The position numbers and the translations under genes are program-made. The notes below the pieces were generated by a model. The model worked only from the letters and a program-made list of their open reading frames with translations, made no database searches and was not told the origin of the DNA. A stretch of DNA of 33,505 bases from Mogibacterium sp. GTDB lineage: Bacteria > Bacillota > Clostridia > Peptostreptococcales > Anaerovoracaceae. The stretch covers positions 1 to 33,505 of the forward strand of contig JAFRJV010000069.1 in the NCBI GenBank assembly GCA_017432075.1, read 5' to 3'. This document shows, piece after piece, positions 1 to 33,505 of the stretch (the first letter of the stretch is position 1; the number at the start of each line of letters is the position of its first letter).

Positions 1-136
1 CGCAACCGATGTTCTCTGAACGCTGTGCCGGTTACTGTGACAGGTAGCTTTGTAAAGGCTTGAGCCGTATGATGGGAAACTATCATGTACGGTTCTTAGA
101 GGGGAAGGCGGCAGAAATGCCGCCGACCTACTCGAT
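1..136 (+). mobile_element. 3' end of a group II intron (domains V and VI), 5' part outside window
   Basis: Positions 62-95 form a 34-nt group II domain V: a GAGCCG start, a GTACGGTTC end and a GAAA tetraloop closed by GATGG/CTATC. Domain VI follows, with GGCGGCA (107-113) pairing TGCCGCC (118-124) across a GAAA loop and a candidate branch-point A at 130. The intron would end in AT (AY) at 136. The intron-encoded protein and the 5' half are outside the window. Downstream sequence continues in frame with the conjugation ATPase gene, so the intron sits inside that gene. Confidence 0.9.
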
Positions 137-1738
137 CAGCGTAAACAGAATATGAACAACAACTTCTCTGCTGTCGTCCCATACGACATGGAGCAACAGA
201 GGAAGGAGACGAAGGAGTTCCTTGACGATCTGACTACCAGAGACCAGAGGATGATGTTCGCGGTGCTGACTCTGGTTCATACGGCAGATACAAAAAAGCA
301 GCTCGATAACGATACTGAGGAAATACTCACTATCGTCAGAAAAAGACTCTGCCAGATGGCTGTCCTGAAGTATCAGCAACTGGACGGGCTCAAGACTGCA
401 CTGCCATTCGGTGTACGAAGGATAGATGCTTTCAGGACACTTACCACTGAGTCGCTCGCGGTATTTATGCCTTTCAGAGTGCAGGAGGTCTATGACAGTC
501 ACGGCATCTACTATGGCAACAACGTCATTTCCAAGAACATGATAATCGCTGACCGCAGACGGCTGATGAATGGAAATTCGTTCATTCTTGGCGTGCCGGG
601 CGGCGGAAAGTCGTTTACAGCGAAGAATGAGATAGTGAGTCTGATGCTCTCAAGCGATGCGGACATCATCATTATCGATCCTGAAAGCGAGTACGGCCCG
701 CTTGTGAGAGCGCTCGGCGGCAGCGTGATCAACATATCCGCCAATTCGCCGAATCACATCAACGCGATGGATATGTCGAGAGACTACGGAGAGACAGACC
801 CAATCATCGAGAAGTCGCAGTTCCTGCAGTCGCTCTGCGAGCAGATAGTAGCAGGGCACAAGTTCCAGAAAGGCCAGCAGTCCATCATTGACCGCTGCAC
901 GGAGAACGTGTACCGCTACTACAAGCAGGGCAACTATATGGGCACACCGCCTACACTGCAGGATTTCAGGGAAGAGCTGCTGAAGCAGCCAGAGCCTGAG
1001 GCACACTCGCTTGCGCTTGAGCTTGAGCTCTTCACAAGAGGTTCTCTCAACACCTTCGCGAAGCAGACCAACGTGGATACGAGCAATCGCCTGATCTGCT
1101 ATGACATCCTTGAGCTTGGTGAGCAGCTGAGAGCTATAGGCATGCTGGTAATACTCGATTCGATCTTAAACCGCATCACTCAGAACAGGCAGGCCGGAAA
1201 GCGCACATATATTTTCATAGATGAGATATATCTGCTGTTCATGCACGAGTACTCTGCGCAATTCCTCTACAAGCTGTGGAAGCGTGTCCGTAAGTACGGA
1301 GCTTTCTGTACCGGCATCACACAGAACGTTGCCGATCTGCTGCAGTCTTACACAGCGAGAACGATGCTTTCAAACTCTGAATTCATTGTGATGCTGAACC
1401 AGGCCGCGACGGACCGTATAGAGCTGGCGAAGCTTCTGAACATCTCAAATGAGCAGCTCTCATATATTACCAATGTGGATGCAGGCCACGGACTCCTGAA
1501 GGTAGGCTCAAATTTGGTGCCTTTCGAGAATAAGTTTCCGAAGGACACAAAGCTCTACGCATTGATGACGAGCAAATTCGGTGAGGGGTATTTTGCAGGC
1601 AATGCCGGTATGCTGGGAAGCCAGCCAGGCGAGCTGAGTGGAAATCATGACGAGCAAGAGATACTCAGGAAGATCCGCGAGGTATCGATGAACAATGCAG
1701 AATTCGACGCTATGGTGAAGCAGTATATGAGTCAATAG
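137..1738 (+). CDS. virB4: VirB4/TraE-type conjugation ATPase, 3' exon after group II intron
   Basis: This is the C-terminal ~530 residues of a type IV secretion ATPase of Tn1549/CTn-type conjugative elements. Such proteins power assembly of the mating channel and DNA transfer at the membrane. Counting from the first visible Met (152), the Walker A motif is GVPGGGKSF with Lys ~153 and the Walker B motif is YIFIDEIYLLF with Asp-Glu ~357-358. The motif AITQN is replaced by GITQN, followed by LLQSYTARTML and LSNSEFIVMLNQAA, which are typical of the family. The reading frame is open from 137 (five codons before Met), matching a group II intron ending at 136, so the Met at 152 is not the native start. 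The missing N-terminal half should lie upstream of the intron. Function depends on splicing. The downstream CHAP gene follows after 14 nt with a strong ribosome binding site, so the two are probably cotranscribed. Confidence 0.92.
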   Translation, partial: QRKQNMNNNFSAVVPYDMEQQRKETKEFLDDLTTRDQRMMFAVLTLVHTADTKKQLDNDTEEILTIVRKRLCQMAVLKYQQLDGLKTALPFGVRRIDAFRTLTTESLAVFMPFRVQEVYDSHGIYYGNNVISKNMIIADRRRLMNGNSFILGVPGGGKSFTAKNEIVSLMLSSDADIIIIDPESEYGPLVRALGGSVINISANSPNHINAMDMSRDYGETDPIIEKSQFLQSLCEQIVAGHKFQKGQQSIIDRCTENVYRYYKQGNYMGTPPTLQDFREELLKQPEPEAHSLALELELFTRGSLNTFAKQTNVDTSNRLICYDILELGEQLRAIGMLVILDSILNRITQNRQAGKRTYIFIDEIYLLFMHEYSAQFLYKLWKRVRKYGAFCTGITQNVADLLQSYTARTMLSNSEFIVMLNQAATDRIELAKLLNISNEQLSYITNVDAGHGLLKVGSNLVPFENKFPKDTKLYALMTSKFGEGYFAGNAGMLGSQPGELSGNHDEQEILRKIREVSMNNAEFDAMVKQYMSQ

Positions 1739-1752
1739 AAGGAGGGATGCAG

Positions 1753-3516
1753 GTGGCAGACATAAAAACAAGAGACGTTACCAGGGGGACCATAAAGACT
1801 CTGGACAGGGCTGCGAGTTCTATGCATCACCTGAAGGAAGAGACTATCAGGAGCAAGACGCTTGAAGTCGGAAGCAGAGCGGATAACGAATCTTCGGGAT
1901 CATATGCGCAGGATTCAGCAGAACACTATGCCGGGGACGGAACTGCATTTGCCATGCATGCCGGCACCGACATGATAATAAAGTCAAGAGAGCATATCGG
2001 CGGCAGTATCTCGGAGAACACCGATTCTGCTCTCCATAGCGGAGTTGAATCGCCAGAAATCGCCCATGGTCTGCCTGATACCAGCGAGCAGGTGCAGCGT
2101 GCATTCAAAGAACAGGGCGTGAAGAATATACTCGGTCGAAGAGAAAAAGCAAGAATGGCCGATGAGGAAGTGCTTCGGAATACTGAGCACGACAGGCTTA
2201 CCGGACAGATCAGAAGAACCTCTATTGAAAGGCGTGAAAAACAATCCCTTCACAGGACCGGCAGGATCGCCAAAAACCGCCAGAATGTGCACCAAAGCGC
2301 TGACCCGATCCAGCGAAGACGCAAGGAATATGCTATAAAGCGTATGACCGACAGGAAAGCATCTGTCGGTATCCTCGGAAGAATAATAGGAAGAGGCACT
2401 GCCGGAGCCGGACAGAACGTCAGGAAATCCGGACGTGCGCTCAGAGGGATCATTGAGGGTTCGAAAGTACTCTTCGGGAGCATATCTATCGGCGCTGCTG
2501 TGGCTATAGGGATAATAGTTGTGATGGTGTTCTTTGGTGCTGCAATGAACATGACTGAGGACGGCAACTATATAGCCGGAACCGGCGACACTGCCATAGT
2601 AGAGGTAGCAAGAGCACAGCTTGGCAATGTGGGCGGCGATAAGTTCTGGAAGTGGTATGGCTTCAAGAGCCATGTCCATTGGTGCGCATGCTTTGTCAGC
2701 TGGTGCGCTGATCAGTGCGGATATATAGATGCAGGAATATATCCGAAGTTCGCAGGAGTTGATACCGGAGCAAGCTGGTTCAAGTCACATCACCGATGGT
2801 CGGGGGGAGGGTATGCTCCTAATCCGGGTGATACTATCTTCTTCGACTTTGAACGAGACGGAGTCCTTGATCATGTCGGTCTGGTAGAGACCTGCGATGG
2901 CAAGACGATCACCACTATAGAAGGCAACTACAGCAATGCGTGCAAGAGAGCTTCATACAGAGTCGGTGATCCGCGTATAGCAGGATACGGTCTTATGATA
3001 AGACCTGCAGGTAACAAAGCCAGGCTCATAGCGCTCAAGGCAACGCAGCTGGCTTATCCTGATGCTCCGAGGGAAGCGAAATACCATGGCGGCAAACCGA
3101 CTGCTGCATATGCAGAAGCTCTAAAGCGTGCATATCCTAATCGCTCAGATTGGGGTAAGCCGTCAAAGGACGGAGCGAGCTGCGATGTGTTTGTGGGAAC
3201 ATGTATCGTTGACAGCGGCGTGGACAAAGGTTTCCCACGCGGTTATAGAGATCAGGCAGTAAGACTGGCCAAAAGGACAGATCTGTATGAATGTGTAGTA
3301 AGCACAACATCGCGAAACGTCAAGGAGAGCGAGCTCAAGGATGGTGATATATGCACTTGGGAGAAAGCATCCGGTACCGTGCATATATGGATCTATGCCG
3401 GCGGCAAGGCCAGACAAGCTGCGCATGACAAATGGTATCCGAGAACGACATCACCCGCGAGCAACCTGAAAATAAGCGGCAAAAAGGTGATCAGAGTTTA
3501 CAGAGTAAAAGAATGA
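1753..3516 (+). CDS. CHAP-domain conjugation protein (CD1108-like mobile element protein)
   Basis: A large conjugative-element protein that probably cuts peptidoglycan locally for the mating pore. The first ~235 residues are charged and low in complexity, probably cytoplasmic and interacting with the secretion machinery. One membrane segment follows at about residues 240-266 (GAAVAIGIIVVMVFFGAA). A CHAP amidase/endopeptidase domain comes next, with HWCACFVSW (Cys ~311) and DHVGLVE (His ~374). A second C-terminal NlpC/CHAP-like fold has GASCDVF (Cys ~477) and VHIWIYAGG (His ~544). Two hydrolase-like domains in tandem resemble Tn916 Orf14-type proteins, which pair lysozyme and NlpC domains. The GTG at 1753 is preferred over the ATG at 1747 because AAGGAGG at 1739-1745 leaves normal spacing only for the GTG, and the resulting start (ADIKTRD) is family-like. 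Confidence 0.85.
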   Translation: MADIKTRDVTRGTIKTLDRAASSMHHLKEETIRSKTLEVGSRADNESSGSYAQDSAEHYAGDGTAFAMHAGTDMIIKSREHIGGSISENTDSALHSGVESPEIAHGLPDTSEQVQRAFKEQGVKNILGRREKARMADEEVLRNTEHDRLTGQIRRTSIERREKQSLHRTGRIAKNRQNVHQSADPIQRRRKEYAIKRMTDRKASVGILGRIIGRGTAGAGQNVRKSGRALRGIIEGSKVLFGSISIGAAVAIGIIVVMVFFGAAMNMTEDGNYIAGTGDTAIVEVARAQLGNVGGDKFWKWYGFKSHVHWCACFVSWCADQCGYIDAGIYPKFAGVDTGASWFKSHHRWSGGGYAPNPGDTIFFDFERDGVLDHVGLVETCDGKTITTIEGNYSNACKRASYRVGDPRIAGYGLMIRPAGNKARLIALKATQLAYPDAPREAKYHGGKPTAAYAEALKRAYPNRSDWGKPSKDGASCDVFVGTCIVDSGVDKGFPRGYRDQAVRLAKRTDLYECVVSTTSRNVKESELKDGDICTWEKASGTVHIWIYAGGKARQAAHDKWYPRTTSPASNLKISGKKVIRVYRVKE

Positions 3517-3525
3517 TGCAGAAAA

Positions 3526-3594
3526 GCGAGCGGATAGGATGTGGTTGGCGCTCTCGATAGCGCATTATGGTTGTCCATCCGTATCCTGGCTCGC
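3526..3594 (+). terminator. large branched hairpin after the conjugation genes
   Basis: GCGAGC (3526-3531) pairs GCTCGC (3589-3594). GGATA (3532-3536) pairs TATCC (3582-3586), and GGAT (3537-3540) pairs ATCC (3577-3580). An inner hairpin GCGCT/AGCGC (3548-3552/3559-3563) sits at the tip. Only three T follow, so it is a weak intrinsic terminator at best; it may be a processing or transfer-related structure. The rest of 3517-3751 is AT-rich with no gene seen. Confidence 0.5.
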
Positions 3595-3751
3595 CTTTAC
3601 ATAAGATAGCACATTAAGGATATATTTTCATCTCCTCTGTTGGTTCGGTGAATTATTCTTCACATGCTGCCCAAAATACAAGAATGTACATATGCTACTA
3701 TTCGAAAATATTTAACAGGTACTTTCGAAGGCTCAAAGGAGGTGCGTGTAT

Positions 3752-4513
3752 ATGTCAGTCAAAGAGAGGCGCAAAGCATTAAAGCCACTGCCATCAGAAA
3801 ATGTGATCATAAAAAGACAGTCTGACGGACTAGATAGCGTCCTAAGGGAAGAAGAGATAATACCATCGATACGCAGCAGGCTGAGACACAATATACTTAC
3901 CATGCCTGCAGAGATACAAGAGGCGAGCGGCATCCTTATATACGGACGCAGGATTCGAAGTCTGGTATTCACAACAGACCTCGCGATCATCAAAAACTGT
4001 GATGCGGATGCGGTGTTCGCTGTATATCCTTTTACACCACAGCAATCCATAAGCGGACCAATAATAAGATCCGCGGCAGTCCCGGTATTCACAGGAGTCG
4101 GTGGCGGCATCACCACAGGGGTTCGCACTGTCAGTCTTGCCAAAGATGCAGAGAGCCAGGGGGCATTTGGTGTGGTGCTGAATGCTCCTACATCGAATCG
4201 CACTTTGCGAGCAGTATCGGTCGCTGTGGACATCCCTGTCGTGATCACAGTGACCGGTGACAAGGCCGATGTGAAAGACCGCCTTCGCCACGGAGCGTCT
4301 ATAATCAATGTTGCGGCAGGCGCAAGGACTCCCGAGATAGTCAGGCTGATAGAAAAGCAGTTTCCTGATGTACCGATCATCGCGTCAGGAGGAGGTACAC
4401 CTGAACAAATACGAGAGACTATTAGAGCAGGTGCCAACGCCATAACATATACACCACCATCGACCAAAGAACTCTTCGCAGAGACGATGGAGAAATACAG
4501 AGACATATATTGA
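3752..4513 (+). CDS. TIM-barrel protein of unknown function (often annotated hydrolase)
   Basis: A 253-residue protein of a Clostridia family usually labelled only hydrolase. It is recognisable by KALKPLPSENVI near the N-terminus, GIxIYGRRIRSLVFTTD, the glycine-rich VPVFTGVGGGITTG and the C-terminal GANAITYTPPS. The pattern of strands ending in VVLNAPTS, VVITVT, IINVAAG and IIASGGG suggests a TIM barrel with a phosphate-binding C-terminal half, as in NanE- or TrpF-like enzymes. The substrate is unknown. The start at 3752 is chosen because AAGGAGG (3736-3742) lies 9 nt upstream; the GTG at 3746 would be too close. It stands alone, with a terminator just downstream, between the conjugation genes and the restriction island. 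Confidence 0.7.
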   Translation: MSVKERRKALKPLPSENVIIKRQSDGLDSVLREEEIIPSIRSRLRHNILTMPAEIQEASGILIYGRRIRSLVFTTDLAIIKNCDADAVFAVYPFTPQQSISGPIIRSAAVPVFTGVGGGITTGVRTVSLAKDAESQGAFGVVLNAPTSNRTLRAVSVAVDIPVVITVTGDKADVKDRLRHGASIINVAAGARTPEIVRLIEKQFPDVPIIASGGGTPEQIRETIRAGANAITYTPPSTKELFAETMEKYRDIY

Positions 4514-4518
4514 ACTAT

Positions 4519-4543
4519 CGGCACTGCAAGGTGCCGTTTATTT
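4519..4543 (+). terminator. rho-independent terminator of the TIM-barrel gene
   Basis: CGGCAC (4519-4524) and GTGCCG (4531-4536) form a 6-bp stem around a 6-nt loop, followed by TTTATTTT. The remaining sequence to 4656 is AT-rich with no gene seen. Confidence 0.8.
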
Positions 4544-4656
4544 TGCGGATTTGTGGATTCAACGGACTAGCTTTCAGTATGCTTATAATCAAAACTGGTA
4601 ATTGTCCCGATATTCAGCCATTGCAAGGCTTGCGAGTTTTTGTTCTTTATGTTGAA

Positions 4657-4686
4657 TTGACAGTTTTGTATAATTATTACTGTAAT
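4657..4686 (+). promoter_or_regulatory. probable sigma-A promoter of the hsd operon
   Basis: A perfect TTGACA (4657-4662) lies 18 nt before TGTAAT (4681-4686), 36 nt upstream of the hsdM start. A second -10-like TATAAT at 4669-4674 has no well-placed -35. Prediction only. Confidence 0.55.
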
Positions 4687-4722
4687 TAAGCGTAAGTGTT
4701 ATGTATGGTGTGAGGGAACATA

Positions 4723-7278
4723 ATGAACAAACAACAGCTTGCTGCTAAGATATGGGAATCCGCAAATAAAATGCGCTCAAAAATTGAAGCCAACGAGTAT
4801 AAAGACTATATTCTTGGCTTCATTTTCTATAAATTCCTTTCGGATAAAGAAGTGAAGTATCTGAGGGAATTAGGATATACCGATGATGATATTGACACTG
4901 TGACTGAAGATGATCCAGAGATTGTAGAAAATGTGCAGAAGAATATAGGCTATTTCATTTCCTACGGCAATCTCTTTTCAACCTGGCTTGCGATGGGTAG
5001 TGACTTCAATGTTGCAAACGTGCGCGATGGCCTCTCTGCCTTCAGCCGCTTGATAAATTCCTCCCACAAAAAGGTATTTAATGGGGTATTTGACACATTG
5101 CAGACAGGATTATCCAAACTGGGCGATAGTTCAAATTCACAAACAAAGGCTATCAGTGACCTGCTGCAACTCATTAAAGATATACCTATGGATGGCAAAC
5201 AGGACTATGACGTCCTTGGCTTTATCTATGAGTATCTTATATCTAACTTTGCTGCGAATGCCGGTAAGAAGGCTGGCGAATTCTATACGCCGCATGAAGT
5301 ATCTCTGCTGATGTCAGAGATCGTTGCAGATCATCTAAAAGACAGATCAGAAATCAAAATATACGACCCAACATCAGGATCTGGTTCATTACTAATTAAC
5401 ATTGGTAAGGCTGTTGCCAAACATATGGGCGACAGCGATAAAATCAAATACTACGCACAGGAACTAAAGGAGAACACATACAATCTGACGAGAATGAATC
5501 TCGTCATGAGAGGAATTCTTCCAGATAACATAGTGACCAGAAATGGAGATACACTTGAAGAAGACTGGCCGTACTTTGATGAGAGTGATCCCATTGGAAC
5601 CTATGAACCTCTGTATGTGGATGCTGTAGTTTCCAATCCTCCGTATTCTCAGAACTGGAACCCTACAGATAAGGAAGCAGATCCAAGATATGCTCGCTTT
5701 GGGCTGGCTCCAAAGGGAAAAGCCGATTACGCCTTCCTTCTCCATGATCTTTTCCATATCAAGAGTGATGGCATCATGACAATTGTTCTTCCACATGGCG
5801 TTCTTTTCAGAGGCGGTGAGGAAGGTGAAATTCGCAAGAACTTGATTGAGAATAACCATATAGATGCAGTAATCGGATTGCCTGCAAATATATTCTTTGG
5901 AACAGGCATCCCGACAATCATCATGGTACTGAAGCAGAAGCGCGAACGCACAGATGTCCTGATAGTTGATGCTTCCAAGGGGTTTGAGAAGGTCGGCAAG
6001 AATAACAAGCTCAGGGCGTCCGATATCAAGAAAATCACTGATGTTGTGACTGGACGCCTTGATGTGGCAAAGTTCTCTCGCGTTGTTTCTCGTGATGAGA
6101 TCCGTGCAAATGACTATAACTTGAATATTCCTCGATACGTTGACTCATCCGAGAAACCAGAAAGCTGGGATATTTACGCATCCATGTTTGGCGGCATACC
6201 AGCCAAGGAGATTGCTGATCTTGATCCATATTGGGCTGCATTCCCAGACCTTAAGGAAGCGCTGTTTACATGGAGTAACGAATCTTATGCCAATCTAAAG
6301 ACAGGCGATATTAAGGAGGCAATCTTCGAGCATCCGAATGTAAAGACATTTATCCAAAAGTATATCTCTGCATTTGATGGCTTTGATGGATATCTTAGGC
6401 AGGAACTGATGCAGGCTATGACCGGTGTTAACATCTCTAAGGAAGAAAGTGTGTTAAGCGATGACATCTTCCGGAGACTGTCTGAAATACCACTGGTGAA
6501 TGCTTATGAAGCTTATCAGATCCTGGATAATGACTGGAGTAAAATTGCTGTTGATCTTGAAATCATCCAAACAGAAGGCTTTGAAGCAACAAAACAGGTC
6601 GATCCGAATATGATCATCAAAAAGAAGGATGGTAAGGATCAGGAAGTACAGGACGGGTGGGTGGGCCACGTCCTTCCGTTTGAACTTGTTCAAACCATGC
6701 TTCTTGTAGACAATCTGGATGCTTTGAAGGCTGATGAAGACCGCCTTGCTGAAATCACAACGGGATATGAGGAAGCGTTGGATTCACTGTCTGAAGAAGA
6801 AAAGGAGAAAGAATTTGTCAATGATGACAAAACAGGCTTTGTTTGGGCTGAAGTCAAGAAAGCTATAAAGGCAAAGGAGCTTGATACTGATGTACTGACT
6901 GTGCTCAAAAAGGCTTATGCAGATAACGAAGAAGAAAAAAATCTAAAGAAGCAAATTAAAACCAAATCCGCTGATCTTCATATGGCAACAAAGGCCGTTA
7001 TTGAAGGACTTTCTGATGAACAGGTTTATGATTTACTCCATGAAAAATGGATTGTTCCACTGGTAGATGGACTCTCTAAGCTGCCAGATAGTATCATCGC
7101 TGATTTCACCGCTACTCTTGAAAAACTGGCATCTAAATACAGCACGACACTTTCAGAGGTTGAAGACCAGATCAAAGATACAGAAAAAGAACTATCTGAA
7201 ATGATGGACATGCTTACTGGCGATGAATTTGATATGCATGGACTTGCTGAACTGAAGAAGATGCTTGGAGGTATGTAA
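4723..7278 (+). CDS. hsdM: type I restriction-modification system methyltransferase subunit
   Basis: The modification subunit. With HsdS it forms an adenine methyltransferase using S-adenosylmethionine, and with HsdR the full restriction enzyme. The N-terminal HsdM helical domain (about 5-150) is followed by GEFYTPHEVSLLM, the SAM-binding motif I DPTSGSGSLL (Asp 215) and the catalytic motif IV NPPY (305-308). The GVLFRGGEEGEIR block after it is typical. At 851 residues it is much longer than classical ~500-residue HsdM. The extra C-terminal ~300 residues are charged and coiled-coil rich, as in a subgroup of Firmicutes HsdM proteins. It is the first gene of hsdM-hsdS-hsdR, with AGGGA upstream of its ATG and a promoter at 4657-4686. 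Its AT-richer codons differ from the flanking genes. Confidence 0.96.
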   Translation: MNKQQLAAKIWESANKMRSKIEANEYKDYILGFIFYKFLSDKEVKYLRELGYTDDDIDTVTEDDPEIVENVQKNIGYFISYGNLFSTWLAMGSDFNVANVRDGLSAFSRLINSSHKKVFNGVFDTLQTGLSKLGDSSNSQTKAISDLLQLIKDIPMDGKQDYDVLGFIYEYLISNFAANAGKKAGEFYTPHEVSLLMSEIVADHLKDRSEIKIYDPTSGSGSLLINIGKAVAKHMGDSDKIKYYAQELKENTYNLTRMNLVMRGILPDNIVTRNGDTLEEDWPYFDESDPIGTYEPLYVDAVVSNPPYSQNWNPTDKEADPRYARFGLAPKGKADYAFLLHDLFHIKSDGIMTIVLPHGVLFRGGEEGEIRKNLIENNHIDAVIGLPANIFFGTGIPTIIMVLKQKRERTDVLIVDASKGFEKVGKNNKLRASDIKKITDVVTGRLDVAKFSRVVSRDEIRANDYNLNIPRYVDSSEKPESWDIYASMFGGIPAKEIADLDPYWAAFPDLKEALFTWSNESYANLKTGDIKEAIFEHPNVKTFIQKYISAFDGFDGYLRQELMQAMTGVNISKEESVLSDDIFRRLSEIPLVNAYEAYQILDNDWSKIAVDLEIIQTEGFEATKQVDPNMIIKKKDGKDQEVQDGWVGHVLPFELVQTMLLVDNLDALKADEDRLAEITTGYEEALDSLSEEEKEKEFVNDDKTGFVWAEVKKAIKAKELDTDVLTVLKKAYADNEEEKNLKKQIKTKSADLHMATKAVIEGLSDEQVYDLLHEKWIVPLVDGLSKLPDSIIADFTATLEKLASKYSTTLSEVEDQIKDTEKELSEMMDMLTGDEFDMHGLAELKKMLGGM

Positions 7279-7279
7279 A

Positions 7280-8515
7280 ATGGGGAAAAATGAAAAAACT
7301 CCAGCCATACGCTTCCAAGGATTCACTAATGCTTGGGAACAGCGTAAGTTATCCAGCATCGTTGATCGTGTCACCAGAAAGAACACTGGCTTGGAATCCA
7401 CATTGCCGCTGACAATCTCGGCACAGTATGGCCTTGTAGATCAGGTCACTTACTTCAACAATCGTGTTGCGAGCCAGAACATTAGTAATTACTACCTTGT
7501 GAAGAATGGTGAGTTTGCTTATAACAAAAGCTCTTCTGATGGTTATCCATTTGGTACCGTAAAACGCTTAGACCTTTATAAAATGGGCGCTTTATCGACA
7601 TTGTATATCGTATTTGCACTCAAAGATCTCAGTGTGGACAGCGATTTCCTGGCATGCTACTACGATACAGATAACTGGCATAAGCAGGTTTCTGAGCGAG
7701 CTGCAGAAGGCGCAAGGAACCATGGCCTGTTGAATATTTCAGCCGAAGATTTCTTGGATACAGACCTTATGATTCCGCAAGACATTCGAGAGCAAGTGCT
7801 TATCGGGGAATACTTGAAGAAACTAGACAACCTTATCACCCTTCATCAGCGTAAGTATGACAAGTTGATAAATGTGAAAAAGTCCATGCTGGAAAAACTG
7901 TTCCCTCGAGATGGAGCTGATGTTCCAGAAATTCGTTTTGCAGGTTTTACTGACCCTTGGGAACAGTGTAAGTGGTCAGATACAGTTGATATTTCAACAG
8001 ACATGGTTGATCCTAAAACTGGTCTTTATGATGAACTGCCTCATGTCGCACCGGGTAATATAGAGTCATTTACTGGTCGATTATATGATAACGTGAAGCT
8101 CGTTAAGGATGAAAACCTTATAAGCGGAAAGTTCAGATTCAGCGCTGGAGATATTATTTACGGGAAGATAAATCCACAGCTCGGCAAGTACGTATTTGCA
8201 ACTTTTTCAGGGCTCACGAGTGCAGACGCGTATGTATTAAATGCTAAAAACGGTGTAGATCAGAAATTCTTATACGCGGTTCTCCAAACGCAAGATTTCT
8301 TCAATTATTCAGTATCAGTATCAAAGCGATCTGGTATGCCGAAGATAAACCGTGACGAGCTAAACGCTTATTCGTTTACAGCTCCGTCAGCCGCAGAACA
8401 GGCTAAAATAGGAGCGTTCCTGCTTGACATTGACCACCTTATCACCCTTCATCAGCGTAAGCTGGAAAAACTTAAAAATATCAAGAAGTCTATGCTCGAG
8501 AAGATGTTTGTTTAA
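7280..8515 (+). CDS. hsdS: type I restriction specificity subunit, expressed copy
   Basis: It gives DNA sequence specificity to the methylase and restriction complexes. Two target-recognition domains (about residues 22-165 and 230-370) are separated and followed by helical conserved regions. Each recognition domain begins at WEQ(R/C)K and ends before (L/I)D(N/H)LITLHQRK and the coiled coil KSMLEKLF / KSMLEKMF. The start at 7280 has GGAGG at 7267-7271 with normal spacing and lies 1 nt after the hsdM stop; a TTG at 7265 overlapping hsdM is rejected. This copy is in the main operon and so is the one most likely expressed. It shares the DNA repeats that allow exchange with the downstream cassettes. 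Confidence 0.95.
   Translation: MGKNEKTPAIRFQGFTNAWEQRKLSSIVDRVTRKNTGLESTLPLTISAQYGLVDQVTYFNNRVASQNISNYYLVKNGEFAYNKSSSDGYPFGTVKRLDLYKMGALSTLYIVFALKDLSVDSDFLACYYDTDNWHKQVSERAAEGARNHGLLNISAEDFLDTDLMIPQDIREQVLIGEYLKKLDNLITLHQRKYDKLINVKKSMLEKLFPRDGADVPEIRFAGFTDPWEQCKWSDTVDISTDMVDPKTGLYDELPHVAPGNIESFTGRLYDNVKLVKDENLISGKFRFSAGDIIYGKINPQLGKYVFATFSGLTSADAYVLNAKNGVDQKFLYAVLQTQDFFNYSVSVSKRSGMPKINRDELNAYSFTAPSAAEQAKIGAFLLDIDHLITLHQRKLEKLKNIKKSMLEKMFV
7334..7348 (+). repeat. hsdS 5' repeat, copy 1 (forward)
   Basis: The 15-mer TGGGAACAGCGTAAG encodes the WEQRK boundary before a recognition domain. Exact copies are at 11769-11783 and 12324-12338, an inverted exact copy is at 14326-14340, and a one-mismatch copy is at 7958-7972. 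Confidence 0.9.
7826..7851 (+). repeat. hsdS 3' repeat, copy 1 (forward)
   Basis: A 26-bp repeat with core CTTATCACCCTTCATCAGCG, encoding DNLITLHQR after the first recognition domain. It is identical at 12807-12832 and inverted at 13826-13851. One-mismatch copies are at 8432-8457 and 12252-12277. Confidence 0.9.
7958..7972 (+). repeat. hsdS 5' repeat, copy 2 (variant, forward)
   Basis: It differs from the 15-mer by one base (CAGTG for CAGCG, giving WEQCK). It marks the second recognition domain of the first hsdS. Confidence 0.8.
8432..8457 (+). repeat. hsdS 3' repeat, copy 2 (forward, one mismatch)
   Basis: The same 26-bp unit with one base change, after the second recognition domain of the first hsdS. 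Confidence 0.85.
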
Positions 8516-8536
8516 GTGGGAAAGGACTTAGCAACT

Positions 8537-11500
8537 ATGGTATTTAACAAAGAAGCGGATTTTGAACAAGCTTTAATTGATTTGCTAAAGACAAAGGGCT
8601 GGGAAGATAAGGTTCTTAAGAACTATACCGAGACAGATTTGGTCCGTAATTGGGCAGATATTCTGTTTGAAAACAACCGTGACATAGATAGACTGAATGA
8701 CTATCCACTTACAGACGGTGAAATGCAGCAGATCATTGAGCAAATCGAAGTACTGAAGACGCCCCTCCGCCTTAATGGCTTTATCAATGGAGGCAGCGTT
8801 GCTATTACCCGCGATAACCCTGATGATATAGCGCATTTTGGGAAAGAAGTCTCTTTGAAGATCTATGAGCGCAGGGAGATAGCTGCTGGACAGAGCCGCT
8901 ATCAGATTGCACAACAACCTAAGTTCCCCACGAAATCCAAGATAATGAATGATCGTCGTGGGGATCTGATGCTTCTGATCAACGGCATGCCTGTCATTCA
9001 CATTGAGCTCAAGAAAAGCGGCGTTCCAGTCTCTCAAGCTACGAACCAGATAGAGAAATATGCTGGAGAAGGAATTTTTACTGGTTTATTTGCTTTGGTC
9101 CAGATTTTTGTTGCTATGAATCCAGACGAAACAAAGTATTTTGCGAATCCGGGTCCAGAAGGCAATTTCAACCCTGATTTTTATTTCCATTGGGCTGACT
9201 TCAACAATGAACCAATCAATGACTGGAAAAAGATTGGCTCAACACTTCTCTCAATTCCAATGGCACATCAGCTGATTGGATTCTATACAGTTGCCGATGA
9301 TTCCGACGGCATACTGAAGGTCATGCGCAGTTATCAGTATTATGCTGCTAATGCAATTTCGGATAAAGTTTCAAAGACAAAGTGGGAAGCTGGTAATCAG
9401 CTTGGTGGGTATATCTGGCACACAACCGGTTCTGGCAAAACCATGACCTCATTTAAGTCCGCGCAACTAATTGCAACATCAAAGGATGCAGACAAAGTTG
9501 TCTTCCTGATGGATAGAATTGAGCTGGGAACGCAGTCGCTCAAAGAATACAGGAACTTTGCGGGGGCAGGGCTCACGGAACAGCAGAAGGCAAACACGGT
9601 TCAAGAGACAGAGGATACTCATGTTCTGATTGGAAAACTCAAAAGTACCGACCCAGCAGACACATTGATTGTGACTTCTATCCAAAAGATGAGTAATATC
9701 AGCGAAGAAAACGAAGGTCTGAAGGCAGCTGATATAGAAATCATGAACTCAAAAAGGCTGGTTTTTATTGTTGATGAGGCGCATAGGTCGACTTTCGGAG
9801 AGATGCTTCTTACAATAAAACAGACCTTCCCAAAGGCGATTTTCTTTGGATTTACTGGTACTCCGATTCAAGAAGAGAATCAGAAAAAAATGAATACGAC
9901 TTCAACGGTATTTGGTAACGAGCTTCACAGATACAGTATTGCCGACGGTATCCGTGATAAGAATGTTCTCGGATTTGATCCGTATAAAGTCCTGACATAT
10001 AAAGATCAGGATGTAAGGCAGGTCGTTGCGCTTGAAAAAGCTAAAGCAGATACCGTGCAGGAAGCAATGAATGATCCTGCCAAAAAGAAAGTCTTCATGC
10101 AATACATGCAAAATGTTCCAATGGCCGGATACTATGAAGGCGATGGTTCGTATGTGAAAGGTATTGAGGACTATTTGCCACTCAGTCAATATCGTACTGA
10201 AGAGCACCAGTCAATGGTCGTAAAGGACATCGTGGATAACTGGATGATACTATCTCAAGGGAGCAAGTTCCATGCGATCTTTGCTACCAGCAGTATTCCG
10301 GAGGCGATTGAGTACTATCACCGTTTCAAAGAGGTAGCTCACGATTTAAAGGTAACTGCGCTCTTTGACCCTAGCATTGATAACAACGGTGGCGCGAAAG
10401 TCAAAGAGGATGGTCTATTAGAACTCATCGATGATTATAACCACAGATACGGCCAGGACTTTACTGCGGCTTCATTTGCCAAGATGAAAAAAGACATTGC
10501 TGCAAGACTCGCCCACAAGAAGCCATACGAACGAATTGACAAGACTCCGGAAAAAGAAATAGATCTCCTGATTGTTGTTGACCAGATGCTTACAGGATTT
10601 GATTCAAAATGGATCAATACGCTTTATCTGGATAAGATACTTCGCTATGAAAACATAATTCAGGCATTCTCTCGCACTAACAGATTGTTCGGACCGGATA
10701 AGCCTTTTGGAACGATCAAATATTACAGGAAGCCACATACAATGGAGAAGTATATAGAGGCTGCCGTAAAGCTCTATTCCGGAGACAGACCGTTTGGACT
10801 GTTTGCTCAGAGGCTTCATAAGAATCTTTCAAATATGAATTTCTTGTTTGAACAGATAAGAGATGTCTTTGAACAGGCGGGCGTTATTAACTTTGAGAAG
10901 ATTCCTTCGGAAACGGCTGAAAGAAAGAAGTTTGCTGATCTATTCCGACAGTTTAATGATTATTTGGAAGCTTCCAAGGTTCAGGGCTTCACATGGAAGA
11001 AGCTTGATTACTCTATTGTAGATGAGGAAACAGGCGAGGTTCATGACATTTCCATGGCACTTGATGAAACTACTTATCTTATTCTCGTCAAACGTTATAA
11101 GGAACTGTTTGGTGAAGGCTCTGGCCTGGGCGGCGATGATGTCCCTTATGATATTGACGGATATCTGACAACGATTGATACGGACAAGATAGACTCTGAT
11201 TATATGAATTCTCGATTCGATAAGTATCTAAAATTGCTTCATGCCAACGGAACTGGAGCTGAAGAACTGCAAAAGGCTGAGGACGAGCTGCATAAGACTT
11301 TTGCAACGCTTTCCCAAGAGGAACAAAAATATGCAAATATATTCCTACATGATATTCAGAGCGGTGATGTAATAGTAAACCCTGGAAAGACTTTTAAGGA
11401 GTATATTATTGAATACGTATCAAAGGCAAAAGATGATCAGATTCATCGACTTGCAGCATATGCACTTGGCTTAAATGAAATAATGCTTAGGAATCTAATG

Positions 11501-11704
11501 GCTCAGCATATTACGGAAGATAACATCAATGAGTTCGGGAGATTCGATGCATTGAAAGCTACAGTAGACAAAGCCAAGGCAAAAGCATACTTCGAAGCGG
11601 TAACGGGATTAAAACTACCTATCCCAAAAGTAAATATCAGGGTGGACAATCTGCTTCGTGATTTTATACTCAAGGGTGGATATGATATAAAAATGCCGGA
11701 ATGA
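8537..11704 (+). CDS. hsdR: type I restriction enzyme R subunit (nuclease and translocase)
   Basis: The motor and nuclease subunit: it pulls DNA using ATP and cuts foreign DNA far from the recognition site. Counting from the ATG at 8537, a PD-(D/E)xK nuclease domain has Asp ~143 (GDLMLLINGMP) and ELK ~157-159. The superfamily 2 helicase core has Walker A TTGSGKT (Lys ~301), DEAH ~413-416, FTGTP and the later RTNRLFG motif. The C-terminal ~300 residues are helical and would dock on HsdM/HsdS. The ATG at 8537 is preferred because GGAAAGGA (8519-8526) lies upstream; a GTG at 8516 directly after the hsdS stop is possible and adds seven residues. The length (about 1055) is normal. Confidence 0.95.
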   Translation: MVFNKEADFEQALIDLLKTKGWEDKVLKNYTETDLVRNWADILFENNRDIDRLNDYPLTDGEMQQIIEQIEVLKTPLRLNGFINGGSVAITRDNPDDIAHFGKEVSLKIYERREIAAGQSRYQIAQQPKFPTKSKIMNDRRGDLMLLINGMPVIHIELKKSGVPVSQATNQIEKYAGEGIFTGLFALVQIFVAMNPDETKYFANPGPEGNFNPDFYFHWADFNNEPINDWKKIGSTLLSIPMAHQLIGFYTVADDSDGILKVMRSYQYYAANAISDKVSKTKWEAGNQLGGYIWHTTGSGKTMTSFKSAQLIATSKDADKVVFLMDRIELGTQSLKEYRNFAGAGLTEQQKANTVQETEDTHVLIGKLKSTDPADTLIVTSIQKMSNISEENEGLKAADIEIMNSKRLVFIVDEAHRSTFGEMLLTIKQTFPKAIFFGFTGTPIQEENQKKMNTTSTVFGNELHRYSIADGIRDKNVLGFDPYKVLTYKDQDVRQVVALEKAKADTVQEAMNDPAKKKVFMQYMQNVPMAGYYEGDGSYVKGIEDYLPLSQYRTEEHQSMVVKDIVDNWMILSQGSKFHAIFATSSIPEAIEYYHRFKEVAHDLKVTALFDPSIDNNGGAKVKEDGLLELIDDYNHRYGQDFTAASFAKMKKDIAARLAHKKPYERIDKTPEKEIDLLIVVDQMLTGFDSKWINTLYLDKILRYENIIQAFSRTNRLFGPDKPFGTIKYYRKPHTMEKYIEAAVKLYSGDRPFGLFAQRLHKNLSNMNFLFEQIRDVFEQAGVINFEKIPSETAERKKFADLFRQFNDYLEASKVQGFTWKKLDYSIVDEETGEVHDISMALDETTYLILVKRYKELFGEGSGLGGDDVPYDIDGYLTTIDTDKIDSDYMNSRFDKYLKLLHANGTGAEELQKAEDELHKTFATLSQEEQKYANIFLHDIQSGDVIVNPGKTFKEYIIEYVSKAKDDQIHRLAAYALGLNEIMLRNLMAQHITEDNINEFGRFDALKATVDKAKAKAYFEAVTGLKLPIPKVNIRVDNLLRDFILKGGYDIKMPE

Positions 11705-11708
11705 TCGA

Positions 11709-12848
11709 TTGTTGACACAGCGTAAGTGTACCGAGGGCCAGGGGAAACCTTGGCTCTCTTGCTTTTCTTGGGAACAGCGTAAGTTGGGAGAACTGGTGCA
11801 ATTCTCGAAGGGAACCGGTTATTCCAAGGCTGATCTGAAGGAGTCCGGAACCCCTATCATCCTATACGGCAGGCTCTATACAAAATACGAGACTGTAATA
11901 GCGGATGTAGACACCTTCGCAGATGCAAAACCAGGCTCCGTTTATAGCCATGGCGGAGAGGTTATTGTACCTGCTTCAGGCGAGACTGCGGAGGACATTT
12001 CAATCGCATCAGTCGTTGAAAAATCAGGGGTTTTACTTGGTGGCGACCTTAATATCATCACACCTACGGGAGACTTGGATCCAGCGTTTTTAGCAATCAG
12101 TATTTCCAATGGAAAGCCGCATGATGATATGGCAAAAATGGCACAGGGAAAGTCGGTTGTCCATCTCCATAATACCGACTTAGAGAAGATAGATTTGGCC
12201 TTTCCGAGTCACGAAGAACAGCTGCAGATTAGCTCCTGCTTCAAACGCCTCGATAACCTTATCACCCTTCATCAGCGACAGATAAATCTTGTGCAAAGCA
12301 ATGGTGTGCAGAATACTCATTCTTGGGAACAGCGTAAGCTATCTGAAGTGGCTGATAAGGTGACCGAAAAGAACGTGAATTTGGCCGTTCATGAGACCTT
12401 TACGAACTCCGCAGAATACGGAGTGATTAGCCAGCGCGATTTCTTTGATCACGATATCTCTAATGCCGAGAATATTGGAGGCTATTACGTAGTCAGGAAT
12501 GAGGATTTTGTATATAATCCGCGTATCTCCGTGACTGCTCCGGTCGGCCCCGTAAATCGGAATAAATTAGGCAGAAATGGCGTAATGTCGCCACTTTACA
12601 CCGTATTCAGAGCACATGATATTGATACCACTTATCTTGAATGGTTTTTTAAGAGCAGTTATTGGCATCCGTTCATGTTTTTCAACGGAGACTCTGGCGC
12701 AAGATCAGATCGGTTTTCTATCAAAGATGCGGTCTTTTTCGAGATGCCGATACCGACTCCGAGCCTTGCAGAACAAAGGCGGATTGGTGCCTACATAGAT
12801 AAGCTCGACAACCTTATCACCCTTCATCAGCGTGAGCATACTGTTTAA
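11709..12848 (+). CDS. hsdS: second two-domain HsdS, probably a poorly expressed donor cassette
   Basis: A specificity-subunit frame with two complete recognition domains, SWEQRKLGELVQFS... (after 11769) and SWEQRKLSEVADKV... (after 12324). Each ends in LDNLITLHQR. Only a TTG at 11709 opens the frame and no Shine-Dalgarno sequence is visible before it, while the opening codons repeat the CAGCGTAAG half of the 15-mer. It therefore looks like sequence moved by recombination, with no proper start of its own. It may be translated weakly by coupling to hsdR, whose stop is 4 nt before. The second recognition domain resembles the first domain of the expressed hsdS (both start with an xVT(R/E)KN block and contain a YGL/YGV element). 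The tail lacks the KSMLEKMF coiled coil, so the protein is C-terminally shortened. Confidence 0.8.
   Translation: MLTQRKCTEGQGKPWLSCFSWEQRKLGELVQFSKGTGYSKADLKESGTPIILYGRLYTKYETVIADVDTFADAKPGSVYSHGGEVIVPASGETAEDISIASVVEKSGVLLGGDLNIITPTGDLDPAFLAISISNGKPHDDMAKMAQGKSVVHLHNTDLEKIDLAFPSHEEQLQISSCFKRLDNLITLHQRQINLVQSNGVQNTHSWEQRKLSEVADKVTEKNVNLAVHETFTNSAEYGVISQRDFFDHDISNAENIGGYYVVRNEDFVYNPRISVTAPVGPVNRNKLGRNGVMSPLYTVFRAHDIDTTYLEWFFKSSYWHPFMFFNGDSGARSDRFSIKDAVFFEMPIPTPSLAEQRRIGAYIDKLDNLITLHQREHTV
11769..11783 (+). repeat. hsdS 5' repeat, copy 3 (forward)
   Basis: An exact copy of the 15-mer, at the start of the first recognition domain of the second hsdS. Confidence 0.9.
12252..12277 (+). repeat. 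hsdS 3' repeat, copy 3 (forward, one mismatch)
   Basis: A 25 of 26 match, after the first recognition domain of the second hsdS. Confidence 0.85.
12324..12338 (+). repeat. hsdS 5' repeat, copy 4 (forward)
   Basis: An exact copy that, with the inverted copy at 14326-14340, forms the outer pair of an invertible segment spanning the recombinase gene. Confidence 0.9.
12807..12832 (+). repeat. hsdS 3' repeat, copy 4 (forward)
   Basis: An exact 26-bp copy that pairs with the inverted 13826-13851 copy, immediately flanking the recombinase gene. Confidence 0.9.
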
Positions 12849-12863
12849 GTGATAAAGATCGTC

Positions 12864-13793
12864 TTAGCTGAGACTAGATAATGATCTCATTACCAAATCC
12901 ACATCCTGATTCTCTAATTCATGTATGATGTGAAGATAAGTTTTCTGTGTTGTGGTCATGCTTGCGTGACCCAGTCTTCTTGCAACACTTCCAATAGATA
13001 CACCTGCAAAAAGAAGCAGCGAAGCATGAGTGTGACGAAGACCATGTACAGAGATAACCGGGATTTTTGCCTTTGTACAATGCCTTTCTAAAATATCGTT
13101 CACCGTTGAATTGTAAACCTTATCTTTTGTAACAAATATCGGTTTATCTTCTGGCAACCCTTTGAGCAATTCCGAGAATTGAATAACCGTCTGCCAATCA
13201 ATCTGGATTTTCCTAACAGAAGATTTGTTCTTTGTTGGAAGAAATCCCCCTTCGCCCTTATAATCCCAAGTCTTGCTGATTGAGAGAGTCTGATGAGCGA
13301 AGTCGAAGTCTTTAGGAGTCAATGCCAATGCTTCAGAAAATCTCATACCCGTTTTTGCTATTAACAGAATGAACCAATCCCAATTTACATCCTTCCCGAG
13401 ATTCAATCCTATCAACAATGTATGCAGTTCAAACTGGTTTAGGTACTTAATCTTTTTCTCTGCTGGCGGTTTTCCTTTTATAATCACTTTTCTTGTCGGA
13501 TCTCTATCTATCAAACCTTCATCAACTGCATCTAGGATTGCCCCTTTCAATTGATGATGAAAATCCATCGTAGTTTGCCGCTCGTGGTTTTTAGCATAAT
13601 CATTCAGTAGCTTTTGGTATGTAATTCTTGTCATTTCACACATCCTTATATCAGGTATGAGTTTCATAAGCCACGATTGTGTCATCAAATACTTGCCCAA
13701 TGTCACTTCTCGTATAGCACCCTCTTTGTAGACGTGAACCCATTGAGCGTAATAGTCGCAGAACAAGTCTGTATTCCTTGCATTTTCTAACAT
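12864..13793 (-). CDS. tyrosine recombinase of the hsdS shuffling locus
   Basis: A site-specific recombinase of the phage-integrase family, lying between inverted hsdS repeats and opposite in direction to hsdMSR. It very probably catalyses exchange of HsdS recognition domains, as in known PsrA/CreX-type loci of Firmicutes. An N-terminal SAM-like core-binding domain (about 10-95) precedes the catalytic domain, which has GMRFSEAL (first Arg), HGLRHTHASLL (His-x-x-Arg), LGHASMTTTQKTYLH (His and the nucleophilic Tyr). The length of ~309 residues is usual for this type. GGAGG on the minus strand lies 6 nt before the ATG at 13793; the ATG at 13796 is too close. It could alternatively be an integrase of a mobile element, but its position inside the repeats argues for shuffling. 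Confidence 0.92.
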   Translation of the reverse strand: MLENARNTDLFCDYYAQWVHVYKEGAIREVTLGKYLMTQSWLMKLIPDIRMCEMTRITYQKLLNDYAKNHERQTTMDFHHQLKGAILDAVDEGLIDRDPTRKVIIKGKPPAEKKIKYLNQFELHTLLIGLNLGKDVNWDWFILLIAKTGMRFSEALALTPKDFDFAHQTLSISKTWDYKGEGGFLPTKNKSSVRKIQIDWQTVIQFSELLKGLPEDKPIFVTKDKVYNSTVNDILERHCTKAKIPVISVHGLRHTHASLLLFAGVSIGSVARRLGHASMTTTQKTYLHIIHELENQDVDLVMRSLSSLS

Positions 13794-13825
13794 CATTCAC
13801 CTCCGAATATATGTAAGCTCACTCA

Positions 13826-13851
13826 CGCTGATGAAGGGTGATAAGGTTGTC
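13826..13851 (-). repeat. hsdS 3' repeat, inverted copy
   Basis: The reverse complement of the exact 26-bp unit. It is the inner inversion site facing 12807-12832. Confidence 0.92.
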
Positions 13852-14325
13852 TATCTGACGTAAGAAGCCTCCAATTTTCTTTTGCTCCGCATATTCTGGC
13901 ACTAAAAAAGTATATTCGCCATACTCCTGAGCATTAACTCCCGGCTGGCCGGATCTCTGCGAAGTGATCTGAATATACTTCTCATAGGGAACACCGAGGG
14001 TATTCTGAAAAACAAATTCAGGATCATATTCAGGTTTGATTTTAGCTCGAATAAGGAAGCCTGCGAAATAGACAAGGCCGTCAGATTCCCTGTAAATAAA
14101 GGATTTTCCCACACTCGCACCTGTTCTGGCAAACAAAATTTCTCCATCATGAAGTAAATAGTTGCTGGCTACTGAAAGATCCGTATCAGGGGAGGTTAAG
14201 TCATCGTCTTTGAAAACACGGGACGAATCATCGATGTCTGTAATACGAAGATACTTATTCACTCCATCAAACTCTTTGGCCGCAGCGTTCAGTCCGTATT
14301 CAAAAGATGAAGCTACTTCTCCCAA

Positions 14326-14340
14326 CTTACGCTGTTCCCA
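14326..14340 (-). repeat. hsdS 5' repeat, inverted copy
   Basis: The reverse complement of the exact 15-mer. It is the outer inversion site facing 12324-12338. Confidence 0.92.
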
Positions 14341-14443
14341 AGAATGAGTAGAGGGATGATGTGCGCGGCAAAGGAAACAAATGGAAGTAATCAAACCCAT
14401 AGGCTATAATAAAAACATAGTTGGTACATAGAAATAAAGGCGC

Positions 14444-14498
14444 GCATCAGCAGTCTGTTCAAAGATAATGCATAATAGTTTGCCTATCGTGCTGATGC
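14444..14498 (+). promoter_or_regulatory. 9-bp inverted repeat upstream of the putative nuclease gene
   Basis: GCATCAGCA (14444-14452) and TGCTGATGC (14490-14498) are perfectly complementary across a 37-nt AT-rich loop, just before the ribosome binding site at 14511-14516. It could be an operator or a leader hairpin. No T tract follows. Confidence 0.45.
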
Positions 14499-14522
14499 TG
14501 AATGCCCTTAGAGGAGCAATAC

Positions 14523-15500
14523 ATGTCGGTATATCGAATGATATTCGCGCCTGATGTAACAGTATCAGGATATACAAAAGGCGATGATAAGTATGATGAG
14601 TGCAGGGCTGCAATCTTTCACAAGTTTCTAGAGTATGGATTCCTTGGAACGGGGTGGGACACATCTTACCTCCAGCCAGAGATGACAGATGAGGAAATAC
14701 GAGCAGCGATGGGAGTCCCTAAAGGGCCAATTGGTAATTTCCGTTGCATGTGCAATATGTCGAAAGATGACCTTGTATGGATTATCTTTCAAAGCAACTA
14801 CTATCTTTTCCGCATCAGCGAAAACAAGTTGGGAACTTCCTGGCTTAGGGATAGGTTCGAAGATCAGGAACAATGGTTTCTGGATCGGGACATCAGTACA
14901 TGTTTTACTGGCGAGTGGTGCAAAGTCGGTAATGAAATGAATGTGCCGGGAGTCATCATAAATAATATGAGCATTGGACCCACCCTGAGGGAAATAAAAA
15001 GGGCACCTGAGCTGTCCATGATGGTTTGGAACAGATGCACAGATTCAAATTACTATTGCTTAAAAGGGATGACAGAAGAGTGGTTTTGGGACCAGTTGAC
15101 AGACAGACAAATTGAGGGACTTGTGCTTTCATATCTTCAGGTAACCTATGATTGCATTGTAAATACCGAGAGCCTTAAGCATAGCACTGCTTTGTATGAA
15201 TGCGAGCTGATCGGGAAAGACGGGACAAGATACCTTCCACAGGTCAAGTCTGGCTCATCTGGCAATAAAGGATTTCCTGTAGAGCAGTTCTGTAGAAAAA
15301 TCGATGAAATTGGAAGTCAGACGGGCTTTCCTGTAGTACCAGTTTTGTTTTATGAAAATGAAGATTATGGTGATTATGAGCACCCAAGATTGATAAAATT
15401 GACTAAGACCGATCTGACTGGCTTTATTAGAAATAATCCGCAATATATTTCTTCTAATATAAATAATGCCTTTAATATGATTGTTAGTTATGTAATGTGA
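14523..15500 (+). CDS. unrecognised protein with a possible QxK nuclease motif
   Basis: I do not recognise the family. The 325-residue protein is soluble, with no signal peptide or membrane segment. Near its C-terminal half, ECE(226-228) is followed about 12 residues later by PQVKSG (Gln 240, Lys 242). This is the spacing and QxK form seen in Mrr-like PD-(D/E)xK nucleases, so a DNase role is possible but unproven. The region around residues 70-130 is rich in Trp and Cys (RCMCNMS, WFLDRD, CFTGEWC). GAGGAG at 14511-14516 supports the start at 14523. It lies directly between the hsd shuffling locus and an Mrr-type endonuclease, which supports a defence role. Confidence 0.55.
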   Translation: MSVYRMIFAPDVTVSGYTKGDDKYDECRAAIFHKFLEYGFLGTGWDTSYLQPEMTDEEIRAAMGVPKGPIGNFRCMCNMSKDDLVWIIFQSNYYLFRISENKLGTSWLRDRFEDQEQWFLDRDISTCFTGEWCKVGNEMNVPGVIINNMSIGPTLREIKRAPELSMMVWNRCTDSNYYCLKGMTEEWFWDQLTDRQIEGLVLSYLQVTYDCIVNTESLKHSTALYECELIGKDGTRYLPQVKSGSSGNKGFPVEQFCRKIDEIGSQTGFPVVPVLFYENEDYGDYEHPRLIKLTKTDLTGFIRNNPQYISSNINNAFNMIVSYVM

Positions 15501-15537
15501 AGAAGCTGATTGCTGCATTTGTAGAAAGGAAACAGAA

Positions 15538-16449
15538 ATGCCGGTACCAAAATATAATGAGATGTATGGATCATTCTTAAGAGCGTTAAAAGATGGAAAG
15601 ATTCACTCTATCAAAGAAATAAAGCAGGCTGCCGCAGTTGATCTAGGGCTTTCAGATGATGATCTTGCAGAGCTGCTTCCAAGCGGCAAGCAAGGCCTTT
15701 TCGATAATCGAATAGGCTGGACCCGTACATATCTTAAGAAAGCAGGACTGATCGAGAGTCCGGCACGTGGACAATTTCTTTTAACTGAAGAAGGCAAGAC
15801 GGCATTTCCTGACGCTGATGTAATTGATGATGACTATCTCCGCAGATATGAATCGTTCAGAGCGTTCAAAGACAAAGGGGCAGATAAAGGTTCAGAGATA
15901 TCCTCGCAAATCGCCGAGACCACGGATAAATCTCCCGAAGAAGTGCTTGAAGATGCATATGCTGAGCTTAATGCATCTCTGGCGGATGATCTGATGGCTG
16001 AAGTTATGAAACTGACGCCAACTGATTTTGAACGCCTTGTCGTAAAACTCTTGCTGGCTATGGGATATGGCAGCGGCATTGACGATGCGGGCTTCGTCAC
16101 AAAGGCATCTGGCGATGGTGGAATCGATGGGGTCATAAAAGAGGATCAGTTGGGTTTCAGCTCAATCTATATACAAGCTAAACAGTGGGATCCGGAACAT
16201 TCTGTTTCCCGCCCGGAGATACAGAAGTTTGCTGGTGCCCTTCAGGAGCAAAAGGCATCGAAGGGGTTATTTATATCAACGGCATCTTTTTCTGCGGGTG
16301 CGAAAAAGTCTGCAGAGGCTGCAGGTATAGTCCTCGTTGATGGCAATCAGTTAACAAAACTGATGATCAAGTTCGGACTTGGAGTCTCAATAGAGCATGT
16401 CTACGAAGTTAAAAAGCTAGATCTTGATTTCTTCGTTGATGGGTTTTGA
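15538..16449 (+). CDS. mrr: Mrr-type restriction endonuclease
   Basis: Type IV-like restriction enzymes of this family cut DNA carrying modified bases. The N-terminal ~90 residues match the Mrr_N winged helix (MPVPKYNEMYGSFLRAL, GLFDNRIGWTRTYLKKAGL, FLLTEEG). A charged linker follows, then the catalytic domain: TPTDFERLVVKLLLAMGYG, SGDGGIDGVI (Asp 197) and IYIQAKQW (Gln 213, Lys 215), the D...QxK form typical of Mrr. The length of 303 is normal. AAAGGA precedes the ATG. It is the last gene of the AT-richer defence island, 37 nt after the unknown putative nuclease, probably in the same transcript. Confidence 0.95.
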   Translation: MPVPKYNEMYGSFLRALKDGKIHSIKEIKQAAAVDLGLSDDDLAELLPSGKQGLFDNRIGWTRTYLKKAGLIESPARGQFLLTEEGKTAFPDADVIDDDYLRRYESFRAFKDKGADKGSEISSQIAETTDKSPEEVLEDAYAELNASLADDLMAEVMKLTPTDFERLVVKLLLAMGYGSGIDDAGFVTKASGDGGIDGVIKEDQLGFSSIYIQAKQWDPEHSVSRPEIQKFAGALQEQKASKGLFISTASFSAGAKKSAEAAGIVLVDGNQLTKLMIKFGLGVSIEHVYEVKKLDLDFFVDGF

Positions 16450-16455
16450 TGGAAT

Positions 16456-16848
16456 ATGAGATTCAGGCACACTAACAGAAAAGGATTCCTCATAGGCTTC
16501 GTGGATTTCTTTACAGCAGGCTTGTTCCTGCTGTTATATATGCCGCTCAGCGGGCTCCAGAATGAACTTGATGAGATCCTGGGATACAGGACTGAAAGAT
16601 ATTACAAAGCATACATCAAAGGCATACCTACGCTTTTCATTTATACACTCATATGGATGGCAAGGATATCCGAAGATCTCAAGAAAAGAGCGATCGAGCT
16701 TGGAGTCGACGGACCGCATACATCGTTCAGGCACATGTTAGGATGGAATGTATTCGGTCTGCTCCTCATGGGACCGGCGGTAGCAACTCACAGATTCTTC
16801 GATACGCTCAACAAGGTAGAAATAGAACTGAACAGACAAAGAGCATAA
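16456..16848 (+). CDS. small membrane protein, DUF4234-like
   Basis: A 130-residue protein with three hydrophobic stretches: about residues 12-30 (FVDFFTAGLFLLLYM), 54-70 (IPTLFIYTLIWMARI) and 95-110 (VFGLLLMGPAVATHRF). The WMARISEDLKKRA pattern after the second segment resembles DUF4234 proteins, whose role is unknown. It starts 6 nt after the mrr stop. Base composition returns here to that of the downstream genes, so the defence island probably ends at about 16450. Confidence 0.6.
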   Translation: MRFRHTNRKGFLIGFVDFFTAGLFLLLYMPLSGLQNELDEILGYRTERYYKAYIKGIPTLFIYTLIWMARISEDLKKRAIELGVDGPHTSFRHMLGWNVFGLLLMGPAVATHRFFDTLNKVEIELNRQRA

Positions 16849-16864
16849 AGGGGAGCTTTTTGAG

Positions 16865-17110
16865 ATGGGAAAACCGATCATTGAAGTCGATCTGCATGGA
16901 CTGTTTCAGGATGAAGCAATCAAGGTGATCGACAAGGCACTGAAGAATGCGGATGACGGCACATATCAGATAAAGCTGATCCATGGATACAACCGCGGGA
17001 CCAGCCTAAAGAACATGATCATAGATGAATACAAGTATCACCCTAAGGTGCTGCGCATACAGCCAGGCGAAAACCTCGGAATTACTGTACTTGTATTGAG
17101 AGAACTATAG
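16865..17110 (+). CDS. Smr-domain protein
   Basis: An 81-residue stand-alone Smr (small MutS-related) domain. EVDLHGL near residue 8 and LIHGYNRGTSLK near residue 39 are the two conserved motifs (DLHG and HGxGxG-like) of this fold. Smr domains nick nucleic acids; several act on RNA, including ribosome-associated mRNA cleavage, so a nucleic-acid role is likely though the substrate is unknown. GGGGAGC lies 10 nt before the start. A compact operon continues after 13 nt. Confidence 0.85.
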   Translation: MGKPIIEVDLHGLFQDEAIKVIDKALKNADDGTYQIKLIHGYNRGTSLKNMIIDEYKYHPKVLRIQPGENLGITVLVLREL

Positions 17111-17123
17111 GAAGAATAAGAAC

Positions 17124-17630
17124 ATGAGCAAAATACAGGTGAAATACAATGCAACTGCTGTAAGTCCGAGGGAAGTTCAGCTTAAAGCAGAAGAGCTTTA
17201 CAGAAACGGATTCTTCTGCTGCGAAGCAGTCGTGTCCGCGATCAGGACTGCCTTTGAAGTAGATGTGCCTGAGACAGTTATCGCCATGTCTTCCGGCATG
17301 TCGGTCGGAGTAGGCAGATCGGGATGCCTCTGCGGCGCTGTGAACGGAGGAGTGCTGGCACTTGGTATGTTCTTCGGCAGAACAGAGCCGCTTGGACCTA
17401 AAGATGAGGGCGTCAATCATCTGATGTCACTGACCAATGAGCTCCATAGCTGGTTTCGTGATAATAACGGCAAGCATACGACATGCTGCAGGGCTCTGAC
17501 CAGGGAGTTCGACATGAACAGCGGAGAGCATAGAGAGCAGTGCATCAGGTTTACAGGGATGTGCGCCGGCAAGACAGCGGAGATACTGTGCAGAGAGCTG
17601 GGAGTAAAGGTGAAAGAACACAATGACTGA
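17124..17630 (+). CDS. C_GCAxxG_C_C family redox protein
   Basis: A 168-residue member of the C_GCAxxG_C_C family (putative redox-active, often next to membrane or electron-transfer proteins). Conserved cysteines are visible in order: [33 protein letters not shown], and ECIRFTG-like [12 protein letters not shown]. No signal peptide is seen. Its stop overlaps the next start by 8 nt, so translation is coupled. The function of the family is not established. Confidence 0.85.
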
Positions 17631-18195
17631 GATAGAAAAACTCGAAGCAGGACTTGAATACTGCTATGACGATCCTAAAGTGGTTGCCCGCAAGGAGAAT
17701 GCGATCATACAGTGCAGGAAGTTCAATGAAATAGACGATTCCGACTATGATGCGCAGTATGCACAGCTGAAAGAAATGCTTGGCAGCATTGGCGAAGATG
17801 CATGGATCGGGAAGACTTTCAACTGCGATAATGGCAAGAAGATCCATATAGGCAACAACTTCACCGGCAACTACAACCTGACCATTCTGGATATCCGTGA
17901 GGTGTACATCGGCGATAACGTTATGATCGGACCTAACACGCTGATCACAACAGTCGGTCATCCTCTGACACCTATGGGGAGACGTCAGCACATAGGCATA
18001 GCAAAGCCTGTGCATATAGGCAATGATGTATGGATCGGAGGCAATGTCACGATCCTGCCGGGCATCACTATAGGCAACAATGTGGTCATTGCAGCCGGCG
18101 CAGTAGTAACACATGACGTACCGGACAACTGCCTTGTAGGCGGAGTTCCTGCCAGAAAGATCAAAGATATAGAGAACGATATACCGGAGGAATAG
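17623..18195 (+). CDS. sugar O-acetyltransferase (maltose/galactoside type)
   Basis: An acetyl-CoA-dependent acetyltransferase of the left-handed beta-helix family (MAT/GAT group). A short N-terminal helical cap ([12 protein letters not shown]...) is followed by hexapeptide repeats. The catalytic His is in TTVGHPL (His 113). [28 protein letters not shown] and VGGVPARKI near the C-terminus are diagnostic. At 190 residues the length is usual. The physiological acceptor cannot be told from the sequence. Confidence 0.93.
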
Positions 18196-18197
18196 AC

Positions 18198-18590
18198 ATG
18201 AAGCATAAAGTGAGGCTGACCGTTATAGACAAGAAACTGTATCCCGAGCTTCAGAAAGAATACTGTGCTGATCCGGATTCCGGGGCATGTCCGTGCTACA
18301 ACGTGGGTGACATATTCGAGTTCTATCGTGATGAGGAGCGTGACGATTTCTGGCACTGTGGTCTGAATACATTGGTGAAAACAAGCGCTGATCCTGATAC
18401 AGTCGCTGGAGGACCAAAGATGCCTCATTGCTCCGAACTGTGGGACGCTATCAGCAGATACATTTACACAGGCCTTCAGGGCGGCTCTATCATGAAAGGG
18501 TGGATGGAGCGCGAGAACGAGATGATCGCCTGCTGCTCTGATGGCACAAGGCCGGTCATATTCAGGATAGAGAGGATCGACTATGAATAA
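18198..18590 (+). CDS. TIGR04076 family protein
   Basis: A 130-residue protein matching the TIGR04076 pattern: KVRLTVIDK at the start, SGACPCYNVGDIFEF in the middle, and the ending CCSDGTRPVIFRIERID. Members are small, often Cys-containing and of unknown function, frequently beside oxidoreductases. Here it overlaps the aldo/keto reductase start by 8 nt and is 2 nt behind the acetyltransferase stop, so all three are in one operon. Confidence 0.85.
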   Translation: MKHKVRLTVIDKKLYPELQKEYCADPDSGACPCYNVGDIFEFYRDEERDDFWHCGLNTLVKTSADPDTVAGGPKMPHCSELWDAISRYIYTGLQGGSIMKGWMERENEMIACCSDGTRPVIFRIERIDYE

Positions 18591-19596
18591 AAGAAAACTC
18601 GGACAGATAGAAGTATCTGAGATCGGTATGGGATGCATGGGACTATCGCACGGTTATGGGCAGATCCCATCTGAAGGATACAGTATAGAGGCAGTGCGAA
18701 AAGCGATCGACTATGGCTGCACATTCTTCGATACTGCAGAAGCCTACGGACCTAATCTGCTTCCTGAGAACAGGGGCCATAACGAGAAGATCCTTGCAAA
18801 AGCTTTTGACGGTATCCCAAGAGATACGATCGTGATAGCGACCAAGCTGCATCTTCCGATTACAGAAGTCAAAGCGACATCTGTATATGACACTGTAAAG
18901 GCGCATCTTGCCGCATCGATGGAGAGACTCAGAGTTTCAGAGGTAGATCTGTATTACTTGCACAGGATCAATCCTGAAGTGCCGGTCGAGGATGTCGCAG
19001 ACGCTATGGGCAGACTATGCAAGGAAGGTCTCATCCGCGGCTGGGGTCTGTCACAGGTAACTGTGGATACAATAGACAGAGCACACAGGGTCTATCCGCT
19101 GTCAGCTATACAGAATATCTACTCGATGGTAGAGCGGGGAATCGAAGAAGAGGTGATCCCATACTGCCTGGATAACGATATAGGAGTAGTTCCGTTCTCG
19201 CCTATAGCCAGCGGATTCCTTTCAGGCAAAGTTACAACGCAGACAGAGTTCGAAAAGAACGATGATGTCAGACACTTTGTTCCGCAGCTGACCAAAGAGA
19301 ACATTGCTGCCAATCAGCCTATACTCGATGTCATCAGAGAATTCGCAGAGAAGAAATGCGCCACGAATGCGCAGATCTCTCTTGCGTGGATGCTGCATAA
19401 GTATCCTAATGTAGTTCCGATCCCGGGCTCAAAGAACCAGGAGAGGATACTTGAGAACCTCGGAGCATCTGAAGTCGAGCTTACGGACGAAGAATTCGAA
19501 AAGCTTCAGACTGCTCTTGATGCATGCGAAGTGCACGGCCACAGAGGCTTTGATGAAGCTGAGGGAAGAAGCTTTCTGAACAGAAAAAGAGGATGA
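18583..19596 (+). CDS. aldo/keto reductase
   Basis: An NAD(P)H-dependent reductase of aldehydes and ketones, of the YakC/Gcy-like bacterial group. The catalytic tetrad is visible: Asp 50 and Tyr 55 in FFDTAEAYG, Lys 88 in ATKLH and His 127 in YYLHRI. The cofactor-binding C-terminal block IPGSKNQERILENL is present. The length of 337 is full. The natural substrate is unknown. Confidence 0.95.
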   Translation: MNKRKLGQIEVSEIGMGCMGLSHGYGQIPSEGYSIEAVRKAIDYGCTFFDTAEAYGPNLLPENRGHNEKILAKAFDGIPRDTIVIATKLHLPITEVKATSVYDTVKAHLAASMERLRVSEVDLYYLHRINPEVPVEDVADAMGRLCKEGLIRGWGLSQVTVDTIDRAHRVYPLSAIQNIYSMVERGIEEEVIPYCLDNDIGVVPFSPIASGFLSGKVTTQTEFEKNDDVRHFVPQLTKENIAANQPILDVIREFAEKKCATNAQISLAWMLHKYPNVVPIPGSKNQERILENLGASEVELTDEEFEKLQTALDACEVHGHRGFDEAEGRSFLNRKRG

Positions 19597-19599
19597 AAG

Positions 19600-20079
19600 A
19601 TGGAAAGAGAAATACTATTGCTTGGTGATCCAAAGCTCTACGAGATCTCAGAAGAAGTAAAACACGAAGAACTTGAGGAACTCAGACCAATATTTGAAGA
19701 TATGTTTGATTGCATAAGAGGCATCAGGCGTGATTATGGGTTCGGACGTGCGATCGCAGCTCCTCAGATCGGTATTCAGAAAAGGATCATATGCATACTT
19801 ACAGACAAACCATATGTGATCATCAATCCGACTCTGGAATTTGTCGGTGATGAAATGATGGAACTCATGGATGACTGCATGTCTTTCCCAAATCTTCTTG
19901 TTCGCGTACAAAGATACCGTCACTGCATCCTGCGTTATCTGGATGAGAACTGGGAGCCGCAGGAGAAGCAAATGGACGATGACATGTCTGAACTGATACA
20001 GCATGAGTATGATCATCTCGATGGTATCCTTGCTACCATGCGTGCGATCGACAACAAGTCGTTTGTAATGAAGAAATGA
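19600..20079 (+). CDS. def: divergent peptide deformylase
   Basis: A metal-dependent hydrolase that removes the formyl group from nascent N-terminal Met. Motif 1 is GFGRAIAAPQIG. Motif 3 is QHEYDHLDG with both metal-binding His residues (135 and 139) and the catalytic Glu 136. Motif 2 is unusual: the normal EGCLS reads DDCMS (Cys 93 kept, Glu-Gly lost), so activity or substrate may differ. The length of 159 is close to the normal ~160-190. It starts 3 nt after the aldo/keto reductase. It could be a second, specialised deformylase rather than the housekeeping one. Confidence 0.88.
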   Translation: MEREILLLGDPKLYEISEEVKHEELEELRPIFEDMFDCIRGIRRDYGFGRAIAAPQIGIQKRIICILTDKPYVIINPTLEFVGDEMMELMDDCMSFPNLLVRVQRYRHCILRYLDENWEPQEKQMDDDMSELIQHEYDHLDGILATMRAIDNKSFVMKK

Positions 20080-20085
20080 TCAGCC

Positions 20086-20559
20086 ATGAGACGCAAGGAC
20101 AGAGAGATAACTGACAGGAATGAGATCCTGAAAATAATGCGGAGCTGCGATGTATGCAGGCTGGGCCTTAACGATGACGGATATCCGTACATCCTGCCGC
20201 TCAACTTCGGCACGGATGACTCGGACGGAAAGCTGACGCTGTACTTTCACAGCGCACTTGAAGGTCATAAGCTCGATCTGATCCGAAAGGATCCGAGAGC
20301 TTCCTTTGAGATGGACTGCTGTCACGAGCTGCAGTATTTCGAAGACAAAGGCTACTGCACCATGGCATATGAAAGCGTCATGGGAAGAGGCACAGTCAGG
20401 ATACTGTCTGATGAAGAAAAACTGCCTGCACTGAAAAAGCTGATGGGGCATTACCACGGCAGCGATGATACATACTTCAATCCTGCAGCAATAACCAGAA
20501 CAGTGGTGTATGCGCTTGAGGTCGAAACGATCACCGCAAAGAGAAAAGAGAAGAAGTAA
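20086..20559 (+). CDS. Nim-like pyridoxamine 5'-phosphate oxidase family flavoprotein
   Basis: A 157-residue split-barrel flavin-binding protein of the NimA group (5-nitroimidazole resistance proteins and relatives). Diagnostic stretches are VCRLGLNDDGYPYILPLNFG, LYFHSALEGHKLDLIRKDPRASFEMD and YESVMGRGTVRIL. FMN binding is expected. Whether it confers drug resistance cannot be told; most relatives are general reductases. It starts 6 nt after the deformylase stop with no strong Shine-Dalgarno sequence, which suggests coupling. Confidence 0.88.
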   Translation: MRRKDREITDRNEILKIMRSCDVCRLGLNDDGYPYILPLNFGTDDSDGKLTLYFHSALEGHKLDLIRKDPRASFEMDCCHELQYFEDKGYCTMAYESVMGRGTVRILSDEEKLPALKKLMGHYHGSDDTYFNPAAITRTVVYALEVETITAKRKEKK

Positions 20560-20578
20560 AGACAAAGGGTAAAGGGCC

Positions 20579-21286
20579 ATGAAACATTTCAGACTTGAAG
20601 ATGACTACCTTGAGATATTCCCTGAGAGCCAGATAGGTGTTCTGGTGTGCGAGGGAATAGATAACAAGATCTACGATGAGAACCGCTATGCAGACTGGCT
20701 CAAAGAGTCACAGGAACTGGCTATGCAGTATGTGAATGAGGAAGTCTTCACGGACAATCCCGTTATCAGGGTATGGCGTGACGCTTTCTATAAGTTTAGG
20801 ACCAAGAAAGGCGCAAGGTGCTCTCTGGAAGCTCTGCTTAAGCGCGTGAAGAATGGCGGTGATATACGCTGTCTGAATCCGCTGGTAGATATATATAACG
20901 GGATATCGTTGAGACACGGTCTGCCGATAGGCGGTGAGGACATAGATAAATTCGAAGGCGACAACAGGCTCACAACAGCTGCAGGCGATGAGGAATTCAT
21001 TACTTATGGGAGTGACAAGAGCGAGCCGCCTTACCCGGGCGAGGTCATATACAAGGACGATGCCGGAGCTATATGCAGATGCTTCAACTGGAGAGAGTCG
21101 GTGCGTACTATGCTGACCGAGGACACAAAGAACGCATTCATGTGTATAGAGATGACGGATGCAGACAGGCTCAATGATCTTGATGCTGGCCTTGATCATC
21201 TGACTGAGATGATTAGGCGCGAACTAGGAGGAAGCGTACGTAAATACATACTTAACAAGGATAATAGAGAGATAGAGCTGATTTAG
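20579..21286 (+). CDS. B3/B4 domain protein (PheT-like, tRNA-editing fold)
   Basis: A 235-residue stand-alone relative of the B3/B4 domain of phenylalanyl-tRNA synthetase beta chain, which in PheRS edits mischarged tRNA. Family features seen are KARCSLEALLKRV-like GARCSLEALLKRV, NPLVDIYNGISLRHGLPIGGED, and GEVIYKDDAGAICRCFNWRES. Free-standing members may edit aminoacyl-tRNA or act on amino acids; the exact role is unknown. AAAGGG lies just before the ATG. A deformylase two genes upstream and the tRNA array downstream give a translation-related setting. Confidence 0.85.
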   Translation: MKHFRLEDDYLEIFPESQIGVLVCEGIDNKIYDENRYADWLKESQELAMQYVNEEVFTDNPVIRVWRDAFYKFRTKKGARCSLEALLKRVKNGGDIRCLNPLVDIYNGISLRHGLPIGGEDIDKFEGDNRLTTAAGDEEFITYGSDKSEPPYPGEVIYKDDAGAICRCFNWRESVRTMLTEDTKNAFMCIEMTDADRLNDLDAGLDHLTEMIRRELGGSVRKYILNKDNREIELI

Positions 21287-21297
21287 GGGGTATGAAA

Positions 21298-21510
21298 ATG
21301 AACAGTGCAGAATTCTGTACATGTACACATTATAAATGCCCGTTTCATCCGACGAACCATGATAAAGGATGTACGCCGTGCATTGAAAAGAACCTTAAAC
21401 TTAACGAGATACCAAACTGCTTCTTCGACAAGATACCAGGTGCTGAGAACAGACCGGCGGATCACTTCGAAGATTTCGCAAACGCAGTATTGAAAGCAAA
21501 GGAAATATAG
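21298..21510 (+). CDS. small Cys-rich DUF6485-like protein
   Basis: A ~70-residue protein with the conserved pattern CTCTHYKCPFHP, KGCTPCIEKNLKLNEIPNCFF. Cysteines and histidines suggest metal binding. The function is unknown. AGGGGG at 21285-21290 gives the best spacing to the ATG at 21298; the ATG at 21292 in the same frame is possible. Its stop lies 2 nt before the next GTG. Confidence 0.75.
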   Translation: MNSAEFCTCTHYKCPFHPTNHDKGCTPCIEKNLKLNEIPNCFFDKIPGAENRPADHFEDFANAVLKAKEI

Positions 21511-21512
21511 GA

Positions 21513-22490
21513 GTGACTGTATACTTTGGTGCATATCTTGCGATCATCAACATCATAGCGTTCTGCTCATATGGATTGGATAAGTCTGCTGCTGTCAAGG
21601 GCAAGAGCCGCATTCCCAATAAGGTCTTGCTTGGACTGGCTGTGATCGGAGGATCAATAGGAGCTTTGGCTGGCATGTATACATTTAGACACAAGACGAA
21701 GAAGTGGTACTACACAATAACTGTGCCGGTGATCCTGTTGCTGCAGATAGCTGCGGCGGTGCTTCTTTTGAGCGGCTGCAGTGTAGGTGCCGGATACACA
21801 CAAATCTCCCAGGATGAGGCGGTGCAAATGATGCAGGAAGAGATCGACTATCTTATAGTGGATGTTCGGCGCCCTGATGAGTATGCCGAAGGGCACATCC
21901 CTGGGGCCATCAATGTACCAAACGAAACGATAGCCGAGGAAGCAGATACTGCTCTGCCAGACAAGGAACAGATCCTGCTTATATACTGCCGCAGCGGCAA
22001 TCGCAGTAAGCAGGCATCACAGACACTGGCGGATCTTGGATACACAAACGTGTATGAATTCGGAGGTATAAATACCTGGGAGGGAGATATCGTGACAGAG
22101 GAACAGGAGAACATGGTCAAGGTAACTTATAACCTGCAGATGAAGATCGGTGATACTCCTGTAGACGTGGCCTGGGAGTCAAATGAATCTGTAGATGCGC
22201 TTGCTGCTCTGACTGCCGGCGACTGGCATGAATATCAGCTGTCCATGTACGGCGGATTCGAGCAGGTCGGCTCACTTGGAAATGATCTGCCTGCAAATGA
22301 TGAACAAACGACAACAGAAGCTGGAGATATCGTACTATATCAGAGAAATCAGATCGTGGTCTTCTATGGATCAAACGCATGGGCATATACAAGGCTGGGT
22401 CATATCACAGGCAAAAGCCGGCAGGAACTGGAAGACATGCTCGGAAATGGCGATGTGACCATCCGCATAAAAACAGAGTATTCAGAGTAA
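21513..22490 (+). CDS. fusion: DUF1294 membrane domain, rhodanese, cyclophilin-like domain
   Basis: Three parts are visible in 325 residues. Residues 1-90 are DUF1294: hydrophobic helices around KSAAVKGKSRIPNKVLLGLAVIGGSIGALAGMY...HKTKKW. A further membrane segment ends in LLLSGCS, resembling a lipobox. Residues ~95-195 are a rhodanese domain with active-site Cys 159 in YCRSGNRS, which normally carries a persulfide. Residues ~200-325 are a cyclophilin-like beta-barrel domain (VTYNLQMKIGDTPVDVAWE... GDIVLYQRNQIVVFYG). The sulfur-transfer and barrel parts probably face outside the cytoplasm. The start is GTG with AAGGA upstream. The fused order suggests former separate genes. Confidence 0.82.
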   Translation: MTVYFGAYLAIINIIAFCSYGLDKSAAVKGKSRIPNKVLLGLAVIGGSIGALAGMYTFRHKTKKWYYTITVPVILLLQIAAAVLLLSGCSVGAGYTQISQDEAVQMMQEEIDYLIVDVRRPDEYAEGHIPGAINVPNETIAEEADTALPDKEQILLIYCRSGNRSKQASQTLADLGYTNVYEFGGINTWEGDIVTEEQENMVKVTYNLQMKIGDTPVDVAWESNESVDALAALTAGDWHEYQLSMYGGFEQVGSLGNDLPANDEQTTTEAGDIVLYQRNQIVVFYGSNAWAYTRLGHITGKSRQELEDMLGNGDVTIRIKTEYSE

Positions 22491-22502
22491 AGGCGATCTC
22501 TT

Positions 22503-22607
22503 ATGCATGATATCTGGAACCCGTGGCAAGGATGCAGCGACTGCGGCAATTGCGAGAAGAATAATTACGGAAGACAGGGAGGAATGAAATGGCTAAGAAT
22601 GTATTAA
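22503..22607 (+). CDS. 34-residue Cys-rich ORF, possible remnant of a DUF5131-like gene
   Basis: ATG at 22503 opens MHDIWNPWQGCSDCGNC, a CxxCxxC motif, then a short tail to TAA at 22605. The start closely resembles the N-terminus of DUF5131 (Gp37/Gp68-like) proteins, but only this tip remains. AAAGG lies about 8 nt before it, and it overlaps the next gene's start. It may be a degraded gene, or a real small metal-binding peptide coupled to the reductase. Confidence 0.4.
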   Translation: MHDIWNPWQGCSDCGNCEKNNYGRQGGMKWLRMY

Positions 22608-23131
22608 TACTGATGGGAAGTCCAAGGAAGAACGGCAATACAAGCATACTGTGCGATGAATTCAAGCGCGGCGCCGAGGAAGCCGGCAACACTGTAGAAA
22701 AGATCAATGTTGCAGGTCTTAAGATCAACGGATGCCTTGGCTGCAACGGCTGCCAGAGGAACGGCGGTACATGCGTGCAGAAGGACGATATGACGGACAT
22801 CTATGGGAAGATCCTTGCGGCAGATGTTGTCGTACTCGCTTCACCGATCTACTACTATACATGGACCGCACAGCTCAAGGCTGTTCTCGACAGGACATAC
22901 GCCATGCTGGGCACCATGAAGGACAAAGACTTCTATATGATCAGCACCTGCATGTCGCCTGATGAGACATGGTGCAAAATGATGCTCGACAGCTTCCACA
23001 ACTATGTGATCTGCTTCGACGGCTCTGTCAGGGAAGCAGGCTATGTATTCGGGTTCAATGCCGGCGCACCAGGAGATGTCAAGGGCACTGATGCTATGCA
23101 GAAGGCATATGAGCTGGGAAAGGCTGTCTGA
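22589..23131 (+). CDS. NAD(P)H-dependent FMN reductase, iron-sulfur flavoprotein type
   Basis: A flavodoxin-like oxidoreductase of 180 residues. The FMN-binding loop is GSPRKNGNTS (residues 10-19). A compact cysteine cluster, GCLGCNGCQRNGGTC (Cys 49, 52, 55, 62), resembles that of iron-sulfur flavoproteins and may hold a 4Fe-4S cluster. SPIYYYTWTAQLKAVLDR is family-typical. It would transfer electrons in anaerobic redox or stress defence. GGGAGG lies before the ATG, and the stop overlaps the next start (ATGA). Confidence 0.92.
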   Translation: MAKNVLILMGSPRKNGNTSILCDEFKRGAEEAGNTVEKINVAGLKINGCLGCNGCQRNGGTCVQKDDMTDIYGKILAADVVVLASPIYYYTWTAQLKAVLDRTYAMLGTMKDKDFYMISTCMSPDETWCKMMLDSFHNYVICFDGSVREAGYVFGFNAGAPGDVKGTDAMQKAYELGKAV

Positions 23132-23979
23132 TGAGCGACAGATTGGTTAGTACAGCAAGTATAAGGGAATCTGAGAACTGCAGGGATTTCGTTGTTTTCG
23201 ATACCGAAACGACCGGCCTGTATCCATGGAGCGATAAGATCATCGAGATCGGAGCTGTCAGATTCAGGAGTGGCGAGCCGGTCGACAGATTCGACATGAT
23301 GGTGGATCCTGGGATCCATATCCCGCAAACCATAACCGACATCACGCACATTAGCGATGATATGGTCGCAGATGCTCCGATGGTCGGGGATGTTTTGCCT
23401 GCATTCGAAGAGTTTGTTGGGACCGATACGCTGGTCGGGCACAATATAGACTTTGACCTTAGATTCATAAAGGCCGCCGGAAGCAAACTACCTGACAATA
23501 ATCGCCAGTACATCGATACTGCAGAACTATCGCGGCAGCTGGTCAAAGGCCCTGATAAGGTATATGACGAAGCATCCGGCAGATGGGTAAACAACTACGA
23601 TTCTCAGTATGAAGTGAGAGGGCACAACCTGGGACTCATGCTCGAGTTCTACGGGATCGAGCACGGAGCGTTGCACAGGGCAGATGAGGATGCACTCGCG
23701 ACCGGCAGGCTGCTCATGGCGCTTACCGGCGATAAAGAGCGACTGAAGAAAGCAAAGAGGAATTCACGTATGGCAAAGGACTTTGATTTCGAGATAGTAG
23801 AGCACATCGGTGTACTTGCCGAAAAGACCAAGGGCTGGAAGAGGGAGATCAACCGTATATCCTGGAGCGGCGCTGAACCGAAGTTCGACATCCGCGACTG
23901 GTCGCCAGATCACAGCAAAATGGGCAAAGGGATCACACTTTCGTCTGATGAGATAGAGAAACTGAAAGAACTGCTCTGA
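23131..23979 (+). CDS. DEDDh 3'-5' exonuclease (DnaQ/PolC-like)
   Basis: Exo I motif FDTETTG has Asp 24 and Glu 26; Exo II is GHNIDFDLRF; Exo III ALHRADEDALATG carries the His and Asp. These are the DEDDh proofreading-type residues. An extra block between II and III (GPDKVYDEASGRWVNNYDSQYEVRGHNLG) is typical of PolC-like exonucleases. The C-terminal ~90 residues are of unknown function. It could trim DNA or RNA ends; no polymerase domain is present. Translation is coupled to the reductase by a 4-nt overlap. Confidence 0.9.
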   Translation: MSDRLVSTASIRESENCRDFVVFDTETTGLYPWSDKIIEIGAVRFRSGEPVDRFDMMVDPGIHIPQTITDITHISDDMVADAPMVGDVLPAFEEFVGTDTLVGHNIDFDLRFIKAAGSKLPDNNRQYIDTAELSRQLVKGPDKVYDEASGRWVNNYDSQYEVRGHNLGLMLEFYGIEHGALHRADEDALATGRLLMALTGDKERLKKAKRNSRMAKDFDFEIVEHIGVLAEKTKGWKREINRISWSGAEPKFDIRDWSPDHSKMGKGITLSSDEIEKLKELL

Positions 23980-23993
23980 CAGGAGGCACTGTT

Positions 23994-25031
23994 ATGGCTG
24001 AAGACAAAACTGTAATAGTTGAAAAGGAACATGTGGAGCCTAATACCATGAAGCGCCGCATGGTGCTTCTGTGGAAGCTGCTCTATGATCAGACCGATGA
24101 GGACCATCCGGTCACGACTTATGATATCGTTGACTATATGGCAGAGCACGGCATCAAGGTGAGCCGCAAGACTATCAAGCCAGATGTGGATCTAATGATC
24201 GAATGTGGCTTCGATATCATCACTCAGAGTGGCAAACCGAATAAATACTTCTGGGGCACCAGAGATTTTCAGCTGCCTGAGATCAAGCTGCTGCTGGATG
24301 CGGTATCTTCATCACGTTTCCTGACCAAGAAGAAAAGCGATGAACTCAAACACAAACTCACGGGTCTTGCCAGCGTCCACCAGAGAGATCAGCTGTCCAG
24401 ACATATCTACACGACCAATGTGGTGAAGCAGCGTAATGAATCGATCTACTACACAGTAGACAGGATCAATGATGCGATCGAAAAGAAGCGCAAGATCAGC
24501 TTCCAGATTATAGAGTTCGATGGAAAACGCAAAAAAATACACCGCGGTGATGGTGAGACATATGTCGTCAGCCCTTATGCCATGTACTGGAATGATGATT
24601 TCTACTATGTGGTCGGCTGGTGCGATAAGCATCAGGGTGTCTCGGCATTCAGGATAGACCGCATGGATCATCTGGATGTGCTTGATGAGAAAGCTGTCAG
24701 AAGGCCGAAGGGCTTCAGGGTATCCGACTACTCGCATAAGGTCTTTGAGATGTTCAATGGCGAGGAAGCCACGGTCAGACTCCAGTGCAAGGATCAGCTG
24801 ATGAAGTATGTCATGGACCGGTTCGGAGACAAGTTCAAGTTTGAGCCTGGCGATGATGGCACCTTCACATGCGATGTAGATGTATGCCTCAGCCCTACGT
24901 TCTATGGATGGGTATTCGGCTTTGGCGGAGATATTCGGATCCTGGAGCCGGAAAATGCAGTAGAAAAAATGCTGGAAATGTCCGGACAAATGATTGCTGC
25001 GGAAAACGAAGTAAAAAAGAAAGAGCAATGA
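23994..25031 (+). CDS. WYL-domain transcriptional regulator
   Basis: 345 residues. An N-terminal winged helix (about 20-75: RRMVLLWKLLYDQ...TYDIVDYMAEHGIKVSRKTIKPDVDLMIECGF) is followed by a middle helical region. A WYL domain comes next (SPYAMYWNDDFYYVVGWCDKHQGVSAFRIDRMDHLDVL), then a C-terminal WCX extension. WYL domains sense nucleic acids or small ligands, often in defence or DNA-damage settings. It ends the long gene string, with a strong terminator after it. It may control its own operon or the SOS-type promoter that follows, but nothing in the sequence proves this. Confidence 0.92.
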   Translation: MAEDKTVIVEKEHVEPNTMKRRMVLLWKLLYDQTDEDHPVTTYDIVDYMAEHGIKVSRKTIKPDVDLMIECGFDIITQSGKPNKYFWGTRDFQLPEIKLLLDAVSSSRFLTKKKSDELKHKLTGLASVHQRDQLSRHIYTTNVVKQRNESIYYTVDRINDAIEKKRKISFQIIEFDGKRKKIHRGDGETYVVSPYAMYWNDDFYYVVGWCDKHQGVSAFRIDRMDHLDVLDEKAVRRPKGFRVSDYSHKVFEMFNGEEATVRLQCKDQLMKYVMDRFGDKFKFEPGDDGTFTCDVDVCLSPTFYGWVFGFGGDIRILEPENAVEKMLEMSGQMIAAENEVKKKEQ

Positions 25032-25052
25032 AAGCCTGAGAATACGTTGCAT

Positions 25053-25090
25053 TTTGAGCGAAACGTCCCGATAATCGGCGCTTCGCTTTT
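25053..25090 (+). terminator. strong rho-independent terminator after the WYL gene
   Basis: AGCGAA pairs TTCGCT around an inner CCGAT/ATCGG palindrome, followed by five T. It separates the preceding operon from the SOS-type promoter. Confidence 0.85.
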
Positions 25091-25106
25091 TGCTTGCAAA
25101 AAATAC

Positions 25107-25135
25107 TTGAACATATGTTCGGGTATATTTATAAT
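25107..25135 (+). promoter_or_regulatory. sigma-A promoter overlapped by a LexA (SOS) box
   Basis: TTGAAC (25107-25112) lies 17 nt before TATAAT (25130-25135). TGAACATATGTTCG (25108-25121) overlaps the -35 and matches the Bacillus/Clostridium LexA consensus CGAAC-N4-GTTCG at all but the first base; GAACATATGTTC is a perfect palindrome. Repression by LexA and induction by DNA damage are expected. Transcription would start near 25142, leaving a ~258-nt leader. Confidence 0.85.
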
Positions 25136-25153
25136 TACCTCGTCAGATGAAAG

Positions 25154-25222
25154 AAGTGCCGGTTCGGGACACAACTATTATGCCGGAAACTCCACAGGAT
25201 CTGGCACTTGCTGTTCGAACCG
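25154..25222 (+). promoter_or_regulatory. leader with crossing inverted repeats (possible pseudoknot)
   Basis: AAGTGCC (25154-25160) pairs GGCACTT (25203-25209), and CGGTTCG (25160-25166) pairs CGAACCG (25216-25222). The two helices cross, so they form a pseudoknot or exclude each other. The leader of 25142-25399 holds no convincing gene; an in-frame extension of the next gene from TTG 25208 lacks a ribosome binding site. Confidence 0.45.
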
Positions 25223-25399
25223 CAACCATCATATAAGACTGATGCAATAACAAACACACTTATATTAAGAACGTTTTGTGCGGACTGCACCATAGTTACA
25301 GGCTGGGATGATACGGGACCTTTTCCCTTGTTCCATACACCCTGGCTCAAGGACGGAAGGGGTATACGCGCAGGACCATTCACAAGGGAGGAAAAGAGA

Positions 25400-25975
25400 A
25401 TGGCAGATAGTCTTGAAACAAGGATAGACAGATTATGCAGATTGATCGGAAGAACCACTGATGACATGCAACGCGAGGGAGAGTTCATTCTCAGTATCGT
25501 AAGCGATGCATGTAGAGACACAGGTTTGTATGCAAATGAGCTGGTAGAGGATATCTGCAGTGATTCATATGAAAGCGATGAATTCAGGAAGATGAGTGAG
25601 GGCCTGACCAAGCTGGAGTTCTTCGCATCGGAGATGACCCGTCAGAGGTACCAGGCAGAGATCAACGAGATCTTTCGCACTGCATGGATGATAAGAGTCA
25701 TAGATACTGTAAAGGAAAACATTTATACATTCAAGAAGTACGGCCCGCAGTTTGTCGACATAATCACACTCGCCTATACGAGCAGCTTCGATTCCACTGT
25801 AGAAGAGATGGCAGAGGAGCTTCAGATGTCCACGCAGAACTTCTATAAGAAGAAAAGATATGCGACCATACTGTTCGCCTACGAGTTCGAGAGGTTCAGG
25901 AATGCCCTGAAGGTATCAGCGGAGACTGCCGGTTGGCACGGTGAGCAGATGACTATAGATGATTACATGAACTGA
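25400..25975 (+). CDS. LexA-controlled helix-turn-helix protein, unknown family
   Basis: 191 residues, family not firmly recognised. The N-terminal two thirds are helical and acidic (LETRIDRLCRLIGRTTDDMQREGEF, ETSMTRQ-like EMTRQRYQAEINEIF). The C-terminal part contains STVEEMAEELQMSTQNFYKKKRYATILFAYEFERF. This looks like a sigma region 4 or ArpU-like helix-turn-helix of phage and mobile-element regulators. GGGAGG (25386-25391) gives good spacing for the ATG at 25400. The LexA box upstream suggests production on DNA damage. A tandem array of 11-bp units starts 4 nt after its stop and could be its binding site. A replication or activator role is equally possible. Confidence 0.65.
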   Translation: MADSLETRIDRLCRLIGRTTDDMQREGEFILSIVSDACRDTGLYANELVEDICSDSYESDEFRKMSEGLTKLEFFASEMTRQRYQAEINEIFRTAWMIRVIDTVKENIYTFKKYGPQFVDIITLAYTSSFDSTVEEMAEELQMSTQNFYKKKRYATILFAYEFERFRNALKVSAETAGWHGEQMTIDDYMN

Positions 25976-25978
25976 AAA

Positions 25979-26055
25979 CGGAGAGTTTTCAGAGAGATTC
26001 CGGAGAGTTATCGGAGAATTATCAAAGAATTATCTGAGAATTATCGGAAAGAAAA
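25979..26055 (+). repeat. seven tandem 11-bp units
   Basis: Consecutive 11-nt units start at 25979, 25990, 26001, 26012, 26023, 26034 and 26045, with consensus CGGAGARTTAT. Units 3-6 are the best; the first two and the last are diverged. One unit per helical turn puts every copy on the same DNA face, as in iterons or cooperative activator sites. It is non-coding. Confidence 0.88.
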
Positions 26056-26150
26056 TAGAGAGGAAACAGGTAGGGACAAGAGAATTGTCAAGGGGTACAC
26101 TGTATATGCTGGGAGACCGGCGGCTTAAAAATTAAATAAGTAGGGCAAGC

Positions 26151-26188
26151 AGCCTCGTATTCGCAAAAGCGGGTACGGGGCTTTTCTT
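26151..26188 (+). terminator. strong rho-independent terminator
   Basis: AGCCTCGTATTCGC and GCGGGTACGGGGCT form a 14-bp stem with four G-T pairs around an AAAA loop, followed by TTTTCTT. It lies after the 11-bp repeats and before the sigma-like gene. Confidence 0.88.
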
Positions 26189-26234
26189 ATGCTCTTTTTT
26201 AGCTGCATGTCTGCCGGACATTACCGAAAGGAGC

Positions 26235-26288
26235 ATGACAGACATGCGTATACAGATATACCTGCTGCCGCAGTGCAGATCGCCGTGA
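26235..26288 (+). CDS. possible 17-codon leader peptide
   Basis: AAAGGAG (26227-26233) precedes ATG 26235 and, in frame, ATG 26244; the frame encodes MTDMRIQIYLLPQCRSP and a stop. It lies between a terminator and the sigma-like gene, where a leader peptide could act. Only the ribosome binding site supports it. Confidence 0.25.
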   Translation: MTDMRIQIYLLPQCRSP

Positions 26289-26293
26289 ACCTT

Positions 26294-26335
26294 CGATTTT
26301 TCAAACGTTACATCAACATTTCGAAAAATCGGAGG
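26294..26335 (+). promoter_or_regulatory. hairpin next to the sigma-like gene's ribosome binding site
   Basis: CGATTTTTC (26294-26302) pairs GAAAAATCG (26323-26331), whose last base is the first G of GGAGG (26331-26335). Folding could hinder ribosome access, or the repeat could be an operator. Confidence 0.5.
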
Positions 26336-26342
26336 AATCACA

Positions 26343-26951
26343 ATGAAAGTAAAAATCGATGGCCACACAGTAGTAGTCAACAAGATGTCCATCTACATCG
26401 ATGGACTGATGGAATTCCAGGCGGTGAACATGATCACAGAGTACGGGCAGAAACTGAATGGCTGCAAGTATGCAGTCGCATCCCGTTACAGCAAAGAAAG
26501 GCTGGAAGAACTCTATACGGAGAACCTCAGGAAGTTCAGTCCATATATCTACCTTACCGAGGAAGAGTATCAGCCTATCCGCGAATCCAATAACAATAAC
26601 AACAAGCATCACATGAGAGATGTCAACAATCACGACGATTACGGTTACACAGAAGACATGATGGAGGCAATGCATGAGTGCACGTTGCTCCTGGCGGATC
26701 CGGAGACGGATGTGCTGACCGCGATCATCGAAAGAGAAGACGCGGCGCTTATGGCCAGGCAGATAGCAGCTCTTCCGGATGCCATGGCAACACTTACAGA
26801 AAAGCAGAGAAAAAGGATCGTCATGCATTTCTATGAGGGCAAGACATTCAGAGAGATCGCCGAGATAGAAGGAACGAAAGAAGCACCGATCGACAGATCC
26901 ATCCAGGATGCAAAGAAAAAACTCAGAGATTTTTTGAAAAAAGTTTCATAA
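26343..26951 (+). CDS. sigma-70-like regulator (region 4 at C-terminus)
   Basis: 202 residues. The C-terminal ~60 (ALPDAMATLTEKQRKRIVMHFYEGKTFREIAEIEGTKEAPIDRSIQDAKKKLRDFLKK) match sigma region 4, which reads the -35 element. A low-complexity SNNNNNKHHMRDVNNHDD linker separates it from an N-terminal ~85-residue domain (MKVKIDGHTVVVNKMSIYIDGLMEFQ...) that I do not recognise as sigma region 2. Similar small sigma-like proteins are common in clostridial mobile elements. It is the best candidate in the window to read the promoter-like modules shared upstream of rtcB and the second XRE gene, but this is untested. Confidence 0.78.
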   Translation: MKVKIDGHTVVVNKMSIYIDGLMEFQAVNMITEYGQKLNGCKYAVASRYSKERLEELYTENLRKFSPYIYLTEEEYQPIRESNNNNNKHHMRDVNNHDDYGYTEDMMEAMHECTLLLADPETDVLTAIIEREDAALMARQIAALPDAMATLTEKQRKRIVMHFYEGKTFREIAEIEGTKEAPIDRSIQDAKKKLRDFLKKVS

Positions 26952-27005
26952 AGAGGGGTGTCAAACCCGGTTTCTATTGCTCATAAGTGAGAGGGCTTAT
27001 GTAAA

Positions 27006-27044
27006 CGGCATGACAGTTGCGGTATCACTGCTTCTGTCATGCCG
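27006..27044 (+). promoter_or_regulatory. 11-bp perfect inverted repeat after the sigma-like gene
   Basis: CGGCATGACAG (27006-27016) and CTGTCATGCCG (27034-27044) flank a 17-nt loop. There is no T tract, so it is an operator or RNA hairpin rather than a clear terminator. Confidence 0.5.
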
Positions 27045-27055
27045 GGATGCGGGAC

Positions 27056-27111
27056 ATTAAACCACAGCATTATAGAACGGGAACGCTACGCCGTGATATA
27101 ACTCCGTAGCG
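27056..27111 (+). promoter_or_regulatory. promoter-like module before the RNA ligase
   Basis: An ATTAAACCAC element begins at about 27056 and is followed by TATAGA (27071-27076), like the starts of the rtcB and second XRE leaders. TATAAC at 27097-27102 lies within the loop of the inverted repeat CGCTACG (27084-27090) / CGTAGCG (27105-27111). Similarity is partial and spacing differs. Confidence 0.35.
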
Positions 27112-27146
27112 GGACGCCCCGAACACTGAAAGAAAGGATGAACATT

Positions 27147-28190
27147 ATGAGAAAATTGGCAAGCATACAAAGGATATGGAAGATAGAGCCGATCGAAGGG
27201 GCTGACAGGATAGAACTTGCGCATGTGCTGGGTTGGCAATGCGTTGTGAACAAAGGTCAGTTCAAGGAGCAGGACCTTGCTGTATATTTCGAAGTAGACA
27301 GCTTCCTGCCGATCCGCCCTGAGTTCGAATTCATGAGGGCGTCAAGCTACAAGAATACCAATATAATGGGAGAAGGATTCAGGCTCAGAACGATGAAGTT
27401 CAGAGGGCAGATCTCGCAGGGACTGCTCCTGCCTGTATCGGAGTTCCCGGAGATCCCGGCAGAGGCGGAACTTGGCACAGATGTATCCGAGGTCCTCGGT
27501 GTGAGAAAGTGGGAGATCGAAGAGAAAATCACTACAGGGGGAACAGTTATAGGAACTCTTCCGTATGACATCCCTCACACTGATGAGACGAGGGTACAGA
27601 CAGAACCTGGTCTTATACAGGCGTTTGCAGGACTTGAGTACTACATCTCAACAAAGATGGATGGATCTTCGCATTCGATAGGTCTCGATGAAGACGGATT
27701 CCATGTGACCGGCCATAACTATGAATACAAAGACGATGGGACTAGTGCATTCTATGAACTCATCAATAAGCGCGGTATCGAGGAAAAGATCAAAGCATTC
27801 GCTGAAGAAAACGGGCTCAGGACCATCACGCTTCAAGGCGAGCTTTGTGCGCCAGGCATCCAGAAGAACCCGCTGAAGCTGACCGCGCCAGAGTGGTATG
27901 TATTCACGGTCAGGGAAGACGGCAAAAGAGTTGGCCTTGAAAGGATGCTCAAAGTATGCGAAGCTCTTCAGATAGAGCATGTTCCGATCGAAGAGACAGG
28001 TTTCGACCTCCCGTCGAAGTACCCTACAGTGGATGCGCTCCTTGAGCGTGCTGACGGAGAATATCCGAAGGGCGGTAAAAAGGAAGGCATCGTTATCAGA
28101 CCGACAGAACCTGTATACTGTGAACTGATCAGCGCATCTCTGTCTATGAAGGTGGTCAGCAACAAATACCTGCTGAAGAAGGAAAAGTAA
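27147..28190 (+). CDS. RNA ligase, DRB0094/Rnl5-like with N-terminal OB domain
   Basis: An ATP-dependent ligase that seals RNA 3'-OH/5'-phosphate ends. Residues ~1-150 form an OB-like domain (KLASIQRIWKIEPIEGADRIELAHVLGWQCVV, KFRGQISQGLLLPV), as in Deinococcus DRB0094. The nucleotidyltransferase domain has motif I STKMDGSS (Lys ~170, which takes AMP), motif III TLQGELCAPG, motif IV KKEGIVIRP (Lys ~312) and motif V MKVVSNKYLL (Lys ~335). AAAGGA precedes the ATG at 27147; the ATG at 27138 overlaps that site and is rejected. The phosphoesterase follows 15 nt later and rtcB after it, forming an RNA-repair group. Confidence 0.93.
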   Translation: MRKLASIQRIWKIEPIEGADRIELAHVLGWQCVVNKGQFKEQDLAVYFEVDSFLPIRPEFEFMRASSYKNTNIMGEGFRLRTMKFRGQISQGLLLPVSEFPEIPAEAELGTDVSEVLGVRKWEIEEKITTGGTVIGTLPYDIPHTDETRVQTEPGLIQAFAGLEYYISTKMDGSSHSIGLDEDGFHVTGHNYEYKDDGTSAFYELINKRGIEEKIKAFAEENGLRTITLQGELCAPGIQKNPLKLTAPEWYVFTVREDGKRVGLERMLKVCEALQIEHVPIEETGFDLPSKYPTVDALLERADGEYPKGGKKEGIVIRPTEPVYCELISASLSMKVVSNKYLLKKEK

Positions 28191-28205
28191 AGGAATCGAA
28201 AATAT

Positions 28206-28742
28206 ATGAATGAACCTATGATCTTTATAACTGCGGATCTGCATCTCGGGCATGCGAATATCATCAGATATTGCGGCAGGCCATATCGGGATTTCAATGA
28301 AATGAACGAAGATCTGATCCGCAGATGGAACAGTGTCGTGTCAGATAATGACAGAGTTTTCTTCCTCGGTGATTTTGCTCTTGGCGATACGGAAAAGACG
28401 ATTCGTTGGGGACAAAGGCTCAATGGACGAAAGGTCATGATATATGGCAATCATGATCATCATAAGCCAAAGGTATACTATGAGGCCGGTTTTGAGCACG
28501 TATCAAAGTGGCCGATCGTTATCCAGAACCGATTCCTGCTGTCGCACGCCCCGATGTTCGCAGGATCTGACAGCGGAGTGAATCCCGGTGAACTTATCAA
28601 CATCCACGGCCACATCCATGATAAGATCGACCAGGGACCTACTGTCAGTGCAAAGTCTGCATGCGTCTGTGTCGAGAGATGGGACTATACGCCTGTAGAA
28701 CTTAGGATCCTGGAGCAGGAGATCCGGAAAGCCTCGAAATAA
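28206..28742 (+). CDS. calcineurin-like metallophosphoesterase, probable RNA end-healing role
   Basis: 178 residues with all metal-binding blocks: TADLHLGH (Asp 11, His 13), FFLGDFALGD, YGNHDHH, LSHAP and HGHIHD. Such small phosphoesterases hydrolyse phosphomono- or diesters. Between two RNA ligases, the likely task is opening 2',3'-cyclic phosphates or removing end phosphates, by inference from neighbours only. AAAGGA is 13 nt before the ATG, a little far; the ATG at 28218 is less likely. Confidence 0.88.
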   Translation: MNEPMIFITADLHLGHANIIRYCGRPYRDFNEMNEDLIRRWNSVVSDNDRVFFLGDFALGDTEKTIRWGQRLNGRKVMIYGNHDHHKPKVYYEAGFEHVSKWPIVIQNRFLLSHAPMFAGSDSGVNPGELINIHGHIHDKIDQGPTVSAKSACVCVERWDYTPVELRILEQEIRKASK

Positions 28743-28744
28743 TA

Positions 28745-29052
28745 GGATTAAACCACAAGGTTAATATACAGAGCTTGACACATATGGTATATTGATTGCG
28801 GAAAAAGAGTCGCTTAGGCGGCGAATGACTATAAAAAAAGAGGAACAAAAAACAAATGTTATATCTACACTTTGCATCATGGAGCATAAATACAGAATCG
28901 AAACCGCAGGGTATTGACCTGATGGGACGCTGCTTTGTGTGCAAAAATGAGACAAGTATCAGGAGTGTGCGGCATGTGAGTTAGGTGCCGGGCATATTGG
29001 ATAGAGTGATAACATCCGCTTGTCTCAAATAAGAGATGAGCGGATTTTTTTT
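28745..29052 (+). promoter_or_regulatory. rtcB leader: promoter module plus transcription attenuator
   Basis: The gene-free stretch before rtcB. Near the start lie ATTAAACCAC and TATACA (28765-28770), then 17 nt, then TATATT (28788-28793), all shared with the second XRE leader. Near its end, ATCCGCTTGTCTC (29014-29026) and GAGATGAGCGGAT (29033-29045) form a 13-bp terminator stem followed by eight T (29045-29052), directly against the GGAGG at 29054. TGAGACAAG (28948-28956) can instead pair CTTGTCTCA (29019-29027) and break the terminator. The inducing signal is unknown; there is no T-box motif. A small hairpin CGGCA/TGCCG and TTTGTGTGCAAA lie between and before. Confidence 0.82.
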
Positions 29053-29064
29053 CGGAGGAAAGAA

Positions 29065-30264
29065 ATGTTAGAGATCAAGGGCAAAGTGAATACAGCTGTC
29101 TGCTTTGCCAGAGTAATTGAAGATGAGGCGATCGAGCAGATCCGTCGTATGTGCGATACCGAGATGACTCGCGGCAGCCGGATCAGGATCATGCCTGACG
29201 TGCATGCCGGAAAGGGCTGCACTATCGGTACGACCATGACGATAACAGATAAGGCAGTGCCAAATGTCGTAGGCGTGGATATCGGATGCGGCATGTACAC
29301 GGTCAAGCTCGGCAAAGTGGACATCGACTTCGAAAAGGTCGATGAGGCATGCCATATCATCCCATCGGGTTTCGACACCTGGGAAGGAGTAAAGTGGCCT
29401 TTCGACCTGACAGAGCTCAGATGCTACAGAGAGCTAAGAGATGCCAAGAGGCTGAACAGATCTCTCGGAACACTCGGCGGAGGAAACCACTTCATCGAGA
29501 TCGATGAGGCCGCAGATGGCACAAAGTATCTCGTCATCCATTCAGGCTCGAGAAATCTTGGCAAGCAAGTAGCGGAATACTACCAGCAGCTTGCCATCGA
29601 TCTGAATCAAGGCAAGGATGAATACCTGACTAAACGTGATCAGATCATCGAGGAGTATAAGGCTGCAGGCAGAAAGAGCGAGATCCAGACTGCATTGAAG
29701 GCTATCACGTGGGAGAAGAAGGACACAACAGTACCGGATGACCTTTGTTACCTGTACGGCAGCTATCTGGATGACTATCTGCATGACGTAGAGATCTGCC
29801 AGGCTTTTGCAAGACTGAGCAGAGAGAAGATGGCGGAAGTCATCCTCGAGCACACAGGACTCGAGGCGATCGAAGCCTTCCACACCATCCATAACTATAT
29901 CGACATAGACGAGATGATACTGCGTAAGGGAGCTATCGCGGCCCACGAAGGCGAACTCGTGCTGATCCCTATCAACATGAGAGACGGATCAGTCCTGGCA
30001 TACGGCAAGGGCAACCCTGACTGGAACTATTCGGCACCGCATGGTGCAGGTCGTATCATGTCAAGAACGAAGGCTAAGGATGTCATCGAGATGGAAGACT
30101 ACAGAAAGGCGATGGAGGGCATCTACACCACATCTGTAAGCACAGCTACTCTGGATGAAGCTCCGATGGCATACAAGTCACTCGAGGATATCATCGATGT
30201 CATCGAGGAATCAGTAGACGTTATAGAAGTATTAAAACCAGTTTTCAACTATAAGGCAGGCTAG
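29065..30264 (+). CDS. rtcB: RtcB RNA ligase
   Basis: A GTP- and manganese-dependent ligase that joins RNA 3'-phosphate (or 2',3'-cyclic phosphate) to 5'-OH ends, the products left by tRNA- and mRNA-cleaving toxins. Seen here: PDVHAGKGCTIG, VVGVDIGCGM (metal Cys 75), LGTLGGGNHF (His 142), IHSGSRNLG (His 159), and APHGAGR with the guanylated His 326. At 399 residues it is of the shorter bacterial type. The start at 29065 follows GGAGG (29054-29058); an upstream in-frame TTG lies inside the terminator stem and is rejected. No Archease gene is seen nearby. Expression is probably conditional through the attenuator. Confidence 0.95.
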   Translation: MLEIKGKVNTAVCFARVIEDEAIEQIRRMCDTEMTRGSRIRIMPDVHAGKGCTIGTTMTITDKAVPNVVGVDIGCGMYTVKLGKVDIDFEKVDEACHIIPSGFDTWEGVKWPFDLTELRCYRELRDAKRLNRSLGTLGGGNHFIEIDEAADGTKYLVIHSGSRNLGKQVAEYYQQLAIDLNQGKDEYLTKRDQIIEEYKAAGRKSEIQTALKAITWEKKDTTVPDDLCYLYGSYLDDYLHDVEICQAFARLSREKMAEVILEHTGLEAIEAFHTIHNYIDIDEMILRKGAIAAHEGELVLIPINMRDGSVLAYGKGNPDWNYSAPHGAGRIMSRTKAKDVIEMEDYRKAMEGIYTTSVSTATLDEAPMAYKSLEDIIDVIEESVDVIEVLKPVFNYKAG

Positions 30265-30302
30265 GCCGGTACTTTCTTTCCGGCCTGGACATGGCCGGAA
30301 AG
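30264..30302 (+). promoter_or_regulatory. mutually exclusive hairpins between rtcB and the XRE gene
   Basis: GGCCGG (30264-30269) can pair CCGGCC (30280-30285). CTTTCCGGCC (30276-30285) can instead pair GGCCGGAAAG (30293-30302), a 10-bp stem with a 7-nt loop that covers part of the AAAGGA before the XRE start. This arrangement would suit translational control. Confidence 0.5.
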
Positions 30303-30315
30303 GACGGACAATGCA

Positions 30316-30630
30316 ATGAACGTGAGAGCGGTCGGTGTAACAAGAGTGCCCGTCATCGACCTCAGAGCAACAGGGCAGAACATCAAGAACCTCAGGACAG
30401 CTGCAGGTGTTTCTGTAAGAGACCTCCAGATGATCCTTGGTTTCACTAACCCGCAGGCTATCTACAAGTGGCAGAACGGTGACTGCATGCCAACGATCGA
30501 CAACCTCGTGATCCTTGCAGCGGTACTCGGTGTCACAGTAGACGAGATCCTTGTCACAGACGAGGATCCCGCCGACGGAGAGGTGATTATCAAAGGTTCA
30601 GTAATAACAGGCATAAGTGTGCAGTGGTGA
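30316..30630 (+). CDS. XRE-family regulator, paralogue 1
   Basis: 104 residues with one Cro/C1-type helix-turn-helix at about 20-75: GQNIKNLRTAAGVSVRDLQMILGFTNPQAIYKWQNGDCMPTIDNLVILAAVLGVTVDEIL. It is closely related to the second XRE protein at 32911, especially in the recognition region (GFTNPQAIY.WQ.G). It follows rtcB by 51 nt and precedes the tRNA array, so it may regulate rtcB or the tRNA transcript. Confidence 0.9.
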   Translation: MNVRAVGVTRVPVIDLRATGQNIKNLRTAAGVSVRDLQMILGFTNPQAIYKWQNGDCMPTIDNLVILAAVLGVTVDEILVTDEDPADGEVIIKGSVITGISVQW

Positions 30631-30645
30631 CGACTGCTGCACACG

Positions 30646-30676
30646 GGCTCCGGCTTCTTGTCCGAAGCGGAGAAAA
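30646..30676 (+). terminator. hairpin after XRE paralogue 1
   Basis: CTCCGGCTTC pairs GAAGCGGAG with one bulged G across a 6-nt loop. It is followed by AAAAC rather than T, so it is a hairpin or processing site more than a classic terminator. Confidence 0.4.
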
Positions 30677-30677
30677 C

Positions 30678-30746
30678 AGCTGCATCGAGAAAGGTACTCA
30701 TTTTGTCTGTAAAACGAAACTTGCCGGTTCGAGTCCGGCGAAGCAT
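30678..30746 (+). other. degenerate tRNA-like element, Tyr (GTA) anticodon
   Basis: A D-arm-like GAG/CTC (30687-30689/30697-30699) holds GG in its loop. The anticodon stem TTTGT/ACGAA encloses CTGTAAA, giving anticodon GTA (30709-30711). The T arm GCCGG-TTCGAGT-CCGGC is perfect (30723-30739). However, the flanks do not form a 7-bp acceptor stem, no CCA follows and the variable arm is short. It is either a decayed tRNA gene or a tRNA mimic. Confidence 0.5.
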
Positions 30747-30803
30747 GCTTGCATGTTTCACTGCTGTTTCTATATTCTCGGACATTATTAAAAGCCGGAA
30801 TGA

Positions 30804-30878
30804 GTGGCATTAGTGTAATGGCCAGCATATCAGTCTTCCAAACTGATGGTATGGGTTCAAGTCCCATATGCCGCTCCA
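30804..30878 (+). tRNA. tRNA-Gly (TCC)
   Basis: Acceptor GTGGCAT pairs ATGCCGC with U73 and encoded CCA. Anticodon stem TCAGT/ACTGA with loop CTTCCAA. T arm ATGGG/CCCAT. It is the first clear gene of the array. Confidence 0.95.
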
Positions 30879-30881
30879 TAA

Positions 30882-30958
30882 GCTCCAGTATCCCAAACGG
30901 TAGAGGAGATGGACTGAGAGTCCATACGGTACAGGTTCGAATCCTGTGTGGAGCACCA
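30882..30958 (+). tRNA. tRNA-Leu (GAG) with short variable loop
   Basis: Acceptor GCTCCAG faces GTGGAGC (one mismatch at 7-66), A73 and CCA. Anticodon stem ATGGA/TCCAT with loop CTGAGAG. The variable loop is only ACGGT, where bacterial Leu tRNAs normally carry a long arm. Confidence 0.88.
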
Positions 30959-30962
30959 ATTT

Positions 30963-31038
30963 GTGACAGTAGTTCAGTCGGCAGAATATCGGCTTGCCAA
31001 GTCGAAGGTCACGGGTTCAAGCCCCGTCTGTCACTCCA
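30963..31038 (+). tRNA. tRNA-Gly (GCC)
   Basis: Acceptor GTGACAG/CTGTCAC, U73, CCA. Anticodon loop TTGCCAA on TCGGC/GTCGA. T arm ACGGG/CCCGT. Confidence 0.95.
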
Positions 31039-31042
31039 ACAT

Positions 31043-31120
31043 CGGAGCGTAGCTCAGTTTGGCTAGAGCGTCCGGCCTGGGACCGGAAAGTCGGGAGTTC
31101 GAGTCTCTCCACTCCGACCA
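31043..31120 (+). tRNA. tRNA-Pro (TGG) with C33
   Basis: Acceptor CGGAGCG/CACTCCG (one mismatch) with the C1-G72 pair of Pro tRNAs, A73, CCA. Anticodon stem TCCGG/CCGGA encloses CCTGGGA, so base 33 is C rather than the near-universal U. Confidence 0.9.
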
Positions 31121-31127
31121 ATAATAT

Positions 31128-31211
31128 CGGCAGGTGGCACAGCGGCGACTGCAGGCGGCTGTAACCCGCTTACACGGAAACGCGTAGGTTCGAGTCCTAC
31201 CCTGCCGACCA
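31128..31211 (+). tRNA. tRNA-Tyr (GTA), class II, with C1-G72
   Basis: Acceptor CGGCAGG/CCTGCCG, A73, CCA. Anticodon loop CTGTAAC on GGCGG/CCGCT. Long variable region of about 13 nt. T arm GTAGG/CCTAC. Bacterial Tyr tRNAs usually start G1-C72. Confidence 0.9.
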
Positions 31212-31215
31212 ATAT

Positions 31216-31291
31216 GTGCCATTAACTCAATTGGGAGAGTGTCTGCCTTGCACGCAGGAAGCTGCGGGTTCAAGTCCCGCATGGTACACCA
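31216..31291 (+). tRNA. tRNA-Ala (TGC)
   Basis: Acceptor GTGCCAT/ATGGTAC carries the G3-U70 alanine identity pair, A73, CCA. Anticodon loop CTTGCAC. T arm TGCGG/CCCGC region with TTCAAGT loop. Confidence 0.95.
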
Positions 31292-31296
31292 AAAAT

Positions 31297-31385
31297 GGAG
31301 AGATAACCCTAATGGTAAGGGAACGGTTTGCTAAACCGCGAGTAGCCCTTAAGGCGTGGAGGTTCAAGTCCTCTTCTCTCCGCCA
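31297..31385 (+). tRNA. tRNA-Ser (GCT)
   Basis: Acceptor GGAGAGA/TCTCTCC, G73, CCA. Anticodon loop TTGCTAA. Long variable arm (AGCCC/GGC type) as expected for Ser. Confidence 0.94.
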
Positions 31386-31389
31386 ATGC

Positions 31390-31477
31390 GGATGGTTACC
31401 GAAATGGTTATAACGGCGCGGTCCTGAAAACCGATGTGGCGAAAGCCCTGTGGGTTCGAATCCTACACCATCCGCCA
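31390..31477 (+). tRNA. tRNA-Ser (TGA) with C33
   Basis: Acceptor GGATGGT/ACCATCC, G73, CCA. Long variable arm. Anticodon stem CGGT/ACCG encloses CCTGAAA, placing C at position 33. Confidence 0.9.
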
Positions 31478-31481
31478 ACAT

Positions 31482-31560
31482 GCTCCAGTATCCCAATCCT
31501 GGTAGAGGAAATGGCCTCAGACACCATCAAGTACAGGTTCGAGTCCTGTCTGGAGCACCA
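31482..31560 (+). tRNA. tRNA-Leu (CAG) with short variable loop
   Basis: Acceptor GCTCCAG/CTGGAGC perfect, A73, CCA. Anticodon loop CTCAGAC, with one C-A mismatch in the stem. The variable loop is only CAAGT. Close in sequence to the two other Leu genes of the array. Confidence 0.88.
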
Positions 31561-31564
31561 TTAT

Positions 31565-31639
31565 ATCTCGTTCGTCTAAAGCAAAGGACGCGGAGCTACG
31601 GACTCCGTAATGCAGGTTGGAATCCTGCACGGGATACCA
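31565..31639 (+). tRNA. tRNA-Arg (ACG), T loop altered
   Basis: Acceptor ATCTCGT/ACGGGAT with G-T pairs, A73, CCA. Anticodon loop CTACGGA on CGGAG/CTCCG. The T loop reads TTGGAAT where TTCGAAT is usual (G56 for C56), which would alter the D-loop contact. Confidence 0.88.
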
Positions 31640-31643
31640 ATAT

Positions 31644-31719
31644 GATTCTCTCGTCCAACTGGTAGGACACCGGCCTCTTAATCCGGGAGATGTGAGTTCG
31701 AATCTCACGGGGATCACCA
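31644..31719 (+). tRNA. tRNA-Lys (CTT)
   Basis: Acceptor GATTCTC/GGGGATC, A73, CCA. Anticodon loop CTCTTAA with a C-T mismatch closing the stem. T arm GTGAG/CTCAC. Near-duplicate of the Lys (TTT) gene. Confidence 0.93.
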
Positions 31720-31723
31720 ATAT

Positions 31724-31798
31724 GCTCCTGTGGCGCAATGGTAACGCGGCTGCCTTGTAAGCAGCGGACTGTCGGTTCGAATCCGACTGGGAGCTCCA
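31724..31798 (+). tRNA. tRNA-Thr (TGT)
   Basis: Acceptor GCTCCTG/TGGGAGC, U73, CCA. Anticodon loop CTTGTAA on a CTGC/GCAG stem. T arm GTCGG/CCGAC. Confidence 0.95.
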
Positions 31799-31801
31799 TA
31801 T

Positions 31802-31876
31802 GATTCTCTCGTCTAATGGAAGGATACCGGACTTTTAATCCGGGAGATGTGGGTTCGAATCCCACGGGGATCACCA
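31802..31876 (+). tRNA. tRNA-Lys (TTT)
   Basis: Acceptor GATTCTC/GGGGATC, A73, CCA. Anticodon stem CCGGA/TCCGG with loop CTTTTAA. T arm GTGGG/CCCAC. The large structured RNA starts 6 nt downstream. Confidence 0.95.
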
Positions 31877-31881
31877 TTATA

Positions 31882-32454
31882 ATCGAATATCTTCTTATGC
31901 TTTTGATCCAACTCGGTGCAGAAGGCTTTACAACCTGCCGAGGCGCGATGGAATTCTTAGTGAGCATCCCGAGGGATACCTTGGGAGAGGAGCTGTTGTA
32001 TATCAGCGATGGTATACAGGGAGGCGGAAACCGCCAACAGAAAAGTCGCGGCACCGTGTGATAGCGAGATAAAAGTTACTGGACTCGCGGGGCGGGCAAT
32101 AGACGCTCCAGTGGAGAATAATCCTGTATGCCTTGTCCGTGGCTGGATGATGACACAGCAGGAAAGCCACTAACCGCCTGAGAGTTGATGCCCGGAAACG
32201 GGATATAACGCGAGAAACAGGTGCGAGTAGCCAAAGCTCTCGGTGAAGAACCGGTCTGTATCAACCGCTAGATACTCAAGCTGAAGTTTGGTGAAAGTTA
32301 TGGGTATCAATCCCATGTGGTCACGGCGAAAGCGGTGTGAAAATGTTAGGGGTCGCTCCCCGAAGCACAGCGTCACATCACCACTGAACGAACATTATCG
32401 ATGATCATGCGGCATCCCGAAGGGGAGGATGAAAGGCATAAGCGGGTATTCGAT
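31882..32454 (+). ncRNA. ~573-nt ornate structured RNA, ROOL/GOLLD-like
   Basis: The ends close on each other: ATCGAATA (31882-31889) pairs TATTCGAT (32447-32454) and CTTATGC (31894-31900) pairs GCATAAG (32436-32442), with a 4x4 internal loop. Inside are many hairpins: CTCGG/CCGAG (about 31912-31943), CTGTTG/CAACAG (31992-31997/32035-32040), ACTGGA/TCCAGT (32078-32083/32107-32112), GTGGCT/AGCCAC (32139-32144/32165-32170), CCCG-GAAA-CGGG (32191-32202), ATGGG/CCCAT (32300-32316) and a GAAA-capped TCAC/GTGA (32321-32340). No open frame fits. ROOL RNAs are about this long and are known beside tRNAs in Firmicutes phages and mobile elements; GOLLD is longer. The family is inferred from size, form and setting, not from a sequence match. 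Confidence 0.8.
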
Positions 32455-32460
32455 CAAGAT

Positions 32461-32536
32461 GCTCCTGTATCCCAACGGTAGAGGAAGCGGTCTTAAAAAC
32501 CGCACAGTGCAGGTTCGAATCCAGCCAGGAGCACCA
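32461..32536 (+). tRNA. tRNA-Leu (TAA) with short variable loop
   Basis: Acceptor GCTCCTG/CAGGAGC perfect, A73, CCA. Anticodon stem GCGGT/ACCGC with loop CTTAAAA. Variable loop ACAGT only. One A-A mismatch in the T stem. It starts 6 nt after the large RNA. Confidence 0.9.
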
Positions 32537-32547
32537 GAAAACAATGA

Positions 32548-32624
32548 TGCGGAGTGGTAGCAGTGGTTAGCTCGTTTGGCTCATACCCAAAAGGTCGTCG
32601 GTTCAAATCCGACCTCCGCAACCA
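32548..32624 (+). tRNA. tRNA-Met (CAT), initiator-like
   Basis: Acceptor TGCGGAG/CTCCGCA, A73, CCA. Anticodon loop CTCATAC. The D-arm end GCTCG, the AAGGTCG variable part and the TTCAAAT T loop resemble bacterial initiator tRNA. The anticodon stem TTTGG/CCAAA lacks the three G-C pairs of initiators and the first pair is T1-A72. Confidence 0.9.
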
Positions 32625-32628
32625 ATTA

Positions 32629-32896
32629 TTAAACTACGACCTTACTATACAGAGACATATTCCGGTGATATATTGATGCCGGATAAGGAAAGGAATCAAA
32701 GTAATGGCTTACAGACTCGTATTTGTACAGAACATCATATGCGAACAAGACTTCCATGTCATCGATTGGGAGAATGATTTTGTGTGCAAATATGAGATGA
32801 GAGGGAAAGCCGTGGGGCAGCCTAGCTGACAGCCTTGCAGAAACAGATGACGATTTCATATCCGCTTGTCTCATATATGGGATAAGCGGTTTTTTT
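32629..32896 (+). promoter_or_regulatory. second copy of the attenuator leader, before XRE paralogue 2
   Basis: It aligns with the rtcB leader. ATTAAACTAC and TATACA (32646-32651), then 17 nt, then TATATT (32669-32674) open it, and TTTTGTGTGCAAA recurs before the switch. CCGCTTGTCTC (32862-32872) and GGGATAAGCGG (32879-32889) form an 11-bp terminator followed by seven T. TATGAGATGAG (32791-32801) can pair CTTGTCTCATA (32865-32875) through 11 bp with two G-U pairs. Bases differ from the rtcB copy at several paired sites, yet both alternative stems are kept. GGGAGG of the XRE gene follows the T run. The 280-nt stretch has no gene. Confidence 0.82.
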
Positions 32897-32910
32897 ACGG
32901 GAGGAATGGA

Positions 32911-33222
32911 ATGCGTACCGGAGCAGCTGGCGGAAGAGCGCCGGCAATCAATCTTAAAAAAACAGGCGAGAATATCACGAGGATGAGGAAGGAAGCAGGG
33001 ATCTCTGTCAGAGAGCTGCAGATCATGTTCGGATTCACAAATCCGCAGGCGATCTATAGCTGGCAGAGCGGAAAGAGTCTTCCGGCCGTGGATAACCTTA
33101 TCATCCTGGCTGCGATCCTTGGGACGACCATCGATGAGATCATTTCCACGGAGGAAGATGATCATGAAGATATCGGTGATGTCGAAGAAGGAATAGTGAT
33201 CTTCACGCAAACAATTTCATAA
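32911..33222 (+). CDS. XRE-family regulator, paralogue 2
   Basis: 103 residues with a single Cro/C1 helix-turn-helix: GENITRMRKEAGISVRELQIMFGFTNPQAIYSWQSGKSLPAVDNLIILAAILGTTIDEI, then an acidic tail. It shares most recognition-helix residues with paralogue 1. The start at 32911 follows GGGAGG (32899-32904); upstream in-frame codons lie in the terminator and are rejected. It sits between two blocks of tRNA genes and behind its own attenuator. Confidence 0.9.
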   Translation: MRTGAAGGRAPAINLKKTGENITRMRKEAGISVRELQIMFGFTNPQAIYSWQSGKSLPAVDNLIILAAILGTTIDEIISTEEDDHEDIGDVEEGIVIFTQTIS

Positions 33223-33226
33223 CCAC

Positions 33227-33302
33227 GGTCTCTTAGCTCAATAGGTGGAGCGGCGCCCTGTTAAGGCGAGGGGTGCAGGTTCGATTCCTGCAGAGACCGC
33301 CA
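33227..33302 (+). tRNA. tRNA-Asn (GTT)
   Basis: Acceptor GGTCTCT/AGAGACC, G73, CCA. Anticodon loop CTGTTAA. T arm TGCAGG/CCTGCA region. It begins 4 nt after the XRE stop. Confidence 0.95.
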
Positions 33303-33305
33303 TAT

Positions 33306-33381
33306 GGTCTTCTCGTCTAAAGGATAGGACGTCGGGTTTTCATCCCGGAAATGTCGGGTTCAAGTCCCACGGAGATCACCA
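33306..33381 (+). tRNA. tRNA-Glu (TTC)
   Basis: Acceptor GGTCTTC/GGAGATC with G-T pairs, A73, CCA. Anticodon loop TTTTCAT on a TCGGG/CCCGG stem. The T stem GTCGGG/CCCAC needs a bulged C, so it is slightly irregular. Confidence 0.9.
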
Positions 33382-33385
33382 ATAT

Positions 33386-33461
33386 GTCCCGTTAGTTCAA
33401 CGGATCAGAACCTCGGTCTTCTAAACCGATAATGAGAGTTCGAGTCTCTCGCGGGATACCA
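33386..33461 (+). tRNA. tRNA-Arg (TCT)
   Basis: Acceptor GTCCCGT/GCGGGAT (G1-T72), A73, CCA. Anticodon stem TCGGT/ACCGA with loop CTTCTAA. T arm GAGAG/CTCTC. It reads AGA codons, which are common in this window. Confidence 0.93.
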
Positions 33462-33462
33462 T

Positions 33463-33505
33463 GCTCTGATAGCTCAACGGGAGAGCGCCTGCCTTACAAG
33501 CAGGA
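33463..33505 (+). tRNA. tRNA-Val (TAC), cut by the window end
   Basis: The 5' acceptor GCTCTGA, D arm GCTC/GAGC and anticodon stem CCTGC/GCAGG with loop CTTACAA are visible. The T arm and 3' end lie outside. The array evidently continues. Confidence 0.88.

Follow-up and report, generated by a model that had tools for sequence, protein, structure and literature searches.

What is the large noncoding RNA that lies between tRNA genes of Mogibacterium sp., and does its position behind rtcB and an RNA ligase gene tie it to RNA repair? We analyzed one stretch of 33,505 nucleotides (contig JAFRJV010000069.1; hereafter, the window), for which an earlier note had proposed that the RNA is ROOL. A cmscan search of Rfam matched ROOL (RF03087) at window positions 31888-32445 of the plus strand, with 304.3 bits and an E value of 2.7e-69 over the whole model (1-574 of 574). 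The score is about three times the curated gathering cut-off of 99.1 bits, and neither GOLLD nor OLE was listed in the window at the gathering threshold. Judged by its sequence, the RNA is real and is ROOL, a member of a known family. One ROOL is present in G000 (2.75 Mb, 83% complete), the assembly from which the window comes. The positions of the features discussed below are collected in the table.

Table. Features of the window, in order of position.
Feature	Positions	Strand	Basis
RNA ligase; its closest relative of solved structure is that of Naegleria gruberi	27138..28190	+	PF21189, PF09414; 5cot, E 2e-50
Metallophosphoesterase, between RNA ligase and rtcB	28206..28742	+	PF00149
Promoter-like site before rtcB leader, TATACA-17-TATATT, TG before second hexamer	28765..28793	+	Promoter scan; similar sites before relatives' rtcB by eye
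Leader ORF 1, 42 codons, all 20 amino acids in first 30 codons	28856..28984	+	
Putative antiterminator arm inside leader ORF 1, complementary to terminator 5' arm	28947..28956	+	
Hairpin around leader 1 stop codon	28965..28995	+	26 leaders: both-sided changes at 5 of 10 pairs, pairing in 77.9% of cells
Predicted terminator of attenuator 1, just 5' of rtcB	29014..29053	+	
rtcB RNA ligase	29065..30264	+	PF01139; start set by alignment with relatives
HTH_3 regulator gene HTH1	30316..30630	+	PF01381
tRNA array part 1, 13 tRNA genes	30804..31876	+	ARAGORN
ROOL cassette including outer closing helix	31882..32454	+	RF03087 (model covers 31888-32445), outer arms located, missing from like array G086
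tRNA-Leu(taa), tRNA-Met(cat) directly 3' of ROOL	32461..32624	+	ARAGORN
Second promoter-like site, TATACA-17-TATATT	32646..32674	+	
Leader ORF 2, 41 codons, 19 of 20 amino acids	32704..32829	+	
Predicted terminator of attenuator 2	32862..32896	+	
Second HTH_3 gene HTH2	32911..33222	+	PF01381; ATG 3' of terminator; listed ORF begins TTG 32866
tRNA array part 2: Asn, Glu, Arg, one tRNA cut by contig end	33227..33505	+	ARAGORN and Rfam scan

The closing helix of the window ROOL reaches beyond the ends of the Rfam model. Its outer arms are ATCGAATATC, which begins at 31882, and GGTATTCGAT, which ends at 32454; they pair with each other across a span of 573 nt, exactly the one that had been claimed. 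The closing stem had been put at 8 + 7 bp, and the minimum free energy (MFE) fold gives more, with opening helices of 11 + 11 bp. The same fold contains 17 hairpins where at least eight had been predicted, but only 3 of them carry GNRA loops, so that this part of the earlier description did not hold. Single-strand folding of the span gave -215.8 kcal/mol, compared with -180 +/- 7.2 kcal/mol for shuffled sequences (z -4.97; 0 of 100 shuffles). Both flanking tRNA genes are on the strand of ROOL, and because tRNA-Lys(ttt) ends at 31876 and tRNA-Leu(taa) begins at 32461 in the ARAGORN prediction, the gaps are 5 nt and 6 nt, in agreement with the 6 nt first counted on both sides.

The earlier note had also made the case depend on relatives keeping the closing stem, and they do. 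In a comparison of 40 ROOL copies, several of them near-identical and those of viruses with ends extrapolated from profile hits, the two ends of one copy paired at a mean of -34.2 kcal/mol, whereas ends taken from different copies paired at -14.9 kcal/mol (sd 6.3). The best-scoring partner was the copy's own end in 32 of the 40; in the exceptions, the own end ranked second (L001, L040, L055 and L071), fourth (L018), 16th (L057), 35th (L050) or 40th (L049). In the copy of G080 (L017:9771-10420), a tRNA-Leu fragment is fused to ROOL and replaces the outer 5' arm. According to the available text of PMC12286853, ROOL is often found near tRNA islands of phages and prophages, and another ROOL forms a nanocage; by analogy, the window copy may assemble in the same way.

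We then consider the setting of the array. The window has genes for a VirB4/TraG-type ATPase and a CHAP protein, a type I restriction locus with extra specificity genes and an integrase, and Mrr, and then holds the RNA ligase, metallophosphoesterase, RtcB, HTH, tRNAs, ROOL, tRNAs, the second HTH and tRNAs to the contig end. In G056, the left part of the counterpart runs on as far as a PrgI gene, and the right part reaches an integrase of phage type. The presence of the VirB4/TraG-type ATPase, CHAP, PrgI and phage-type integrase genes suggests an integrated conjugative element, or a remnant of one, as the setting of the locus. No relaxase was found among the ORFs scanned, no rtcR-like gene among 30 window ORFs, and no Y RNA family in the window at the Rfam gathering threshold, and PADLOC assigned no defence family to RtcB, the RNA ligase, the phosphoesterase, the DUF2828 protein or the TROVE-like protein. 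G056, whose array has 28 tRNA genes, is of the same genus as the window, as are G052, G080 and G082. Several other features were seen in this region. The type I restriction locus (window 4723-14400) has three hsdS-like genes with the integrase between two of them and is probably a phase-variable specificity switch. A group II intron end lies at window 60-136, beside the conjugation ATPase gene, and in G056 an intron maturase is encoded on the same contig (L080:566-2512). The noncoding segment 3' of HTH1 (window 30640-30800) contains a T-arm-like piece, possibly of a decayed tRNA, and a similar segment, CCGAAGCGGAGAAAACAG, stands 3' of the leader in L188.

ROOL is an optional, removable insert in the tRNA array of this gut bacterium. 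A ROOL match at E <= 0.001 was found in 13 of 349 genomes of the family, 11 of them above the cut-off. Five copies lie within tRNA arrays: the window copy and those of L017 (G080), L018 (G060), L019 (G056) and L020 (G082). Among the remaining family loci that were fetched, tRNAs are absent from the stretches of L015 (a tandem pair), L016, L021, L022 and L023, and L024, L025 and L026 have one each. In the array of G086 (L213), which lacks ROOL, 5 nt separate tRNA-Lys(ttt) from tRNA-Leu(taa) at the site that ROOL occupies in the window. G056 and G086 are 99.3% identical over 1164 nt 5' of the site and 97.9% over 2436 nt 3' of it, and they differ by a clean indel of about 580 nt; G086 still has rtcB, the RNA ligase and the phosphoesterase. 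Arrays without ROOL, with short spacers at the Lys and Leu(taa) junction, were also found in G076, G083 and in the genome of the window itself (contig C43 of G000). Two array sites receive ROOL, namely the one before Leu(taa) in the window, G056 and G082, and the one between Gly(gcc) and Leu(gag) in G060, of which the G080 site is a rearranged version. Tandem ROOL pairs occur in two genomes (L015:9840-11060 and L074:1695-2840), each with an ORF 3' of the pair that looks zinc-ribbon-like by eye. The copy at L022:9759-10309 has no tRNA within 20 kb and is near GAPDH, SecA and Cna_B genes; none of the 10 ORFs scanned there had a named phage function.

Does rtcB then accompany ROOL or the array? 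Fifteen fetched arrays had at least four tRNAs, 5 with ROOL and 10 without, the latter found via the leader pattern described below and several of them stopping at contig ends. Within the stretches fetched, rtcB was present in 4 of the 5 arrays with ROOL and in 4 of the 10 without; occurring in both kinds, it goes, in this genus, with the array and not with ROOL. In the 13 ROOL genomes, RtcB was encoded less than 2 kb from ROOL in 4 and anywhere in 7, and the RNA ligase was present in 2. The rtcB-HTH block of the window is 81-94% identical in nucleotides, and RtcB 89-96% in residues, to those of the other three rtcB-ROOL loci. Since the blocks are so alike, the four loci probably have one origin, not four.

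Virus records took the question outside the family. Searches with two ROOL patterns returned 41 virus loci, and ROOL is present in 38 of them, as shown with Infernal for 24 of 26 and with a nucleotide profile for 14 of 15 (one of these 14 was confirmed by Rfam, and the records may be fragments). rtcB was found in 1 of the 38, that is, in 0 of the 24 of the Infernal set and 1 of the 14 of the profile set. In the reverse direction, the fetched stretches of 80 virus rtcB loci (80 kept of 151 found) contained no clear ROOL; in L137, a weak profile match of 26.8 bits was not listed by the Rfam scan. An RNA ligase above cut-off was encoded in 3 of the 24 Infernal records, at a distance of 14-42 kb from ROOL, which argues against a close link between the two in these records. 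Of 7 further ROOL genomes (7 of 14 loci scanned, DNA pattern), 3 have rtcB, to judge from contig sizes none of them on the ROOL contig, although two of those ROOL contigs are so short (4 and 12 kb) that rtcB may still lie nearby. The single positive virus contig, L224 (G385:C1:6001-26000), has DUF2828, 9 tRNAs, a ROOL of 305.8 bits and RtcB on one strand within 16 kb; the RtcB of this unrelated contig is 51% identical to that of the window. One of its 9 tRNAs was called tRNA-SeC. Given 1 in 38 virus records and a G086 array that keeps the repair genes without ROOL, we rejected a class-wide link of ROOL with RtcB. The suggestion that the copy beside rtcB ties the whole class to RNA repair thus survives only in a narrower form: the present lineage and a single unrelated virus contig have ROOL inside a tRNA/rtcB locus.

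By raw count, the DUF2828 gene was above cut-off in 6 of the 38 ROOL virus records, about 5 to 36 kb from ROOL; tRNAs were present in the ROOL locus, as fetched, of each of the six, two of which (G349 and G358) look like copies of one virus. None of 5 virus DUF2828 loci had ROOL in the fetched stretch. The idea that DUF2828 is a Ro60-like protein was dropped, as profile searches gave nothing firm. 3' of the tRNA array of G060 (L018:11513-17698) are genes for a DUF2828/DUF7788 protein, a TROVE-like protein and a TIR-TPR protein, and G080 also holds DUF2828, TROVE-like and TIR-TPR genes. The TROVE-like gene, with a match below the curated cut-off, was found in G060 and G080 only; of the rtcB and Rsr (TROVE) genes that stand together in a repair operon of the Salmonella type, the window has rtcB (PF01139). 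Among the virus contigs, L137, which also encodes RtcB, has a partial OLE RNA match (L137:3941-4090; 91.2 bits, model 438-593) among 14 tRNAs. tRNAs with a CTA anticodon, called Pyl, occur in the virus arrays L032, L041, L167 and L169, and L032 and L041 have ROOL and a tmRNA as well.

How would ROOL be expressed? We found no terminator-like site on the plus strand between 30760 and 32861, and the one plus-strand promoter-like site between HTH1 and ROOL (31617-31646) is weak (9/12) and inside tRNA genes. Of 42 ROOL loci, 19 have tRNAs within 3 kb, and all 186 of these tRNAs share the strand of ROOL; some of the loci are copies of one virus. The same strand, the short gaps and the lack of a terminator between them make the array ROOL look like one more unit of the tRNA precursor, so the claim of a common precursor is borne out as far as position goes. 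The standalone copies of L016 and L021 have a promoter-like site just 5' of ROOL, with an HTH-like ORF ending 15 or 71 nt upstream, which argues that ROOL elsewhere needs no tRNA operon.

A common layout precedes both rtcB and HTH2 with the second array half: a promoter-like site, a short ORF and a strong hairpin with a T run. At both window copies, the terminator 5' arm can pair with the end of the leader ORF. Window-wide scans gave 7 promoter-like sites vs 5.3 in shuffles and 5 terminator-like sites vs 3.9; because the scans as a whole were not above shuffles, the case for an attenuator rests on conservation. A search of 345 family genomes found the leader pattern in 15 of them, at 26 places in all; the reversed pattern gave no match. 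The leader stands before rtcB in L017-L019 and in the tRNA-less rtcB loci L027-L030. In G052 (L031), neither rtcB copy is directly preceded by it, and one leader precedes an HTH gene. None was seen by eye before the HTH of the standalone loci L016 and L021. A match without ATG (L204) was dropped; from its position at the locus edge, it is the L191 leader cut off. Nearly all of the 24 distinct open leaders have, by eye, a purine-rich stretch before the ATG.

In the alignment of 26 sequences, the antiterminator (ORF end and terminator 5' arm, the arm being fixed by the search pattern) can pair in 91.5% of cells, and 2 of its 11 pairs have changes on both sides; the terminator can pair in 98.5% of cells and has such changes in 2 of 13 pairs. 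Both pairings were far above slid controls. The two outermost pairs of the antiterminator helix fail in 8 and 11 of 25 sequences. Whole-structure covariation scores were 0.215 and 0.265, compared with 0.022-0.084 when slid and with shuffled means of 0.145 and 0.185 (0 of 500 shuffles). The counts of pairs changed on both sides were reached by 28 and 19 of 500 shuffles, and the antiterminator structure beat two of the five shuffle measures no more than moderately (28/500 and 47/500). A search for the leader among known RNA families gave a best E of 4.8. It has the features of an attenuator, namely a leader ORF with a ribosome-binding site, a terminator with a U-tract and an alternative antiterminator. 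We infer that it is an attenuator relieved by shortage of any tRNA, which would place ROOL in a tRNA-damage-inducible operon.

Up to and including the conserved Cys-Lys codons (28-33 residues), the leaders use 13-20 different amino acids, and 18 of the 24 distinct leaders use at least 17; because the leaders are related, these counts are not independent. For comparison, we used 110 long ORFs of at least 250 codons, taken from six frames of 12 loci with their gene status unchecked, in which windows of 29 and 30 residues have means of 14.1 and 14.3 amino acids (sd 1.6) and reach at least 17 in 5.6% and 7.4%. All 20 amino acids within 30 codons were found in 2 of the 24 leaders, the rtcB leader of the window and L196, whose first halves differ, and in 0 of 42,466 host 30-residue windows. 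L187 and L199 have 14 and 13 amino acids in that leader part. Over the whole length, leaders before rtcB, before HTH2 and in the diverged L196 and L200 have 17-20, with the exception of L199 (15). When whole leaders were shuffled by nucleotide, P was below 0.05 in only 3 of 24. Leader differences favour the third codon position weakly (167/175/192 and 129/179/217), which would fit selection for variety without fixed identity and, equally, a lack of constraint on the peptide.

From the observed identity, boundaries and presence or absence of ROOL, together with the gene order and the conserved leader and terminator architecture, our preferred reading, to which we give about even odds, is that ROOL is an accessory product of an inducible tRNA repair-and-replacement operon that lies in a mobile-type array under leader attenuation. 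In such an operon, one precursor starting from the promoter before rtcB would carry rtcB, HTH1, tRNAs and ROOL. Attenuation would keep the operon off, as a ribosome finishing the leader would cover the antiterminator arm and let the terminator form. A ribosome stalled earlier, at any codon whose tRNA is cleaved or depleted, would leave the arm free to capture the terminator, and RtcB, replacement tRNAs and ROOL would be made. ROOL could be freed when tRNA-processing enzymes trim the flanking tRNAs. In the most speculative step, ROOL cages might hold or shelter RNAs (tRNAs, fragments, ribosomal particles) during repair. ROOL would be an aid, not an essential part, because close relatives lack it. 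A fuller version, which we put forward tentatively, is that the near-all-20 leader is a universal tRNA-shortage detector of a mobile tRNA-repair-and-replacement operon and that the induced ROOL nanocages shelter RNAs during tRNA attack.

ROOL might instead be a selfish or neutral passenger of tRNA islands, spread by recombination between tRNA spacers and with no role in RNA repair. The presence or absence of ROOL in otherwise like arrays and its two or more insertion sites agree with a passenger, as do the rarity of rtcB in ROOL virus records (1/38) and the rtcB counts in arrays with and without ROOL (4/5 and 4/10). Yet diverged copies keep the structure and the closing stem, the unrelated contig L224 repeats the combination of ROOL, tRNAs, rtcB and DUF2828, and the L. 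salivarius RNA, a ROOL according to the available text of PMC12286853, is made at a very high level, as the available part of PMC5643018 reports. We find a mere passenger somewhat doubtful. At the other extreme, ROOL would be part of a repair machine, e.g. a scaffold for RtcB and the DUF2828/TROVE-like proteins, like the Salmonella Y RNA beside rsr and rtcB. In G060 and G080, ROOL does lie between rtcB-HTH and the DUF2828 and TROVE-like genes, and DUF2828 recurs in 6 of 38 ROOL virus records, but like operons exist without ROOL, DUF2828 has no firm sequence link to solved proteins and the TROVE match is below the curated cut-off, so that we consider such a machine very improbable.

The leader, too, allows another reading, in which it senses slowed translation in general, as caused for example by antibiotics, and does not detect single tRNAs, the variety of amino acids being incidental. 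This would explain why most single leaders do not stand out under nucleotide shuffles and why the third-position excess is weak. It fits less well with the 17-20 amino acids found across the full leaders of rtcB, HTH2, L196 and L200 (L199, with 15, excepted), or with downstream genes that are an RNA ligase gene, HTH genes and tRNAs, and we think it rather unlikely. If the fuller version above, with its universal detector and induced nanocages, is true, ROOL would gain its first physiological trigger. Near-identical arrays with and without ROOL, together with the predicted trigger (loss of any tRNA), are a basis for a direct experiment. Set before an RNA ligase gene and a tRNA set, a leader that samples almost every amino acid would let a cell or mobile element sense tRNA-cleaving defences and toxins by simple means.

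How does this locus compare with known systems? The window RNA resembles other members of RF03087 in its full-length model match, size, closing stem and tRNA-island setting; it differs in being an optional cassette in the tRNA array of a bacterial contig, behind rtcB and a putative leader attenuator and with no promoter-like site directly 5'. GOLLD has reportedly been found in Mycobacterium tRNA arrays, to go by the title of a cited paper. It is likewise a large ornate RNA near phage and prophage tRNA islands, but it is distinct from ROOL in sequence and structure in the available text of PMC12286853 and gave no match in the window. In L. salivarius, an HTH gene is downstream of ROOL (PMC5643018, available part). 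The Salmonella rsr-yrlBA-rtcBA operon also combines rtcB with a noncoding RNA and a Ro-type gene and is induced by tRNA damage, as the available text of PMC7790460 describes. There, however, sensing falls to RtcR, which binds tRNA fragments through its CARF domain (PMC7790460, same text), whereas the window has a leader ORF with a terminator and antiterminator, so that leader-based sensing, if true, would differ from that of the CARF-based RtcR.

With the trp and his attenuators, the locus shares a leader ORF and mutually exclusive antiterminator and terminator. The trp and his leader peptides repeat one codon; window-type leaders, in contrast, contain almost all amino acids, and the genes behind them are rtcB, HTH or tRNA genes. 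tRNA sets on mobile DNA, such as the mycobacterial tRNA array units and phage sets, have been proposed to counter tRNA-cleaving defences (available parts of PMC12803027 and PMC10264068), and the proposal for phage tRNAs, as far as PMC10264068 is available, fits the large tRNA set on mobile-type DNA seen here (28 genes in G056). RtcB has no occurrence in PMC12803027 or in the plasmid paper PMC10832533, and the available part of PMC12803027 describes no attenuator in those arrays. Among open-licence full texts, we found no report of an all-amino-acid leader of this kind, which does not mean that none is published. Taken together, the leader, the optional ROOL and the rest of the operon combine known kinds: attenuators, RNA repair operons and tRNA arrays.
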